Counted from the first letter of the stretch, positions 1 to 64,000 are shown. The stretch is 64,000 nucleotides of DNA from Caldifarciminota bacterium (GCA_026986775.1 JALSNX010000030.1:1-64000); one strand, 5' to 3'. Notes: generated by a model from the sequence alone, not told the origin. Numbers and translations: made by a program.

Positions 1-120
1 CAACGCCTTAAGGCTCAATATGAAACTTTGAACCCGGCTAAACTTCACAGAGATATTGTAAAACTTCAGAGAAAACTTTATTCTTTAGCTACACCTGTTA
101 AAGGAGTTTATTATGAGTAG
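1..120 (+). pseudogene. C-terminal end of a transposase with integrase-type core (cut by window start)
   Basis: Frame 1 is open from the first base to a TAG at 118-120 and gives about 39 residues ending in ...VKGVYYE. The Lys/Arg-rich tail with an 'LNPAKLHRDIVKLQRKL' segment resembles the C-terminus of DDE integrase-core transposases of the ISNCY/IS481 kind; this is recognition from memory, not a search. Whether the gene is intact upstream cannot be seen. It is followed directly by an apparent IS end with short direct repeats. Confidence 0.5.
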
Positions 121-187
121 ATTCTTTGTAGATTCTTTCTTGAACTATACACCCCTTTTTCATGTGGATTCTTTCGTGAGGCAATAG
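118..187. mobile_element. Probable right end of an insertion sequence
   Basis: Three close copies of a GATTCTTT core (TAGATTCTTT at 118-127, GTAGATTCTTTC at 128-139, GTGGATTCTTTCGTG at 164-178) lie between the transposase stop codon and the first chromosomal gene. Repeated short motifs at a terminus are typical of transposase binding sites. The exact outer boundary and any target duplication cannot be set, because the left end is outside the window. Confidence 0.45.
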
Positions 188-194
188 GAGAGAC

Positions 195-223
195 TTTATA
201 AATCACATTTTAAGGGTTATAAT
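195..223 (+). promoter_or_regulatory. Sigma-70-type promoter for the 247 lipoprotein gene
   Basis: The -35-like TTTATA is at 195-200 and a perfect TATAAT is at 218-223, with a 17-bp spacer. An AGGAGG ribosome binding site at 234-239 precedes the ATG at 247. The promoter starts just outside the IS end, so the IS probably does not provide it. Confidence 0.5.
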
Positions 224-246
224 ACGGTATAACAGGAGGTAATTAT

Positions 247-1236
247 ATGAACAGAGTGAGGGTTATCTCTTTGATTTTGATGATGCTATTTACAGGGTGT
301 GCCACATCTGTCAATACAGTCAATGCAACAATGAAGCCAGAGATAAAGAGCAGGAACGCAAAATCTGTTGCTGATATGACATTTAAGGTGCCCTCAGGAA
401 AGGTAAAAAACTTCTACTTCAGATTTGCACCCCATGACAGTATAATTCTGAATGCCTGGGTGGTCAAAGGCAATGACATAAGCCTTTTAAGTGTGAAACC
501 CTATGGAGGAAATAAAATAATTCAGTTTCAGAAAGTACCCTATGTACTTAACAGGGTTTTTACATCAGACACAGGCGGTATATATGTTTTCACATTCAAA
601 AACACTAACACTTTTAAAAGCAAAATATACAGGTTCACCCTGCACCGCATACCCTCATACCGAAAATACATGTATTTCAATACCTCTGTATTCTGGGACA
701 CCATATACGATACAACATACAGATGGGTCATAGAGTCCACCCTTGTAAGATACGAAAGTGTGCCAGAGCGTGTTTTCTTCAGAGTCATATCCTTAAGTGC
801 CAGTGAGAAACGCTGCATGAAAATAACACTGCCCGAAAATACAGAGTACACATATTACATGGTGGGCATATCAGACAGAGAACTTGAAGAGCAGGGCGGA
901 AAATCAGGCATACTCTTTGACATGGCAAGGGGAAAAAACAGAATACCCCATATAAAGACATCAAAGGGAGCATCCATTGATTATGCAATAGACCCATCAA
1001 GGTACAGGGCGCTTGGCTACATAGAGGGCAGGGCGGAGCATCCATTAAAGGGCGCCCGTAAAATAGTCATGGACTTCGGAAGAATAGAGTTAAGAAAATG
1101 CCATGTGTGCATAAAAAACAACGCAAAAACAGAGGAGAATGTATTTTTAGACATGGTTTCCCTCTTAAAAGTTCCCATATTTACCTATGAAAGGGTAAGA
1201 AAGCCCTTCGTGAAAATGTACAGAGTGCCAAAATAA
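247..1236 (+). CDS. Lipoprotein of unknown function, 329 aa
   Basis: The N-terminus has a short basic stretch, a hydrophobic core and a lipobox (LFTGC, Cys18), so a secreted lipid-anchored protein is predicted. The rest is rich in beta-forming residues with many Tyr/Phe and no motif I recognise. The start is supported by AGGAGG six nt upstream. The transporter gene at 1247 follows after 10 nt with its own AAGGAGG, so the two are probably cotranscribed. An envelope location is well supported; the function is unknown. Confidence 0.7.
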   Translation: MNRVRVISLILMMLFTGCATSVNTVNATMKPEIKSRNAKSVADMTFKVPSGKVKNFYFRFAPHDSIILNAWVVKGNDISLLSVKPYGGNKIIQFQKVPYVLNRVFTSDTGGIYVFTFKNTNTFKSKIYRFTLHRIPSYRKYMYFNTSVFWDTIYDTTYRWVIESTLVRYESVPERVFFRVISLSASEKRCMKITLPENTEYTYYMVGISDRELEEQGGKSGILFDMARGKNRIPHIKTSKGASIDYAIDPSRYRALGYIEGRAEHPLKGARKIVMDFGRIELRKCHVCIKNNAKTEENVFLDMVSLLKVPIFTYERVRKPFVKMYRVPK

Positions 1237-1246
1237 AGGAGGCTTT

Positions 1247-2218
1247 ATGTTCAAGATTTTGATGGGTATAAAGAAGAGGCTTTATCTTTATGTGGCGGTG
1301 GATTTTGTTATCGCCCTTTTGGTGGGCAGTTTGTTTGATATACAGAGGATGAATATCAAGCCTGTTAGTATGCTGGCTGTTTTTATCATGCTCTATCCCA
1401 TGCTAACGGGTATGGAGGTTGAAAAGGTAAAAAAGGCCGGAAGGAACTTTAAACTGATTTTTACCACACTGTTTTTTGCCTTTTTTGTTGCCTCTTTTAC
1501 TGCCTTTGTGGTATCAAGGACCATACTCGCCCGCTATTCTGAAATTGCCTTTGCCATGGTTATGGTGGGTGCTATTCCCTGCTCTAATATGCTCATTGGG
1601 TGGTCAGGCATTGCAGATGCGAGTGTTGAGGATGCTCTTGTTATTGCCGTATTCGGACTTCTGCTTATACCTTTGATTTCACCGTTTCTCCTTAAATTGA
1701 ACGGCGGGGTTTTTGTGAGGTTTGAACTTAAGGTGCTCTTTGTTCTTTTACTTACCTATATTGTTGTGCCGCTTGTTCTCGGCATGGTCACGAGGGGCTG
1801 GATAATTAAGAAGAAGGGGAGAGAGTATTTTATGAACATTAAAAGGGTTTTCCCCGGTATTTCCGCAACTGGTATTCTGCTTATAGTGTTTTTCTCTGTT
1901 GCGAAGGTCTCAAGAATGGTGCTCTCTCATCCTGTTATTTTTCTTCTGGTGTTTTTGGGGCTTGTTTCTTATTATGTTATTCAGACGGTCCTTTCTGTCC
2001 TTGCGGCAAAGGTGCTTGGACTTAGTTACGAGGAGGGTATGGTTCTTATTCTGGGTGCTACGGCAAGCTCACAGGCAATATCTTTGAGTGTTGCGGCAAC
2101 CATGTTCAGCCCTCTTGTGGTGTTTGCCCTTGCATTTAAGCCTGTTTTGCAGGTGTTTTATATAATGTTCCTCATCTATGGACTTGGGCCTTATCTTAAG
2201 AGGATATTAAGGGTTTAG
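1247..2218 (+). CDS. ACR3/bile acid:sodium symporter-superfamily transporter
   Basis: An integral membrane protein of 323 aa with about ten hydrophobic segments. The segment VGAIPCSNMLIGWSGIADA (around residues 104-122) resembles the TM4 region of ACR3 arsenite exporters, where a Pro-Cys pair is conserved. The second half (GATASSQAISLSVAATMF) resembles the second crossover region of the bile acid:sodium symporter superfamily. The substrate could be arsenite or an organic anion. No arsR or arsC gene is adjacent, so arsenite export is only a possibility. The 3' end overlaps the convergent cyclase gene by 12 nt. Confidence 0.65.
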   Translation: MFKILMGIKKRLYLYVAVDFVIALLVGSLFDIQRMNIKPVSMLAVFIMLYPMLTGMEVEKVKKAGRNFKLIFTTLFFAFFVASFTAFVVSRTILARYSEIAFAMVMVGAIPCSNMLIGWSGIADASVEDALVIAVFGLLLIPLISPFLLKLNGGVFVRFELKVLFVLLLTYIVVPLVLGMVTRGWIIKKKGREYFMNIKRVFPGISATGILLIVFFSVAKVSRMVLSHPVIFLLVFLGLVSYYVIQTVLSVLAAKVLGLSYEEGMVLILGATASSQAISLSVAATMFSPLVVFALAFKPVLQVFYIMFLIYGLGPYLKRILRV

Positions 2219-5200
2219 TTCTTTCTCTGTTTTTTCTGCCCGGTAGGGGATATTGTGTTCTCTGAAGGTTTTAAGCGCCTCTTCTAAGAGGGTATTAGCT
2301 TTTTCTCTGTCAATGGTTTTTAATATTTTTCCTGCCTCGTAAAATATTTTTGCCCTGAATACGGGGAGTTTTGTGGCTACTGCCTCTTTTACGGATTTTT
2401 CTATAAAATTAAGGGTGTTTTCTTTATTCTCTGAAATTGCATGGAGCTTTGCTAAAAGGAGGTATTTTCGGGCTGTTCTCGTTTTGTTTTTTGTTTTGAG
2501 TTTTATGAGTTTTTTCAAAAGTTGCTCTGTGTTTAAGTTGTTGTGGTCTTTTATCAGTAAGTCTGTTTCAGTTAGTATTAGTTCTTTTTCGTGTTCTTCA
2601 ATTCCAAGTTCGCTTACCGTGTGTTTGAGTTTCTTTAATGTGTCTTTTGCTTTTTCCATATCGCCTTTTTCCATATATAACTCTGTCAGTGAGAACAGAA
2701 TGCCTGCACGGTTTTCCCTGTCATCCACCTCTTTGAGTATGTTCAGCGCTCTATTAAAGTACTGTAATGCCCTTTCAAATTCGCCTTTTTCAAGGTATAT
2801 GTCGCCTATTGTTCTGAGTGCCGATACTATGCCCTTTCTGTCGTTAATATTTTCGGATATCTGGAGCGTTTTGTGCATTGTTTTCAGACTTTCGTCATAC
2901 TTTCCAAGTTGTTTCAATAGAACGCCTATATTGTTCAGAGTGAAGTTCTCTATTGAGATACTCTTTATTTTTCGGGCAATGTTCAGAGCCGTATTGTAAA
3001 ACTCCATTGCCCTTTCAAGGTCTTCCTGTTCTCCGTAAGATACTCCGATATTTAAAAGTGCTATTGCCTCGCCCTCTATGTCCCCTATTTTCCTTGATAG
3101 ATTGAGGGATTCTGTGTAGTACTTCAGGGATGTTTCGTAATCTCTCAGGTTGTCGTATAGAAAGCCGAGGTTGTTAAGGGTTGAACTTACACCTTCAAGG
3201 TCATTGATTTTCTTTCGGATAGCAAGAGATTTCAGGAAATATTCCTCTGCCTTTTCAAAGTCAAAGTAAACTTCGTTGTATATTACGCCGATGTTGTTGT
3301 AAATGGATGCTGCAAGGCCGGGATTTTCTTCCTCTGCCTCTGTCTGGTATTTGAAAAACTCTTTGAAGAGTTTTAAGGCTTTTTCGTATTCTGCCATGTT
3401 GAAATAGGCAATCCCTATGAGATTTAAGGAAGTGGCAATGCCTTCTTTTGAGTTCACTTCTCTGTATAGTTTGTGTGCTTTTTCCGCTGTTTTAAGTTCT
3501 TTATGATAGTCTCCCATTGAGGTGTAAATCTCACTCATCATTTCATAAATTTTTGCCATTTCCTTTTTGTTGTCCTCTTGCTCCGCAAGTTCCAGTGCTT
3601 TGCTCAGGTCTTTTAATGATTCTTCAAACCTGCCCACAAGTCCAAGCACACGTGCCCTCTTTTTCAGGATGCTAATTGTGTCTTTTATTTTATCCGAGTA
3701 ATGTGTGCTTTCTACTGCCCTCAGTGCCTCTGTATAGTAGGTTATTGCCTCGTGGTTTGCATATACGGAAAATGCCTTGTCTGCGGCCATTATCGTGTAT
3801 TTTATGTATTTTTCCGTGTTGTTTGCTTTTTTGAAGTGAAAGGCGAGTTCTTCGCATACTTCTTTGAGGTTATCTTTGTAAGATTTTTCAAGGTAAAGGG
3901 CTGTTTTTCTGTGATAATACCTTCTCTTTATTTTGCCTATATAGTTTGTGTAGATTATATCCCTTGTGAGTTCGTCCTGAAACTCAACATCATCGTCTTT
4001 TTCTTTGAGAATGCGTTTTTTTAAAGCATCTTCCAGAAGCCCTATTATGTGGCCTTCATTGTAATCTGTTGTCTCTTTCAGGAACTCTATGTCAATTCTG
4101 CCAAGTACGCTTGACAGTGCTAATATTTCTCTTGCATCGTCCCCCAATTCGTTGAGTTTTCTTTTTACGACATCTTCTATGGATTTTGGTATGACATCTT
4201 TCTCTGGCTCTTTGAATGCCCATTTTGAGCCTTCTGAATGTATGTAACCGCTCTGATGGAGCTCTTTTATCAGTTCCTCTGTAAAAAATGGGTTTCCACC
4301 GCTTAGTTTTGCTACATAATCAAGGAGTTTTTCGTTTACATTGCCCATTATGGAAAAAAGCATTTTTCTCTGATGTTCTTTTTTTAAGGGCCCTAATTCT
4401 ATTGAAACGACCCTGTGGTCTCTGCTTGCCTGCTGTAAGAACTCCTCTGCTTTCGGGCTTTTTTCTTCTATCCTTGATGTGAATACAAAGGATAGTGGTT
4501 TTTTACGGTTGGCAAGGAGGAATTTGAGGTATAGAATGCTGTTTTCGTCTATCCACTGAACATCGTCTATTACTATGATTTTTGGGGATTTGCCATGACA
4601 TATTATTCTGTTTATACCTTCAAATAGCCTGTACCTGTCAAGCATCTCGCCCACACCTTTTATGTCTTCTTTTTTCAGGCCTTCTATTATCTGTGGAACG
4701 ATTTTACCCACTTCAACCCTGTAGGGAAGTGGTATTTCGTTGAGAAAACCCGGAGAGCGCCTTTTGAGTTTGTAGTTTATAAGAGTTCTTATTGGATAGT
4801 ATGGTATATGGTAGTTGAATGGAAGGCATGTGCTCCACAGAATTTCTTTTTCTTTTACGGTGCTCAATACTTCCCTTACAAGCCTTGTTTTCCCTATGCC
4901 CACAGGCCCTTTTATGTATATTATGGCATTCTGTTCTATTCCCTCTCTTATTTTCTCTTTTTCTTTTTCCCTGTTTACAAATTCATAGGTTTCAAAGTTG
5001 AGTTTTAAGGTTTCTTTTTCACCTATTCTTCCCCTTCCGCTTCGCTTTGCCATGTAGAGGCGTGAGTCTGCTTCTTTAAACAGGGTTTCAAAGTCTTTTC
5101 CATCCTCTGGATAACTTGCAATGCCAACGCTCATGCCTATTTTGATGCCTGCAAGTTGTGATTCATTGAGTTTGTTGATGATTCTCTGCCATATTGTCCT

Positions 5201-5506
5201 TGAAATTTTCTTTTCAAGCCCCGGCTGGAACACCACAAACTCATCACCGCCGTATCTTATGAGATGGTCGTCTTTTCTCAGGTTTTCTTTTAGAAATGCT
5301 GCAAAGTCTTTTATCACCATGTCGCCTTTTAAATGCCCGTATGTGTCGTTTACCTCCTTGAAGTGGTCAAGGTCAACCACTGCAACGGTGTAAACCGAAA
5401 TTGAATTGATGATAACGGGTATTATTTCTTCTGTGAGTTTCTTGAGGTACCTTCTGTTTTTTACCTGTGTAAGGTCGTCTGTGTAAAGGAGTGTTGTATC
5501 CTGCAC
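2207..5506 (-). CDS. GGDEF diguanylate cyclase fused to a STAND/AAA NTPase and TPR array
   Basis: The 1099-aa protein begins with a GGDEF domain: DDLTQVKNRR near residue 10, an intact GGDEF signature at 86-90 and an RxxD inhibitory site at 77-80, exactly five residues upstream. It is therefore predicted to make cyclic di-GMP with product inhibition. A P-loop NTPase follows (Walker A GPVGIGKT at 200-207, Walker B around 'KIIVIDDVQWID'), of the MalT/STAND type. From about residue 560 to the end there are repeated TPR motifs. No transmembrane segment is seen, so it should be cytosolic. The start is GTG, with a TATAAT ending 7 nt before it. The array 5561-26299 runs in the same direction upstream but the gene has its own promoter. 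Confidence 0.88.
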   Translation of the reverse strand: MQDTTLLYTDDLTQVKNRRYLKKLTEEIIPVIINSISVYTVAVVDLDHFKEVNDTYGHLKGDMVIKDFAAFLKENLRKDDHLIRYGGDEFVVFQPGLEKKISRTIWQRIINKLNESQLAGIKIGMSVGIASYPEDGKDFETLFKEADSRLYMAKRSGRGRIGEKETLKLNFETYEFVNREKEKEKIREGIEQNAIIYIKGPVGIGKTRLVREVLSTVKEKEILWSTCLPFNYHIPYYPIRTLINYKLKRRSPGFLNEIPLPYRVEVGKIVPQIIEGLKKEDIKGVGEMLDRYRLFEGINRIICHGKSPKIIVIDDVQWIDENSILYLKFLLANRKKPLSFVFTSRIEEKSPKAEEFLQQASRDHRVVSIELGPLKKEHQRKMLFSIMGNVNEKLLDYVAKLSGGNPFFTEELIKELHQSGYIHSEGSKWAFKEPEKDVIPKSIEDVVKRKLNELGDDAREILALSSVLGRIDIEFLKETTDYNEGHIIGLLEDALKKRILKEKDDDVEFQDELTRDIIYTNYIGKIKRRYYHRKTALYLEKSYKDNLKEVCEELAFHFKKANNTEKYIKYTIMAADKAFSVYANHEAITYYTEALRAVESTHYSDKIKDTISILKKRARVLGLVGRFEESLKDLSKALELAEQEDNKKEMAKIYEMMSEIYTSMGDYHKELKTAEKAHKLYREVNSKEGIATSLNLIGIAYFNMAEYEKALKLFKEFFKYQTEAEEENPGLAASIYNNIGVIYNEVYFDFEKAEEYFLKSLAIRKKINDLEGVSSTLNNLGFLYDNLRDYETSLKYYTESLNLSRKIGDIEGEAIALLNIGVSYGEQEDLERAMEFYNTALNIARKIKSISIENFTLNNIGVLLKQLGKYDESLKTMHKTLQISENINDRKGIVSALRTIGDIYLEKGEFERALQYFNRALNILKEVDDRENRAGILFSLTELYMEKGDMEKAKDTLKKLKHTVSELGIEEHEKELILTETDLLIKDHNNLNTEQLLKKLIKLKTKNKTRTARKYLLLAKLHAISENKENTLNFIEKSVKEAVATKLPVFRAKIFYEAGKILKTIDREKANTLLEEALKTFREHNIPYRAEKTEKELNP

Positions 5507-5513
5507 TTTTTAA

Positions 5514-5541
5514 ATTATATGGGTATGAACTGGCATTGCAA
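5514..5541 (-). promoter_or_regulatory. Promoter giving a probably leaderless mRNA for the GGDEF gene
   Basis: On the minus strand TTGCAA (5536-5541) and a perfect TATAAT (5514-5519) are separated by 16 bp. Only 7 nt lie between the -10 box and the GTG start at 5506, so transcription should begin at or next to the start codon. No ribosome binding site fits in that space. Confidence 0.55.
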
Positions 5542-5560
5542 AGTTATACTGTGCATAAAA

Positions 5561-6814
5561 TTACAGGAAAAGGAGGATGTAAATGGCTGATATTGTGATT
5601 GAGATAATGGTTGCTGGTATGCCGTATCGTAGATAGTTTTTGAATGTAAGAGGCGAGTTTGAGTGTTCGGATATGCCTGCTACCACTATGTTTGCTGATG
5701 CTCCCACTATGGTGCCGTTCCCACCAAGACAGCTGCCGAGTGCCAGTGCCCACCACAGGGTGTTGGTATGTACTCCCAGTGTGGAGTTTATGGAGGCTAT
5801 AACGGGTATCATTGCTGCCACAAAGGGTATATTGTCAAGGATAGAGGAGACTATTGCAGATGTTATGAGTATCACTATGGCGAGGAGTTCTACATTACCT
5901 GTTATGGTTACAAGTTGACGGGCAATGTGCTCTATAACGCCATACTTTTCAAGCCCTCCCACTAAAATGAAGAACCCTGTGAGAAATACGAGGGTTGCCC
6001 ATTCAACTTCTTTTAATGCCTCCTCGGGGTTGTGTTTTGTAATCAAAAGGAGAAGTGCAGCTCCCATGAGGGCTACAACTGATGGTAAGAGGTGGGCTAT
6101 ATGGTGAAACATAAATCCAATCAGGACAAGTGCAAATACAAAGAGGGTTTTCTTTAAGAGTTTTACGTCCTTTATGGCCTTCTCTGGCCTGATACTCAAT
6201 CTTTCTAAATTAAACCTTCCCATAAGGCCAAATTTCTTTGCTTCAGATAGTCTGAAGTAAAAAACGAATGTTATGTATACTGCAATTGCAACGGGAGTAA
6301 GGTGAGTGATGAAATCAAAAAATGATAAACCTGCTGCGCTTCCTATCATGATATTTGGGGGGTCTCCTATCAATGTTGCAGTGCCACCCATGTTTGATGC
6401 TATAATTTCACCCATGAAGAATGGATATGGAGATATGCCAATCATCTCAGCAATAAATAAGGATATGGGTGTTATGAGCATCACGGTGGTTACATTGTCT
6501 AAAAAGGCAGATGCCAGCCATGTTATGGCTGTTATCATAAAAAACAGTTTGAATGTATTGCCCCGTGAGAGTTTTACTGATTGAAGTGCCATGTAGCGAA
6601 AAATTCCGGTCTGTTTCATTATATTGACGATTATCATCATTCCAAGAAGAAGGCCGAGGGTATTGTAGTCAATGGCTTCCCATGCTTCGTGTGGTGTTAC
6701 AAGACCTATTACAACGGCTAAAGAGGCGAAGAAGAACACGACCGTTGTTCTGTGCCACCTCTCAAGGGCTATAAGTACATAGGCTATGAGGATAAAACTA
6801 ACCGTCAGTGTCAT
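5561..6814 (-). CDS. Ion transporter of the ArsB/NhaD (IT) superfamily
   Basis: The 417-aa polytopic protein has the hallmarks of the ion-transporter superfamily: a SAFLDNVTTVMLITP-like re-entrant segment (about residues 101-115), the GGTATLIGDPPNIMI signature (about 142-156) and a second DNIPFVAAMIPV repeat near residue 330. This matches NhaD/ArsB/P-protein-type permeases that exchange Na+/H+ or move anions. The substrate cannot be told from sequence. The ATG overlaps the CBS-domain gene by 17 nt, so the two are translated together and the CBS protein may regulate the transporter. It is the last gene of the long minus-strand array. Confidence 0.82.
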   Translation of the reverse strand: MTLTVSFILIAYVLIALERWHRTTVVFFFASLAVVIGLVTPHEAWEAIDYNTLGLLLGMMIIVNIMKQTGIFRYMALQSVKLSRGNTFKLFFMITAITWLASAFLDNVTTVMLITPISLFIAEMIGISPYPFFMGEIIASNMGGTATLIGDPPNIMIGSAAGLSFFDFITHLTPVAIAVYITFVFYFRLSEAKKFGLMGRFNLERLSIRPEKAIKDVKLLKKTLFVFALVLIGFMFHHIAHLLPSVVALMGAALLLLITKHNPEEALKEVEWATLVFLTGFFILVGGLEKYGVIEHIARQLVTITGNVELLAIVILITSAIVSSILDNIPFVAAMIPVIASINSTLGVHTNTLWWALALGSCLGGNGTIVGASANIVVAGISEHSNSPLTFKNYLRYGIPATIISITISAIYILLFL

Positions 6815-7265
6815 AGAGGAATTTTAAAAGGTCAAATCTTGAAATAATGCCCCTGTAATAGCGGTCTTTCTGGACTATGAGTCCGGTTATTTTGCTCCTG
6901 TATATTGAAAACAGAGCCTTTGCCACTGAATCGTTTTCCTCTATGTGGGGATAGTTTTTCTGCATAATGTCCATTGCCAGAAATAACGGGTACATTTCCC
7001 CTGAAAAAATTTTATGTTCAAGGGCTCCAAAGTTGCTTACAAAGCTGAAATCCTCAATAAAGTCTATGAAATCGGGTATAAAGGGTCTTGTAAGCAATGT
7101 TATGTCAATGGCGCCTAATATAATATTATTTTCATCCACTACTGCAACAATGGGCGTTTTATTCTTTTCCATGTGTTTTGCAACATCCTTTAATGTGCTT
7201 GAGGGATACACTGGAGGAATTTTTCTCATATAGTCTGCAACCCTTGGAAAGTCCTGATATTCCAT
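6798..7265 (-). CDS. Two-CBS-domain protein
   Basis: A soluble 155-aa protein with two CBS motifs, one near the N-terminus (VADYMRKIPPVYPSSTLKDVAKHMEKNKTPIVAVVD) and one near the C-terminus (ITGLIVQKDRYYRGIISRFDLL); given here in pieces only to locate them. CBS pairs bind adenosyl nucleotides and regulate linked enzymes or transporters. It starts one base after the nicotinate phosphoribosyltransferase stop and overlaps the downstream transporter gene, so regulation of that transporter is the natural guess. No catalytic domain is present. Confidence 0.75.
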   Translation of the reverse strand: MEYQDFPRVADYMRKIPPVYPSSTLKDVAKHMEKNKTPIVAVVDENNIILGAIDITLLTRPFIPDFIDFIEDFSFVSNFGALEHKIFSGEMYPLFLAMDIMQKNYPHIEENDSVAKALFSIYRSKITGLIVQKDRYYRGIISRFDLLKFLYDTDG

Positions 7266-7266
7266 A

Positions 7267-8457
7267 TCAATCTTCCCTTTTCTGGTAGATTTTTAACTGC
7301 TTGAGTACGTACTCCCTAATCTCATCTGTTCTGTCTTCAAAGTAATCAAGTTTTTTCCCATTTTCCATGACCTTGTGTAGCATCTTTTCTGTATCTTTTC
7401 CGCAGACAGGGCATTTTTCCATTTTTTCGCCATAAGGCAGGACGAAATACTCGCCGCAGTGTTTGCACCTGTAAACCTCTTTTCTTCCTGAGAATTTACC
7501 TCTCTTTGCAATGGGCTTTTTCTCTATCTCCACAATATCCATGGCATAGTCTATTGTTGGTGCATTGGATATTGAGGTTCCCACTCCAAACCCTGTTGCA
7601 CCAGCATCTTTTAGTTCTTTTACGCTTTTTTCATCAAGGCCACCTGATACTATGATTCCTACGTTTTTAAAGCCCCTTATGTCAAGTTCCCAGCGAAGTT
7701 CTTTTACTATTTTTGCAAAGTTTCCCCTCCTTGAACCGGGGGTGTCAAGCCTAACTGCGTCCAGTTTTTTGAAAGTTTCCGTTGCCTTCAGTGCTGTTGT
7801 TTTTTCATCGCAGAAGGTGTCAATAAGTGCAATTCTGGGGATTTTTTCCGAAAGCACCTCATCGTATGAAAGCCATGCCTCTTTTTCTCCCATTACAAGC
7901 ATAAGGGCATGAGGCATTGTCCCCTTTGGCTCAAGGTTCAAAACTTCTGCCCCTTTTATACTTGAAACTCCGTCGCATCCTCCTATGTATGCGTTCCTGT
8001 CTATAAAAGGTGCGAGCACAGGGTGCATTCTTCTTATGCCAAAGGACAGCACCACGTATTCTCCTGCCTCCCTTTTAATGCGTGCGGACTTTGTGGCAAT
8101 GCCTGATGCCTGACATAGAAGGCCAAGTGCAGGGGTTTCGTATTTTGCGAACTCTATGTAGTTTCCCTCTATGTACATTACGGGTACGGGTACTCCGTTA
8201 TGTGAGATGTTTTTAAAAATTGTGCCTTCAGGCAGGGCATAAACGTTTATATCAAGACCCTCAAGAAGATTCAGTGCCTCATAGAGCCCTGAAAAAACGG
8301 CAAAATCGTAGTCTCTGGGAAGTGATTGCACTGTAAACTCTGCAATGACATGTTTGTTTATGTTTTTCTTCCTGAGTATCTCCTCGGTTCTTATAAAATA
8401 GATGTCCGTTGTTTTTCCTGATTTGATCTCATCTTCATTTGCTATGTAAAACCTCAT
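7267..8457 (-). CDS. pncB: Nicotinate phosphoribosyltransferase with C-terminal zinc ribbon
   Basis: This 396-aa enzyme joins nicotinate to PRPP in the NAD salvage pathway. Recognisable parts are the core RLDTPGSRRGNF segment (about residues 235-246), the IIVSGGLDE strand and the phosphate-binding GVGTSISNAPTIDY loop (about 286-299). The C-terminus adds a CxxC...CxxC zinc ribbon (CKHCGEYF and CPVCGKD, about 332-356), as in archaeal-type and some bacterial members. It starts in an ATGA overlap with the PIN-TRAM gene. nadK lies further up the same array, though a functional link is not implied. Confidence 0.88.
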   Translation of the reverse strand: MRFYIANEDEIKSGKTTDIYFIRTEEILRKKNINKHVIAEFTVQSLPRDYDFAVFSGLYEALNLLEGLDINVYALPEGTIFKNISHNGVPVPVMYIEGNYIEFAKYETPALGLLCQASGIATKSARIKREAGEYVVLSFGIRRMHPVLAPFIDRNAYIGGCDGVSSIKGAEVLNLEPKGTMPHALMLVMGEKEAWLSYDEVLSEKIPRIALIDTFCDEKTTALKATETFKKLDAVRLDTPGSRRGNFAKIVKELRWELDIRGFKNVGIIVSGGLDEKSVKELKDAGATGFGVGTSISNAPTIDYAMDIVEIEKKPIAKRGKFSGRKEVYRCKHCGEYFVLPYGEKMEKCPVCGKDTEKMLHKVMENGKKLDYFEDRTDEIREYVLKQLKIYQKRED

Positions 8458-9476
8458 TTTTCCCTCCCTTTAAGTCGGGCAAAGACAATCCTTCCTGTAT
8501 CCTGCTGTATAATGGAGTGCACGGTGCATTCTACTTCCCTTCCAATAAAATCTGCTGCATCGTCTATTACAACCATTGTGCCATCTATTAGGTAGCCTAT
8601 TCCCTGTCCTTTTTCCTTGCCTTCCCGTACTATCTTTATTTTTATCTGGTCTCCTGCCTGAAGTGGTGGCTTGATGCTCAGTGCCAGTTGATTTATATTG
8701 AGCACCTGTACGCCTCTAATCTCTGCAAGTTCCTGAAGGTTGTAATCTGTTGTAATGAGTTTTGCATGCTTTCTCTTTGCAAGTTCTATTAGTTTTGAAT
8801 CCACCTCTTTTATATGGGAGTAGTCGTCGTCAACAAACCACACCTCTGGGTGTTTTAATTCCTTTAAGGCTTTTACTATTTCAAGTCCATGCCTTCCTTT
8901 TATTCTTCTATCGTGGTCCTTTGAGTCTGCTATGTTCTGGAGTTCTCTTAAAACGAATTTTGGTATAACAAGGGTTCCCTCAAGAAAACCTGTTTTTGCC
9001 ACCTCAAGTATTCTACCGTCTATTATGGCGCTTGTGTCAACGACTTTTAGAGGAACCTGTCTTGTGTAACTGTGCTGTTTTTTGTGTGTTGTTTCTTTTT
9101 TTCTGTAACCTGCAGACAGGTCCTCAAAGAGTTCGTCTTTTTTGGAGAGTATGATAACAAAGGAGATATAACTGAAGAAGAGGATTGAGGCTATGTAAAT
9201 GAGTGGAATAACAGGTTTTAAAATGGGAATGAGTGATAGGAGTATGCCGACGATTACACCTATTGTGAGGCCTATTGTGATACCGAGGAATGCTATGAGC
9301 AGGTCTTTAAGTTTTTTCTTTTTTATGAGGCTTTCTGTGACAAAGGCAAGTGCACTCAAAAGTATGGCAATTCCAACGTAAGGCAGAATGGGTTTTCTGT
9401 AATACCTTGCAAATTCAAATGAGGCGAGTACAAATACTGCCAGAAATAATGCTTTTACAATGTTTGTTAAAACCAT
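8454..9476 (-). CDS. PIN-TRAM domain membrane protein (YacL-like)
   Basis: The 340-aa protein has four N-terminal hydrophobic segments (to about residue 110). A PIN nuclease-like domain follows, beginning VDTSAIIDGRILEVAKTG, with conserved acidic residues (Asp148 region, RELQNIADSKD and ITTDYNL). A C-terminal TRAM-type RNA-binding domain covers about residues 285-340 (IKIVREGKEKGQGIGYLIDGT). This is the YacL family layout. The nuclease substrate is unknown. It overlaps radA by 10 nt; a radA-yacL neighbourhood is common in bacteria. Confidence 0.85.
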   Translation of the reverse strand: MVLTNIVKALFLAVFVLASFEFARYYRKPILPYVGIAILLSALAFVTESLIKKKKLKDLLIAFLGITIGLTIGVIVGILLSLIPILKPVIPLIYIASILFFSYISFVIILSKKDELFEDLSAGYRKKETTHKKQHSYTRQVPLKVVDTSAIIDGRILEVAKTGFLEGTLVIPKFVLRELQNIADSKDHDRRIKGRHGLEIVKALKELKHPEVWFVDDDYSHIKEVDSKLIELAKRKHAKLITTDYNLQELAEIRGVQVLNINQLALSIKPPLQAGDQIKIKIVREGKEKGQGIGYLIDGTMVVIDDAADFIGREVECTVHSIIQQDTGRIVFARLKGREK

Positions 9477-10813
9477 TGTTCGTATACCTCCTTGATGTTT
9501 TTAACAGGGTAGAGTTCTATACCATCTGTTTTTATCTCTTTTACGTCTATTTTTGGGATAATTACGCCTTTGAACCCAAATCTTCTGAGTTCTTCAACCC
9601 TTTTTTCAATCTTTCTGACCTTTCTTATTTCTCCTGTGAGTCCTACCTCTCCTACAAGGGCAATTCCTGAAAAGGGTTGTTTTTTTCTGAAGGAAGAAAG
9701 GATTGCTCCTATTACCGCAAGGTCTGTGGATGTGTCCTTTATTTTGAACCCACCTGTTATGTTTATAAAGGTGTCCATGCCTCTTAAATGCACTGAGAGA
9801 TTGTTTTCAATAATGGCTAAAAGTATCTGTAGCCTCTTTATATCGTATCCACTTACATTTCTTATGGGCATGGAAAAGGGTGTCTGTGTTAAAAGTGCCT
9901 GTATTTCCACTAAAAATACTCTGCTGCCTTCAAGAACCGGACATATAGCGCTTCCCACGGGAAGGCTGTTTTTGTGGAGTTCAACGAGTGTATGTGGCTT
10001 TACAGGAACAAGACCATTGGCGGTCATTTCAAAAAGACCTACTTCGTCAGTTGGTCCAAACCTGTTTTTCTGCGCCCTCAGTATTCTGAATCCCGTATTT
10101 TTGTCTCCCTCAAGAAGAAGCACAACATCCACCATATGTTCAAGTATTTTGGGTCCAGCAATATCGCCCACCTTTGTTATGTGACCGATTATGAAGGTGG
10201 TTATTCCTGTTTTTTTGGTAAAACGCAGAAGTTTAGCCCCACATTCTCTTATCTGAACAACACTTGATGGTGGTTGCTCAAGTTTTTCAGAATAGAGTGT
10301 CTGAATGGAATCAATTATAATGAAATCTGGTTTTTCTTCCCCTGCAACACTTAAGATTATCTCAAGAGATGGTGCGGAGAGTATCAGGATATTTTGTGGG
10401 ATTTTACCTATTCTCTCTGCACGTTCCTTAAGCTGTTGTGGGGATTCCTCACCTGACACATAGAGAACTTTACCCTTCTCTGCAAATTTGAAAGCTATTT
10501 GAAGAATCAGTGTGGATTTTCCTATTCCTGGTTCTCCTGCAAGGAGAATATATGACGACCTTACAATACCACCTCCAAGTACCCTGTCAAGTTCATCTAT
10601 TTTCGTGGGTAACCTGTCTTTTTTTGTTTTTTCAATATCTTTTAAAAAAGTGGGTGAGACCTCTTCTGTATCGTGCTCTATCCATAGCCTCTCCTTCTGT
10701 ACTTTTACCTCTCTAAAGGAATTCCATGCTCCGCAGGATGGGCATTTTCCTAACCATCTTGGGCTTTCATAACCGCATTCACTGCATACGAAAAGGGTCT
10801 TTGTTTTGCCCAT
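9467..10813 (-). CDS. radA: DNA repair protein RadA
   Basis: RadA (Sms) is a RecA-like helicase for branch migration in recombinational repair. The 448-aa protein has the N-terminal C4 zinc finger (CSECGYESPRWLGKCPSCG, residues 10-28), a Walker A AGEPGIGKST (about 91-100), the diagnostic KNRFG motif (KNRFGPTDEVGLF) and a C-terminal Lon-like domain. The length is normal for the family. Its ATG shares one base with the stop codon of the MCE gene (TAATG), indicating coupled translation. Confidence 0.95.
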   Translation of the reverse strand: MGKTKTLFVCSECGYESPRWLGKCPSCGAWNSFREVKVQKERLWIEHDTEEVSPTFLKDIEKTKKDRLPTKIDELDRVLGGGIVRSSYILLAGEPGIGKSTLILQIAFKFAEKGKVLYVSGEESPQQLKERAERIGKIPQNILILSAPSLEIILSVAGEEKPDFIIIDSIQTLYSEKLEQPPSSVVQIRECGAKLLRFTKKTGITTFIIGHITKVGDIAGPKILEHMVDVVLLLEGDKNTGFRILRAQKNRFGPTDEVGLFEMTANGLVPVKPHTLVELHKNSLPVGSAICPVLEGSRVFLVEIQALLTQTPFSMPIRNVSGYDIKRLQILLAIIENNLSVHLRGMDTFINITGGFKIKDTSTDLAVIGAILSSFRKKQPFSGIALVGEVGLTGEIRKVRKIEKRVEELRRFGFKGVIIPKIDVKEIKTDGIELYPVKNIKEVYEQWF

Positions 10814-11592
10814 TAGAAAATGGAAATTTTGAGGTATTTATCCGGATTTTTCTTTATATCCTCTATAAGGCTGTTTATGGCTTTTGCTGTTGAGTCCATG
10901 TGTCTATAGAGTGAATCTTCCTGGATGAACTTTATAAGGCTACCTTTACTTAGCTTTAAAAGTATGGCGACTGTATCGTAGTCAGCGAGGAGTTTATTGA
11001 ACATTGTATGGGTTGAATCAAGATTGACCTTTTCAGCTGAAAGAAGAGCAACAAGCGTGTCAAAATGCGCATCTGTTCTTTTAAGGAAATTACTTACGTC
11101 AATTCTCATGGCAGAAAGTGCTGTGTCCATTTTCTTTGTGGCAACATTCAGGTTATGAATAATATCCATTATGCTGTCTGAAGCGTCTCCTAAAAAGGCT
11201 ATTATATCGGCAAGGTCCTTTCTTTTAATACCCGGTATTACGCTTTTTTCTTTAAGGGGTTTTCCTTTTCCCAGTTTTAGAGATATTCTCATCTGTCCAA
11301 TAATACCCTGTGATTCTATGTAGGCTATACTACCTTCTGTGAGCTTCATGCCGTTTACGGATATTTTGACTATTACGCTGTCTGGATACAGCTTTACATC
11401 CTCTACTTTTCCGTTAGGCACGCCCAGAATTGTAACGGGGTCACCCTTTTTAACCCAGCCAACCTCCTTGAATTTTATGAAATAATAATGCCTCCTCTGC
11501 CTTATTTTGAAATTGGTAAGCCAGAGGTATCCAAATATCAGAATAGAAAGAAGTGCTATTACAGTTAGTCCAACCTTTGTTTCTCTATCCAT
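10813..11592 (-). CDS. MCE/MlaD-family lipid-transport protein
   Basis: A 259-aa protein with one N-terminal transmembrane helix (TKVGLTVIALLSILIFGYLWL) and a MlaD domain (about residues 35-115: YYFIKFKEVGWVKKGDPVTILGVPNGKVEDVKL region), followed by a helical C-terminal part. MlaD-type proteins bind phospholipids in the periplasm for MlaFEDB-like ABC transporters. No mlaE or mlaF gene is beside it. The ATG at 11592 was preferred over an upstream in-frame TTG at 11607 that would overlap htrA. It sits between htrA and radA in the array. Confidence 0.8.
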   Translation of the reverse strand: MDRETKVGLTVIALLSILIFGYLWLTNFKIRQRRHYYFIKFKEVGWVKKGDPVTILGVPNGKVEDVKLYPDSVIVKISVNGMKLTEGSIAYIESQGIIGQMRISLKLGKGKPLKEKSVIPGIKRKDLADIIAFLGDASDSIMDIIHNLNVATKKMDTALSAMRIDVSNFLKRTDAHFDTLVALLSAEKVNLDSTHTMFNKLLADYDTVAILLKLSKGSLIKFIQEDSLYRHMDSTAKAINSLIEDIKKNPDKYLKISIF

Positions 11593-11593
11593 A

Positions 11594-13009
11594 TCAGTAC
11601 ACCACAAAACTCAGGGTGAATTTTTCTCCACCACGGCTTATAAAGAGTATCTTCCTTCCACGTTTTTTCAGCTCTCTGTTGAGTTGCTCAGGTGATTTAA
11701 TGTCCATATTGTTTATTCTGTAAATAACATCATATCTTGCAAGGCCGAAGCGAGCGCCATAACCATTGGGCGAAACCTCTGTTATCAGGATGCCTTTTGT
11801 GTACGGTATTTTCAAGAACGCCGCAAGTTCTGGAGTAAGCACGGTGGTTTTTATACTCAGTTTTTCTATTTCTGTTTCGCTGAACTGGATTTCCTTCGCT
11901 TTTATAACCGCTTTTCCTGTTTTTCCATTTCTTATATAGTTTATCTTGAGAATTTCTCCGGGTACAAGGGCGTAGGTTATATCCTCAAGGTCTCCTGTGT
12001 TAAAAATTCTTCTTCCGTTGATTTTTGTTATTATATCGCCCTCTTTCAGTCCTGTGTTTTTATAAAAGACACTGTTTACCAGAATGCCACCTGTTTTTCT
12101 ATAAGACAGTGCCTTTCTTAGTGAAGGTGTAAGGTTTTGAGCAGAGAATCCCCAGAAGGCACGCCGTATCTTACCATACTTTTTAAATTCCTTGATTGCC
12201 TTAAGTACAGTATTTGATGGAATTGCAAAACCAATCCCCTCATTGCCACCTGATTTGGATATAATAAAGGTGTTTATGCCCACCACCAGACCAAGTGCGT
12301 TTACGAGTGGTCCACCAGAATTACCGGGATTAATTGATGCATCTGTTTGAATCATATCCCTGTATACGTGGTCTTCGTTTTCTCCTCGTATGGTTCTGTG
12401 TAGAGCGGATATAACTCCTGCTGTTACTGTGGGTGTAAGGTCTTCAAGTAAAAAACCAAATGGATTGCCAATGGCAATTGCCCATTCTCCAATGTAGAGG
12501 CTATCAGAATTAAAGAATCTGGCGAAAGGAAGGCTATCTCCTTTTATTTTTAAGAGAGCAAGGTCAAGTCTTTTGTCTTGTCCGATGAGTTTTGCCTTAA
12601 ATTCCCTTCCGTCTGAAAGTGTAACTGTTATGTCATCTCCTCCGTTTATAACGTGTTCGTTGGTAATAACATAGCCATCAGGTGATACAATCACGCCTGA
12701 GCCGAGAGATTTTATTTTCTCCTTTCTGTATGATGGTGGGAAGAAGCCTCTCCAGAAATCAAAGAATGGGTCATTGAAGAAGGGTGATTCGGCAACTATC
12801 TGGGTACTCTGTGATGTTATTGAAACAACAGCAGGACTTACCTTCTCTGTTGCCTTTACAATGGCTGTGCGTCTTGAAGTGGATAAATCTGCTTCCTTTG
12901 CGAATAAAGTATCGGTAAAAGGTGTGGATGTGGTTTCTTTTTTGTGACCGCATCCGGTGACTAAAAGAGATAGGGCTGCTAAAATAAGGAAGGTGGTGGA
13001 TTTCATCAA
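11594..13009 (-). CDS. HtrA/DegP-type serine protease, lipoprotein
   Basis: This 471-aa envelope protease has a lipobox (LLVTGC, Cys20), so it is membrane-anchored rather than free as in E. coli DegP. The trypsin-like triad is visible: His in VITNEHVI, Asp in [11 protein letters not shown] and Ser in [10 protein letters not shown]. Two PDZ-like domains follow (roughly residues 270-360 and 375-471). It would degrade or refold damaged envelope proteins. It starts in an ATGA overlap with the transaldolase gene. Confidence 0.92.
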
Positions 13010-13653
13010 TCTTTTTTCAACTTCTTCCAGTCTTCAAGAAAACGTTCTATTCCTATGTCGGTTAGAGGGTGTTTCACCATCTGACGGATTACCTTTGGGG
13101 GAATTGTTGCAATGTGTGCGCCCATAAGTGCCGCCTCAAGAACATGCATGGGATGTCTTATTGATGCCACTATAATCTCTGTATCAAGGTCGTAGTTCTC
13201 AAATATTGTTACAATGTCCTCAACCATTTCCATGCCTCTTGATTGAATATCATCAAGCCTTCCAACAAATGGAGATACAAAACTCGCACCTGCCTTTGCT
13301 GCAAGTAAGGCCTGTATGGGTGTGAAAACGAGAGTTACGTTGGTTCTTATGCCTTCTTCTTTAAGGGCTTTCACAGCCTTTAACCCTTCAACGGTAAAGG
13401 GTATTTTTATGACGATGTTTTCATGTATTTTGGCAAGTTCACGTGCCTCTTTTACCATGCCATCTGCTTTCAGGGACACAACCTCTGCTGATACAGGTCC
13501 GTTTACAAGTTCGCATATTTCTTTAAGCACTTTTTGTGGGTCTTTTCCCTCTTTTGCAAGCAAAGATGGGTTTGTGGTTGCGCCCTCTAAAATTCCCCAT
13601 TCCGCGATTTCCCTTATATCATCAAGATTGGCAGTGTCTATAAATATCTTCAT
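13006..13653 (-). CDS. Transaldolase / fructose-6-phosphate aldolase family
   Basis: The 215-aa protein is the short (TalC/FSA) type, beginning [16 protein letters not shown] with the [12 protein letters not shown] motif (about residues 25-36). The Schiff-base lysine is expected in NIVIKIPFT (about residue 82-83). [11 protein letters not shown] and a C-terminal helix (FLEDWKK) also match. This size class includes both true transaldolases of the pentose phosphate pathway and fructose-6-phosphate aldolases, and I cannot separate them here. Confidence 0.9.
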
Positions 13654-13674
13654 GATAAATTTCCTCCTTTTTTC

Positions 13675-14409
13675 TTATTTTTTCAGGATTCTGTTCAAAT
13701 GGTCACCGAGAAGGTTTTTCTTCTGATAGTTTATTATTTCCATTATGGCCTTTTCAGCAAGGTCAAGCATATCATTGAGTTCCTCTCTTGTAAATCCACT
13801 TCTTTCTCCCGTGCCCTGTATATCAATAATTTTCCCTGACTCTGTCATGGTAATATTTAAATCCACTTCTGCCCGGGAGTCTTCTTCATAGGACAGGTCA
13901 ACCACGTATTTTCTACCCACTTTTCCAACAGAGACTGCGCCTATGAACTCTTTTATGGGATTCTCCTTTATAAGATTTTTTTCAAGTAAAAAGGTTACAG
14001 CGTCATAGAGGGCTGAAAATCCACCGTTGATTGATGCGGTTCTTGTACCACCATCTGCCTGAAGCACGTCGCAGTCAATAACTATGGTAAATCCTTCAAG
14101 TTTTCTTAAGTCCACCACACCTCTCAGTGCACGTCCTATAATCCTTGAAATCTCAACAGACCTTGAGTCAAGTCTTCCAAGCCTTGATTCTCTGGGTTTT
14201 CTTTCGTGTGTAGAACGCGGTAGCATCGCATACTCTGCTGTTATCCATCCCATTCCTGCATTTTTCATCCAGTGAGGGACCTGCTCGCTCACACTTGCAG
14301 AACATATCACTTTTGTGTTCCCCATTTCCACGAGACAGGACCCCTCAGCGTTTTGCATGAAATTTCTCGTTATTTTAAATGGTCTCAATTTTGTATCACT
14401 CATTTTCAC
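13675..14409 (-). CDS. rph: Ribonuclease PH
   Basis: RNase PH trims tRNA 3' ends by phosphorolysis. The 244-aa protein carries the family blocks: an early LRPFKITRNFMQNAEGSCL-like segment, WITAEYAMLPRSTHER, RLGRLDSRSVEISRIIGRALR and IDCDVLQADGGTRTASING. The length is typical and no RdgB fusion is present. It starts in an ATGA overlap with argS. Confidence 0.95.
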   Translation of the reverse strand: MKMSDTKLRPFKITRNFMQNAEGSCLVEMGNTKVICSASVSEQVPHWMKNAGMGWITAEYAMLPRSTHERKPRESRLGRLDSRSVEISRIIGRALRGVVDLRKLEGFTIVIDCDVLQADGGTRTASINGGFSALYDAVTFLLEKNLIKENPIKEFIGAVSVGKVGRKYVVDLSYEEDSRAEVDLNITMTESGKIIDIQGTGERSGFTREELNDMLDLAEKAIMEIINYQKKNLLGDHLNRILKK

Positions 14410-16031
14410 ATCTTTACTGGTGCATCTACCCCTATAAGGGATAGTGCCCTTTTTACAACGTTTTTGACAGCAAGAACAAGGTACAGTCTTGCCCCTGAAA
14501 GTTCTGGTTTTTCCTTATTAACTATTCGGTTTTTCTGGTAGTAGTTGTGGAATATGTCTGCTAACTGTAAGAGGTATCTTACAATTTCATGGGGTTCCAT
14601 TCTCAAAGCAGCCCTTTCCACGGTATCAGGGAAAAACATGAGTTTTCTCATAATAAGGCGCTCTTCAGGAAGCTGAAGGAGTCTTAAATTTGAATCCTTG
14701 GGGTAGAGTGAATTCTCTTCCCCGTGTTTTAAAAGGGAATGGCTTCTGGCATGCATGTATTGCACGTAGTAAACAGGGTTTTCTTTCCCTATTTTTCGGG
14801 CAAGGTCTATGTCAAAGTCAAGATGGGCATCCTTTGTTCTCATGAGGAAGAAGAAACGTGCTGCATCCTTGCCCACTTCACGGAGAAGCTCTTTAAGGGT
14901 GTAAAACTCACCTCTTCGCTTTGACATCTTGATTTTTTCGCCATTCTTCAAAAGGCTTACCTGTTGCACTATCATTATTTTAATCTTTTTAGGATAGCCG
15001 AGAGCAGTTAAGCCCGCTTCCATTCTTTTGATGTATCCGTGATGGTCGGGTCCAAGTATGTTTATCAGACGGTCATATCCACGTTGCAGTTTGTAGAGGT
15101 GATAGGCAAGGTCATAGAAAAAATATGTGCCTGTTCCGTCACGCCGTATTATAACTCTTGGCTCTGTATCTCCAAAGTCTGTTGCTCTGAAAAAGGTTGC
15201 TCCGTCTTCAAAGAACAGAAATTTTTCCTCTTTTAAAATCCTCAGAACAAGACCTGGATATTTGCTTTCTCTTATGAAAGTTTCCTTTGTGACATGGTCG
15301 TACTCTACATCAAATTCACGTAAAGTTTCAAGTTGGTCATTTAAAATGGTATCGGTTACAAACTCTGCCAATTTGTCTTCTGGGATTTTTTTCTCTATTA
15401 TCTTTTCTGCTATGTCTTTCAGGTATTCTCCTCTATACCCTTCTAAAGGAAAAGGTTCTTCAATACCTTTTATTTTATTTATCCACCATTTGACTGATGC
15501 CACAAGATTCTCCACCTGTCTACCTGCATTATTGGAGTAAAACTCGCTTTCCACCCGGTAGCCTGCAAAGTTCATAATCCTTTTTAGTGAATCTCCCACA
15601 GAGGCAGCGCGTGCACTTACCACGTTTAAAGGTCCTGTTGGATTAGCTGATACGAATTCCAGATTTATGTATTCTCCATGTCCTGTATCAACCTTACCAT
15701 ATTCTTCGGGATTATTATTTATTCTGCGCAGTACATTATGAAGGGTCTTATTGGAGAGTTTGATGTTTAGAAAACCCGTTTGTGTACTTACCTCATCTGC
15801 TATATGCTGAAGTTTTTTCATAACCTCAAGAGTTATAATATCGCCTACAGTCTGAATGGGCTCAGAAAGTCCTTTTTTAAGTCTGAAAAGGAAATTGGAA
15901 GAATAATCCCCGTACTCTGGCTTTGAAGTTTCTTCAAACACAACCTCTGTCTCAACGTTAAAGGTTGATTTTAAAGTGTCTTTTACAATATTTTCAAGGT
16001 AATGCTTCAGATTTTCAGGTATCTGTTCCAT
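14406..16031 (-). CDS. argS: Arginyl-tRNA synthetase
   Basis: A class I aminoacyl-tRNA synthetase of 541 aa. The N-terminal tRNA-recognition domain, the KMSKRRGEF signature and a C-terminal anticodon-binding domain with the expected ending (VDAPVKM) are present. The HIGH region reads NPTGPLNVVSARA: the usual HxGH is replaced by NVVS. I chose the ATG at 16031 because AAGGAGAG precedes it and the longer 573-aa frame would add 32 residues from within rsfS that do not look like the family N-terminus. It overlaps rsfS by 17 nt. Confidence 0.93.
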   Translation of the reverse strand: MEQIPENLKHYLENIVKDTLKSTFNVETEVVFEETSKPEYGDYSSNFLFRLKKGLSEPIQTVGDIITLEVMKKLQHIADEVSTQTGFLNIKLSNKTLHNVLRRINNNPEEYGKVDTGHGEYINLEFVSANPTGPLNVVSARAASVGDSLKRIMNFAGYRVESEFYSNNAGRQVENLVASVKWWINKIKGIEEPFPLEGYRGEYLKDIAEKIIEKKIPEDKLAEFVTDTILNDQLETLREFDVEYDHVTKETFIRESKYPGLVLRILKEEKFLFFEDGATFFRATDFGDTEPRVIIRRDGTGTYFFYDLAYHLYKLQRGYDRLINILGPDHHGYIKRMEAGLTALGYPKKIKIMIVQQVSLLKNGEKIKMSKRRGEFYTLKELLREVGKDAARFFFLMRTKDAHLDFDIDLARKIGKENPVYYVQYMHARSHSLLKHGEENSLYPKDSNLRLLQLPEERLIMRKLMFFPDTVERAALRMEPHEIVRYLLQLADIFHNYYQKNRIVNKEKPELSGARLYLVLAVKNVVKRALSLIGVDAPVKM

Positions 16032-16368
16032 CTTTAAATTCTCTCCTTTTTGCACCACCCCAGAGGGTTTCCAGAGAATAATACTCTCTACCTTCCCGTG
16101 TAAAGAGGTGGACGAGAAAATAACCAAAGTCCATTAAAAACCATTTTCCACCTCTTTTACTTTCTATATGATGGGGCAAAATCTTCATTTCGTCAAGTTT
16201 TTCCTGTATATTCTGGGAAACTGCTTCCATATGGTCAAAATTCTCACAGGTGGCTATGATAAAATAGTCCACAAAGTGTTTTTCCATGTCTCTGAAATCA
16301 AGCAATACAACGTCATCTCCTTTTTTCTCAAGTATTGCCTCAATAACTCTCTTTATTATATCATCCAT
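16015..16368 (-). CDS. rsfS: Ribosomal silencing factor RsfS
   Basis: The 117-aa protein has the RsfS/Iojap blocks: DVVLLDFRDMEKHFVDYFIIAT at the N-terminus (the YFIIATC strand is diagnostic) and KWFLMDFGYFLVHLFTREGREYYSLETLWG at the C-terminus. It binds uL14 and blocks 30S-50S joining in starvation. It overlaps recN by 8 nt and argS by 17 nt. Confidence 0.92.
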   Translation of the reverse strand: MDDIIKRVIEAILEKKGDDVVLLDFRDMEKHFVDYFIIATCENFDHMEAVSQNIQEKLDEMKILPHHIESKRGGKWFLMDFGYFLVHLFTREGREYYSLETLWGGAKRREFKDGTDT

Positions 16369-17980
16369 TATCTTTTCCCTCCATCAATGTTTTTGCATGA
16401 TTTATGGCACTTTCTGTTATCCTGTCACCGGATAACATGCGTGCAATTTCAATAATGCGTTCGTCTTTTGAAAGTTCACGAATTGTTATGGTGGTTTTCC
16501 CATCGTCCTTTCGTTCAGCAATAAAGTGAGCGTCGGCGAGTGAAGCAATTTGTGGAAGATGGGTAATGGCAATTACCTGACTGTATTGTGAGAGGTTTTT
16601 CAACCTGTTACCAACCACCCGTGCAGTTTTTCCTCCTATACCAGTATCTATCTCATCAAAGAGTAAGAGTTTCTCTGGCTGGTTTTGGGCTGATAGGGCT
16701 TTGAAAGCAAGCAGAATACGGGATAGTTCTCCTCCTGACGCAACGGATTTTAAGGATGATAAACCTTTGCCTGTGGTAGAGATTTTAAATTCTACAAGGT
16801 CTTTACCCTTTTCTGAGAGTCTGGCTGGTTTAATATCAATACTGAAAGTTACTCTGGGAAAACCGAGTCTCTTTAATTCATCTGTAATTTTCCTCTCTAT
16901 ATCTTCTTTTACAGCCTGTCTTTTGTTGCTGAGTGAGTCGGCTTTTGCTTCAAGAATCCTGAGTTGTTCTTTTAGTTCAGTTTTTAGCTCTTCAAGTTCA
17001 TTTTCTTTTCCACTTAAGCCTGAAATTTTAGTTCTAAGGTTCTGTATTTCTTCAAGTATCTCGGAAGTACCTGAAAATCCATATTTAGCCATTACTTCCC
17101 TGAGATGGAAAAGTCTTTTCCTCTTATTTTCCAGCTCTTCAGGGTCAATTTCAAGTAAATCTGCCAGTTCCTGAAGCTTATTAAAGATCTCCTCTGAGAG
17201 TATAAGAATATTCTCTATTAGAGGCAATACCTTACTTCCTTCCCTGTCTTTCTGAAGCACCTCCTGATATCTTCTTAAAAACAGTGATACTTTCTCGTAC
17301 ACACTCTCCTGTGATTCATAGAAAGTTATTATACCGTCTTCAAAGGCCTGTCTTAAACTCTCAATATTTTCAAGTCTAAAGATTAGCTCTTCAAGTTCAG
17401 TTTCCTCTCCCGGATAGGTATTAAGGGCCTGTAGCTCTTTCAGTTTGAATCTTAAATATTCTCTTTTTTCAGCTATTTCGTGGAGTATTTTCTGTTTATT
17501 TTCCAGTCTTTTTTTCAGCTGGATGTATCTGTAATAGAGGCTCTCGTATTCTTTCCTTTCATCCATTATATCAGCGAGAGTATCATAATAGTCTATGTGT
17601 GTTTCCTCTTTTAAAAGTGAGGATTGTTCGTGTTGAGAAGAGATTTCTATAAAGGACCCTATCTCTTTAACTACGGTCTTCAGGGTTACAGGTGAATCAT
17701 TCAAAAGGAATCTGCTCCTTTTTTTGGATGGCATTATAATTCTCTTAACTATCAGCTCTTCATTGTCTTTTATAAATACACCGCTTATTTCCACATCACG
17801 GGAGGAGGAATGGAAGCTTTCCCATGATACCTTACCGCCAGTCAGGAGGTTGATTATACCAAGCAACATGGATTTTCCAGCACCTGTTTCACCTGTGATA
17901 GCGTTAAAGCCTTCCCTGAAAACAATTCTTCCGCTACCCAGAAGGAGGTAGTTTTTGAAATATAATTCTGATAGCCTCAT
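16361..17980 (-). CDS. recN: DNA repair protein RecN
   Basis: An SMC-like ATPase of 539 aa for double-strand break repair. A Walker A (GETGAGKSMLL, about residues 30-40) follows the typical LYFKNYLLL start. The middle is a long coiled-coil pair (about 140-350). The C-terminal half has the ABC signature region (SVASGGELSRILLAFK) and Walker B with QAIAITHLPQIASLAD-like end. Length is normal. The ATG overlaps the nadK stop by 4 nt; nadK-recN adjacency is common. Confidence 0.95.
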   Translation of the reverse strand: MRLSELYFKNYLLLGSGRIVFREGFNAITGETGAGKSMLLGIINLLTGGKVSWESFHSSSRDVEISGVFIKDNEELIVKRIIMPSKKRSRFLLNDSPVTLKTVVKEIGSFIEISSQHEQSSLLKEETHIDYYDTLADIMDERKEYESLYYRYIQLKKRLENKQKILHEIAEKREYLRFKLKELQALNTYPGEETELEELIFRLENIESLRQAFEDGIITFYESQESVYEKVSLFLRRYQEVLQKDREGSKVLPLIENILILSEEIFNKLQELADLLEIDPEELENKRKRLFHLREVMAKYGFSGTSEILEEIQNLRTKISGLSGKENELEELKTELKEQLRILEAKADSLSNKRQAVKEDIERKITDELKRLGFPRVTFSIDIKPARLSEKGKDLVEFKISTTGKGLSSLKSVASGGELSRILLAFKALSAQNQPEKLLLFDEIDTGIGGKTARVVGNRLKNLSQYSQVIAITHLPQIASLADAHFIAERKDDGKTTITIRELSKDERIIEIARMLSGDRITESAINHAKTLMEGKDNG

Positions 17981-18798
17981 CCCCAGGAGAGCTTTTTGCT
18001 TATAAGTCTGAAGAATCTTGTATAATCCTCAAATTCAATGAGTTTAACCGCTTTTTTTGAGCCTTCAACAATAAAAACTTCGCCAGATTCAGCATCAATG
18101 TTTACCTGTCCATCAACAGAAATGGTAACCTTCTCACCCTTGGTTTCACCTTTGATTTTAACCTTCATCCAGTGAGGAAGGACAATGGGTCTTAATGTAA
18201 GTTTGTGCGCACAGATGGGGGTGAGAATCATAAGCTTTTCTTCAGGATGTGCTATTGGACCACCTGCTGAAAGATTATAAGCAGTTGAGCCTGTTGGCGT
18301 GGATACGATAATACCGTCAGCCTTGAATTTGGATAGAAGGACGTTATCAACGCATATGCTTATTTCAATCATTCTCCATGGGTCCTTTACTCTCATGGTG
18401 ATATCGTTGAGGGCATTGTATTTGAAATGGCCCTTTTCTATTTTTAGGGTGAATCTATTGCTTATAGTGTAATTACCCTCCCTGAGCATGGTTATAGCGT
18501 TCTCTATGTCTTCGGGACCTATCTGGGTGAGAAATCCCATACCGCCAAGGTTTATTCCAAGTAGAGGCGTGTTATTGGCAAAGCGGGCTGCTCTCAGAAG
18601 TGTTCCATCTCCACCAAGTGCAATGATTACATCAGCATGGTGAGATAGATGCTGTTCTTCCACAAAGTTTGCGTCCTTAACAAAGTCCTTCAGGTTGCTG
18701 TCAAGCAGTATTTGGTCTTTACCAATTATGTCAAAAAGCAAGCCCAGGACTCTGTCTATCCTGGGCTTTTTGGGATTTCCTGTTATACCGAATTTCAA
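17977..18798 (-). CDS. nadK: NAD kinase
   Basis: Phosphorylates NAD to NADP. The GGDGTLLRAARF motif and the STPTGSTAYNLSAGGPI signature are intact. I place the start at TTG 18798, giving MKFGITGNPKKP..., which matches the usual family N-terminus and forms a TTGA overlap with the secF stop. A longer frame from ATG 18840 adds 14 residues but would overlap secF by 46 nt and has no ribosome binding site. Confidence 0.93.
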   Translation of the reverse strand: MKFGITGNPKKPRIDRVLGLLFDIIGKDQILLDSNLKDFVKDANFVEEQHLSHHADVIIALGGDGTLLRAARFANNTPLLGINLGGMGFLTQIGPEDIENAITMLREGNYTISNRFTLKIEKGHFKYNALNDITMRVKDPWRMIEISICVDNVLLSKFKADGIIVSTPTGSTAYNLSAGGPIAHPEEKLMILTPICAHKLTLRPIVLPHWMKVKIKGETKGEKVTISVDGQVNIDAESGEVFIVEGSKKAVKLIEFEDYTRFFRLISKKLSWG

Positions 18799-19709
18799 GA
18801 CTTTGCTGTTTGCTCTTTCCTTGTTTTTCTCAATCTCCATTCTATTACCAGTGATGCCACAACAAATATTGATGAGTAGGTACCAACAACAATACCTATT
18901 GTAAGTGCCAGTGCAAAGTCAAATATTACAGGCCCTCCAAATAGGAGTATTGAAATCAAGACTATAAGGGTGGTGAGTGATGTGATAACTGTTCTGGACA
19001 GAGTGGCATTGATTGATGTGTTGAATATGTCAATCATCTTTTTAACAGACACTCCCTGAGAGTATTTTCTGAGTTCCTCTCTTATTCTATCTGAAACCAC
19101 AATGGAGTCATTTATGGAATAACCCACAATGGTTAAAAGTGCTGCGACAATCTGTATGGTGAATTCTCTATTCATAAGAGACAGAAGTCCTACTGTGATA
19201 AATACGTCATGGAAGAGCGCTATAACTGACCCTACCCCAAATGCAAAATCGAATCTTATCCAGATATAGATAAGCATGAGGAATAGCCCTATAATCAGGG
19301 CTTCTGCTGCTTTAATCTGAAGTTCCTTACCCACTCTCGGCCCAACGGTTTCGTTTCTTTCAACAGTAACCTTAAGGCCCGTCTTTTTTGAAATCAGTCT
19401 GGCAAGTTCATCTGCGTCATATGTTTCTTTATACCTGAGAAGAAAGGTTGATGGGTCTCCAAATGTCTGAATTTCAACGCTTTTAAGATTGGCATCATTT
19501 AAAAGAATGTTTCTCAGTTTGCCAACGTCATAGGGCTTTTCAAATTTAATCTGAACGAGATTGCCGCCTGTAAAATCCACTCCGTATTTAAGTCCGCCGT
19601 GGGCTATGATGCTAATTATGCCTAAAATTATAAAGAAAAGTGATATGCCAAAGGCAATTTTCCTCTTTCCAACAAAGTCATACTGTGGGTTTTTAAAGAA
19701 AGTAATCAT
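18795..19709 (-). CDS. secF: Protein translocase subunit SecF
   Basis: A 304-aa RND-type membrane protein that works with SecD to pull secreted proteins through SecYEG using the proton gradient. It shows the first transmembrane helix, the conserved GVDFTGGNLVQIKF segment (about residues 39-52), a periplasmic domain, and five further helices with GYSINDSIVVSDRIRE (TM4 region). It starts 10 nt after secD with its own ribosome binding site (GGAGG). Confidence 0.96.
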   Translation of the reverse strand: MITFFKNPQYDFVGKRKIAFGISLFFIILGIISIIAHGGLKYGVDFTGGNLVQIKFEKPYDVGKLRNILLNDANLKSVEIQTFGDPSTFLLRYKETYDADELARLISKKTGLKVTVERNETVGPRVGKELQIKAAEALIIGLFLMLIYIWIRFDFAFGVGSVIALFHDVFITVGLLSLMNREFTIQIVAALLTIVGYSINDSIVVSDRIREELRKYSQGVSVKKMIDIFNTSINATLSRTVITSLTTLIVLISILLFGGPVIFDFALALTIGIVVGTYSSIFVVASLVIEWRLRKTRKEQTAKS

Positions 19710-19719
19710 TGTCTGCCTC

Positions 19720-21273
19720 CTAAATTCTCAATGTTTTGATATTTTTCACTTTGTATAGGTAGTCAAAGATGATTTTGGTGACGAATACTGCAGTAAAGAA
19801 ACTTACGATGATACCGATGGTCAATGTTGTACCAAAGCCTCTTATTGGTCCTGTACCAAATTTTAGAAGAACAAGCGCTGCTATAATAGTGGTTGCATTG
19901 GCATCAAAAATCGTTATTGTAGCTCTGTGGTATCCTGCATCAATGGCGTTTTTGGGACTCTTTCCTGCCCTGAGTTCTTCTCTTATTCTCTCAAAAATCA
20001 GCACGTTTGCGTCCACAGCCATACCAACTGTAAGTATGATACCTGCGAGTCCTGGTAATGTAAGTGTTGCGTGGAATGCCACCAGAAAGGCAAAAATGAA
20101 TAATAGATTAAGCAACAGTGCCACGTCAGCTATAAGTCCAGATACGTTGTAGTAGAAAATCATGAAGAGAACCACAAGTAGGAAACCTATAATCAGTGCA
20201 GTAAGTCCTTTATGAATTGAATCTTTTCCAAGAAGTGGCCCTACTGAGCGCTCTTCAATGATTTTCACTGGTGCCGGTAAGGCACCTGCTTTTAATATAA
20301 CGGCAATTTCCTTGGCCTCATCAATTGTGGGAATGCCCTCAATTATTGCACTTCCACCCTGAATTCTCTCCCTTATAACAGGTGCTGTTTGAACTATCCC
20401 ATCAAGAACAATGGCAAGACGTTTGTTTATGTTTTTACCTGTGACATAAGAAAACTTTCTTGCGCCTTTTCTGTTAAACATAAGTTCCACAATTGGCTGT
20501 CCTGCAATCTGGGAGCCCGGAGAACCGATTGTGTGTCTTGCTGTTTTAAGGTCAGCACCTGTAAGCTCTGGTTTAGCGTACAATAAATAAAGTGGTCTGA
20601 TTTTTGTTCCATCCTCTGTGTACTTTACCCTTCCCCAGTAAAATTTGTACTTCTGGCCGAGTATTTTTTTTGCAATTTCAGAATGGATGATTGAATCCAC
20701 CTTTGCCCAGTCATTTTCATCCACATAGAAAGTGCCGCCTCCGGCATTTTCAAGGAGTGAAAGAAATGGACCTATGGTGGATGTGGTATCTCCTTCTTCC
20801 CTCTGAAGGGCTTTGTCAATTTTTTCCACGATGCTGTTTGCGATTTTGTCGTCTGCCACAATGTGGAACTCCAGCATTGCTGTTTTTCCAATAAGTTCCT
20901 TGGCCCTCTCTCTATCCATTACTCCAGGAAGCTGAACGAGTATTCTGAATGCGCCGACCTTCTGAATGGATGGTTCAAATACACCCCACTGGTCTATTCT
21001 ATTTCTTATGATTTCAATGGCACGGTCCACAGCTCCTTTCCACTGTGCCTCAGGCAATTTGGATTTGTCCACTTCAAGGAGAAGGTACATTCCACCCTGA
21101 AGGTCAAGGCCCAGGTTCAGTGCTTTTTTATGGAGTTTCTTGAGTTCTGCAGGCTGCATGACCTTCTTTACATCTTCCGGCATTGTGTAGTATTTATAGG
21201 TAGGCCACAAACTCCATAAAGCGGCTAAGATGACTATAAGAGTAATAAGCGCACGCCATTTGAGACTGTTCAA
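19720..21273 (-). CDS. secD: Protein translocase subunit SecD
   Basis: The 517-aa partner of SecF. Features are an N-terminal helix, LGLDLQGGMYLLLEVD (about residues 53-68), a large periplasmic P1 domain, and the C-terminal RND helices with AVDANVLIFERIREELR. The start is TTG (MNSLKWRAL...), supported by GGAGG 8 nt upstream. A 24-nt gap separates it from the preceding barrel-like gene. secD and secF are separate genes, as in E. coli. Confidence 0.96.
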   Translation of the reverse strand: MNSLKWRALITLIVILAALWSLWPTYKYYTMPEDVKKVMQPAELKKLHKKALNLGLDLQGGMYLLLEVDKSKLPEAQWKGAVDRAIEIIRNRIDQWGVFEPSIQKVGAFRILVQLPGVMDRERAKELIGKTAMLEFHIVADDKIANSIVEKIDKALQREEGDTTSTIGPFLSLLENAGGGTFYVDENDWAKVDSIIHSEIAKKILGQKYKFYWGRVKYTEDGTKIRPLYLLYAKPELTGADLKTARHTIGSPGSQIAGQPIVELMFNRKGARKFSYVTGKNINKRLAIVLDGIVQTAPVIRERIQGGSAIIEGIPTIDEAKEIAVILKAGALPAPVKIIEERSVGPLLGKDSIHKGLTALIIGFLLVVLFMIFYYNVSGLIADVALLLNLLFIFAFLVAFHATLTLPGLAGIILTVGMAVDANVLIFERIREELRAGKSPKNAIDAGYHRATITIFDANATTIIAALVLLKFGTGPIRGFGTTLTIGIIVSFFTAVFVTKIIFDYLYKVKNIKTLRI

Positions 21274-21297
21274 ATGTAAATCCTCCTTTTTTGGTCT

Positions 21298-22011
21298 TTA
21301 ATTATACGATTGGGATGATGCATATTCAACAATTATGCCGCCAGATTGCCCTAAAATGTCGTGTATTTCAGAAAACGGTTCAAATAACAGGTTGTGGTAC
21401 TGCATAGTTATGCCTATGCTTAATTTATTCGGTGATGTGGAAAAACTCAGATATGTTCTTATTCGTTCTGTAAGGTTAAATCTCTGAAACAAGAGTAGTT
21501 TAAGTGGAAGCCCCTTTTCTCCCTCTAATAGAATCCCTGTTTTGCCCGCTAAGGTGGTAACCATAATTAAAATGGGAATGCGTGTTCTTACAGGAACTCC
21601 ATAAACTCCTGTGTGAATGCTGAGTGTTGAAAACGGTTTTATTCCACTTGAAAGAGCAAAAACTATTCTGTTTTCAGTGTATGGAATAAATTCCCTTATA
21701 AATGAAAATCCGGTGCCTGCAGAAAGGCCATTTTTGCTCTCCTTTCTTATGGCAAAGCTCAAACAGGCTGTCCTGTAATAAGATGCAACATTCATAAAAG
21801 TTGCCTGTATGGACAGAGGTTGTCTGTTGTATGAAATGCCAAAGAGATATGTTCCAGGAAGTCCATAAAAGTTTCTCAGGCCTGCCTGGATACTGTAATC
21901 CGTTATCTTTATGTCAGGGAAAACAGAAACTGTTCCCAGCCCCTGCCTGTATCCTCTTATATCAGCAAAAACACTTCCTGAAAAGAGTGAAATTGCCAAC
22001 AAAAGCAGCAT
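21298..22011 (-). CDS. Predicted secreted beta-barrel-like protein, unknown function
   Basis: A 237-aa protein with a short signal peptide (MLLLLAISLFSGSVFA), followed by alternating polar/hydrophobic strands rich in Gly, Tyr, Phe and Ser. The overall look is of a small outer-membrane barrel such as PorV/UPF0164-type proteins, but I recognise no family motif. It lies between PBP1A (overlap-adjacent, 1 nt gap) and secD, so it is expressed with core envelope genes. Confidence 0.6.
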   Translation of the reverse strand: MLLLLAISLFSGSVFADIRGYRQGLGTVSVFPDIKITDYSIQAGLRNFYGLPGTYLFGISYNRQPLSIQATFMNVASYYRTACLSFAIRKESKNGLSAGTGFSFIREFIPYTENRIVFALSSGIKPFSTLSIHTGVYGVPVRTRIPILIMVTTLAGKTGILLEGEKGLPLKLLLFQRFNLTERIRTYLSFSTSPNKLSIGITMQYHNLLFEPFSEIHDILGQSGGIIVEYASSQSYN

Positions 22012-22012
22012 C

Positions 22013-24094
22013 TCAGCGATTATTGTTTATAAATTCAAGCTCCAATTCTCTGAAGGTACCCTTTGACGCTCTGGGACCATGTAAATTACAATAGATTGTG
22101 GGTTCATCACCCTCTCTGAAAGGAACCTCATCTGTTTTAGGACAGTATTCTGTTGCAAGTAAACCTGATTCCAGACATACATCTGCAATTACAATGTTGG
22201 CAGGTACAGGAAAGTCACCGGGAGGTGGTACATAGGCTGAATCGTAAATGGTTTTATTAAAAACTGCCCATATGGGTAGGGCAGTACCAGCACCTGTGGC
22301 GCCTTTGTATATGGTTCTCAGAGAATCAAATCCAACCCACACTCCAGTAAGGAGATTGGGAGTAAAACCTATAAACCAGTTATCCCTGTACTCGTTGGTT
22401 GTTCCTGTTTTTCCTCCACACGGTAGTTCAAACTTAAATTTCCTGCGAATATTAATGCCTGTTCCATGGTCTACAACCGACCTCAACATATAGTTCATTA
22501 TGTATGATGTGGCTTCATCAATAACCTTTACCTTAACGGTTTTTGCTTCTTCCAGCACAACTCCGTTTCTGTCCTCTATCTTCTTTATGAAGTAGGGCCT
22601 TACCCTGTATCCTCCGTTCTGGAACGGAGCATACGCTGTAATAAGTTCAATCGGTGATAGCTCTATACCGCCAAGTGCAATTGATGGGTACGGTGGTAAA
22701 TACGTCCTTATACCCATTCGTTTTGCATACATTACAACTGCATCAGGGCCAACTTTGAGTATGAGATTTACTGTTGCGAGGTTTCTGGAAAGTGCAAGGG
22801 CATCTCTGAGTGTTATTCTACCTAAATACCTGTGGTCGTAATTATCAGGTTTCCAGTCTTCACCATCAGGTCCCTGTCCTTTGAGCACTATTGGAATGTC
22901 CATGATTTTGTCAGTGGGATAAAATCCGTTGTCTATGGCTGTGAGATAAACAAAAGGTTTAAAAGCAGAGCCCGGCTGGCGCTTTGCCTGAATAATTCTG
23001 TTAAATGGGCTCTCCTTGAAACTTCTACCGCCTACCAGTGCTAATATGGACCCATCTTCAGGATTTATTGATAAAAGTGCGCCCTGAAGATAGCGAGGTT
23101 TTTTGTTTTTTGTAGTATCTTTCAGGAACTCCTCTCTTGTTGGTTCTATCTTTCGTTCTTTCTCTATCTCTGTAAGCATGCTGTCAAGAACCTTCTCTGC
23201 CACTTTTTGAAGGTTAAAGTCTATTGTGGTATATACCTTGCCGCCTCCCTTAAATAGAAAGTCCTCCCCATATCTGGATACTATGTAGTCTCTTACCATT
23301 TCAAGGATATATCCCCCAAAATTTTTCTGTCGTATATTTTCAGGCTTATGAACAATTACCTTCTCCTGAAGTGCTTCCTCATACTCCTCCTGCGTTATTA
23401 CACCTTCCTCGTACATAACACGGAGAATCAGATTGGCCCTTTTCTGATTCCTTTCAGGGTAACGGGTGGGGGAGTAAAATACAGGTGAGCGAACAATTGC
23501 CGCCAGTGTGGCAGCTTCTCTCAACGTTAACTGTGACAGGTCTTTGTCAAAGAAATACCTTGCAGCTGTTTTGATGCCATAAATACCCTCTCCGAAGTAA
23601 ATCTGGTTGAGATAAAGGGTCAGAATTTCATCCTTTGAAAAATACCTCTCTATTTTCAGGGCGAGGAGCATTTCTCTTGCCTTTCTTATAATAGACCTTT
23701 TGAAGGATAAAAAGACATTTCTTGCAAGTTGCTGTGTAATGGTTGAGCCTCCCTGATGGGGCTTCATGGTGATTATGTCAACGATAATGGCTTTTATTAC
23801 CCTTGTAAGGTCTATTCCGGGATGTTTATAAAATCTCTTGTCTTCAACTGCAACAAAAGCGTTTTTTACAAAAGAAGGGATTTCCTTCTGTGAGGCTGTT
23901 TCCCGTATCTCCAGAAAATAGGTATAGAGTCTCTTACCATTTCTGTCCAGAATTTCAGTGGCATTTGGAGGAGTGTAGTTTTCTATGAGATAGGCTGGTG
24001 GCAGGGTTGCCTCAAGTAGTGCTATTACGATGGCAAAGAGTAACATGAAAACCATATAGAGTATTAGTGCCTTTTTCAGAACCCTCTTTAGCAC
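22013..24094 (-). CDS. mrcA: Penicillin-binding protein 1A (glycosyltransferase/transpeptidase)
   Basis: A bifunctional class A PBP of 693 aa that polymerises and cross-links peptidoglycan. One N-terminal transmembrane helix is followed by a GT51 domain (VAVEDKRFYKHPGID, GGSTITQQLARNVFLS, LTLYLNQIYFGEGIYGI) and a transpeptidase domain (SxxK in QPGSAFKPF, SxN-like SRN, KTGTTNEYRDNWFIGF). The start is GTG with AGGAG 8 nt upstream, overlapping murI by 7 nt. Symbol given by family; orthology to mrcA specifically is not proven. Confidence 0.93.
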   Translation of the reverse strand: MLKRVLKKALILYMVFMLLFAIVIALLEATLPPAYLIENYTPPNATEILDRNGKRLYTYFLEIRETASQKEIPSFVKNAFVAVEDKRFYKHPGIDLTRVIKAIIVDIITMKPHQGGSTITQQLARNVFLSFKRSIIRKAREMLLALKIERYFSKDEILTLYLNQIYFGEGIYGIKTAARYFFDKDLSQLTLREAATLAAIVRSPVFYSPTRYPERNQKRANLILRVMYEEGVITQEEYEEALQEKVIVHKPENIRQKNFGGYILEMVRDYIVSRYGEDFLFKGGGKVYTTIDFNLQKVAEKVLDSMLTEIEKERKIEPTREEFLKDTTKNKKPRYLQGALLSINPEDGSILALVGGRSFKESPFNRIIQAKRQPGSAFKPFVYLTAIDNGFYPTDKIMDIPIVLKGQGPDGEDWKPDNYDHRYLGRITLRDALALSRNLATVNLILKVGPDAVVMYAKRMGIRTYLPPYPSIALGGIELSPIELITAYAPFQNGGYRVRPYFIKKIEDRNGVVLEEAKTVKVKVIDEATSYIMNYMLRSVVDHGTGINIRRKFKFELPCGGKTGTTNEYRDNWFIGFTPNLLTGVWVGFDSLRTIYKGATGAGTALPIWAVFNKTIYDSAYVPPPGDFPVPANIVIADVCLESGLLATEYCPKTDEVPFREGDEPTIYCNLHGPRASKGTFRELELEFINNNR

Positions 24095-24909
24095 GATGAT
24101 ATCTCCTTAAGGTCCACCTTTTCAATAGTATCCGGTGTGAATCCCAGAAAGATGTTTAGAAGCGAGTGGTAGTGTGGTGGAATATCAGTGAGATACAGGT
24201 CAAGTGAACCTCTACCTTCTTCAGGAAGAGAGTCTGTGCTTTTAAGGAACTCATATACTTCGTCTGCCACAGCCTTTGCAGGGTCTATAAGTCTTATGTC
24301 CTCACCAACTACATTCCTTATGACATTCATCAAAATGGGATAGTGGGTACAACCAAGAATGATAGTATCCACCCTGTTTTTAATATCTCTGAGATAATGC
24401 TCTGCAATAAGTTCAGGTATTTTACCTTCTGTGAATCCTTCTTCAGCAAGAGGAACAAACAGCGGGCAGGCCTTTTCAAATACAGTGGTGATGCCTCTAT
24501 TCTCAAGTGCCTTTTTGTGGGCATGGCTTTTTATAGTGGCAATGGTTCCTATTATACCAATGTGTTTTTCTTCGGAGATTTCTGCTGCCATTTTAACACC
24601 AGGTTCCACCACTCCAAAAATGGGCATATTCATAAATTCTCTTTTAAGATAGCCTAAAGCCACGCTTGAGGCTGTATTACATGCCACAACTATGAGGTCA
24701 ACACCCTTTTCTATAAGAAAAGCAGCGTCCTCTCGCGCAAATCTTTTTATTGTTTCCTCGGATTTTGTGCCATATGGGACTCGTGCAGTATCACCAAGAT
24801 ATACCACAGCAGCCTGTGGAATTTTTTCTCTTATTTTTTTCACAACGGTGAGACCACCTATACCTGAATCAAATACCCCTATGCTTATGGTTCTCTTAGA
24901 ATCTGCCAT
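24088..24909 (-). CDS. murI: Glutamate racemase
   Basis: Makes D-glutamate for peptidoglycan. The 273-aa protein has GVFDSGIGGLTVVKKI (catalytic Asp-Ser loop), VVACNTASSVAL (first catalytic Cys) and IILGCTHYPIL (second catalytic Cys). Length is normal. It overlaps the amidase gene by 14 nt and PBP1A by 7 nt, forming a cell-wall cluster. Confidence 0.96.
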   Translation of the reverse strand: MADSKRTISIGVFDSGIGGLTVVKKIREKIPQAAVVYLGDTARVPYGTKSEETIKRFAREDAAFLIEKGVDLIVVACNTASSVALGYLKREFMNMPIFGVVEPGVKMAAEISEEKHIGIIGTIATIKSHAHKKALENRGITTVFEKACPLFVPLAEEGFTEGKIPELIAEHYLRDIKNRVDTIILGCTHYPILMNVIRNVVGEDIRLIDPAKAVADEVYEFLKSTDSLPEEGRGSLDLYLTDIPPHYHSLLNIFLGFTPDTIEKVDLKEISSC

Positions 24910-26299
24910 ACTTTCTTTCGTAATACCTTTTGTATTTTAAAATTCCCTCAACAATGCCATCTGCAATTTTGTTCTGATATCTCTTACTACGGAGCTTTTT
25001 TTCTTCTTTTGGATTGGTTATGAATCCAGTTTCAATCAGAATACTTGGGGCATACACGCCTCTTAAGACATAAAATCCTGCCTGTTTTACACCTCTGTCA
25101 AGGGCATGTGTCTTTTTTACAATGCTTTCCTGGATAAATGCGGCAAGGTCCTGAGATTCACGCAGAAACTCATTCTGAGCCATGTCCCCTAAAATCCATT
25201 TTAAAATGTTTCTCTCATCAACCTTGTCTTTGAGTTCATATTTTATTACAGAGTTTTCAAATGCCGCTACAGAGCGCTCCCATTTGGTTCTCGCCTCAGA
25301 TAAAAAGTAAGTTTCAATTCCGTGCGCCCGTTTTCCTTTTGAATAGTTTGCATGGATTGACACGAAGAGGTCACACTTTGAGTTATTTGCAATCCTTGCT
25401 CGCTGACCAAGAGTTATGAATTTGTCTTTATCTCTTGTTAAAATGACCCTGAACCCTTTTTTTCTCAATTTTTTAGCCACTTTTCTGGCTATTGAAAGAA
25501 CGATATCCTTTTCCCGTGTGCCCCTTTTTGTAACAGCACCGGGGTCTTTCCCTCCGTGTCCCGGGTCTATGACAATTACGTCAATCTTATTGTGTGTTTT
25601 TGGGGTTATTTTACTCTTTTCGTTACGAGATATTTGGTCCTGTTTCTGGTTTTTTTTCAGGGTCTCTTTTAATCTGACAACAAAGAGGCCTGTGGAAGAT
25701 TTACTTTCAAAGTCGGTTTTTTTTCGCAGATTCAGTTTAAATAATGTGCCCCGTGAGGAATATGTAATTTCCACGCTTTTTAAGGGGAATTCCACATCAT
25801 CAAAGTACAAAAAGGGTGGACCAAAGTAAAAGCCGTATGGTACCTCTATGAGGATACTGTTATTATCCATTCTTGTTGCTGGTTCAAGGTCAATATTGTG
25901 GATTAGCCTTATAACATTACCATTAATTTCAAAGGATTTTATTGATGGACTGTAGGATGATTCTATGATTCTGTGTTTACGGGAGTCCCAGTAATAGTAG
26001 TTTCCTGTAAGCACACCTGATATATATATCAGGTCTTCAGCGTCTATAAAGACATTGTCAGAGTCTTTTTTAATCGCTTTGAGTGTTCCTTCTATTTTGC
26101 CGGTATAGGTAAGATTAACAGGGTTTATTCTTACATTATCAGTCCCAAAGGAAAGAAGAATGGAAGAGTCTGTAACCTCTGTGTCAATATTTAGTATGCT
26201 TGAGGCTGTTTTAAGTGAAATAAAATCTGTGTTTTTAATCCTTACATAAGGCAGATTGATTACATTAAAGCCAAACAGCAAAGCAAATAATAGATGCAT
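24896..26299 (-). CDS. N-acetylmuramoyl-L-alanine amidase (Amidase_3)
   Basis: A secreted 467-aa zinc amidase that cleaves septal peptidoglycan. A signal peptide (MHLLFALLFGFNVINL), a beta-rich N-terminal region (AMIN-like, to about residue 200) and a C-terminal Amidase_3 domain are seen. The latter has VIVIDPGHGGKDPGAV (zinc His), the Glu in TREKDIVL, SIHANYSKGKRAHGIETYFLS (zinc His) and a final IETGFITN. The ATG at 26299 was chosen over a 16-residue longer frame because AAGGAGAG precedes it. It is the first gene of the long minus-strand array. Confidence 0.92.
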   Translation of the reverse strand: MHLLFALLFGFNVINLPYVRIKNTDFISLKTASSILNIDTEVTDSSILLSFGTDNVRINPVNLTYTGKIEGTLKAIKKDSDNVFIDAEDLIYISGVLTGNYYYWDSRKHRIIESSYSPSIKSFEINGNVIRLIHNIDLEPATRMDNNSILIEVPYGFYFGPPFLYFDDVEFPLKSVEITYSSRGTLFKLNLRKKTDFESKSSTGLFVVRLKETLKKNQKQDQISRNEKSKITPKTHNKIDVIVIDPGHGGKDPGAVTKRGTREKDIVLSIARKVAKKLRKKGFRVILTRDKDKFITLGQRARIANNSKCDLFVSIHANYSKGKRAHGIETYFLSEARTKWERSVAAFENSVIKYELKDKVDERNILKWILGDMAQNEFLRESQDLAAFIQESIVKKTHALDRGVKQAGFYVLRGVYAPSILIETGFITNPKEEKKLRSKRYQNKIADGIVEGILKYKRYYERKYGRF

Positions 26300-26319
26300 A
26301 GCTCTCCTTTTGTGTAAAT

Positions 26320-26347
26320 ATTTTAAGGCACTTCTTGCGCTACTCAA
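26320..26347 (-). promoter_or_regulatory. Promoter of the 20.7-kb minus-strand array
   Basis: On the minus strand TTGAGT (26342-26347) and TAAAAT (26320-26325) are 16 bp apart, with the amidase ATG about 20 nt beyond the -10 box. This is the only obvious promoter in the divergent gap and would feed the array ending at 5561. Internal promoters are not excluded. Confidence 0.5.
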
Positions 26348-26400
26348 AAATCGCAGCCTTATATTCGTTTCCTGAGGTGTTTCATGTACAGCACTGTTCT

Positions 26401-26428
26401 TTGTAATTTCATCACAAACCAGTAAAAT
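26401..26428 (+). promoter_or_regulatory. Promoter of the nrnA-panE operon
   Basis: TTGTAA (26401-26406) and TAAAAT (26423-26428) are 16 bp apart in the gap that also holds the divergent amidase promoter. The predicted start of transcription is about 17 nt before the nrnA ATG at 26452. Confidence 0.45.
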
Positions 26429-26451
26429 ATTAGTTCAACATGGAGGCTATA

Positions 26452-27411
26452 ATGAAATTTGATGAAAAAGTCCTAAATCTCATAAATTACCTTAAAGGTA
26501 AGAAAATATGTCTTGTATCCCATGTACATCCTGATGGTGATGCTGCAGGTAGCGTAATAGGATTTTACCTTTTTCTAAAAAATATGAAATATCCAGTCAG
26601 GGCTTTTTTGAAAGATGGAGTGCCGTATCAGTATGCATTTCTGTATGGTGCTGAATTTATTGAGAGGAATCTGGATGTTTCTAAAAGCGATGTCTGCGTT
26701 CTACTTGATGCGAGCGAGTTTTCAAGAACCGGTTTTGACATGCCGGACTTACCCATTATTCGGATTGACCATCATAAAACCGGTGAAAGGTATTCAGATT
26801 ATGATATTGTAGTTACAGATGCTCCTGCAACTGTATCACTAATTTTGAGCCTTGTAAAAGTATGGGATGAATCCCATATTGATGAAAGGGTGGCGAGAGC
26901 CCTTTATACCGGATTGCTTACTGATACAGTATCCTTTATTCATGCAAATTCGTTTCCATGGGCATTTTCTGATGCACTTTATCTTTCGCAAAAAGCTCAA
27001 ATTGATGATATAGGGTCTCTTGTTTATGAGAGGAAGCGAAAGTCCTTTTATTTGCTTCTTATGCGTGCATTGGAAAGGCTAACATTTGATTTTAACGATA
27101 AACTGGCATATACCTTCATAAAAAATGAGGATTTTGCAGAAACAGGTGCAACTTCAGAGGACACCGATGGAATAGTCAGACATGTTATTTCAATAGATGG
27201 TGTTGAGGTGGGAATTAACTTCATTGAATACGAGAAAGGGGTGTGGAAGGTGAGTGCAAGAGGAAAGGGCAGGATTGACCTTGCTTTACTGTGTCTGGAA
27301 TTTGGTGGTGGAGGGCATAGAAATGCAGCAGGATGTACAATTGAAGGTTCTCTTGAAAAGGTAATAAAAGATTTTAAAAGAGCCTTTGAAAAATGGGTAG
27401 GGTCTCTTTAA
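26452..27411 (+). CDS. nrnA: DHH-family phosphoesterase, NrnA-type oligoribonuclease/pAp phosphatase
   Basis: A 319-aa enzyme that degrades 2-5 nt RNA fragments and dephosphorylates pAp. The DHH core is visible: SHVHPDGDAAGSVIG (about residues 24-38), Asp in VLLDASE, the DHH motif (IDHHKTGER) and the C-terminal DHHA1 motif GGGGHRNAAGC. The ATG at 26452 was chosen because GGAGG lies 5 nt upstream; an ATG at 26440 is in frame but lacks such a site. It could also process pGpG from the cyclic di-GMP pathway; no separate oligoribonuclease is seen in this window. Confidence 0.9.
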   Translation: MKFDEKVLNLINYLKGKKICLVSHVHPDGDAAGSVIGFYLFLKNMKYPVRAFLKDGVPYQYAFLYGAEFIERNLDVSKSDVCVLLDASEFSRTGFDMPDLPIIRIDHHKTGERYSDYDIVVTDAPATVSLILSLVKVWDESHIDERVARALYTGLLTDTVSFIHANSFPWAFSDALYLSQKAQIDDIGSLVYERKRKSFYLLLMRALERLTFDFNDKLAYTFIKNEDFAETGATSEDTDGIVRHVISIDGVEVGINFIEYEKGVWKVSARGKGRIDLALLCLEFGGGGHRNAAGCTIEGSLEKVIKDFKRAFEKWVGSL

Positions 27412-27650
27412 AGGTAATACCTGGTTCATCTGTGGTTGAGGTTAAGATTGTGGGAGACGAGATAAGGGTAAAACTTCATGCAAAACCAGAAGGTGGAAAG
27501 GCCAATAAGGAACTTATTGAACTTATCAGCAAAAAACTAAAAATTCCCAGGAGTAACATAAAGATTGTAAAAGGTTTTTCTTCCAGAAAAAAGGTTCTTG
27601 ACATTGAAGGCCTGACTGAAGAAGAGATTTTAGAGGGGTTTTTGAAATGA
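27393..27650 (+). CDS. YggU/DUF167 family protein
   Basis: An 85-aa protein matching the whole small family: VKIVGDEIRVKLHAKPEGGKANKELIELISKKL, then IKIVKGFSSRKKVLDIEGL (described in two parts). The family has an alpha/beta fold and unknown function. It overlaps nrnA by 19 nt and the PAP2 gene by 4 nt, so it is translationally coupled to both. Confidence 0.88.
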   Translation: MGRVSLKVIPGSSVVEVKIVGDEIRVKLHAKPEGGKANKELIELISKKLKIPRSNIKIVKGFSSRKKVLDIEGLTEEEILEGFLK

Positions 27651-28165
27651 TATACATTTTTTTGTTTGCCTTTTCTCTTTTTAAACTGGATTCAACAATT
27701 ACATATGGTATATCAAATAGCCTTGAAGGGAAAGTTGGTGATATTGTTTTTAATACAGCCACAATCTCAGGAAACAGAGAAAGCATTCTCCTGTATTCAG
27801 CCATTTTTACTGTTATTGGAGATTCTACTGATATAAAGAACCAGCGGGGTGCTCTAATAGGTGGAGCCATCACATCAGGGCTTTGCTCTCTCATTAAATA
27901 TGCTGTAAACAGAAAAAGGCCTTCAGGCTCTACAACACGATGGAACTCCTCATTCCCATCCGGACACTCTGAAATGAGCGCATTTATTGCTGTTTACTTT
28001 GGTAGTAAGTATCCTGAGTATCGTGTTCCTCTTTATCTCTGGTCTTTACTCGTTGGTACATCAAGAATATACCTTAAAAGACACTGGGTCAGTGATGTTA
28101 TAGCAGGTTATGCACTGGGTGCACTGGGCGCCTATCTTACAATAAGATTTTATGATAAACACTGA
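27647..28165 (+). CDS. PAP2-superfamily phosphatase
   Basis: The 172-aa protein has the three acid-phosphatase motifs: KYAVNRKRP, then SFPSGHSEMSA, then SRIYLKRHWVSDVIAGYALG. Hydrophobic segments and an N-terminal signal-like helix suggest a membrane or periplasmic enzyme. Neighbouring phospholipid genes point to a lipid phosphate such as phosphatidate, phosphatidylglycerophosphate or undecaprenyl diphosphate as substrate; sequence alone does not say which. Confidence 0.88.
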   Translation: MIYIFLFAFSLFKLDSTITYGISNSLEGKVGDIVFNTATISGNRESILLYSAIFTVIGDSTDIKNQRGALIGGAITSGLCSLIKYAVNRKRPSGSTTRWNSSFPSGHSEMSAFIAVYFGSKYPEYRVPLYLWSLLVGTSRIYLKRHWVSDVIAGYALGALGAYLTIRFYDKH

Positions 28166-28185
28166 GGTTGAGGTATAATTTGGTT

Positions 28186-28860
28186 ATGCTGACGCCTTAT
28201 GGTAAGAGAGAAATTATACTGGTTTTAATCCTGTCTATATTGTTTTTTGTTATTTTCATGTTTCTGTATCAAAAGACAGGGAGGCCTCTGTTTAAATATC
28301 TTAATGTCGTGCCCTTGTTACTTCTTTTGTTTACTTTGTTTTTCTTCAGAGACCCTCCAAGAAAGATTGTCTATAGAGACTGTGAAATTCTTGCCCCGTG
28401 TGATGGCTTTGTCACTCACATAGATACAGCAGAGGAGCCATATTACTTTAAAGGCAGAGCCCGCAGAGTGAGTATCTTTATGACAATGTTTGACGTGCAT
28501 GTGCAGAGAAGTCCTACAGGGGGCAGAGTTGTTTTTATAGAACATCATAAAGGTCAGTTTATAAACGCTCAGAAAGAAGAATCCCTCATAAGAAATGAGA
28601 ATAATATTATTGCCCTTGAAACCGATTATGGTTTTCCGCTGGTTATAAAACAGATAGCGGGAGTTTTCGCTCGTAGGATAGTATGTGGAGTGAAGGTTGG
28701 GGATACACTGAAGCCAGGCCAGAAGATAGGTATGGTGAAGTTCGGTTCACGGGGAGAGATTTATTTACCCGAGGATATTGATTTTGATGTTTCTGTAAAA
28801 AAGGGACAGCATGTAAAGGCAGGAGTCACTGTTTTAGGGAGGATTAAAAATTGCCGGTAG
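28186..28860 (+). CDS. psd: Phosphatidylserine decarboxylase, short (archaeal-type) form
   Basis: Converts phosphatidylserine to phosphatidylethanolamine. The 224-aa protein has two N-terminal helices, APCDGFVTHIDT, FMTMFDVHVQRSPTGG with the conserved His, and the self-cleavage site Gly-Ser in VKFGSRGEIYLP (about residues 184-195) that creates the pyruvoyl group. I use ATG 28186; an in-frame TTG at 28168 is three bases beyond the PAP2 stop and has its GAGG too close. The next gene, pssA, supplies its substrate. Confidence 0.92.
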   Translation: MLTPYGKREIILVLILSILFFVIFMFLYQKTGRPLFKYLNVVPLLLLLFTLFFFRDPPRKIVYRDCEILAPCDGFVTHIDTAEEPYYFKGRARRVSIFMTMFDVHVQRSPTGGRVVFIEHHKGQFINAQKEESLIRNENNIIALETDYGFPLVIKQIAGVFARRIVCGVKVGDTLKPGQKIGMVKFGSRGEIYLPEDIDFDVSVKKGQHVKAGVTVLGRIKNCR

Positions 28861-29654
28861 TTCCCACTATCTTTACTCTCATAAATTCAATGTTAGGATT
28901 TATATCAATCCTTTACAGCGTCAAGTTTGCTATTTATCATGATGTTGTTAAGGGATTGTTCTTACAGAAGGCGGCATGGCTCATAATGGCAGCCATTCTG
29001 TTTGATGCTTTTGATGGAGAGGTGGCAAGGTTTTTAAAGCAGCAGAGCAGATTTGGTGCTGAACTTGATTCTCTCAGCGATTCCCTCTCTTTTGGAGTTG
29101 CTCCGGCGGTGTTAATTTTCGTATGGGCGCATATTTCTTTTAGAGAAATTGGTTTTCCTGGTGTGTATTCAAGAATGCTCTATATTGTTCTTACCCTGTT
29201 CGTGCTTGCCGTGATAATAAGACTTGCACGGTTCAACATAGAGACGAAACCGGATAAGGAATCTCACAGGAAATTCAAAGGGCTTCCATCTCCAGCAGGT
29301 GGAGGGTTCCTTGCAGCGCTGGTTATACTTCAACTGGGCCTTGTAAATACAAGTTCCTTTGTATATCAGGCATTTGGAAGGATTCTAACAGATGCACATA
29401 TTGAGGCATTTAATTCCTTCCTTTACTGGGCATTACCATTTTTTGTAATAATACTTGCCTTTCTAATGGTATCAAATATCCCATATCCCCATGCACTGTT
29501 AACCATTTTAGGAGAAAAGCCCAAGCTTCAGTATTTCCTGTATATATTCACTGTTTTTGGAATAATGTGGCTAATCAGAGAAATCTCCATTTTTGTGTTC
29601 TTTATTTTCTATATTCTGGCAGGTCCCGTACTTGTGTATTTCAAAAAAACGTGA
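28851..29654 (+). CDS. pssA: CDP-diacylglycerol-serine O-phosphatidyltransferase
   Basis: Makes phosphatidylserine for psd. The 267-aa polytopic protein has the full CDP-alcohol phosphotransferase motif, DAFDGEVARFLKQQSRFGAE followed by LDSLSD (about residues 52-77), with all four Asp. The start is TTG, supported by GGGAGG 7-8 nt upstream, and it overlaps psd by 10 nt. Confidence 0.94.
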   Translation: MPVVPTIFTLINSMLGFISILYSVKFAIYHDVVKGLFLQKAAWLIMAAILFDAFDGEVARFLKQQSRFGAELDSLSDSLSFGVAPAVLIFVWAHISFREIGFPGVYSRMLYIVLTLFVLAVIIRLARFNIETKPDKESHRKFKGLPSPAGGGFLAALVILQLGLVNTSSFVYQAFGRILTDAHIEAFNSFLYWALPFFVIILAFLMVSNIPYPHALLTILGEKPKLQYFLYIFTVFGIMWLIREISIFVFFIFYILAGPVLVYFKKT

Positions 29655-29679
29655 TAGTTCACAGTGATTACTTTATAAT
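29651..29679 (+). promoter_or_regulatory. Internal promoter with leaderless configuration
   Basis: A perfect TATAAT (29674-29679) lies 6 nt before the ATG at 29686, with a weak -35 (GTGATA, 29651-29656) 17 bp upstream. It would give an mRNA beginning at the start codon of the OmpA-like gene, inside the phospholipid operon. Confidence 0.4.
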
Positions 29680-29685
29680 TTTTAC

Positions 29686-30234
29686 ATGAAGGCCTTTACG
29701 TGGTTTTTGCTTTTTATCATTGCTCTTTTGGGTGCATTCGGGTATTACCTATACCGATACGTTTATGTCCCTAAAAATTTAATGCTTGTCCGTCTCAGCG
29801 AAGAAAACCTTAAACTTAAGTATGAGATAAAGGATAAAGTGGACAGAGCATATAAAGAATGCGGAAAGGGAAGAAAAGCCACATCTGTTACCCCTCGGGA
29901 TACTTTGATAACCCCGGCAATTAAAGATACGGCCACCACAGGCATTCCCGCCACAGAGCCACTTGTTTTTTCATTTGCCATTAAAGACCTTTTTAAAAGA
30001 AGCAGATTATCGTCAAGAGGGAAAGCGCTTGTAAGGGAGTTTTACTCCCAGATAAAGGATAGAGAATTTGATTCAGTGAGGATTGTAATAAACAGAAAAA
30101 ATGCACAGGCAGCAAGGAAGGTACTTAACATAAAGCAGTACCTTGTTTCACTGGGACTGAAAAAGGATAAGGTCTGGGCAAGACTCTCAGGCGATATACC
30201 CAGAGATTCAGTGAGGTTCAAACTTTTATGGTAG
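29686..30234 (+). CDS. Single-pass membrane protein with possible OmpA-like C-terminal domain
   Basis: A 182-aa protein with an N-terminal transmembrane helix (FTWFLLFIIALLGAFGYYLY), a short charged helix and a Pro/Thr-rich linker. The C-terminal 75 residues (LSSRGKALVREFYSQ..., NAQAARKVLNIKQYLVSLGL..., KVWARLSGD) resemble the beta-alpha-beta order of an OmpA/MotB peptidoglycan-binding domain. The key Asp/Arg residues of that family are not clearly conserved, so this is tentative. It overlaps the lipid kinase gene by 7 nt. Confidence 0.55.
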   Translation: MKAFTWFLLFIIALLGAFGYYLYRYVYVPKNLMLVRLSEENLKLKYEIKDKVDRAYKECGKGRKATSVTPRDTLITPAIKDTATTGIPATEPLVFSFAIKDLFKRSRLSSRGKALVREFYSQIKDREFDSVRIVINRKNAQAARKVLNIKQYLVSLGLKKDKVWARLSGDIPRDSVRFKLLW

Positions 30235-31115
30235 GAGTTGTTGTTAACAATATGGCCGGCCGGGGAAGGGCTTTCAAAAGATACAATGGAGAGTTAAGGC
30301 CACTTCTTTTAGAAAGGGTTGCGGATTTTGTGGAGATAATAGAAGAAGGTATTGGTAGAATGCAGAAACGTCTATGGCAGTTAATTGAAAAAGGTCTTAA
30401 GTTTCTTGTTGTTGTAGGTGGTGATGGTACTTTAAACAGGGTGGTGGAGGTAGTAAGGGGTACAGAAGTAAATATCATTCCCTTTCCTGCCGGAACAGGG
30501 AATGACTTTGCGAAGTCCCTTGGAAAGGAAGGCATAAGAGCCGAACGAATAATTGAATGCCTTGAAGGTAAATGCGATAGAATAATGGTGGATATTGGTT
30601 ATGTTAAAGCTGATTCTGAAAAGCATATTTTTATCAATGGTCTTGGAATAGGTTTTGATGGAGAAGTACTGAAATGCCTGAGGAAAATACCGTTTTTAAA
30701 AGGTGACCCTCTTTATTTCAGTGCGGTTATTCTCAGTTTATTCAAAAGAAAGAGCAGAAGGTTCAGAGTAATTACTGATGATGGGAGCAGGGAAAAAGAA
30801 CTTGTGGTTTTTGATATAGGTAATGGAAAGTATCTTGGTGGTGGTTTCAATCTTTTCCCAAATTCAAACTTTACGGACAGAAGATTATCCTATGTTGGAA
30901 TAAAAAATGATAGATTGCATCGGGTGGTAAAGGTTTTGATTGATGTCTTAAAAGGGCATCTTTATAACAACCCATTAATTGAGGTGGGAGAGTTTGAGAG
31001 TATAAAACTTGAATTTGAGGAAAAGGTAGCTTATCATACTGATGGTGACCTGAGAGAAGATTCACAGTTTTTTGAGATAGGAATACTTGAAGAAAGACTG
31101 GGGGTTTTGATATGA
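30228..31115 (+). CDS. Diacylglycerol/lipid kinase family protein
   Basis: A 295-aa member of the DAGK catalytic family. It shows VVVGGDGTLNRVVEVV (the GGDGT nucleotide loop, about residues 62-77) and PFPAGTGNDFAKSLG (about 87-101), and a C-terminal beta domain. It probably phosphorylates diacylglycerol or a related lipid, recycling it to phosphatidate, in keeping with the surrounding phospholipid genes. It overlaps panE by 4 nt (ATGA). Confidence 0.9.
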   Translation: MVGVVVNNMAGRGRAFKRYNGELRPLLLERVADFVEIIEEGIGRMQKRLWQLIEKGLKFLVVVGGDGTLNRVVEVVRGTEVNIIPFPAGTGNDFAKSLGKEGIRAERIIECLEGKCDRIMVDIGYVKADSEKHIFINGLGIGFDGEVLKCLRKIPFLKGDPLYFSAVILSLFKRKSRRFRVITDDGSREKELVVFDIGNGKYLGGGFNLFPNSNFTDRRLSYVGIKNDRLHRVVKVLIDVLKGHLYNNPLIEVGEFESIKLEFEEKVAYHTDGDLREDSQFFEIGILEERLGVLI

Positions 31116-32032
31116 GATTCCTTATAGTAGGCCAGGGTTCAATAGGTTCAATGATAGGGGCGCGTTTAAAGATGAAGGATAATGAGGTATTTTTTGTGGT
31201 AAGGAATCCTATACGCCTGAATATTGTAGAAAGAGAAGGCATTGTGCTTTTTGAAAAAGACCATCACACAGCAGTAAAATGCGATGGTGTTTATCAGTTT
31301 GACAATCTTTATCATCCTCTGGATGTTGATTTTGTTATTATAGCTACAAAGAGCTATGACGCACTCAGGGCAGCAGAAAAAATTAAAGAAGTAGTAGCGG
31401 ACTCTGCAGAGTTTATAACCATTCAAAACGGAATTACTCCCCATATAGAGGTATCAAAAATAGTGGGTGAGAAGAGACATATTATTCTATCTCTATACGA
31501 TTCAGCATTTTCATTTTCCCTTAATCAGGTCAGGTTGACAGGTAGAGGAAAGAATATTTTAACCTCATTTGACCCATCAAGGGACCTTATGGGTGTTCAA
31601 AAGATTTTCAAGCATGCAGGGTTTGATGTGAGTGTGGAAAAAGATGCGTTTTATGTACTTTATAAGAAGCTTTTTATAAACGCTGTTATAAATCCAATAA
31701 CCACCATTTTAAGAGTTAAAAACGGGGAACTAATAAGGAACAGGTACGCGTCAGAGCTTGCACATGAAATTCTGGCTGAAATCAGCCAGATTGCCAGCGC
31801 GCTTAATCTTAAAGAACAAAAGCCTTTTGAAACAGCTGTCTTTGAGACTGTGGAAAAAACCGCTGATAACAAGTCATCAATGCTGCAGGATATAGAATGG
31901 AAGAGGCGGACTGAAATAGATGATATTCTGGGTTATACCCTGCATCTTGCAGACGAGTATCAGGTTGAAGTGCCAAGATTGAAGGATGTTTATCTTATAG
32001 TAAAGGCGCTGGAATCTCAGTATTTAAAGTAG
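31112..32032 (+). CDS. panE: 2-dehydropantoate 2-reductase
   Basis: An NADPH-dependent enzyme of pantothenate synthesis, 306 aa. The N-terminal Rossmann loop is GQGSIGSMIGARL (residues 7-19), followed by KSYDALRAAEKI (conserved Lys) and a helical C-terminal domain with KLFINAVINPITTIL and the conserved ...KSSMLQDIEWKRRTEIDDI. It is the last gene of its operon and overlaps the convergent mtaB 3' end by 9 nt. Confidence 0.92.
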   Translation: MRFLIVGQGSIGSMIGARLKMKDNEVFFVVRNPIRLNIVEREGIVLFEKDHHTAVKCDGVYQFDNLYHPLDVDFVIIATKSYDALRAAEKIKEVVADSAEFITIQNGITPHIEVSKIVGEKRHIILSLYDSAFSFSLNQVRLTGRGKNILTSFDPSRDLMGVQKIFKHAGFDVSVEKDAFYVLYKKLFINAVINPITTILRVKNGELIRNRYASELAHEILAEISQIASALNLKEQKPFETAVFETVEKTADNKSSMLQDIEWKRRTEIDDILGYTLHLADEYQVEVPRLKDVYLIVKALESQYLK

Positions 32033-33232
32033 TTTTAAAATCTCCGATACTGCCCGATAATTCTCACTATATAAGACTCTTATCTTCACATAGCTTCCAG
32101 CATGTACTTTATTCGTGCTTTTTGCCACAAATTTAATATAATTTTCGGTTGTACCGCTGGCCATATCTCCCTGTATTTTTTCAACCATGGCCAGAAGTGT
32201 TCTATCAATGAATTTCTCTATAAAGGCTTTCTTTTTATATTTTACGAGTTCAAGTAGTCTTTGCTCCCTTTTCTTTATCACCTCATAGGGAAGCTCTTTA
32301 ATGGTAAATGCCTCTGTAAACGGTCGCCTGGAATATAGAAAGACATGCACGTATGCAAAAGGAAGTTTTTTAATAAGTTCATAGGTCATTTCAAAGTCCT
32401 CATCAGTTTCTGTCGGATAGCCCACAATTATGTCAGTACCTATTGCCATGTGAGGGTGTGCTTCATAGAGTTTTTCAAATGCCCATAAGAACCTTTCAAG
32501 TTTATATGGTCTTTTCATCTCTTTCAGCACCTTTTGGGAGCCTGATTGAAGTGGTAAGTGTACGTGAGGTAAAACTATGTTATCCTCAAATAGTAAAATA
32601 ATATCATCTGTCACGTAGAGCGGAAGTATGGAGGATAGTCTGATTTTCAGTTCTGGAAATTTCTTCTTGAGGTCCCTGATCAGAGATGCCAGATTGCTGT
32701 TTGATTTTTTTCCATATCCACCTATTTCTGTGCCCGTTATTACTATTTCCTTTGCCCCTTTTGCAACGTATGTCTCAATTTCAGTAAATATCTCCTCTTT
32801 TTTCCTATCACGTGCCCTTCCGCGCACAAATGGCACTATGCAGTATGTGCATCTGAAGTTACAACCTTCCTGTATACCAATAAGAATCCTGTGCCTTGAT
32901 TGAAGGGATTTAGGTTCTGAAACCAGAGAAAAGTTTTTTTTAATCTCTTCTACAGTAAAAAAGCTGGTGTTGGGAGGTGGTGAAACATAAGGAAGATTTG
33001 TATAGCAACCAGTGGCAATTACCTGTTTCCCTTGGCGTGAGTATTTCTGAATATATTTTCTCGTATCCCTTTCCCCGCGGTGGGTGACAACACAGCCGTT
33101 TACAATGATTAAATCAGCCTCGTCAGGACTGCTTACAGATAAAAGGTTGCAGGCTGAGAGGTGCTCTCTTATTTTTTCTGACTGGTATTGGTTCAGCCTG
33201 CAACCAAAGGTTTTTATATAGAATTTCCTCAA
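32024..33232 (-). CDS. mtaB: tRNA t6A37 methylthiotransferase MtaB
   Basis: A radical-SAM enzyme of 402 aa that adds a methylthio group to t6A37 of tRNA. It has the N-terminal UPF0004 domain (FYIKTFGCRLNQYQSE with its Cys, NGCVVTHRGERDTRK, TGCYTN), the radical-SAM cluster motif CNFRCTYC and a C-terminal TRAM-like region. The GCRLN signature separates MtaB from MiaB (GCQMN). The start is TTG immediately after the rpsA stop, without a clear ribosome binding site. Confidence 0.92.
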   Translation of the reverse strand: MRKFYIKTFGCRLNQYQSEKIREHLSACNLLSVSSPDEADLIIVNGCVVTHRGERDTRKYIQKYSRQGKQVIATGCYTNLPYVSPPPNTSFFTVEEIKKNFSLVSEPKSLQSRHRILIGIQEGCNFRCTYCIVPFVRGRARDRKKEEIFTEIETYVAKGAKEIVITGTEIGGYGKKSNSNLASLIRDLKKKFPELKIRLSSILPLYVTDDIILLFEDNIVLPHVHLPLQSGSQKVLKEMKRPYKLERFLWAFEKLYEAHPHMAIGTDIIVGYPTETDEDFEMTYELIKKLPFAYVHVFLYSRRPFTEAFTIKELPYEVIKKREQRLLELVKYKKKAFIEKFIDRTLLAMVEKIQGDMASGTTENYIKFVAKSTNKVHAGSYVKIRVLYSENYRAVSEILKLL

Positions 33233-34972
33233 CTATTCTTCTTTTTCTTCTTCACTTTCTTCGCTTTCTTCCATCCCTTCGCGCAATTCTCTGAGTTTTT
33301 CCATCTCGGTTTTCAGAATTTCGCCCAGATTAATGCGTGCGGGCTGGGATTTGTATTTTTCCACATCCACTTTTTCCTGAGCCTTGTAGTAATCACGTTC
33401 TGACAGAAGTACCCTTTTTCTATGCGGTTCAACCTTGAGAACCTTGAGGTTGAGCACATCACCTTCGTTGTAATTTTCTCTTGGGTCACCTTTTTTCTGA
33501 AGCTGTGATGCAGGAACATAGCCCTCAAGACCCTCATCAACCTCCACAAGAACGCCTCTCTGTCCGACCTCTTTAACTGTAGCCTGAAGTTCCGTTCCAG
33601 CTGGAATTTTCTTCATAATATCTTCCCATGGATTTGGATAGAGTTGCTTGATGCCGAGTTCTATGTATCTGTCTTTTTTGTCAATATTCAGAATTTTAAC
33701 CTTTGTTTTCTGTCCCTTTCTGAGGGCTTCTTTTGGAGATTTAAATCTCTGTGTCCATGATATATCTCCCACGTGGAGGAATCCCTCAATCCCCTCCTCA
33801 AGTTCAATAAGTGCTCCGTAATCAGTGAAGTCCTTGACGACTCCCTTTACTACAGAACCAATGGGATACTTTTCATCCACCACAGACCATGGGTCTGGCT
33901 GTGCCTGTTTCATTCCAAGAGAAATTCTCTGTTTTTCTACCTCAACATTGAGGACAACAAGTTCTACCTTATCCCCTTCTTTAACCAGTTCAGATGGGTG
34001 TGCAGGTGGCTTACCCCATTTCATCTCGGATATATGAACAAGTCCTTCAACGCCGGGTTCAAGTTCCACAAAGAATCCATAGTCCACAATCTTTTTCACT
34101 GTGCCTGTCACTTTTGCCCCAATTGGATATTTTTCCTTTACCTTTTCCCATGGATGAGGCTGAAGTTGTTTATAACTCAGGGTTATTTTCAGGTTCATCT
34201 GGTCCACTGCAATAACCTGTGCTTCAATCACATCACCCTCTTTGACAACCTCGCTGGGGTTTTGAATCCTGACCCATGAGAGTTCGGAAATGGGAATCAT
34301 TGCATCTATACTCTCAAAACCCTCCACTTCACAGAATACACCAAAGTCCTGAACGCCAGTGACCTTACACTTTACAACCTGCCCTTCTTTGAGTTCAAAT
34401 AATTTCTCTCTTAGTTTTGCCCTTTCTTCCTCAATTACCTCTTTTCTTGAAACAACAATATTTTTTCTTGCTCTGTTTATCTTTATTACCTTGACCTTAA
34501 TATCCTTACCTACAAAGGAGGATATGGATTTTACTCTTTTTACATCAATCTGAGACCCTGGCAGGAAGGCAGAAACCCCGAATACTTCCACCATCAGACC
34601 ACCTTTTACCTGTCTCTGTACTTTACCATCTACAGTCAGATTGTTTTGATATGCATCCTTTATCTTGTCCCATGCCATTATAAAGTCGGCCTTGTGCTTT
34701 GATACTATCGTTCTGCCATCAGGTCCATCAAGGGATTCCACATATACATACACTTCATCGCCAGGTTTTATATCGGCATCCTTGAACTCCACCTTTGGTG
34801 CCACACCTTCAGACTTTGAACCTATATCCACATACACTTCCTGTGGTGTGACCTTTACCACCACCCCTTTCCTGATTTCGCCCTCTCTTGGAATATCAAG
34901 GGCTTCATTGATGAGTTTCAGAAGCTCATCATCTGTATTTGTTGGTACACCCTTTACGTTTTTTTCCTCCAT
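33233..34972 (-). CDS. rpsA: 30S ribosomal protein S1
   Basis: A 579-aa protein with six S1/OB domains. The last four are regular (GFGVFCEVEGFESIDAMIP-, DYGFFVELEPGVEGLVHISE-, DYGALIELEEGIEGFLHVGD- and GVLVEVDEGLEGYVPASQL-type cores) and the first two are divergent, as in E. coli S1. It ends in an acidic EESEESEEEKEE tail. AAGGAGGT lies 10 nt before the ATG. The order cmk-plsC-ispH-rpsA is a conserved arrangement in many bacteria. Confidence 0.95.
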   Translation of the reverse strand: MEEKNVKGVPTNTDDELLKLINEALDIPREGEIRKGVVVKVTPQEVYVDIGSKSEGVAPKVEFKDADIKPGDEVYVYVESLDGPDGRTIVSKHKADFIMAWDKIKDAYQNNLTVDGKVQRQVKGGLMVEVFGVSAFLPGSQIDVKRVKSISSFVGKDIKVKVIKINRARKNIVVSRKEVIEEERAKLREKLFELKEGQVVKCKVTGVQDFGVFCEVEGFESIDAMIPISELSWVRIQNPSEVVKEGDVIEAQVIAVDQMNLKITLSYKQLQPHPWEKVKEKYPIGAKVTGTVKKIVDYGFFVELEPGVEGLVHISEMKWGKPPAHPSELVKEGDKVELVVLNVEVEKQRISLGMKQAQPDPWSVVDEKYPIGSVVKGVVKDFTDYGALIELEEGIEGFLHVGDISWTQRFKSPKEALRKGQKTKVKILNIDKKDRYIELGIKQLYPNPWEDIMKKIPAGTELQATVKEVGQRGVLVEVDEGLEGYVPASQLQKKGDPRENYNEGDVLNLKVLKVEPHRKRVLLSERDYYKAQEKVDVEKYKSQPARINLGEILKTEMEKLRELREGMEESEESEEEKEE

Positions 34973-34991
34973 GGGTCTATTTACCTCCTTG

Positions 34992-35831
34992 TTAAATTTT
35001 TTCTATGATTTCTTTTACTTTAAGAACGTCCTGTGGAGGAGTTGATGCTCCCCCTGTTATTCCAACAATTCGTGCTTTTTCAAACCATTCGGGCTTAAGT
35101 TCTTCGTAAGATTCTATTAAATAAGCCGCCGGAGCATGCTCTTTTGCAATTTCATAAAGCCTGTTTGTGTTGGAACTGTGTTTGCCTCCTACAATAATCA
35201 TAACATCAACCTTTTTTGCGAGTTCTCTGGTAGCATTCTGCCTCCTTTCTGTGGTACTGCACCTTGTGTTTATATATCTTACTTCTTTGGGATTCTGTTT
35301 GAGAACAGCAGTAATTACATCCTGAACGTTCCATAAAAGCATGGTGGTTTGTGAAACAATTCCCACCTTTTTACCACGCAGGTTGAGTTGTTCCACCTCT
35401 TCTCCATTAATCACCACGCACCCTTTTCCATGGGCATGCCCCTGTATTCCAATAACTTCAGGATGATATTTTTTTCCTATGATGAGCAAGAAATAACCTT
35501 CTTCCACCAGTTTACGTGCAGAATCATGAGCATGTTTGACAAAAGGACATGTGGCATCAATAATTTCTTTTCCAAGTGATTTAATTTTTTCTATAGTCTC
35601 TGGTGGAACCCCATGTGAACGTATAAGGATTTTCCTTTTGGTACTCTCTTCTGGCGAATTTATGACTTTAATTCCCTTCTCTTCAAATTCCTTTACAACA
35701 TGCGGATTGTGGATTATCTCACCCAGTGTATCAAATGAATCACCGTTATTCATATGCTCTCTGGCAAGTTCCAGTGCTCTTTCTACACCAAAACAAAAAT
35801 TGTATTCATCAGGCAGGATTATTTTTAGCAA
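34992..35831 (-). CDS. ispH: 4-hydroxy-3-methylbut-2-enyl diphosphate reductase
   Basis: The last enzyme of the MEP isoprenoid pathway, a 4Fe-4S protein. The three cluster cysteines are in FCFGVERA, DATCPFVKHAH and NTRCSTTERR. I start at TTG 35831 (MLKIILPDEYNFCFGV...), with AAGGAGG 10 nt upstream; a 26-residue longer frame from 35909 runs back inside plsC and does not look like the family. The result is 279 aa, a normal length. It overlaps plsC by 23 nt. Confidence 0.95.
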   Translation of the reverse strand: MLKIILPDEYNFCFGVERALELAREHMNNGDSFDTLGEIIHNPHVVKEFEEKGIKVINSPEESTKRKILIRSHGVPPETIEKIKSLGKEIIDATCPFVKHAHDSARKLVEEGYFLLIIGKKYHPEVIGIQGHAHGKGCVVINGEEVEQLNLRGKKVGIVSQTTMLLWNVQDVITAVLKQNPKEVRYINTRCSTTERRQNATRELAKKVDVMIIVGGKHSSNTNRLYEIAKEHAPAAYLIESYEELKPEWFEKARIVGITGGASTPPQDVLKVKEIIEKI

Positions 35832-36426
35832 GGTCCAAAAGCCTCCTTTCAAGTTCTTTTGTGAGGGATTTAATTCCCTCTTTGCTGTATTTAAATTGAG
35901 ATGTATCAATCATCTTCCCAAACCTTATGGCAAGTTGTCTTTTGCGAAGTATCCAGTCTATGTATGAGCCCTTGCTTTCATAGAGGAAAACGGGCAGTAT
36001 ATTAACTTTTGCCTTCAATGCTAAAAGTGCAGTCCCTTCTTTTAAGGGAAGAAGAACCCTGTCGTTTGTCCTGTTGCGTGTACCCTCGGGAAATATCACT
36101 AAAACCTTACCTTCTTTCAAAATCCGCATTCCTTCTTTTAAGCCCTTAAGTGAGTTTACTCTGTCAAGTGGTATGGCATGAAGCCATTTTATTAAGGCTC
36201 CAAAGAGTTTGTTGTGAACAAAAAGGTCAATTTTAGCAAGAAAATAGGTTTCAACAGGATACATTGCCCATCCCACAAACGGAGGGTCCCAGAACGATGT
36301 GTGATTTGGCGCTACTATATAAGGTCCACTGGAAGGTATATTTTCTTTACCATAAACCTTTGCTCTAAAGAGCCATCCGAACAGGGGGTGCAGGACGAGG
36401 TATGCAAATCTCCACTTAAGACTCAT
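35809..36426 (-). CDS. plsC: 1-acylglycerol-3-phosphate acyltransferase
   Basis: A 205-aa enzyme that adds the second acyl chain to make phosphatidate. The HX4D catalytic motif is NHTSFWDPP (about residues 41-49), and FPEGTRNRTND is the acceptor-binding motif. One N-terminal hydrophobic segment is present. It starts in an ATGA overlap with cmk. Confidence 0.93.
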   Translation of the reverse strand: MSLKWRFAYLVLHPLFGWLFRAKVYGKENIPSSGPYIVAPNHTSFWDPPFVGWAMYPVETYFLAKIDLFVHNKLFGALIKWLHAIPLDRVNSLKGLKEGMRILKEGKVLVIFPEGTRNRTNDRVLLPLKEGTALLALKAKVNILPVFLYESKGSYIDWILRKRQLAIRFGKMIDTSQFKYSKEGIKSLTKELERRLLDLAKNNPA

Positions 36427-37094
36427 GTATGGATTTTATTTTTAACCTCCTTAATAATTTCTTCAACCTGTTCTTCAATGGTTTTGTTTGTTGTATCTAT
36501 TACAATTGCTCCCTCTGGTATTTTGAGGGGAGCAAGTTCTCGTTTAGAATCCATCTCGTCCCGCTTTTTAAGTTCATTTAAAACCTCTTCAAAGGTAATA
36601 TTTACCCCCTGTTCTCTAAGTTCTTTTAAACGTCTTTTTGCTCTTTCTTCAATACTTGCCTTCATATAAATCTTTAAATCAGCATTTTTCAAGACCACTG
36701 TGCCTATGTCGCGTCCCTCAATTACGACGTCCTTTTCTTCTGCTATTTTTCTCTGTATTTCTACCAGTTTTTCCCGAACCTTTTTGTAAGATGAAACAAT
36801 TGATACTACCTTATTAACCTCAGGTGTCCGTATTTTCCTGGATACGTCTTCACCATTTAAATATGTATGTATTTCATCATTAATCAACCTCTGGTCAATG
36901 CTGATGCTGTCCATTAACTTTTCCACTGCTTTCCGGTCATTAACGTTAATACCTCTTCTTATACATTCATAGGCAACTGCCCTGTACATAGCACCGGTAT
37001 CAACAGGTAAAAGGCCAAGCCTTTTTGCCACCAGTCTGGCAGTTGTGGTCTTACCAGAACCCGCAGGTCCGTCTATTGCAATTTTAAGGGTCAT
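36423..37094 (-). CDS. cmk: Cytidylate kinase
   Basis: Phosphorylates CMP/dCMP. The 223-aa protein starts MTLKIAIDGPAGSGKTTTARLVAKRLG (P-loop), with PVDTGAMYRAVAYE, VVIEGRDIGTVV and a C-terminal VIDTTNKTIEE. ATG 37094 was chosen over a 13-residue longer frame because the P-loop then lies at the usual position. A TATAAT ends 10 nt before the ATG, so the mRNA is nearly leaderless and no ribosome binding site is visible. Confidence 0.94.
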   Translation of the reverse strand: MTLKIAIDGPAGSGKTTTARLVAKRLGLLPVDTGAMYRAVAYECIRRGINVNDRKAVEKLMDSISIDQRLINDEIHTYLNGEDVSRKIRTPEVNKVVSIVSSYKKVREKLVEIQRKIAEEKDVVIEGRDIGTVVLKNADLKIYMKASIEERAKRRLKELREQGVNITFEEVLNELKKRDEMDSKRELAPLKIPEGAIVIDTTNKTIEEQVEEIIKEVKNKIHT

Positions 37095-37104
37095 ACAGAT
37101 TAAA

Positions 37105-37133
37105 ATTATAAGTAAATGTGGAGAGTTGCACAA
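37105..37133 (-). promoter_or_regulatory. Promoter of the cmk-plsC-ispH-rpsA-mtaB operon
   Basis: On the minus strand a -35-like TTGTGC (37128-37133) and a perfect TATAAT (37105-37110) are separated by 17 bp. Transcription would start about 4 nt before the cmk ATG. rpsA further down has its own strong ribosome binding site. Confidence 0.5.
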
Positions 37134-37219
37134 GCCTTTTTCAATACATAGTTTTGCAAAGGGTCATAGGCGATAAGTGTATCTCTACAGTATTCATGTA
37201 GTTGTCATACTTATGAATG

Positions 37220-37242
37220 GAGCAAAGGTTGCTCTTTTTTTT
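37220..37242 (+). terminator. Hairpin plus T-tract upstream of the leuC-type gene
   Basis: GAGCAA (37220-37225), loop AGG and TTGCTC (37229-37234) form a perfect 6-bp stem followed by eight T residues (37235-37242). This has the form of an intrinsic terminator on the plus strand, yet no plus-strand gene lies just upstream. It may end a short leader or small RNA, or block stray transcription before the promoter at 37258. Confidence 0.45.
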
Positions 37243-37257
37243 CTTCAACTTTCCATT

Positions 37258-37263
37258 TATAAT
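37258..37263 (+). promoter_or_regulatory. -10 box of the leuC-type gene promoter
   Basis: A perfect TATAAT lies 33 nt before the ATG at 37297 and 15 nt after the terminator-like hairpin. The -35 is not obvious (T-rich). A strong GGGAGGTG ribosome binding site follows at 37287-37294. Confidence 0.4.
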
Positions 37264-37296
37264 TTAACCGTTCAAACAGGAAAGAGGGAGGTGAAT

Positions 37297-38556
37297 ATGG
37301 GTAAAACGTTTGTTGAGAAGGTATTTTCCAGAAAACTTGGAAGAGAAGTCAACGTAGGAGAAATCATTACTATAGAGCCGGATTTCGTAATGTCTCATGA
37401 TAACACAGCGGCAATTTCTGGTAAGTTCAATAAAATGGGAGCAGAGAGGGTAAAGTATCCAGAAAGACTGGTAATTGTGCTTGATCATGTTGTCCCTGCT
37501 GCACAGGAAAAGTATGCACTTAATCATCTTATAATAAGGGAATTTGTGAAAAAACATGGAATAAAACACTTTTATGATGTTAATTCAGAAGGCGGAATAT
37601 GCCATCAGGTTCTTTCAGAGAAAGGTTATGCATTGCCAGGTTACATAATTTTAGGTGCAGACTCCCATACAACCACCTATGGTGCCTTTGGTGCATTCTC
37701 TGCAGGTATAGGAAGGAGCGAGGTTGCTGCCATATGGGCAACCGGGGAAATATGGCTTAAGGTTCCCGAGTCTTTCAAGATAATAATAAATGGAAAATTA
37801 CCTGAGGGTGTAACGGCCAAGGATGTTATCCTCCATATCATAGGAAACATTGGTGCGGACGGAGCTACCTACAAGTCTGTGGAATTTACAGGGAAAGTAG
37901 TGAAAAATATGAGTCAATCATCAAGAATGGTGCTTGCAAACATGGCTGCTGAGATGGGTGCAAAGAACGGTTATATTGCGCCTGATGAAAAAACATTTGA
38001 GTGGATAGGTGATAGAGCAAAGGGCGAATATGAGCCTCTGTATCCAGACGAAGATGCAGAATACGAGAAGGTACTGGAGTTTGATGTGTCTCAACTTGAA
38101 CCACAAATTGCAGCACCCCATACCGTTGACAATGTTTATCCCGCAAAGGAGTATGAAGGCAAAAGGATTCATCAAGCATTGATTGGCACATGTACCAATG
38201 GAAGGCTTGAAGACCTTGAGATGGCTGCAAAGGTTTTAAAAGGCAGAAAGGTTCATAAGGATGTAAGACTCCTTGTGCTTCCAGCATCATGGGAGGTCTA
38301 TAAAAAGGCCATGAAAAAGGGCGTTATAGAGACCCTCATTGATGCTGGTGCCATTATTCTGAACTCAGGATGTGGGCCATGTCTTGGTGCCCATGAAGGT
38401 GTGCTTGCAAGGGGTGAGGTTGCCATTTCAACATCAAACAGAAACTTTAAGGGCAGAATGGGCTCAAAAGAAGCGGAGATTTTCCTCGCCTCACCTTTAA
38501 CAGTTGCCGCCTCCGCAATAGAAGGTAAAATTACAGACCCAAGAAAGTATCTTTAA
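37297..38556 (+). CDS. leuC: 3-isopropylmalate dehydratase/homoaconitase-type large subunit
   Basis: A 419-aa 4Fe-4S hydro-lyase subunit of the archaeal/short LeuC type. The cluster cysteines are in LIGTCTNGRLEDL and SGCGPCLG, with GADSHTTTYGAFGAFSAGIG and STSNRNFKGRMGS also diagnostic. The strong ribosome binding site GGGAGGTG selects ATG 37297; a 40-residue longer frame starts upstream of the promoter. It should need a small subunit (leuD type), but none is adjacent. The substrate may be isopropylmalate or a homoaconitate-like acid. Confidence 0.88.
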   Translation: MGKTFVEKVFSRKLGREVNVGEIITIEPDFVMSHDNTAAISGKFNKMGAERVKYPERLVIVLDHVVPAAQEKYALNHLIIREFVKKHGIKHFYDVNSEGGICHQVLSEKGYALPGYIILGADSHTTTYGAFGAFSAGIGRSEVAAIWATGEIWLKVPESFKIIINGKLPEGVTAKDVILHIIGNIGADGATYKSVEFTGKVVKNMSQSSRMVLANMAAEMGAKNGYIAPDEKTFEWIGDRAKGEYEPLYPDEDAEYEKVLEFDVSQLEPQIAAPHTVDNVYPAKEYEGKRIHQALIGTCTNGRLEDLEMAAKVLKGRKVHKDVRLLVLPASWEVYKKAMKKGVIETLIDAGAIILNSGCGPCLGAHEGVLARGEVAISTSNRNFKGRMGSKEAEIFLASPLTVAASAIEGKITDPRKYL

Positions 38557-38562
38557 AATTTC

Positions 38563-41500
38563 TTGAGAGAAAAATACAGATTATCAGGCTGGCTTTTACT
38601 GCAGGATATAGCAGGTTATACTGCATTCAGTGAAAAACTGAGGAAAAAGGGCAAGGAGGGGGTGGAAGAACTCACAGAAATACTAAATAGTTTCCTGTCA
38701 GAACAGGAAAAGATAATAGAGGAGAACGGAGGTTATATATTTAAACTTGCAGGGGATGCATTTTTTGCCGCCCTGCCACCTTTTTCAAGAAAGAAAATAG
38801 AGGGTTTATCCAGAAGACTTATTGATAATGTAACGCTCAGAAAATACAATTTAAAGTCTCGGATTGTTGGAGTAAGAGGAGATTTTTCAATCCACAGTTT
38901 TTCCATATCATCCGGCGTGGACCTTCTACCCTCAGGAAATGTAGTAAAAGTGTTGATGAACGTTGAGGATATAACAGAGGCGGGCAAAATTGAACTTAAA
39001 GAGCTTAAAGCAAAGGGTAGGGCGTTCAAGAAACCCCATGAGATTGAGAAAATAAGGGTTCCGCAAATATCAATAACCTACCGTCCGGAAGTGGTGACGT
39101 TTTTGAGGCTGAAAACTGATGATGTTGATAAAATCAGGAATATTGTAGCATACATTTTAAAGGAAACCTCCTTTGCGTTCATCGGAAAAATCGTTCCCTA
39201 TAAAGATGGTGTCATGATTTTGATACTATATAGTTTTCCCCATTCAACAGGAAAAGAGAAGGAACTGTCTTTGAGGTTTTCTCTGGACATGGAAGAATAT
39301 TTAAATAAGCAAGAAATTGATTTTGGGATTGGAACGTCGTATGATTTTGTTTACACAGGCGTTGTGGGTGGCATGCATTTTAAGGAAATTGATTTTATTG
39401 GGGATGGTGTAAATATAGCAGCACGTCTTGCCACACAGGAGAATGGAAAATCCCTTTTTACTCAGGAGATAATAAAAGGTCTGCGAACTTCTTACAGTTT
39501 TAGTATCCTTGAGAAGGTGCATCTTAAGGGTAAGAAAGAGCCTGTAAATGTTTATGAAGTGAGAAAAGAAGAAAAAAGTGAAAAAGATACAGATTTTGTT
39601 GACAGGGAAGAAGAACTTGAACTTTTAAAAAATGCCATATCTCATGGAGAAAGAATTTTAATTAAAGGAGAGGCTGGAACGGGAAAAACAAGGTTAATAA
39701 AGGAGGCTATAAGACATATTCAGGAAGATAGAGTCATATTTACACGAGGATTCCCAAATGACCCACCCCTTACTTCTTTAAAAACAGTTCTGTCACAGTT
39801 GCCAGAGAATATAGTGAGTGAATATCCTGTTTTATTGGATATTATTCAAGGAAAAAAGGTGAATTTTCAGGATGAGGACAGTATTTTGCCGATGTTTGTG
39901 CATAATGCTATTGAAAAATCCCGAAAAAAACTTATTGTAATGGATGATTTCCACTGGATAGACAGCATTTCCCGTAATATACTCTTAAAGGCAATAAAAG
40001 ATTCAGATGTAAGTGTTATTGCTACGGTAAGAAGCGAGTATATAGAGAAAGATGAGGTAAAAGGGTTTAAGACTATTTCACTTACTTCACTTTCAAAGGA
40101 GCATACAGAGAAACTTCTAAGAAATTACTTTGGAAAGGATGTATCTTTAACACTTTTATCAACAGTATACGAAAGAAGTCTTGGAATACCCTTTTTAGTT
40201 GAACAATTTGCAGAATTTATAAAAGAGAAAGGTCTTGTGATTTATAGAGAAAAGACCGTTGACCTTAAAGATACCAGATTTATAGACATACCCATAGATG
40301 CCTTCAGTCTTATCCTTGCGCGTTATGACCTCTTACCTGAAAATGAAAAGAAATTAATAAGGGTTGCTTCCTGTTTTGCGAATGAATGGGATTTAAAAGA
40401 GGTAAAAGAGGTTGCAGGAAAAAATGTAAAAACGGACCTGAATGTGTCCTTGAAATCAAACTTTATCAAAAGAGTAAGTGATAATAAATATGCCTTTTCA
40501 CATTCACTTTTAAGGGAAACCATCTATGCAGGTATCTTTGGAAAAAGGCGTAAGTATATTCACAGGAGAATAGCCCGTATATTCAAGAAGTTCGGGCACA
40601 GTGCCTATGAAATAGCCATGCACTATTTTAAGGGTGGATGCTACAGAAAATCCGATTTTTACTTTAAAGAGGCCTTTTTACACCTTCTCAACATGGGATT
40701 TCACAGAGAAGCAGGCAAAGTTATAGAGTTTGTAAAGGATGGCCATCTTAAAGAATTTCTCAGAGCGCACCTATTTCTCCATTATGGGGAGTATGAAAAG
40801 GCGGAAGAAACCATAAAATCCATACTAAGATACCGAAAAGGAAGAAAAAGGGTTGAACTCTTACTTTTGTTGAGCAGTGTTTACGATTTCTGGAGCAGGT
40901 ATGACAGAATGTTTAAGGTTTTAAAAAGTTTAAAAAGATACGAAAAGTATATGAACAGAAAGCATATTTACACTTATTATGAAGGGTGGGGAATATATTA
41001 TGATATGACAGGAGAGCGGAGGAAGGCCCTCAAATATTATTTTAAGACACTTGATATAGCCTCAACACCAGAGGAACGTTCAACAAGTTTTTATAATATT
41101 GGCTGGATTTATTTTACCCTCAAAGATTATCAGAAAGCAGAACATTACTTAAAAAAATGTCTTCAAAAAGAGCCTGAAAACAGGATGACAAAAGCCTGGG
41201 TGTATCTGCGACTTGGAGAAATAGAATTTGTAAGGAAGCATTATGATAGAGCCCGTTTTTATCTTGAAGAATCACTGCATAATTATTACATTTCAGGATA
41301 TTCTTACGGAATATTTCTGAGCATAGCGCCTCTTATATCTCTATACACCATAACGCATGACAAAGAGGCATTAAAAGAATTATATCTCATGGTTAAAGAT
41401 GTTATAGAATCAAATGAAAACATTCTTTTTGCCTTTTATTTTGCCTCAAGACAACTGAAAAATGAAGATTTATCCCGTGAAATTTACAATAAACTCCCCA

Positions 41501-41790
41501 AAAATCAGCAGAAAGAAACACAGGTTCTTGATTTAATTATAAACAGCAAATTAGAAGAAGCCCTCAATCTGTGCCAGAAAAATGATTTTAAATATACATG
41601 GTGCAGAAATTTAAATAGATTAATATCAAACACCAGTGAAAAGCAAACAGGTTTGTTACTTTTAATCAAATCTCTTTATTATCCCCTGTCAGAGGAAGAG
41701 AAAGAGGAGTTACACGATATACTCACCCATTACCTCCACGTCCCCCTTTATGCTGTGTTGGTAGAGAAGTTGAAGGAAAAAAGTGTTTAA
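38563..41790 (+). CDS. Soluble-adenylyl-cyclase-like protein: two cyclase domains, STAND NTPase, TPRs
   Basis: The 1075-aa protein has two class III cyclase homology domains (about residues 7-170 and 180-345), a P-loop NTPase (Walker A KGEAGTGKT, Walker B LIVMDDFHWID) and a C-terminal TPR region. The first domain keeps the metal-binding aspartates (Asp15 in LLLQDIAGYT, Asp65 in KLAGDAFFA) but lacks the Asn/Arg pair. The second lacks the first aspartate but keeps Asn284 and Arg288 (IGDGVNIAARL). One complete composite site per chain is therefore predicted, as in animal soluble adenylyl cyclase. The start is TTG, 6 nt after leuC, without a clear ribosome binding site. No membrane segment. Confidence 0.87.
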   Translation: MREKYRLSGWLLLQDIAGYTAFSEKLRKKGKEGVEELTEILNSFLSEQEKIIEENGGYIFKLAGDAFFAALPPFSRKKIEGLSRRLIDNVTLRKYNLKSRIVGVRGDFSIHSFSISSGVDLLPSGNVVKVLMNVEDITEAGKIELKELKAKGRAFKKPHEIEKIRVPQISITYRPEVVTFLRLKTDDVDKIRNIVAYILKETSFAFIGKIVPYKDGVMILILYSFPHSTGKEKELSLRFSLDMEEYLNKQEIDFGIGTSYDFVYTGVVGGMHFKEIDFIGDGVNIAARLATQENGKSLFTQEIIKGLRTSYSFSILEKVHLKGKKEPVNVYEVRKEEKSEKDTDFVDREEELELLKNAISHGERILIKGEAGTGKTRLIKEAIRHIQEDRVIFTRGFPNDPPLTSLKTVLSQLPENIVSEYPVLLDIIQGKKVNFQDEDSILPMFVHNAIEKSRKKLIVMDDFHWIDSISRNILLKAIKDSDVSVIATVRSEYIEKDEVKGFKTISLTSLSKEHTEKLLRNYFGKDVSLTLLSTVYERSLGIPFLVEQFAEFIKEKGLVIYREKTVDLKDTRFIDIPIDAFSLILARYDLLPENEKKLIRVASCFANEWDLKEVKEVAGKNVKTDLNVSLKSNFIKRVSDNKYAFSHSLLRETIYAGIFGKRRKYIHRRIARIFKKFGHSAYEIAMHYFKGGCYRKSDFYFKEAFLHLLNMGFHREAGKVIEFVKDGHLKEFLRAHLFLHYGEYEKAEETIKSILRYRKGRKRVELLLLLSSVYDFWSRYDRMFKVLKSLKRYEKYMNRKHIYTYYEGWGIYYDMTGERRKALKYYFKTLDIASTPEERSTSFYNIGWIYFTLKDYQKAEHYLKKCLQKEPENRMTKAWVYLRLGEIEFVRKHYDRARFYLEESLHNYYISGYSYGIFLSIAPLISLYTITHDKEALKELYLMVKDVIESNENILFAFYFASRQLKNEDLSREIYNKLPKNQQKETQVLDLIINSKLEEALNLCQKNDFKYTWCRNLNRLISNTSEKQTGLLLLIKSLYYPLSEEEKEELHDILTHYLHVPLYAVLVEKLKEKSV

Positions 41791-41825
41791 TAAATTATAG
41801 ACTTTAATTTACAGGATAGTCGCTT

Positions 41826-41831
41826 TATAAT
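41826..41831 (+). promoter_or_regulatory. -10 box, leaderless promoter of the response regulator operon
   Basis: A perfect TATAAT ends 7 nt before the ATG at 41839. The -35 is weak (TTTAAT at 41803-41808 with 17 bp). No ribosome binding site lies between. This suggests the regulator and its sensor genes are made from a housekeeping sigma promoter. Confidence 0.45.
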
Positions 41832-41838
41832 AGATACT

Positions 41839-43323
41839 ATGAGAATAGTTGTGGTTGATGATGACAAAAAGATTTTAAAAGCATTTGAAAAAGTGTGTAA
41901 AAACTATGGAGAGATTGAGATAAACACATTTGACGACCCGCATAAATTCTTAAGCAGCACTTCAGGTTCCTATGATATTTATGTTATAGATTATGTATTT
42001 GATACTACCTCAGATGACGGCATAACGGTAATAAAGAATCTACTGAATAAAAGTGAAGTGAGCAATGCGATAATATATCTTGTTACCAGATATCCAGATG
42101 AGGTGAGTGTTGAGAGATTTAACCTTCTTGCCCAGAGGGATGACGTCAAAAAAAATCTTGTGAAATTGCTGCTTCATGAGAAATCAGTTGAAGACCGTGA
42201 AAAATTTGCAGAGGAATTCATAGCAACAGTAGTGGATGTGTATAACAATTTAAACTTTACTCATAAGCAGCATATTCTTACATTATACGAAAAAAACGGT
42301 TATTGCTTTATATCTTCTGATATAATTGATAGAGTTTTTGCTCTTGAAAGAAAGTTTGAAGAGTGGAGAAAATCAGAAAAAACAGATGTTGTAGTAATAT
42401 ATGGTGAGATGGGAGTGGGTAAGACGTTTCTCTCAGATACCTTTGTAAAGGTCCATAAGAGGGATATAAAGGGTAATGTGAAGCAAGTGGATAGTGGAAC
42501 AATCAATGAAAGCACCGGACTGTCACAACTTCTGGGATATGTTAAAGGGGCCTTTACAGGAGCAGATAAAGACACTGAAGGTTATATTTCCAGTAACACA
42601 GATATTCTTATATTGGACAATTTTCAATATTTTCCATTACAACTTCAACGTGCTTTTCTGGTAGTAATTGATAGTGGATTATATACTCCTCTTGGCAGTA
42701 ATAAACATGAAGTATTTAAAGGTTTTATAATTCTTTTAACAAATAGACATCCTGATGAAATGTTAAAGAAAGGAACCATAATTCCAGACCTTTATGATAG
42801 AATAAAGTCCAGTATAATAGAATTGCCAGAGGAATTGAAGGATTCAGATACCGTGAATTTTATAAAACGTCAATTACAGAATAAGGGGAAAAAATATAGT
42901 GATGAAGCAATATCGTATGTTGTGAAAAACATACATAGAACACCAAGAAATGTAATGCACCTGATAGAAATACTTGAAAGTATGAAAATTACTCAACTTG
43001 ATATCCTTAATGCACGGTATGTATTACAACAAAATGAGAGGCTCACTCAAAAAGTCCTGTCTAATAACATTTCTAATAATGACAGCTCTTTTAAAACATT
43101 TCCTGGGGAACTATCCAGAGCACTCAGTTATTTCATGAATTCGTTATCTTTAGAAATAAAAGATTTTGACCAATTAAAAAAGGCATTTGTGTTTTATTTA
43201 AAATATATTGAAAAATATGAGACCAATGCTGATATAAGCAAAGTAAGCGGCATTTCACCTGCTCAAATAAGCCGTTATCTCAAAGACGAAAAATTCAAAG
43301 GATTATTTAAAAAAATCCAGTGA
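41839..43323 (+). CDS. Sigma-54-dependent response regulator (NtrC family)
   Basis: A 494-aa enhancer-binding protein. An N-terminal receiver domain has the acidic pair Asp7/Asp8 and the phosphoacceptor Asp51 (YVIDYVF). A linker of about 60 residues leads to a AAA+ domain with Walker A GEMGVGKT (189-196) and an intact GAFTGA loop (237-242), the part that contacts sigma-54. A helix-turn-helix ends the protein (TNADISKVSGISPAQISRYL, about 464-483). It is followed after 3 nt by a sensor-like gene and then a histidine kinase. Three sigma-54 promoters lie 5-7 kb downstream and are its likely targets. Confidence 0.9.
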   Translation: MRIVVVDDDKKILKAFEKVCKNYGEIEINTFDDPHKFLSSTSGSYDIYVIDYVFDTTSDDGITVIKNLLNKSEVSNAIIYLVTRYPDEVSVERFNLLAQRDDVKKNLVKLLLHEKSVEDREKFAEEFIATVVDVYNNLNFTHKQHILTLYEKNGYCFISSDIIDRVFALERKFEEWRKSEKTDVVVIYGEMGVGKTFLSDTFVKVHKRDIKGNVKQVDSGTINESTGLSQLLGYVKGAFTGADKDTEGYISSNTDILILDNFQYFPLQLQRAFLVVIDSGLYTPLGSNKHEVFKGFIILLTNRHPDEMLKKGTIIPDLYDRIKSSIIELPEELKDSDTVNFIKRQLQNKGKKYSDEAISYVVKNIHRTPRNVMHLIEILESMKITQLDILNARYVLQQNERLTQKVLSNNISNNDSSFKTFPGELSRALSYFMNSLSLEIKDFDQLKKAFVFYLKYIEKYETNADISKVSGISPAQISRYLKDEKFKGLFKKIQ

Positions 43324-43326
43324 GTT

Positions 43327-44610
43327 ATGATTTTGCTGTTTGTGTTTGGTCTGATGCTGATGGATACATCGTATTTTAAGATTGATACAGTCGTTACTTT
43401 ACCGTTTACTCCAAGCAGAATAAACATGGTAAATGATAGATATATCTATCTTCATGATGGGATGGAAAATTTTTTTATACTCCTTAACAGCGATTTCAGT
43501 CTTCATACCCTGAAAATGGTAAATCTTGGATTTTTTGAAAATTATGTGTTATTGCTTGAAAGAGAGCGAAAGATAATAATTGTAAGAAGATACAGGATTG
43601 ACATTTACAATCTTGATACAGGGTTAAAGGAGAGGGAAATAAAATTGAAATTTTCCCCTGAAGTTCTGAAAAGATGCTTTCCTATTCATGTCCGAATAGC
43701 GAGGATTTTGGGAGACAGAGAGCATTATGTATTGTGGTTTACCAGGAGAATAGTATCTCCGTATGACTATGTCTATTACAAAGTATTTAACATCAAGAAA
43801 AGCGTAGTTCATATTTCTTTTACAAATCTGGATTCCCTTCCATATAACATTTCAAAGTATCTTTTCAGATACAAAGATAACTTTATCATATCCACAGGCA
43901 CAGGGGAGAATGGAAGGCTACTTAAGGGGATGAGCGACAGAATTCAGTGTGGGATATTTGTTAAATCATTTAAAACCGGAAAGATTCTAAATAGAACATA
44001 TTTCAGAGGGCCTTACTGTAATGCAGGACTCGTTAAGAGAACGAAAAGAGGATTGCTTTTATACGAAGTGCAGAATGGACTTGCAACGCTGTTATCTCAT
44101 TTACGGCATGCTGGATTTGTTCTAATAAACCCCAGAAGTTATGAAAAGCCTGTATATAAGACATTACTTGAAAACACTTACGAAAACATAGTTTCACAGT
44201 CAGGTATTTTCATGGAAATGCCAGAGGACAGATCTGTTCCTGTGCTGATTGATCAGAGAAAAAAAATCATAAAGGTTTACAATGATGAACTTGAGGAAAT
44301 CTTGAGCATTCCCTATCCAGATACTGCCATCATCTTCTACTTTTCCCAGTCCATAAAACTTGACAAAAACACCATTGCGGTTTTAATGGTGTCACGGAAA
44401 AATATGTTACTGCCTTATCTGGGGATCATAAACAAAGGTAGGACAACCATAAATGCTATTCTTTATATAATAGACATCAACAGGAGAAAATTGACAAAAA
44501 CAGCCTTTTTAAATGTACTACGCAGGAAAGTGATGTCTTTTAATAAGAAAAAGAATGAACTCTATATTATAGAAAAAAACAGGTTGTATGCTTTAAAAAG
44601 GTTAAGGTAA
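43327..44610 (+). CDS. Secreted beta-propeller-like protein
   Basis: The 427-aa protein has a short hydrophobic N-terminus (MILLFVFGLMLMDTS) that could be a signal peptide, then repeated beta-strand blocks with YIYLHDGMENFF, IDIYNLDTG and similar sheets, as in six-bladed propellers. No enzyme motif is recognised. It lies 3 nt after the response regulator and its stop codon directly abuts the ATG of the histidine kinase, so it is probably a periplasmic part of the same sensing unit. Confidence 0.6.
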   Translation: MILLFVFGLMLMDTSYFKIDTVVTLPFTPSRINMVNDRYIYLHDGMENFFILLNSDFSLHTLKMVNLGFFENYVLLLERERKIIIVRRYRIDIYNLDTGLKEREIKLKFSPEVLKRCFPIHVRIARILGDREHYVLWFTRRIVSPYDYVYYKVFNIKKSVVHISFTNLDSLPYNISKYLFRYKDNFIISTGTGENGRLLKGMSDRIQCGIFVKSFKTGKILNRTYFRGPYCNAGLVKRTKRGLLLYEVQNGLATLLSHLRHAGFVLINPRSYEKPVYKTLLENTYENIVSQSGIFMEMPEDRSVPVLIDQRKKIIKVYNDELEEILSIPYPDTAIIFYFSQSIKLDKNTIAVLMVSRKNMLLPYLGIINKGRTTINAILYIIDINRRKLTKTAFLNVLRRKVMSFNKKKNELYIIEKNRLYALKRLR

Positions 44611-46881
44611 ATGATTTTCAAGGTTTATTTCTTGCTGTTGCTGGGGGTTCTTAAAATTCCGGTGATTTCCACCCCTTTAACCTTTCAGGTAGATAAAGAT
44701 GAGCATCTAATCTATGGATATATGCAGGATAGCAGTATATTGTTTGTGAGTAATAAAGGAAACTTCTGGATATCAACATCTTCTTTGGATTCTGCTTTCT
44801 TTAAGGATATAGATGATAGTTTTATAAAAAAGAATCCATTTAGGCATAAAATTGACGTTCTTGATGCAAAGGCTTTTCAAAAAGGTATTGTCGTTGTTAC
44901 CGCTGACAATATTTATTTACTGGATATGATTTCCCTGAAGATTGAAAAAAAGATAGATTACAAAAAATACGATATAGATAGTATTATGATTTCAGATTCC
45001 TTTGTTGCCGGGATTGGAAGGAAAAGTGTGTATCTGTGGGACAGTTATCTCAATTTTGTGGATAAAGTAAGCATTCTGGGTAATTTTGTTGCATTAGTGC
45101 CCCTGGAAAATAAAAGATTGTTAGTCATTTCGGATAAAGAAGCCTTACTATATACTGAAGATGGCATTAAAAAGTTAAAAGTTAACGGAAGTTTCAGAAA
45201 GGTTGTGAAAGAGAAGACAGAGAGTATCTATTCAAATCACAACAGCGATTTTCCATTCAGACCCCGTGCTGTCTCTTATAAGGACGGCTACATATCTGTT
45301 TTTTTTGATGGTAAGGAAAATGCAGTAGTTACATTATGCAATTTAAGAAAATATGAACTGGACTTTATAAAGTATATAAAAGGTGTTCCTCGTGGAATAG
45401 TGAAAGAAAACGATTCCACCATTTTACTGGGTTTACAGAGATATTCAAATGATAAAAAAACATATGGAATAGTGTATAGATTTAACATCAAAAAAGACCA
45501 CTTTGAAAGTTTGAGTGTTGATACCATCGGATCATATCTTTTTCAATTCATCGGTTATGGCAAAGACAGGGTGCTTTACAGCAATCTTGCTGGAGTGAAT
45601 ATTGCTCTTATGAAAGATTTTTCAAGCAGGTTTACTCTATTTCTATCATACAGGCCAATTACTTATCTTTGCAGCAATAAACTGAACATACTGGACGGTT
45701 ATGTGTATGGAATAGTTGGAAAACCAAAAGAAGCCCTATTACAGGCTGGTTTTGTTGTCCTGCTTAATATTACTTATGTAACAAATATTGTCAAAAGTTC
45801 TATAGAGCAGGCAAAAAAAGTTTATAGACTACACCCTTATACGGCGTTAAAGCTTGTTGACAGTGCCGTAGAGTTCTCAATTTTATATGACCTTGATATT
45901 TTACCTGAGATTTATAGAGAAAGAAAGTTTTACGAAGGTTATATTGCAATGCTAAACATTATAAAATATTCAATTCTACTATTTTTGTTGGTATATGCGT
46001 TTTTAATTGTGTTAAACAGAGTATTAAAAAAGTTTTTGACATCTTTAGGATTCGTAAGATTTGTGGTTTCATACATCCCGTGCAGAGACTGGGGACAGAT
46101 AAGAAGCATAATACATAACACTGCAAAGAAAGATAAAAAAATAGAAACATTGTATTACGAATTTAGAAACAAAAGGTTTAAAAATAAGTTTTTGAAGTTG
46201 CTTCAGTTTTTCATATTTTTGCTTTACTTTATTAAGAGGCTATCACATATTGAGAGGATAGACAATTTAGCGGAGAAGATATACATGTTGATGGAAGCTC
46301 TCCGTGTGGAAAAATCAATGGAGTTTTTGAGTGCTGTTGATTCTGTGTTTCACAGGATAACGAGTATCGCGAGTCTTATGAACATTCAGGTCCGACTGGA
46401 GAAAAAAGCAGGTTTCACGGATAGAAAGGTCTGGCTGGCAAGATGTGTGGATAGAGAAAAAAGTCAAATGGTTATGGACATATTATTCAACTTGATTTTA
46501 AATGCAATGGAGGCCCAGAAAGAGGTGAATGATAGAGACAATCTTAATTACGAAGTTAAGGTAGAAATAGATTTGTATTTACATCCACAGTCTGCCTATA
46601 TTGATGAAGACTATATAATTAGCATAGTGATTAAAGATTTTGGAGATGGCATAAAAGTAAAAGCAAAAGATGAATACGATAGAATAGAAAAGATTTTCAA
46701 AAGCGGATATACAGGTAAGGAAAAAGGCAGGGGAGAGGGGCTAACAGATGAAAAACTGGAGTTTGCAAAAACAATAACCTATATAGAGAACGGAAGATAT
46801 GAATTTAAAGCCATTGATAATCACCCCCGTGGCACTATCATTGTCTGGAAAGTTTCACTTCACAAATTGAGCAGGTTCTGA
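44611..46881 (+). CDS. Sensor histidine kinase with extracytoplasmic propeller-like domain
   Basis: A 756-aa protein with a signal-like N-terminus, a beta-propeller-like sensor (about 25-390), a helical stretch, a transmembrane helix (about 449-470) and a second hydrophobic patch (about 528-545). A His-containing helix (VFHRITSIASL) is the candidate H-box. The ATPase domain has an N box (DILFNLILNAMEAQ), a G1 box (KDFGDGI) and a G2 box (GKEKGRGEGL). It is the obvious phosphodonor for the adjacent NtrC-type regulator. The H-box is unusual and needs alignment. Confidence 0.8.
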   Translation: MIFKVYFLLLLGVLKIPVISTPLTFQVDKDEHLIYGYMQDSSILFVSNKGNFWISTSSLDSAFFKDIDDSFIKKNPFRHKIDVLDAKAFQKGIVVVTADNIYLLDMISLKIEKKIDYKKYDIDSIMISDSFVAGIGRKSVYLWDSYLNFVDKVSILGNFVALVPLENKRLLVISDKEALLYTEDGIKKLKVNGSFRKVVKEKTESIYSNHNSDFPFRPRAVSYKDGYISVFFDGKENAVVTLCNLRKYELDFIKYIKGVPRGIVKENDSTILLGLQRYSNDKKTYGIVYRFNIKKDHFESLSVDTIGSYLFQFIGYGKDRVLYSNLAGVNIALMKDFSSRFTLFLSYRPITYLCSNKLNILDGYVYGIVGKPKEALLQAGFVVLLNITYVTNIVKSSIEQAKKVYRLHPYTALKLVDSAVEFSILYDLDILPEIYRERKFYEGYIAMLNIIKYSILLFLLVYAFLIVLNRVLKKFLTSLGFVRFVVSYIPCRDWGQIRSIIHNTAKKDKKIETLYYEFRNKRFKNKFLKLLQFFIFLLYFIKRLSHIERIDNLAEKIYMLMEALRVEKSMEFLSAVDSVFHRITSIASLMNIQVRLEKKAGFTDRKVWLARCVDREKSQMVMDILFNLILNAMEAQKEVNDRDNLNYEVKVEIDLYLHPQSAYIDEDYIISIVIKDFGDGIKVKAKDEYDRIEKIFKSGYTGKEKGRGEGLTDEKLEFAKTITYIENGRYEFKAIDNHPRGTIIVWKVSLHKLSRF

Positions 46882-46884
46882 ATC

Positions 46885-46900
46885 TGGCATAAATATTGCA
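46885..46900 (+). promoter_or_regulatory. Sigma-54 (-24/-12) promoter of the 46913 gene
   Basis: TGGCATAAATATTGCA has GG and GC exactly 10 bp apart and matches the sigma-54 consensus TGGCAC-N5-TTGCW at all but one fixed position. Transcription should start near 46911, next to the ATG at 46913. It is the best of three such sites in a 2.2-kb stretch. Confidence 0.75.
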
Positions 46901-46912
46901 ATAACCTTTTTG

Positions 46913-47269
46913 ATGATTCCTGAGTTCATTTTAATGATACTTGTAGTTTCACTTCTGCAGTATGCATTGAGTCATAAACTTAAGCGGGAAATTTTACTTT
47001 CACAGATTATCGCCATGAATTTCATTTTAATAACCCTGAGTTTATCTGTTTCTGCTTTAATTGCTCTGGCTTACATAGTATTTTTCAACAGATTACTGGA
47101 CATAGAATTTCCACTTATTTCATCGCTCGTTTACCTTTATTTACTAACATTTTCCTCCATGAAATTAACAAAAGGGGATAAAGTGGATATAGTGCTTGCA
47201 CTCCTTTATTTTCTTACTTATATTTTCTTCCTGAGCATTTTCATCGTAATAATGGTCCTTTCATTATGA
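46913..47269 (+). CDS. Small polytopic membrane protein, unknown function
   Basis: A 118-aa protein with three or four hydrophobic helices (FILMILVVSLLQYAL, MNFILITLSLSVSALIALAYIVFF, LISSLVYLYLLTF, LALLYFLTYIFFLSIFIVIMVLSL; listed separately). I know no family. It directly follows a sigma-54 promoter, and its stop codon lies inside the first palindrome pair at 47259-47291. Start ATG 46913; a TTG at 46910 is also in frame. It probably belongs to the same regulon as the tubulin operon. Confidence 0.65.
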   Translation: MIPEFILMILVVSLLQYALSHKLKREILLSQIIAMNFILITLSLSVSALIALAYIVFFNRLLDIEFPLISSLVYLYLLTFSSMKLTKGDKVDIVLALLYFLTYIFFLSIFIVIMVLSL

Positions 47270-47291
47270 AATTTCAAATTTCAAAATGAAA
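47259..47291. promoter_or_regulatory. Palindrome pair 1, candidate enhancer for the sigma-54 regulator
   Basis: TTTCATTATGAAA (47259-47271) and TTTCAAAATGAAA (47279-47291) both fit the inverted repeat TTTCA-N3-TGAAA and have centres 20 bp apart. The same two palindromes in the same order occur at 48954-48987. The pair lies in a convergent gap, overlapping the stop codon of the 46913 gene, about 360 bp downstream of the 46885 promoter. Confidence 0.6.
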
Positions 47292-47296
47292 CACAT

Positions 47297-48379
47297 TTAC
47301 CATAGATGGTGAAGTGGTATTCTGTACCATTTTATTCCTCTGTCTTTTTTAAAGTAAGTATCCGCGTATTTCGGATCTTCAACTATACTAAACGGATTCT
47401 TTTTTCCAGCATTTCTGGATGCAGAATGTTGTATTGCATCTACCAATGCATCAGAAATATATTTATCTATACTGATACCGAGCATAAGCCAGACTTTGCT
47501 GTTTCCAAATGTATTAAAGAAGAAGTGATTTTCGTTATAAAATCTATTAAGATACTTATATAAACCTTGTTCTACAATATCGTTTTCAGGGTCAAGTATG
47601 TATCCGACATTACCTATTTTTGCCCATACAACAGCATGCCTTTTACGCAGTTTGCCTTTATTATTTTCCTGTGCAAGGAATATAATGCGATTTTCTATAT
47701 TAAGGATATCAAGGAGTGAAGATAAAAATATACTCCTTTCAAAACACGCAGGATAAGGGATTTCAAATATAGTGGTTGAAGTTGCAATATGTCTGTAAAA
47801 TTTATCGTTTTTGTTGATTTCGCGTATTTCCTTTACAGCGTGAGGGGTAATAAGGTCAAGAATAATGGAGCCAAAACTCAAGTCCAGTTCAATCTCATGC
47901 ACCTTCTTAGTTAGAAATTTCACTATACTGAGTGTATCACCCCAGTTTACACCTTCCTCTCTCTGGTTTTTAAGTTTTTTCAGGAAGTTCTCCGCTTTTT
48001 GTCTATCTTTTGCTTCATAAAATTTGAAAATGAGGTTAGGTTGGGCACCATTATCAGATGGCACTATGATGGAATCCTTTGCAGAGGACATTATCAGTTT
48101 TTCCACACGCTCTTTTTCTTTTTCCCATGCCTTTTTTACACTATTTTTATCCATTTTTCCCTTAACAAGGTCTATAAGTGGACATAAATAAATTTCAGGT
48201 GTCAGAAAACCTGAAGGAAGTGCGAGCAAATACTTCAATTCACCTGCAAGATTTAGATCTATAGTCAGAAGAATAATAAAAGTTATAAGTTTCAGAATCC
48301 GTAATAGCAGCCTGATAATACTCAAAATCAGCCCGACAATCTTTTTAAAAATTACAACCGGAATACTTATGACTTTCAC
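47297..48379 (-). CDS. Membrane-anchored transglutaminase-like protein
   Basis: The 360-aa protein has an N-terminal hydrophobic region (about residues 5-42, probably one or two helices). The C-terminal half holds a Cys-His-Asp set in transglutaminase-like order and spacing: Cys212 at the head of a helix (YPACFERSIFLSSLLDIL), His248 (RHAVVWAKIG) and Asp263 (YILDPEND). That fold includes cysteine peptidases and peptidoglycan or protein cross-linkers. This is my inference from pattern; no close family is recognised. It lies 3 nt after the 48383 gene in an operon driven by a sigma-54 promoter. Confidence 0.6.
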   Translation of the reverse strand: MKVISIPVVIFKKIVGLILSIIRLLLRILKLITFIILLTIDLNLAGELKYLLALPSGFLTPEIYLCPLIDLVKGKMDKNSVKKAWEKEKERVEKLIMSSAKDSIIVPSDNGAQPNLIFKFYEAKDRQKAENFLKKLKNQREEGVNWGDTLSIVKFLTKKVHEIELDLSFGSIILDLITPHAVKEIREINKNDKFYRHIATSTTIFEIPYPACFERSIFLSSLLDILNIENRIIFLAQENNKGKLRKRHAVVWAKIGNVGYILDPENDIVEQGLYKYLNRFYNENHFFFNTFGNSKVWLMLGISIDKYISDALVDAIQHSASRNAGKKNPFSIVEDPKYADTYFKKDRGIKWYRIPLHHLW

Positions 48380-48382
48380 AGT

Positions 48383-48820
48383 TTAATTATTTTCCCCCGT
48401 TGCATCAATCCGAAGGACCACGATTCCGGAAACTGCATTCTCAGGGAAGTAGTCTTCATAAATCACTTTATTTATTTCACCCACGTAATTGAAACAAAAC
48501 CCTTTTGCTCCGTTAAGAAAAGAGAAAAAATCTCCGTTTTTAGAGTTATCCACAAACCTGTGGTTTGCAAATAAATTCTTCAACTCTTCTCTTATTCTCT
48601 CAAGGGATGGCCTGTTTTCACTGTAAGCAGTAAAACGCCATTTGACACGCAGTAGATTTTTTAACTGATGCTCGGTAAGCTGTCCTGCAAGGGTGATGGA
48701 CATAATCATAGCATCTGTGAGTGTAAAAAAGAGACCTTTCTGGTAGTCAAATTCTTCCCTGTATGGTATAAATCCCTCTTTTTTGAGTATTTCTTTGATA
48801 GCATCAATGCTTTCACTCAT
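48383..48820 (-). CDS. Small soluble protein, unknown function
   Basis: A 145-aa protein without signal or membrane segment, with an alpha/beta pattern (FFTLTDAMIMSITLAGQ, GIVVLRIDATG). I recognise no family; the size and fold pattern could suit a chaperone- or adaptor-like protein, but that is a guess. AGGAGGG lies 5 nt before the ATG. It is the first gene after the leftward sigma-54 promoter. Confidence 0.6.
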   Translation of the reverse strand: MSESIDAIKEILKKEGFIPYREEFDYQKGLFFTLTDAMIMSITLAGQLTEHQLKNLLRVKWRFTAYSENRPSLERIREELKNLFANHRFVDNSKNGDFFSFLNGAKGFCFNYVGEINKVIYEDYFPENAVSGIVVLRIDATGENN

Positions 48821-48848
48821 CGTTACCCTCCTGTTTCGTTATTACTCA

Positions 48849-48864
48849 TTCAATATTTATGCCA
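48849..48864 (-). promoter_or_regulatory. Sigma-54 promoter of the leftward operon
   Basis: The minus strand reads TGGCATAAATATTGAA, identical to the 46885 promoter in the first 14 bases. Transcription should start near 48838, giving an 18-nt leader that contains the AGGAGGG site of the 48820 gene. The -12 dinucleotide is GA rather than GC. Confidence 0.7.
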
Positions 48865-48953
48865 ATATATCGGAAACGATTTTTGTCCGCCTGAAATTCT
48901 TCAAATTTGCTGTGATTATAATGAAAACCAGGTGTAAGGTTCTGGTAATGAAA

Positions 48954-48987
48954 TTTCATTATGAAAGTTTATGATTTCAAAATGAAA
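48954..48987. promoter_or_regulatory. Palindrome pair 2, candidate enhancer between divergent sigma-54 promoters
   Basis: TTTCATTATGAAA (48954-48966) and TTTCAAAATGAAA (48975-48987) have centres 21 bp apart, two turns of the helix. Paired sites about 100 bp upstream of the -24 element are typical for NtrC-type activators. The first half also lies in a perfect 16-bp palindrome TAATGAAATTTCATTA. The likely binder is the regulator at 41839. Confidence 0.7.
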
Positions 48988-49084
48988 GAGTCGTTGAGGT
49001 AATGACAGCAAATTCTTTGTTGTATCTATCTAATATTCAATGACTTTTACTAAATAAATTCAGTGGAGAGATGGTTGTAATTTG

Positions 49085-49100
49085 TGGCATAAAAGTTGTT
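49085..49100 (+). promoter_or_regulatory. Sigma-54 promoter of the tubulin/actin-like operon
   Basis: TGGCATAAAAGTTGTT matches the -24 element fully as in the other two sites (TGGCATAAA) and has TTGT at -12. Transcription should start near 49111, before the AAGGAGG at 49117-49123 and the ATG at 49130. Confidence 0.65.
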
Positions 49101-49129
49101 ATATCGTATTACGGAAAAGGAGGCTAAAT

Positions 49130-51784
49130 ATGATGATGAAATTAAAGTTGAGTACGGGTATTTTGGCTATAATCATACTTTTCATGTCTATACTATCATG
49201 CAAAAAAACGGATTTGGAAGATATTGATGAGATTATTGATTCAAATTACATAACATCTTCCATTATTACAGCCGGCCTTAAAGAGAGTATCCCAATTGTC
49301 TGGCATGCACCCAAGGTAGATAATGTAACCTATCGGGTGCAGATAGATAGTTTAAATACATTTTCCCATCCTTTTATAGATACCACTTTGTCAGATACGG
49401 TATTTATCTGGCGACTTGGTGAGATAAGAAGCGGAGTATTTTATACAAGGCTTTTCGTTAATTATGAAAAAAGAGGCTTAACTGTGCCTGTGGATTCAGT
49501 AATTAAGATTGTAATAAAAAACAGCCCTCCCTCCCTGAAGAATCTTCAGGACACAGTTCCAAGATACTATCCTGTAACTCTTATCATTAAAAGCGAATAT
49601 CCAGTTGATTCCTATAGAGTGAGGATAATACGTTATCTTAAAGGTAAGAAGTACATGGGAAGTTTTTTGAAAGTGGCAACTCCCCTGAAATTGACAGGTA
49701 AATTCGTTTATCTGGACACAATCATACATAAAGATACCTTGCAATTTATTCCCAGGTACTCAGGTATGTATTTTATAAATGTTTCTGCTATCAATGATTT
49801 TGAAAGTCCTTTCAGTGATACCTACAGGATTTATGTTGAGGGTGTGATTCCTTTGCCAGTATATCCCTCTGGTGGAGAAAATATAGACGGGGATTCCTTT
49901 ACAAAAACCGTTGAGTTTATTTTCAGCCATCCAGGCAGAATGAATACTTTATTTGTAAGCAAGGATAGAGAGTTTAATTATGTTATTGATTCTTCTGTAA
50001 TAGAAGATAGTGTGTTTAACTGGGAAGTTAAGGAAGGTGGGAAACTTTATTGGAGGGTATGTGCAGATGGATGTGGTCCTGTGGATTCATTTGTTCTTGA
50101 TGGGGGCGTGCCGATTTTTACCACGCCATCATCGGATTCTCTGGAGCTTGGTTTTGAAGACAGTGTTAGTTTCAGTTGGTCTCAGGTAGATGGAGCATCT
50201 TATTATAGGATTCAAATAGCAACAGACTATAACTTTTTATCTATTATTGAGGATACGCAGGTAACAAAAGATAACTTTGTCTGGAACTTACCTTATAGCT
50301 CCAAGGGAATGAAGATTTACGCAAGAATCAGGGCATCAAATGGTGTGTATAATTCTCCATGGACCAGTCCTGTAGTTGTTGTTTTTAATGGATCATCACC
50401 CACAATAATTTATCCTGCTCAAGATGATGAATTTATTTTTCCTGAAAGTATAAGGGTTAAATGGAATGAAGTTAACGGTGCCACAATGTATGAGGTATTT
50501 TTAAGGGACAGTATGGATAATACCATATATTCATATACCACAGAATCTACAGAACTGAACATTCCATGGGAATATGGTGAAGGTAGATACTCTGTTGTGG
50601 TCAGAGCTCAGAATGAGCACTATATGGGACCAAATTCACAGAAAGTGTATTTCAATGTTATCTATCCTGCACCATCATGGATACTCCCCTCTGATACCCT
50701 TATACAGGGCTTTCCTGAGAACATTGAATTTCAATGGACAGGTGTAAATAACGCTACTTATGTAATAGAGGTTTCTCCATATATGGATTTTCATGATGGT
50801 ATTATTGATACGGTTTTAGATGAGAATTACAGGTGGTCTATAACTTTTGGACCCTATGTATTTTCCCGGTTAAAGGCATGTAGAGGCGGATTTTGCAGTG
50901 CTTTCTCTACTATTAAGAAAGTAATTCTCAGCGGTGATATTCCTGTCATAAATCCCTTAAGCGATACAATTGGATTTGTGGATTCAATGTATGTTTCATG
51001 GACTTCTGTTAAGGGAGATAGAAATTATGCCCTTCAGGTCTCACGCACGCCGTTTTTCTCAGATATTTACTTTGAAGATACCCTTCATAATATCACATCC
51101 TCGTATATACCGATAGATGCACCTGGCTCATACTATGTGAGGGTAAAAGCATCAAATGGCATTTTCTGGGGGGCGTGGAGTCAGAAGGATAGTTTTAGAG
51201 CGGTTCCCCCCAGGGCATATCTTATCTCACCTCAAAATGACACATTTGTGGGATTCTTTACACAGATTGAACTTATATGGCACAGTATTAAAGGAACTGT
51301 AAATTATGAACTTGAAGTTTCAGATGTGCCGGATTTTAGCAGTTTAGCTGATGATATTCATGTGATGGATACGGTGTATTTATGGAATCTTCCTGACAAA
51401 GGAACATTTTACTTCAGGGTAAAGCCTGCTGGAAGGAACTATGAAGGGTATTACAGCGATGTGCGCTCATTTACTGTAAGACCGCCTGCTCCATTGATAA
51501 CGAGCCCTTACAACAATTCCTCATATGCTGTAGGAGATAATATAAATATTACATGGACCCGAATAAGTGGAGCAACTCAATACACAGGGCATATTACCAC
51601 TGAAAGTGGCTGTGGTGGCATTATAATCAGCACATTCACCACGCAGGATACAGCATATATTTTCTCACCTTCCTATGAAGGTGATTTTTATATATGCGTT
51701 AAAGGTGAAAACAGTGTATACAGTGGTCCGTTTTCTGCTCCAGTTCATTTCCATGTTTTCACCAAAAAAGGAGGTAAAAAATAA
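49130..51784 (+). CDS. Large lipoprotein of about nine Fn3-like repeats
   Basis: The 884-aa protein has a signal peptide and lipobox (SILSC, near residue 24). The mature part is a chain of about nine domains of 85-95 residues. Each has the Fn3-like pattern of a Pro-rich edge, a 'W..V.GA..Y.I' strand and a closing '.Y.RV.A.N......S..' strand. There is no enzyme motif, so a structural or ligand-binding surface protein is likely. AAGGAGG selects ATG 49130; a TTG at 49082 lies before the promoter. It is the first gene of the sigma-54 operon. The next gene starts in a TAATG overlap. Confidence 0.8.
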   Translation: MMMKLKLSTGILAIIILFMSILSCKKTDLEDIDEIIDSNYITSSIITAGLKESIPIVWHAPKVDNVTYRVQIDSLNTFSHPFIDTTLSDTVFIWRLGEIRSGVFYTRLFVNYEKRGLTVPVDSVIKIVIKNSPPSLKNLQDTVPRYYPVTLIIKSEYPVDSYRVRIIRYLKGKKYMGSFLKVATPLKLTGKFVYLDTIIHKDTLQFIPRYSGMYFINVSAINDFESPFSDTYRIYVEGVIPLPVYPSGGENIDGDSFTKTVEFIFSHPGRMNTLFVSKDREFNYVIDSSVIEDSVFNWEVKEGGKLYWRVCADGCGPVDSFVLDGGVPIFTTPSSDSLELGFEDSVSFSWSQVDGASYYRIQIATDYNFLSIIEDTQVTKDNFVWNLPYSSKGMKIYARIRASNGVYNSPWTSPVVVVFNGSSPTIIYPAQDDEFIFPESIRVKWNEVNGATMYEVFLRDSMDNTIYSYTTESTELNIPWEYGEGRYSVVVRAQNEHYMGPNSQKVYFNVIYPAPSWILPSDTLIQGFPENIEFQWTGVNNATYVIEVSPYMDFHDGIIDTVLDENYRWSITFGPYVFSRLKACRGGFCSAFSTIKKVILSGDIPVINPLSDTIGFVDSMYVSWTSVKGDRNYALQVSRTPFFSDIYFEDTLHNITSSYIPIDAPGSYYVRVKASNGIFWGAWSQKDSFRAVPPRAYLISPQNDTFVGFFTQIELIWHSIKGTVNYELEVSDVPDFSSLADDIHVMDTVYLWNLPDKGTFYFRVKPAGRNYEGYYSDVRSFTVRPPAPLITSPYNNSSYAVGDNINITWTRISGATQYTGHITTESGCGGIIISTFTTQDTAYIFSPSYEGDFYICVKGENSVYSGPFSAPVHFHVFTKKGGKK

Positions 51785-52842
51785 TGGGAAATTTATTGAA
51801 AATACTGATTTCATTTACCTTCTCCCTGAATCACAGGATATTATTGAACAGTAAGTGGTCTTTCTGGGATGTAGCCCACAATGCGATTGGACTATCTATA
51901 AATTTTCCAGAATCCTACTTCACCCTCTTCTATGGGTATATGGGTATAAAACCCGGTATTTCTTTTGAGTATGCCAGTTCAACCTATAGAAGGGTTCGGC
52001 CTTTAAACCTCGTTTTAAAAGAAAGTGTCGTTTCCATATCTCCCATGCTGACTTCCTATCTAATTCTAAAAAGAGTTGATTTAGGCGTTACTGGCAGGGT
52101 GTCTTTAGATGTGCTTCCAGAATTTAGATATGAAGAGGCATCTTTTGGTCCTTTTATCCGATACAGATTCAGTAAACCCGTAATGAAAATGCTTGGAGGT
52201 ATATATACAGGGCTTCTTTTTACGGGTAATTCTTACAGCAATCTTAAATTTGACGCTACTTTCCTGTGGGGAATTGACCTTGCTATGATACTCAGGGGGA
52301 GTAAAAAAGAATCTGAGAGGGTGGAAAAACACGAAATAGCAGAGAGTAAAAAGGAGAAGGTGGACTACAGGATAATACCATCGTATTTAAAAGGCAATGA
52401 GAAAAGACTGTTTCTTGACAGGTTAAGGGCAATATACGGAAAAGACACAGTGGTGTTTTACATATCAGGCAGAAAAGACATTTCACTTCCTTATGAAACG
52501 GATAAAGGAAGATTATATAAGGTTCTTCTTGATTATTACTCCTTTTCAGATGACTCACTTACTGTGCCCGCTCTGGATACCATTATTCAGATAGACACAT
52601 CTTACAGGTGGATAAAAACAGACATCGGGAAGTTAAGGATAACAACGGAAGATATTTTCTCCCGGGACTCTGTAAAAATAGATTTCGTCCTTTATAAACC
52701 TGTGAAAAGAAAGGATAAAATTGAAATTAAAGGGAAAAATATAACGGTTACCTTCAAAAGACACACCAGAGTTATTGAAAAGAACAGCAGAATAAATCTC
52801 AGGTTAAGAAAAATATACATTAAAAAAGGAGGTATTCGGTAA
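51784..52842 (+). CDS. Predicted outer-membrane-type protein, unknown function
   Basis: A 352-aa protein with a weak N-terminal hydrophobic segment (LLKILISFTFSL). About 160 residues of amphipathic strands rich in aromatic residues follow (AIGLSINFPESYFTLFYGYMG and similar), suggesting a barrel. A charged linker (SKKESERVEKHEIAESKKEK) leads to a C-terminal soluble beta-rich domain. No family is recognised. It overlaps its neighbours by 1 nt at each end, with GGAGG sites, so it is translationally coupled to the lipoprotein and the next membrane protein. Confidence 0.6.
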   Translation: MGNLLKILISFTFSLNHRILLNSKWSFWDVAHNAIGLSINFPESYFTLFYGYMGIKPGISFEYASSTYRRVRPLNLVLKESVVSISPMLTSYLILKRVDLGVTGRVSLDVLPEFRYEEASFGPFIRYRFSKPVMKMLGGIYTGLLFTGNSYSNLKFDATFLWGIDLAMILRGSKKESERVEKHEIAESKKEKVDYRIIPSYLKGNEKRLFLDRLRAIYGKDTVVFYISGRKDISLPYETDKGRLYKVLLDYYSFSDDSLTVPALDTIIQIDTSYRWIKTDIGKLRITTEDIFSRDSVKIDFVLYKPVKRKDKIEIKGKNITVTFKRHTRVIEKNSRINLRLRKIYIKKGGIR

Positions 52843-53216
52843 TGCTTTCGTATATCACAGAGAGCACTACAGGTATTGTGGGTGCGCTCCTTGTTGGTGC
52901 TGGTATTATAGTGCACATGGTAATGTTTTTCAGGAGGGCAGACGCACCCAAGGCAATGGTTCTTATGGTGTTAGAAATCTTACCTTTCATTATAGGAATA
53001 TTTGCAGAAAAACCCATTATAATGCTGTTTTCCGCCGGTATCATTCAGGGTGTTATATCCTTCTGGCCAATATTTTCAACAATCAGTTTTCAGAAGTTCT
53101 TCAACATCGTGTTCTATTCCTTTAAAGACCGCAGAGGATTTATTCTTGTTTCGCTCTTTCTGGCAACAGCACCCATTTTAATTGGAACGGTTCTCATGTA
53201 TATGGCAATGTATTAA
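52842..53216 (+). CDS. Small membrane protein with about four helices
   Basis: A 124-aa protein with hydrophobic segments at about residues 10-30, 41-58, 60-82 and 101-122 and a short basic loop (FYSFKDRRG). No signature is recognised. The arrangement (two pairs of helices, small size) is that of an inner-membrane scaffold or MotA/ExbB-like partner, but no family residues support the latter. AAAGGAGG precedes the start, which overlaps the previous stop (TAATG). Confidence 0.65.
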   Translation: MLSYITESTTGIVGALLVGAGIIVHMVMFFRRADAPKAMVLMVLEILPFIIGIFAEKPIIMLFSAGIIQGVISFWPIFSTISFQKFFNIVFYSFKDRRGFILVSLFLATAPILIGTVLMYMAMY

Positions 53217-53226
53217 GGAGGGAAAA

Positions 53227-53985
53227 ATGACTTTTGTGAAATGCAGTAATTGTGGTGCCGAAATACCCTCTGGAGGGCTTTTCTGCCCATTATGTGGTAA
53301 AGATTTTGAAAGTTTTGAGTTTTTGGATGGAACATCTTTTGAAGATACAGTGGTCCTCTCACACACTACGAGGAGTTACCGTGGTTGCTGTCAGGATGCT
53401 CGGGGTGCCGGGTTTGGTAATCTTGCGGGTCTTGGAGCAGGCCTTCCATCCCTTAAACTTTACGGATACGAATTTTATGTAGATGGTGGTAATGTGTATA
53501 GAAAAATAGAGGGCACCGGGACAGGAACTTTGCTAAATTCAGGACTTACCAGTGTTTCTTACATAGTAATAGCACCTGCATACCTTTACATGTTTGGGAC
53601 AAGTGGTGGAGCCTCTGCCATAACGAGATTGCCCCTTGTTCCGCTACTTAATGGAGAAATACCATCTGCACCGGGTATAATTGGGACTCTTCCTGCTCCC
53701 ACTCTGGGAGTAAATACAGTTCCTCAGATTACAAAATTCAATGGTGAATACTACATCGTTTATGTGAGCGGTGGAAATCTCATACTCCTTAAAAACCGTG
53801 ACCTGAGCACCACAGGTTATACTTTACCAGCGGGATTTGCTTCTTTCTGTGCATCTCCTGAAAACGGAGTTTATGTAAGAACAGCTGGAGGATACCAGAA
53901 ACTTGATTTTGGCAGTGGTGAGTTTGTGGTTAATGCTCCATCTGCGTGTGATGGCGCAAGGGCAATTAGAAATTTTTTACTGTAA
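53227..53985 (+). CDS. Zinc-ribbon protein with beta-rich (propeller-like) domain
   Basis: The 252-aa protein starts with a four-Cys zinc ribbon (Cys6, Cys9, Cys20, Cys23: CSNCG...CPLCG). After a linker, a Gly-rich beta domain with repeated strands follows (YEFYVDGGNVYRKI, SYIVIAPAYLYMFG, YYIVYVSGGNLILLKN, GVYVRTAGGYQKLDF), perhaps part of a propeller. No signal peptide is present, so it is cytosolic. ATG 53227 is chosen because AAGGAGGG precedes it. The same kind of zinc ribbon opens the actin/Hsp70-like protein four genes on. Confidence 0.65.
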   Translation: MTFVKCSNCGAEIPSGGLFCPLCGKDFESFEFLDGTSFEDTVVLSHTTRSYRGCCQDARGAGFGNLAGLGAGLPSLKLYGYEFYVDGGNVYRKIEGTGTGTLLNSGLTSVSYIVIAPAYLYMFGTSGGASAITRLPLVPLLNGEIPSAPGIIGTLPAPTLGVNTVPQITKFNGEYYIVYVSGGNLILLKNRDLSTTGYTLPAGFASFCASPENGVYVRTAGGYQKLDFGSGEFVVNAPSACDGARAIRNFLL

Positions 53986-53999
53986 GGGGGTGATTTAAC

Positions 54000-56018
54000 A
54001 TGGCACATCTTATTGGCATTGGAAGTTCAGGTGCAAGGGTTGTAGAACTTGCCACATTTTTGTTAAAAAGCACAGGGAGCTTAGGAAATCTTCAATCTGT
54101 GCATATCTTTGAGACAAACGAGAGTGTTAGAGAGGATGTAAGAAGCAGGATTCAATCTTACGGGGTGGCGAATGTCAAAGCTCCAAACCTTACATTTAAT
54201 CCTAATAATTTTGGCAGATACACAGGTGGTATTACCACAACAACAGCAGGTGCTGGAAATAGAAGGGCCATAGGATATGCTGTTTTTCAGCAAAATCAGG
54301 GTAATATTACAGGTGGATTTAGAGGATTCGGTGCTGGTGATAGGGTAATTGTGGTTGGAACAGGTGCAGGTGGGACAGCATCAGGCATGCTTCCTCCCGT
54401 TGTTAACGAAATTAAGGGAAGAGGTGTGGGTTCTATTTTTACCATATTCCTTCTTCCGTCAACAAAAATAAGTTCTGCCATAAGGAAGGCAAACGCCTTA
54501 ATAACCTTAAGGGATATGGAGGCTGTAATGGAAGGCCATGTCCTTATACTCATGATGCCGGTAAAAACCACAGGGGGAGACAAAGGGGGAGACTGGATAC
54601 TTGATGGCGGTGGTGCAAATGTTGACCTTGAGTCCTTAAATTACCGTGCCTTAATTGAAAGTGCAGGTATTGTCGCTTACGAAGCAGTAAGTGCCACTGC
54701 CATAGCTGCTGGTGTTTATTATCCTGAAATTTCCAGTTACAGCATAACACTTACCCAGTTTGCAAGTGAGAAAAAAGGCTACGAAGTCCTGAAAAAATCC
54801 CTTGAAGATATTTTAAAAGACTACACAGACAGAGTATATTACGGCACAGAGCACAAAGAACTTGAAGAGGAGGTTGAGAGGCTGGAGAATGAGGTGAGTG
54901 TAAATGATATTGAGGAACTGAACAATATAAATGAAAAGGCATTGACAGTGGTCAAAAACTTTCTTGGTAGAGTGAGGGAAACACAGGCTGAAAGTTATAT
55001 ACCCTATTTGAGAAAACTCTTTGATGAAAACGAATCCTTTATGAAGAGCCTGGATTCCTACAGTGAGAAAATTGCACTGGCTGACAGATATAAGGTTGAT
55101 GCTGTTTTGCGTGATTATTACAAGATTATTGCAGACAACAATAAAAGATACAGGGAGTGCAACCTCCAGCTCGTCTATCATAAGGTTATTGAGATACTCA
55201 GGAAAAATCAACTTGAGAATCTAAAGGATGATTTTGAAAATGCCCTTTTGTCTGTAAAACCAGTAACACCCTTTGAACTTGTTGAGGCAGGAAAGTTAGA
55301 TTTTGTAACCTTCGTAATACCTGTTGCCGGGGTGCAGAGTAGTGTATCCGATTTGCGTAGTAGGATTATAGAAAACTCCGAAAATATCCTTTTCAATCCT
55401 GAAAGGAGCAAAAGAATTAAGGCCATTGAAAGTGTATTCAGTAACTTTATAGGAAACCATGCAAACGGTGGTAATGGTGGAAATAACGGAAACAATAACA
55501 ATGCCGGTGCTGGTGGAGGAGCCGGCGGTGGAGGTGCAGTAAATAATGCAGTGTTTCTGGAAATAGAGGCAGGTGGTATAGGTGGTAATACTAAATTTGG
55601 AAACATAACTCTTCACCAAATAACAAACACAAAGCACATAGGACTGTTTAACGACCAAAGAGTTCTTTCGGAAATCGTCTCTCCCTCAACATACAACCTA
55701 CTAAGGTATCCGGAATACCCGTTTCTCAATGACCGTTTTAAAAATGAGTTATGGAATTATTTTGGTAATAAAGGGGCTGTAAGTGTAAAAGGGGGCGTAA
55801 AAACACTCAATGTAAATACCCTTTTAGGAAATGATATAGAACTTCTACCATCCTATCCTGAAGTTGTGGGAAATATTAAATACTTACCCCTTAAGGATGT
55901 GCCTGACATTGAAATAGCCATACAGTATCCAGACGGGACTAATGTCTCAGACCTTGTGAGAGTAAGCACCCATGAGGTTCTTTTGTGGAAGTGGGGTAAA
56001 GATAAGCGCATATTTTAG
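54000..56018 (+). CDS. Tubulin/FtsZ-like GTPase-type protein, active-looking member
   Basis: The 672-aa protein begins with a Rossmann-like Gly loop (LIGIGSSGARVVE, Gly6-Gly11). It has a tubulin-type G-box at 120-129 (VVGTGAGGTASGMLPPV), comparable to GGGTG(S/T)G in tubulin and FtsZ. An acidic coiled-coil segment (about 283-310) and a Gly/Asn-rich low-complexity linker (about 488-518) interrupt the rest. It is much longer than FtsZ and is not the division protein; it belongs with the divergent tubulin-like families of bacteria. GTP binding is likely, polymerisation is unproven. AAGGGGG precedes the ATG. Confidence 0.75.
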   Translation: MAHLIGIGSSGARVVELATFLLKSTGSLGNLQSVHIFETNESVREDVRSRIQSYGVANVKAPNLTFNPNNFGRYTGGITTTTAGAGNRRAIGYAVFQQNQGNITGGFRGFGAGDRVIVVGTGAGGTASGMLPPVVNEIKGRGVGSIFTIFLLPSTKISSAIRKANALITLRDMEAVMEGHVLILMMPVKTTGGDKGGDWILDGGGANVDLESLNYRALIESAGIVAYEAVSATAIAAGVYYPEISSYSITLTQFASEKKGYEVLKKSLEDILKDYTDRVYYGTEHKELEEEVERLENEVSVNDIEELNNINEKALTVVKNFLGRVRETQAESYIPYLRKLFDENESFMKSLDSYSEKIALADRYKVDAVLRDYYKIIADNNKRYRECNLQLVYHKVIEILRKNQLENLKDDFENALLSVKPVTPFELVEAGKLDFVTFVIPVAGVQSSVSDLRSRIIENSENILFNPERSKRIKAIESVFSNFIGNHANGGNGGNNGNNNNAGAGGGAGGGGAVNNAVFLEIEAGGIGGNTKFGNITLHQITNTKHIGLFNDQRVLSEIVSPSTYNLLRYPEYPFLNDRFKNELWNYFGNKGAVSVKGGVKTLNVNTLLGNDIELLPSYPEVVGNIKYLPLKDVPDIEIAIQYPDGTNVSDLVRVSTHEVLLWKWGKDKRIF

Positions 56019-56028
56019 GAGGTGAAGA

Positions 56029-58092
56029 ATGTTAAGACCAACCATGTTTGTGGGAGTTGGAGAGTTTGGTGACCTTGTTTTAAAGAACCTTGCCCTTCAG
56101 GCATTTATCACAACAGGCTCACCAGACCTTTATGGCATCTTTAAGTATCTTGTTGTGCATCGAGCAGGATATGCCATTCAAAACCCTGTGAACAGTCTCT
56201 TTGGCGGGATTGTGAAATACATAAATGCCAATGTGGCTGATGAAGCAGATAGAACCGTAGTAAATGTTCAGGGAGCAATGGCAAATATCGGAACAGCAAT
56301 TGATAATGAAAGAACACAATTTATTGCCTTTGCAGGTGATCAGACTCAAAGGGAGGATGCAGCACGGAGGCTTTCAGATAATATTGGTCTTACAGAGCCC
56401 CTTGATGTGGCACAGGAGCCTGAGTATTTTATTGTTGGAGATGCATCTTCTGGTTTTTCCTCTGCCCTTTTACCTGCCATTGCAGAAAAGTTTACCCTTC
56501 CCTACGGGATGATACACATTCAAAATGACGATAACTCAAGTGGATTCATGTATGAGTTCTTCACGCAGATGGCACTTAAGGGAACGCCCCGTTTCAATGC
56601 AATATATGTAATAGATTCGTCCCGGATTTCGGGAGCACCTGCACCTTCTGATATTGCCACATATTTCACAGTTGCGAGGTTCCTCTACCTTATACAGACT
56701 GTCCTTGATGTTCCTGCGAAACTGGTGGATGTTGATTCGGACTTTGGAAAGGGCAATGTTCTTGCCTTTTCCTTTGGCGGCGCCCTCTCCATGGCAAAGG
56801 AAAAAAGTTTTGTTGAAAGCGCAGAGGGTTTTATAAAAGCACTTGATGAGTATCTTATATGGGATAATGACCATGACAATAAATGTGACCACACTGATGT
56901 TGAAAAGGAGATAGACACAGAATTTATGGACCCCCTTGTAAGACGGTATCTATTTGATGGGTGGGAAAATCTAAGTGGAAATGATATAAGTGGCAAAGTA
57001 AACCATTTTATTAAAAACATATTTAATCCTGAACTTAAGTATCACATGGCACACAACAGAACAGGAAAACTCTACGGTCCAAAATACGCCCTCTGTGTAA
57101 TTAAAAAGATTGGTAAATATAAACAAGAACTGTGGGACAGTGTTCAGGATGCAAAATACAAATTGGCAAGGCTCAATACCTTTACGGATAATATCAGTAA
57201 AAAGAGGTGGGAGGAATGGAATAAAGGGTTAAAAAATGTAAAAAATGCAGTTAATAGTCTGAAACATGATATAGAAAATCTGGCAGGGGGACTCAGTGTG
57301 TGGAATAGTGATGGATTGAATACTGATCAAAATAATAATAATAATATTGATGCGAAAGAAAGATACACGCTGATGGCAATAAACCGAAATTCAGATAGCA
57401 TATTCGTTGACAATGCCCTTAAGATTAAGCCCATTGCAGAGGAGATACTGTATGAGAGAACTGATTGCATTGTAAGCAAGAAGGCAATACCACAAAATAA
57501 TCTTAAAAAGATATTTTTGGACAATGTGGGGGGTGGAGGCACTGATATAATGAGTTTCAATGACGAAAGCCGGGCCTCAACTGACCATCTTGCATCTAAA
57601 ATCACGAAGGACGCGAAGAATTTTTACGAAAAGGTTTTTGGTTGCGATAAGTATTATCTCAAACTCGTTACAGGATTTGGCTATATGGACATAAATTTTA
57701 ATAAGAGACCTGGAAATAGCATACAGAGTTATGTCTCCGGGGGGGGTGAAAAAACATTTCTCCTTATGAGGTTTATAAGAAATGTTCTCGGCTCATATCA
57801 CCTCGTATTTTCCTCCGATGGAAAAAGGTTTTTAATTGAAAATGACCCTGTTTTTAATAATCAAGTAAAGAGCGTGGACGATCTGTTTGCGGGGACTTAT
57901 TATGCTATCATAAGAGGTTGGGGTGGTATTCATAATGCCTCTCCTGTAACAAGAAATATCCTCATTGAAAATCTCACAGTTCCTCCCGGAAGATTAAACT
58001 ACTTTGCCGTAAAGATGCTTGAATTTTTCGGGTTTAAGAATGTGCCTGTTAACAAAGATACGATTTACGAGTTTATAAACAAATTTGTTTAA
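56029..58092 (+). CDS. Second tubulin/FtsZ-like protein, degenerate G-box
   Basis: The 687-aa protein has the same overall plan and length as the previous gene. It begins with MFVGVGEFGDLVLKNL (Gly loop at 9-14) and has IVGDASSGFSSALLPAI at 135-151, the position of the G-box; three of the G-box glycines are replaced. A helical, charged central part and a short Asn repeat (about 431-438) follow. It looks like a duplicated partner that has lost or changed nucleotide binding, perhaps forming a heterodimer with the first. AGGAGG precedes the ATG, 10 nt after the previous stop. Confidence 0.65.
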   Translation: MLRPTMFVGVGEFGDLVLKNLALQAFITTGSPDLYGIFKYLVVHRAGYAIQNPVNSLFGGIVKYINANVADEADRTVVNVQGAMANIGTAIDNERTQFIAFAGDQTQREDAARRLSDNIGLTEPLDVAQEPEYFIVGDASSGFSSALLPAIAEKFTLPYGMIHIQNDDNSSGFMYEFFTQMALKGTPRFNAIYVIDSSRISGAPAPSDIATYFTVARFLYLIQTVLDVPAKLVDVDSDFGKGNVLAFSFGGALSMAKEKSFVESAEGFIKALDEYLIWDNDHDNKCDHTDVEKEIDTEFMDPLVRRYLFDGWENLSGNDISGKVNHFIKNIFNPELKYHMAHNRTGKLYGPKYALCVIKKIGKYKQELWDSVQDAKYKLARLNTFTDNISKKRWEEWNKGLKNVKNAVNSLKHDIENLAGGLSVWNSDGLNTDQNNNNNIDAKERYTLMAINRNSDSIFVDNALKIKPIAEEILYERTDCIVSKKAIPQNNLKKIFLDNVGGGGTDIMSFNDESRASTDHLASKITKDAKNFYEKVFGCDKYYLKLVTGFGYMDINFNKRPGNSIQSYVSGGGEKTFLLMRFIRNVLGSYHLVFSSDGKRFLIENDPVFNNQVKSVDDLFAGTYYAIIRGWGGIHNASPVTRNILIENLTVPPGRLNYFAVKMLEFFGFKNVPVNKDTIYEFINKFV

Positions 58093-58113
58093 AATGAATG
58101 GGAGGTGATTCTT

Positions 58114-60345
58114 ATGCAGTGTTCTGTATGTGGAAATTCTGTTCCCTTTGATTTCAGGTTCTGCCCCTATTGCGGGAATAAACTGTATGAACTTGGGCTC
58201 TCTTTAAATCCCGCTACCACTGTGGCAGGAAGAAATGTAAGGAATCTTGTTCTTGACATACACTCCCACGGCATTACGGTGGATAGTTGTGAATTGATGT
58301 TGCCGGACAGAAATGTGGAAGGTGCAATAAATGGAGGGACCGTAACATGGGCAGGGGTCGGTATTGCTGTGGGAAATTCTTATAATATCAGGGTGAAGTA
58401 TTCCAGGATTATAGGCCGGGTGAATGGGCGAAACATCACGGTTACCTTTGAAGAAGAACTCCAAATAGAAATTCCTGCTGGTGGTGTTACCTTGAAGAAT
58501 GCATACGAAATTGATAATATGCTCTATGTCCAGCTTGATGCCTATAACATCACCAATGTTTCCCTTGCAGGACAAAACTGCCAAAGAGTAGATAACAGTA
58601 ACTGGTGGAGTTGTCCCATAGACAACCAGAATGTAAATCACATTTCTTTAAGTGTCAATACCGACAATGGCATGGTGATTATAAGACCTGCAAACATTAA
58701 GCAACTTCCTGACTTTGATGTTTACCCTGTAAAGGGAATAAGACTTCAACAAGACGGGATTACCATGCCAGAGAGCATGAAGGTTAAACTCCATATCAGG
58801 TTTCCTGTAAATTTGAACAGTGCACCTTTACCTTCAGTGCAAAATGACACACTGCTTTATCAAGAAGCGAACAATCATATAGATGGGAACATGGATGTTA
58901 TTTCAGAGGAAAATGACATAGAGTTGTCTCAATCTCTGGATAATACCTTCAGGGTAAAAAGAAAAGTCGTTTCTGTAAATAGTGTAAATGGTAGGGGTGG
59001 TGAAGCCTACATTGCCATTGACTTTGGAAATACCCGCTCAACAATGGGTGTGTTTATCCATGGTGATGGTGGAGGAGCCATTCACAAACCAACGATAAAC
59101 GGGGCAGATTACATTATGGAGTCCCGTGCGTATAATAGTGCGCCTTCATGCACAGGAAACTGCAACAATAAGGATAGATATATGTTTTCCTACTACTATC
59201 ACTTTGACCAGCCTGTAGTATTAACAGGCGTGAAAAACCGGATAATGCACCAGATTGCACAGAAGCATGGCAATAATTTAAAATCCTATGCAGTCAGAAT
59301 AATTTCAGAACTGCTCTTTACCGGTTTGTATCTTATCTACAATAATGGGAGAATAGGCACAGACATTTTTCAGAACCTTAAAGGAATAGTCCTTTCATAC
59401 CCTCCAACATGGCCAGAAGATTATCAAAAAGAACTTAAAAGTATTGTTCGGGATGCGTTTTCTGCTGTGTTGAAAGGAAATTTACCTGATAATATTGAGT
59501 TTGATTTTGTCCATGAATCCTTTGCTCCTCTTATGTGGGCTCTTAGAGGTGGCGCAGGTGGCCATGATGCAGCCCTTGTAGTTGACTTTGGAGGTGGAAC
59601 AACGGATGTGGCATTCTATGACCTTAAAGGTGCCGCTGCCACTCTTTATGCCTTTGCCTCTGGTAAAGCAGGTGGTGATAATCTGGATGTGTATCTTGCA
59701 CGAAATTTTCTGGGAAATGATAACATAGAAAGTATCTTCAATATCAGGAAGGAAAAAGAACAGAATAACGGTTTTCCACAAAAGGGTCAGGGTGTTTTTG
59801 ACGGAAATTATGGTGATGTAAATCAGGAAGTAAAAAGCATTATAGAAAATATCACGGAAGTCCTTTTAAATCAGATAAAGATGGCACTGGACAATCAGAA
59901 ATACAAATACGATGATAAAAGCGTGCTGCTCGTTCTTGCAGGTGGACTTTCAAGGATGCGACACCCTGATGTGAAAAGCATTGTAGAAAATAAAGTTAGA
60001 AGTGTCTTTGGGGTTAAAAATGTCGGAGTGAGTGTCGTTGGCAAGATGGGGACTGTTCAGGGAATGCTCAGATGGAAGGGGGCAGGCGGTGGTGCAATGA
60101 ATAAAGTGGATGGTATTGCCTATTACAATTATATAACCCTTGGTGCAGGTGGAGCCAATATAAGTTATGTAAAGAAGAAAGGTGAAGGATTTACGGGTCA
60201 ATGTGAAGAAAACTGGAAAAAGATTATAGATGACCTTCTCTATTATCCTCAGGGTCCGGTCCCTCAAATTGTAATAGATGTTGTAGGAAGTGTATTCGTG
60301 CCTAATGGAGGAATTTTTGTACCCATAGGGTTTATTGATTGCTAA
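58114..60345 (+). CDS. Zinc-ribbon protein with actin/Hsp70-type ATPase domain
   Basis: The 743-aa protein has an N-terminal zinc ribbon (Cys3, Cys6, Cys17, Cys20), a beta-rich middle (about 30-290) and a C-terminal actin-fold ATPase. Phosphate-1 is YIAIDFGNTRSTMGVF (from about 299), phosphate-2 is LVVDFGGGTTDVAFYDL (about 487-503) and the adenosine motif is LVLAGGLSRM (about 605-614). No substrate-binding domain follows, so it is not a DnaK. ATG 58114 is preceded by GGAGG at 8 nt; a GTG at 58105 overlaps that site. It probably powers or regulates the tubulin-like pair upstream. Confidence 0.85.
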   Translation: MQCSVCGNSVPFDFRFCPYCGNKLYELGLSLNPATTVAGRNVRNLVLDIHSHGITVDSCELMLPDRNVEGAINGGTVTWAGVGIAVGNSYNIRVKYSRIIGRVNGRNITVTFEEELQIEIPAGGVTLKNAYEIDNMLYVQLDAYNITNVSLAGQNCQRVDNSNWWSCPIDNQNVNHISLSVNTDNGMVIIRPANIKQLPDFDVYPVKGIRLQQDGITMPESMKVKLHIRFPVNLNSAPLPSVQNDTLLYQEANNHIDGNMDVISEENDIELSQSLDNTFRVKRKVVSVNSVNGRGGEAYIAIDFGNTRSTMGVFIHGDGGGAIHKPTINGADYIMESRAYNSAPSCTGNCNNKDRYMFSYYYHFDQPVVLTGVKNRIMHQIAQKHGNNLKSYAVRIISELLFTGLYLIYNNGRIGTDIFQNLKGIVLSYPPTWPEDYQKELKSIVRDAFSAVLKGNLPDNIEFDFVHESFAPLMWALRGGAGGHDAALVVDFGGGTTDVAFYDLKGAAATLYAFASGKAGGDNLDVYLARNFLGNDNIESIFNIRKEKEQNNGFPQKGQGVFDGNYGDVNQEVKSIIENITEVLLNQIKMALDNQKYKYDDKSVLLVLAGGLSRMRHPDVKSIVENKVRSVFGVKNVGVSVVGKMGTVQGMLRWKGAGGGAMNKVDGIAYYNYITLGAGGANISYVKKKGEGFTGQCEENWKKIIDDLLYYPQGPVPQIVIDVVGSVFVPNGGIFVPIGFIDC

Positions 60346-60356
60346 GGAGGAAATTC

Positions 60357-61310
60357 ATGCAGGTAGTAATTATAATGCTCAGTTTGTTTATGTTTAAGAA
60401 TCCAAAGAAAGTAAGTCCTCCTGCTGAGGGTATAAGGGATAGTGTTTTAGCAGAAACTCAGATTGTTAATGATACCATTGCGCATCATCATAATGGGGGT
60501 GAAGATAGGATAAACAGCACCTTTGAACTTTATACAGCAGTTGTTTTCTTCATCTTCCTTTTGCTTTTACTTGGCATTCTCTATCTTATGTTGAGAATAC
60601 ACTCAGAATTGCAGGGCACGAAGGACCTTTTTGAATCTTTTCTCAAAAGGATGGATATGAGAAAAAATGCTGATAATTTTGAAAGGAGAATGGCAGGATA
60701 TTTTGAGAGTGTTGAAAAGGAGATTCATGATATAAACCTTAAAGTTGATGACTTAAACAAAAACATTCTGGGAGTTTATAGAAGCGTTAGTGGACTTTCC
60801 TTAAAAGATGTTCTGGACATGCAGAGAAACACCCTGCAACTGGTTTCTGGAATTTTAAACAGAATGGAGGAAATCGTCAGGTATCAGAAACAGATAATCA
60901 CAAAGCATCTAAAGAGTGAGGGCAGGCCATCTTCCATTGAAAAAATTTACCCTGTTAGAAGGGAACCAGTTGTGAATCAAACCCACATTTCCACAGAAAG
61001 TAAAAGGGTCTCTGATGTTGATATTAAGAAAGAGGTTCAGAGATGGAAGGAACTTTCAGATAGCGACAAGGCAAAGGTTGAGAATATGGCTAAAAATCTT
61101 GGTTATTCACTCGTTGACCCCCTCAAAGAGAATAAGGTCTTTTTCGCAGACCTTACTGACGATGAGAAACACTATTTTAAGGTAGAAAGGGTAAGTGATG
61201 AGAGATATGCAGTTTATCCGAAAGGCAGGATAATTGAGGTGGTTATGCCTGCTGTTATTGATGGAAAAGGCCTTATAGTTCAGCAGGGCACTTTGAAGAT
61301 AAAGGATTAA
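60357..61310 (+). CDS. Membrane-anchored coiled-coil protein
   Basis: The 317-aa protein has a short hydrophobic N-terminus, a transmembrane helix at about 59-80, a coiled-coil region (about 85-200, with regular heptads in FESVEKEIHDINLKVDDLNK) and a small C-terminal alpha/beta domain. No family is recognised. With the coiled coil on the cytosolic side it could link the membrane to the filament-type proteins. AAGGAGG selects ATG 60357. Confidence 0.6.
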   Translation: MQVVIIMLSLFMFKNPKKVSPPAEGIRDSVLAETQIVNDTIAHHHNGGEDRINSTFELYTAVVFFIFLLLLLGILYLMLRIHSELQGTKDLFESFLKRMDMRKNADNFERRMAGYFESVEKEIHDINLKVDDLNKNILGVYRSVSGLSLKDVLDMQRNTLQLVSGILNRMEEIVRYQKQIITKHLKSEGRPSSIEKIYPVRREPVVNQTHISTESKRVSDVDIKKEVQRWKELSDSDKAKVENMAKNLGYSLVDPLKENKVFFADLTDDEKHYFKVERVSDERYAVYPKGRIIEVVMPAVIDGKGLIVQQGTLKIKD

Positions 61311-61323
61311 AAAGGAGGTTTTT

Positions 61324-63168
61324 ATGAAGCGATTGTTTAAACTCCTTGGCCTTCTGGGAGGATTATTGATGCTGTATGGTTGCCATGGTGCCTCTGCGCC
61401 TTATATTGATATATCCATAGATGTTCAGGGTGGAAACACAGTTCACATAAGCAGCTTTGCAGAAGACACTGTTATCTACATTGGTAAAATGTCTCCCACG
61501 AATATTGTATTTACAAATAACAGTAGAAAATTCAAATACGACCTTTATGTGAATGTGGATGGGCGAAATATTTATACCAAAAAAGATGTGACAATACCTG
61601 CTCAGGGTAGCAAAATGGTTGATATAACCAGTTCAGAATATGAAGATGGTAGTTTTCACGAAGTTATTGCAAAGTGGGAGGCACTTTACGGTAAGTATAA
61701 AGATGCAAAGGCATTTTATATTGTATGCGTGAGACCTGTTATTGAGGATGAGGATGGGAACAGAGTAGAGGGGCAGTATATATCACCCTTTAAAAATTAC
61801 AGAATACGCCTGAGTAATCAAGATATATGTAATGTTGAGCCAGATGAGATAAGTATAGAGAATAAAAGCGATGAGATAAAATATTCTGTTATTTGCAGGG
61901 GCAAAGAGAAAGAATTTTCACTGTATCCTTCCTACTCTATTGAAAGTATACTGCAGGATGGGAAGGATGTTAGCGCAGAGCATGAAGTTGAAAAAGGTAA
62001 AGAGGTTTACATAAACTTTAGTTTCAATCTTGAACCTGAGGGTGTGTATCTTATCCAGAATGATAAAAGAGAGAAACTTGTGCTCAGCGGAAGTAAAGTG
62101 TCCTTTATACCCAAAAAGTCCGGTAAAGCGTATATAGAAGTGTCTTACTCTCAGAAAGCACTTACCTCCAGGTTTGAATTGGAAGTGAAAAAAACATCAG
62201 CACCTCGTCCTTCGCCTGCAGCGCATGGACCCTCCCCACGTTTGTATTCACCGTTAAGGACTGATAAAGTGTATCTTTACGGCTACATATACCCTCACCC
62301 TGCTGTTATTGTGCCGGTTGGTGAGAACCTTACTATTTATAACCCAATCTCAACAAGGATGAATGTTTTCTTAAAGGGTAATAACGGTAAAATAAAAAGT
62401 TTTTCTCTGAATTCAAAAGATACAATAAATGTATCAACAGGTGAATTTGGAGATACAATTTATCTTTGGAGTATGAACATTTCAACCGATGTAAATACAT
62501 ATCTTCTAAAATACATGAGGGCAATAAGTTGTAGGTATTTTAAGAGTGTTTCCAGTAAAATTGAAGGAAGTTCGGGTAGAATAACACTGCCATCAATGGG
62601 AAAGGATGTTTTCTGGTCCTATGTAAGGGAGATTGAACAGGGTAAAAACGATGTATCCAGTTTTTCATTAACAGAAATCGCATCCTTGCTTTATGGCGTG
62701 CTCAGAGATAAAAATACCGGAGTAACTGATGATATGAAAGGTTGTGCATCTATGCTTTTAAGGAAACTACACAGAAAGATACTAAGATGGAAGGTTACAA
62801 TTGTTAATAATACAGGCGAAGATATCCGGGTAGTTATTCCTACTCTTTTTGAGAAAGGTGGACCTAAAACCTTGAAAAAGTATAGAAGATTGACCTTTTA
62901 CATGCAACTTACCCCATATACTGTTTACCTTTGTAAGTTTCATGACATCTCTGGCATGGGTTTGTATGGGGAATTAAATAGCACAAATATTCTCGGGTTT
63001 GAGACAAAAGGAGGAACACTTAGTATTTTCTTCCCTACAATGTGTGAACTTGGTGGAAGGTTAAGATACGAGGAAAAACTCAGGGATTACAGGATAAAAT
63101 TTAATTTTAGGCCATATTTACCTGCCCCTCAGGTTGTAATCAGTATAAGCAACAAGATAAGGAGGTGA
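61324..63168 (+). CDS. Lipoprotein of unknown function, 614 aa
   Basis: A lipoprotein with lipobox LMLYGC (Cys20). The mature part is beta-rich with Ig-like stretches (about 25-290), a Pro/Ala/Ser linker (about 290-305) and a second beta-rich half. AAAGGAGG precedes the ATG. No family is recognised. It lies between two membrane proteins in the operon, and like the 49130 lipoprotein it places part of the system in the outer envelope. Confidence 0.65.
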   Translation: MKRLFKLLGLLGGLLMLYGCHGASAPYIDISIDVQGGNTVHISSFAEDTVIYIGKMSPTNIVFTNNSRKFKYDLYVNVDGRNIYTKKDVTIPAQGSKMVDITSSEYEDGSFHEVIAKWEALYGKYKDAKAFYIVCVRPVIEDEDGNRVEGQYISPFKNYRIRLSNQDICNVEPDEISIENKSDEIKYSVICRGKEKEFSLYPSYSIESILQDGKDVSAEHEVEKGKEVYINFSFNLEPEGVYLIQNDKREKLVLSGSKVSFIPKKSGKAYIEVSYSQKALTSRFELEVKKTSAPRPSPAAHGPSPRLYSPLRTDKVYLYGYIYPHPAVIVPVGENLTIYNPISTRMNVFLKGNNGKIKSFSLNSKDTINVSTGEFGDTIYLWSMNISTDVNTYLLKYMRAISCRYFKSVSSKIEGSSGRITLPSMGKDVFWSYVREIEQGKNDVSSFSLTEIASLLYGVLRDKNTGVTDDMKGCASMLLRKLHRKILRWKVTIVNNTGEDIRVVIPTLFEKGGPKTLKKYRRLTFYMQLTPYTVYLCKFHDISGMGLYGELNSTNILGFETKGGTLSIFFPTMCELGGRLRYEEKLRDYRIKFNFRPYLPAPQVVISISNKIRR

Positions 63169-63171
63169 AAT

Positions 63172-64000
63172 ATGGATGAAAGAAGAGAAAAAAACAGAGA
63201 AAACCTTTATAATAAAAAATATGATAACAAAAAAGATAAATTTATTATTCCTGTCATGGGTGTAATTATTATACTCCTTGTGATTTGCTGTATCATTTGC
63301 TGCAACAAGGGGTGTAGTAGTCCCACAGTGGCTTTTTATGGGGTAAACTCCTTTCAGTATGTCAATCAAATAAGGTTCAGAAAATACAGAGATGGAGGTG
63401 AGAAAGTCTATGTGTTAAAGGAAAAGACTGAAATTACTCCAAACATGAACAGGTTACCCTATTATGAGAGGTGGATATACTTCTGGATGTATCCTGGAAT
63501 ATATTATGCAAGAAATAGTGAACTTGTTCCATTAAAGAGATGGATGAATGAAAGTGTTTTCCCCCGCGACTCCTTTATATTTTCACCTGAGTATTCTGTT
63601 GTGAATCCTTATGGCGTATCCAGGAGAGAGATTGAGGAGAAAGACAAAGAATGTAATAGTTGTATATTCAATGAATTTAATGCATTACCGAGTTCATATA
63701 AGACTTTCAGATTGTCTGACAGGAGAACTCCTCGTCCTCAGTGGGATGATTTAAAAAATTATCCCGCCTCTGCGCTTTCGCGAGCTTTTTTCAGTTTTTT
63801 AAGGTATAAACCTGTTGTGGATAAGGGTTTATACAAATATACAGGAAGTAACAGGTATAGTTTAAAGTTAAAGAGGATTAAAGATAAGTCGGTTACTTTT
63901 GCACTGCTGGATAAGGATTTTCCCTTAAAGAGGATCAGGTTCGCTCTTATCCAGAGGGATAGAATCAGTGTAAAGAAAGTCCCGCGGAATTACATTGCAA
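63172..64000 (+). CDS. Membrane protein cut by the window end
   Basis: An open frame runs from ATG 63172 (AGGAGGTG at 63160-63167) to the last base without a stop, giving at least 276 residues. An N-terminal basic, Asn/Lys-rich tail is followed by a transmembrane helix (FIIPVMGVIIILLVICCIIC, residues 24-43) with a cluster of Cys (CCIICCNKGC), then a mostly aromatic, charged extracytoplasmic part. No family is recognised. It continues the sigma-54 operon, 3 nt after the lipoprotein stop. Confidence 0.75.
   Translation, partial: MDERREKNRENLYNKKYDNKKDKFIIPVMGVIIILLVICCIICCNKGCSSPTVAFYGVNSFQYVNQIRFRKYRDGGEKVYVLKEKTEITPNMNRLPYYERWIYFWMYPGIYYARNSELVPLKRWMNESVFPRDSFIFSPEYSVVNPYGVSRREIEEKDKECNSCIFNEFNALPSSYKTFRLSDRRTPRPQWDDLKNYPASALSRAFFSFLRYKPVVDKGLYKYTGSNRYSLKLKRIKDKSVTFALLDKDFPLKRIRFALIQRDRISVKKVPRNYIA

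Follow-up and report, generated by a model that had tools for sequence, protein, structure and literature searches.

The genes between positions 49130 and 64000 raise the question of whether an operon that encodes tubulin-like proteins, an actin/Hsp70-like ATPase and envelope proteins together specifies a single machine and, if so, of which kind. The stretch of DNA analysed (64,000 nucleotides, here called the window) is part of a 2.18 Mb genome and has the same coordinates as its contig (C30:1-64000); genes without a name are designated below by their first position.

Gene content of the operon and its insertion site

A first, sequence-only reading of this DNA had described ten closely packed genes on the plus strand. 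All ten reading frames were present and open where they had been placed (49130-64000), with stop-to-start gaps of -1, -1, +10, +14, +10, +12, +11, +13 and +3 nt for genes 1-10 and an AGGAGG (Shine-Dalgarno) sequence upstream of most starts. The operon continues beyond the window to contig position 77343 and comprises approximately 18 genes, not ten (Table 1). Two of the proteins had been taken for lipoproteins, in agreement with the signals SILSC at 49130 and LYGC at 61324, which were judged by eye; the Pfam fn3 match of the 49130 protein (0.0028) was below the cut-off. The zinc ribbon assigned to 53227 was also upheld, with two CxxC pairs and a Pfam match below the curated cut-off. The description of 51784 as barrel-like found no support, with no family match returned by any search.

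Table 1. Genes of the operon and two genes to its left, in contig C30 coordinates.
Position	Strand	Feature	Basis
41839..43323	+	response regulator carrying an AAA domain of sigma-54 type; close to left end of insertion	Sigma54_activat 2e-26; Response_reg 1.9e-6
47297..48379	-	transglutaminase-like protein, Cys/His/Asp kept	blastp 2e-16 to 76552-77343
49130..51784	+	884-aa lipoprotein, FN3-like repeats; opens the operon	ORF; AGGAGG; lipobox by eye
51784..52842	+	352-aa protein	ORF
52842..53216	+	small membrane protein, approximately 4 TM segments	ORF; hydropathy
53227..53985	+	zinc-ribbon protein; remainder beta-rich, propeller-like (by eye)	Pfam Zn_Ribbon_1 3.7e-5
54000..56018	+	TubA, tubulin superfamily, FtsZl1/Tubulin_2 type, 672 aa	Pfam; hhalign
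56029..58092	+	TubB, probable degenerate tubulin	FtsZl1 profile, weak
58105..60345	+	zinc ribbon, beta-rich region and actin/Hsp70-type ATPase	Pfam; blastp
60357..61310	+	single-TM protein, coiled-coil-like stretch	hydropathy
61324..63168	+	lipoprotein, 614 aa	lipobox by eye; homologue L120:11-1996, E 2.7e-10
63172..64000 (full 63172-64977)	+	single-TM protein, 601 aa; N-terminal part in window	homologue L120:1999-3807, E 4.5e-86
64981-65493		170-aa protein	
65511-67190		559-aa multi-TM protein, large probable periplasmic loop	
67193-69280		TM segments and two ABC ATPase domains, one chain	Pfam 3.9e-15
69277-70104 and 70132-71604		lipoprotein-like proteins	
71570-75520		secreted vWA protein, 1316 aa	Pfam VWA 9.1e-11; C-terminal FlgD-like domain 1.2e-5
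75536-76534		operon gene	
76552-77343	+	transglutaminase-like protein; last operon gene	

The operon lies on an insertion of approximately 50 kb between genes that are adjacent in congeners. In one congener (G001), 8 bp lie between a leuC-type gene (here at window 37287-38558) and the valS region (here from contig 92028), and in another (G002) the homologue of a cyclase-like gene (38563-41790) directly precedes the valS region; these junctions place the insertion at approximately 41.8-92.0 kb, or 38.6-92.0 kb relative to G001. Its GC content is 0.367, compared to 0.40 in the flanks. No tRNA was found at the island borders in 36000-64000 and 82000-101999, and no integrase, transposase or recombinase among the island proteins scanned. 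Convergent to the operon is a minus-strand group (C30:77376-91958; L003, L006) encoding ankyrin proteins, a PP2C protein (2.8e-14), two Ser/Thr kinases (8e-27, with an N-terminal zinc-ribbon-like CxxC pair, and 5e-29, with a zinc ribbon), a CAP-domain protein, an FHA and trypsin-like membrane protein and a double-zinc-ribbon FHA protein.

Several sequences occur repeatedly on the island. The transglutaminase-like paralogues (47297-48379, minus strand, which had no match in Pfam, and 76552-77343, plus strand) flank the operon on both sides. Two ankyrin genes (C30:78877-79314 and 90384-91226) have a 139-bp stretch in common at 96% identity, indicating a recent duplication within the island, and a sequence of 33-36 bp recurs with 89-91% identity at 47256-47291, C30:88753-88785 and 91358-91393. 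Downstream of the island (L007:19-14285) are genes for two repeat-rich, probably secreted giant proteins of 2157 and 2516 aa.

The tubulin-like proteins and the zinc-ribbon ATPase

Two tubulin/FtsZ-like proteins had been proposed; the assignment held for the first, TubA, and is unproven for the second, TubB, which gave a weak profile signal and has lost the phosphate loop. By its sequence, TubA is a member of the tubulin superfamily, nearest to FtsZl1. It matched Pfam Tubulin (3.3e-6) and Tubulin_2 (0.0012), both below the curated cut-offs, and its closest match in the PDB was archaeal CetZ (3zid, 0.0016). With a profile built from 11 FtsZl1 sequences, hhalign gave TubA 94% (9.5e-8) over 102 columns, among them GAGxxRxxG of FtsZl1, the T4 loop (GAGGTASG in TubA) and ANA..L..mE; alignments to individual members agreed. 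The profile gives TubA the T1 and T4 loops of the FtsZl1 type, with Pfam Tubulin_2 matching only below its cut-off. In FtsZl1 proteins the tubulin domain is followed by a coiled coil and a helical C-terminal domain; residues 245-330 of TubA were helical in a low-confidence model. Close homologues were sought in 60 relatives, plasmids, phages and viral contigs, which yielded nothing useful, and two exact-pattern scans of GTDB contigs, which may miss distant relatives, gave no match. An ordinary FtsZ is also encoded in the same genome, and cell division is therefore an unlikely role for the operon.

TubB is probably a degenerate tubulin, judging from the FtsZl1 profile, where it reached E 0.028 and was the top non-tubulin among 266 proteins. 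The match consists of two collinear segments, corresponding to T1 and the S6 region, and as high a score was reached by none of 604 scored shuffles and by three of 1000 block shuffles. When TubA was added to the profile, TubB fell to E 0.82, behind several Rossmann-type proteins. A T1-like loop is kept, and the expected T4 site reads GDASSGFSSALL. Searches of Pfam, the PDB and PHROGs gave no match to TubB, and those of 147 phylum genomes and viral contigs gave two marginal ones (27-30% over at most 86 residues). Structure models made without an alignment had pLDDT values of 37 and 38, with the TubA positive control failing likewise; fold searches with these low-confidence models of TubB frequently returned FtsZ entries, all of them non-significant.

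The third nucleotidase proposed, a zinc-ribbon ATPase of the actin fold at 58105, was borne out by Pfam, if weakly for the actin/Hsp70 part, and more clearly through a relative in another genome of the same phylum (G124; L036:5144-7984). The zinc ribbon (1.1e-4, below the curated cut-off) has two CxxC pairs, the ATPase part matched MreB-like_C (0.0028) and HSP70 (0.041) weakly, and zinc ribbon, beta-rich region and actin/Hsp70 motifs follow one another in order. The G124 protein, the nearest relative found, has the same architecture and an HSP70 match of 1.1e-9; blastp aligned it to 58105 at 3.5e-5 over part of the ATPase domain only, a match that does not alone exclude other Hsp70 proteins. 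Other searches for 58105 homologues, in 147 phylum genomes, plasmids and viral contigs, returned zinc-ribbon stretches only. Two features of a classical Hsp70 chaperone were not found: Pfam matched no Hsp70 substrate-binding domain in 58105, and no GrpE-type exchange factor was recognised alongside. The C-terminal end of the 60357 protein had hinted at GrpE, an assignment rejected when the protein failed to match a 26-sequence GrpE profile.

Related loci and the envelope half of the operon

Matches to Tubulin_2 (PF13809) at E <= 0.01 were present in 21 of 147 phylum genomes, part of the weak ones being ordinary FtsZ, recognised beside FtsA- and Mur-type genes. A vWA-type MIDAS protein, identified by eye, is encoded directly before the tubulin in six of eight FtsZl1-type loci (L036-L043); that of L038, the one tested clearly, was confirmed by Pfam. 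Only L036, in G124, also has a zinc-ribbon Hsp70 (ZnR-Hsp70) gene. Its order is zinc-ribbon protein, vWA-type TM protein, tubulin, ZnR-Hsp70 and TM protein, with a kinase nearby; L036:13409-14758 is the positional counterpart of 53227, the two being without significant sequence similarity.

The 701-aa TM protein encoded right after the FtsZl1 gene at L038:10724-12829 scored as a further, degenerate tubulin when TubA was in the profile (E 0.0015), which parallels the TubA-TubB pair. Three plasmids of Thermaceae (Thermus, Allomeiothermus, Meiothermus) carry a cassette of genes for a vWA protein, an FtsZl1 tubulin, a 677-686-aa protein and brxL; such vWA-FtsZl1-brxL cassettes (L074:10404-18363, L075:10375-19467, L086:7306-15383) lie among helicase, methyltransferase or HEPN genes and are possibly tubulin-containing BREX-like defence modules. 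On an Azospirillum plasmid (L076:11950-23057), the FtsZl1 tubulin gene lies beside caspase-family, OmpA, PEGA and DUF4384 genes.

The envelope half of the operon was found again in G002, where contig C374 (L120, 7440 bp) has the genes in the same order (a lipoprotein, proteins of 602, 160 and 545 aa, and TM-ABC). It encodes homologues of 61324 and 63172 (Table 1), 65511 (2.7e-30) and 67193 (3.5e-65), and a 160-aa gene sits at the place of 64981. Judging from these matches, five of the envelope genes have diverged orthologues in G002, and sequence comparison verified four of them. The proteins are 27-36% identical to those encoded here, far below the 76-77% identity of the flanking leuC and valS DNA, and the operon was therefore exchanged or is evolving much faster. 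G002 is listed at 8% contamination, and contig C374 could be foreign. The first ABC domain of 67193-69280 is closest to the Opp-type ATPase Rv1281c (6.5e-9). The 601-aa protein as a binding protein and the 559-aa protein as a permease found no support.

The linkage of the genes, expected to be conserved in related genomes, was so in part: the core order recurs in G124 and the envelope order in G002, whereas neither of the tubulin-like proteins nor the ATPase had a detected homologue in three congeners, G002 included. L120 ends at both sides, breaking right at the border between core and envelope genes, and none of 20 further G002 contigs (13 of them masked) was positive for the tubulin core.

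Readings of the locus and comparison with described systems

We tentatively prefer to read the locus as a diverged FtsZl1 (Tubulin_2) variant, an NTP-driven, kinase-controlled and membrane-anchored assembly on a genomic island. This is suggested by the FtsZl1 likeness of TubA in Pfam and profile searches, by the core order in G124, with its vWA-type protein and nearby kinase, by the in-operon vWA protein and adjoining kinases and PP2C, which fit described FtsZl1 operons, and by the envelope gene order kept in G002 in spite of the low protein identity. Counting against it are the failure to detect TubA, TubB and the ATPase with the envelope half in G002, the Tubulin and Tubulin_2 scores of TubA, which fall short of the Pfam cut-offs, the distance of 15 kb between the vWA gene and TubA, and the lack of a DO-GTPase2 in the genome. 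In such an assembly, TubA would bind GTP via its T1 and T4 loops and polymerise or cluster on the cytosolic side of the cytoplasmic membrane, and TubB, its phosphate loop defective, may be a partner or cap that does not hydrolyse nucleotide. Loading or remodelling of this assembly could fall to the ATPase at 58105 and the zinc-ribbon beta protein at 53227, and the coiled-coil TM protein would link the assembly to the periplasmic lipoproteins and the Opp-like transporter. External sensing or adhesion might be the task of the secreted vWA protein together with the FN3 lipoprotein, and the kinase/PP2C/FHA cluster alongside might be the switch; the likely output would be local envelope remodelling or export.

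It is somewhat unlikely that the locus is instead a conflict (defence) system, in which the tubulin/Hsp70 core would be an NTP-dependent switch or effector assembling on infection, with the kinases and the vWA/FN3 proteins as sensors, and phage or rival would be limited by membrane damage or containment. Congeners lack the island at this site, its parts are patchy and fast-diverging, and FtsZl1 lies among defence-type genes in the Thermaceae cassettes (vWA-FtsZl1-677 aa-brxL) and beside caspase genes in Azospirillum; the make-up also has themes (tubulin, HSP70 and kinase/PP2C/vWA) in common with the conflict systems predicted in PMC7159879. However, the constant parts of those systems, as given there, are missing: searches of the genome returned no DO-GTPase2 (PF19993) over the cut-off, only short P-loop matches, and no match to GAP1-M (PF20014). 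PADLOC recognised no defence system within the operon and nothing but generic kinases alongside, and so many secreted, lipoprotein and transporter parts would be unusual for defence.

The break in the G002 contig bears on another reading, which we consider unlikely, that two unrelated modules adjoin, one cytosolic and of FtsZl1/Hsp70 make-up (53227-61310), the other an Opp-like ABC transporter plus its lipoproteins (61324-69280), and are co-transcribed without forming a joint machine. G002 shows the envelope half only, G124 has the core, with the transporter proteins unmatched in the loci read apart from generic kinases and ABC domains, and the first ABC domain has Rv1281c, of Opp type, as its closest match. 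Against this, the spacings at the border are just 11-13 nt with no gap, and since the G002 contig breaks at this very point, absence of the core there is indistinguishable from a missing or masked contig. Quite improbable, finally, is a trans-envelope machine of the sort that the sequence-only reading had inferred, in which a tubulin assembly of one active and one degenerate subunit would cooperate with an actin-fold ATPase, under kinase control, to power export or remodelling that reaches across both membranes.

Read as an FtsZl1 variant, the operon, together with the G124 locus, ties an FtsZl1-type tubulin to a zinc-ribbon Hsp70/actin ATPase, and it connects the tubulin/ATPase core with specific lipoproteins and with a transporter. 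The literature searched contained no experimental study of an FtsZl1 tubulin; the operon provides a concrete set of proteins for testing the old FtsZl1 prediction (remodelling, export or defence) by simple reconstitution.

The sequence-only reading knew of no described system of this make-up, a claim that does not hold in that form. In 2010, membrane-remodelling machines were predicted in which FtsZl1 occurs with vWA proteins, kinases and OmpA-type and membrane proteins (PMC2875224), and PMC7159879 reports two-tubulin, Hsp70, FNIII, zinc-ribbon, kinase/PP2C and vWA themes in the surroundings of DO-GTPases, calling the tubulin, HSP70 and kinase themes non-overlapping and predicting conflict systems. 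A tubulin and ZnR-Hsp70 operon without a DO-GTPase is absent from the main texts of both papers, and full-text literature searches gave no other account of one.

Like the Dpp/Opp-type peptide ABC transporters, the operon's transporter has two ABC ATPase domains and a multi-TM neighbour; it differs in that the TM part and both ATPases form one chain, and neither the 601-aa nor the 559-aa protein matched a known binding protein or permease. The G124 locus shares the core order of zinc-ribbon protein, FtsZl1 tubulin, ZnR-Hsp70 and TM protein, but has the vWA-type gene directly before a tubulin of 1087 aa and no second tubulin that could be seen, and only the ATPase pair was significant in sequence among five protein pairs compared. 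According to PMC7159879, two tubulins, Hsp70 without the peptide-binding domain, FNIII, zinc ribbons, a ZnR-kinase with PP2C, and vWA also occur in DO-GTPase/GAP1-N2 systems; there the tubulin, HSP70 and kinase themes are described as non-overlapping and depend on DO-GTPase and GAP1, whereas here they are found together and DO-GTPase2 and GAP1-M are lacking. With the FtsZl1/vWA systems of PMC2875224, the locus has in common an FtsZl1-like tubulin and a vWA protein, as well as Ser/Thr kinases and membrane proteins specific to the lineage, and the genome encodes an ordinary FtsZ besides. Kinases, a P-loop GTPase and an OmpA-type protein are frequent partners in those systems; among the island proteins scanned, kinases were present and Pfam matched neither a P-loop GTPase of the described kind nor an OmpA domain. 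In contrast to those systems, the tubulin here is far diverged and short, a probable second, degenerate tubulin-like gene, a zinc-ribbon Hsp70 ATPase and an Opp-like transporter are present, and the vWA gene, while in the same operon, is not adjacent to TubA. Tentatively, we place the locus as an atypical and highly diverged relative of the predicted, membrane-associated FtsZl1 tubulin systems.
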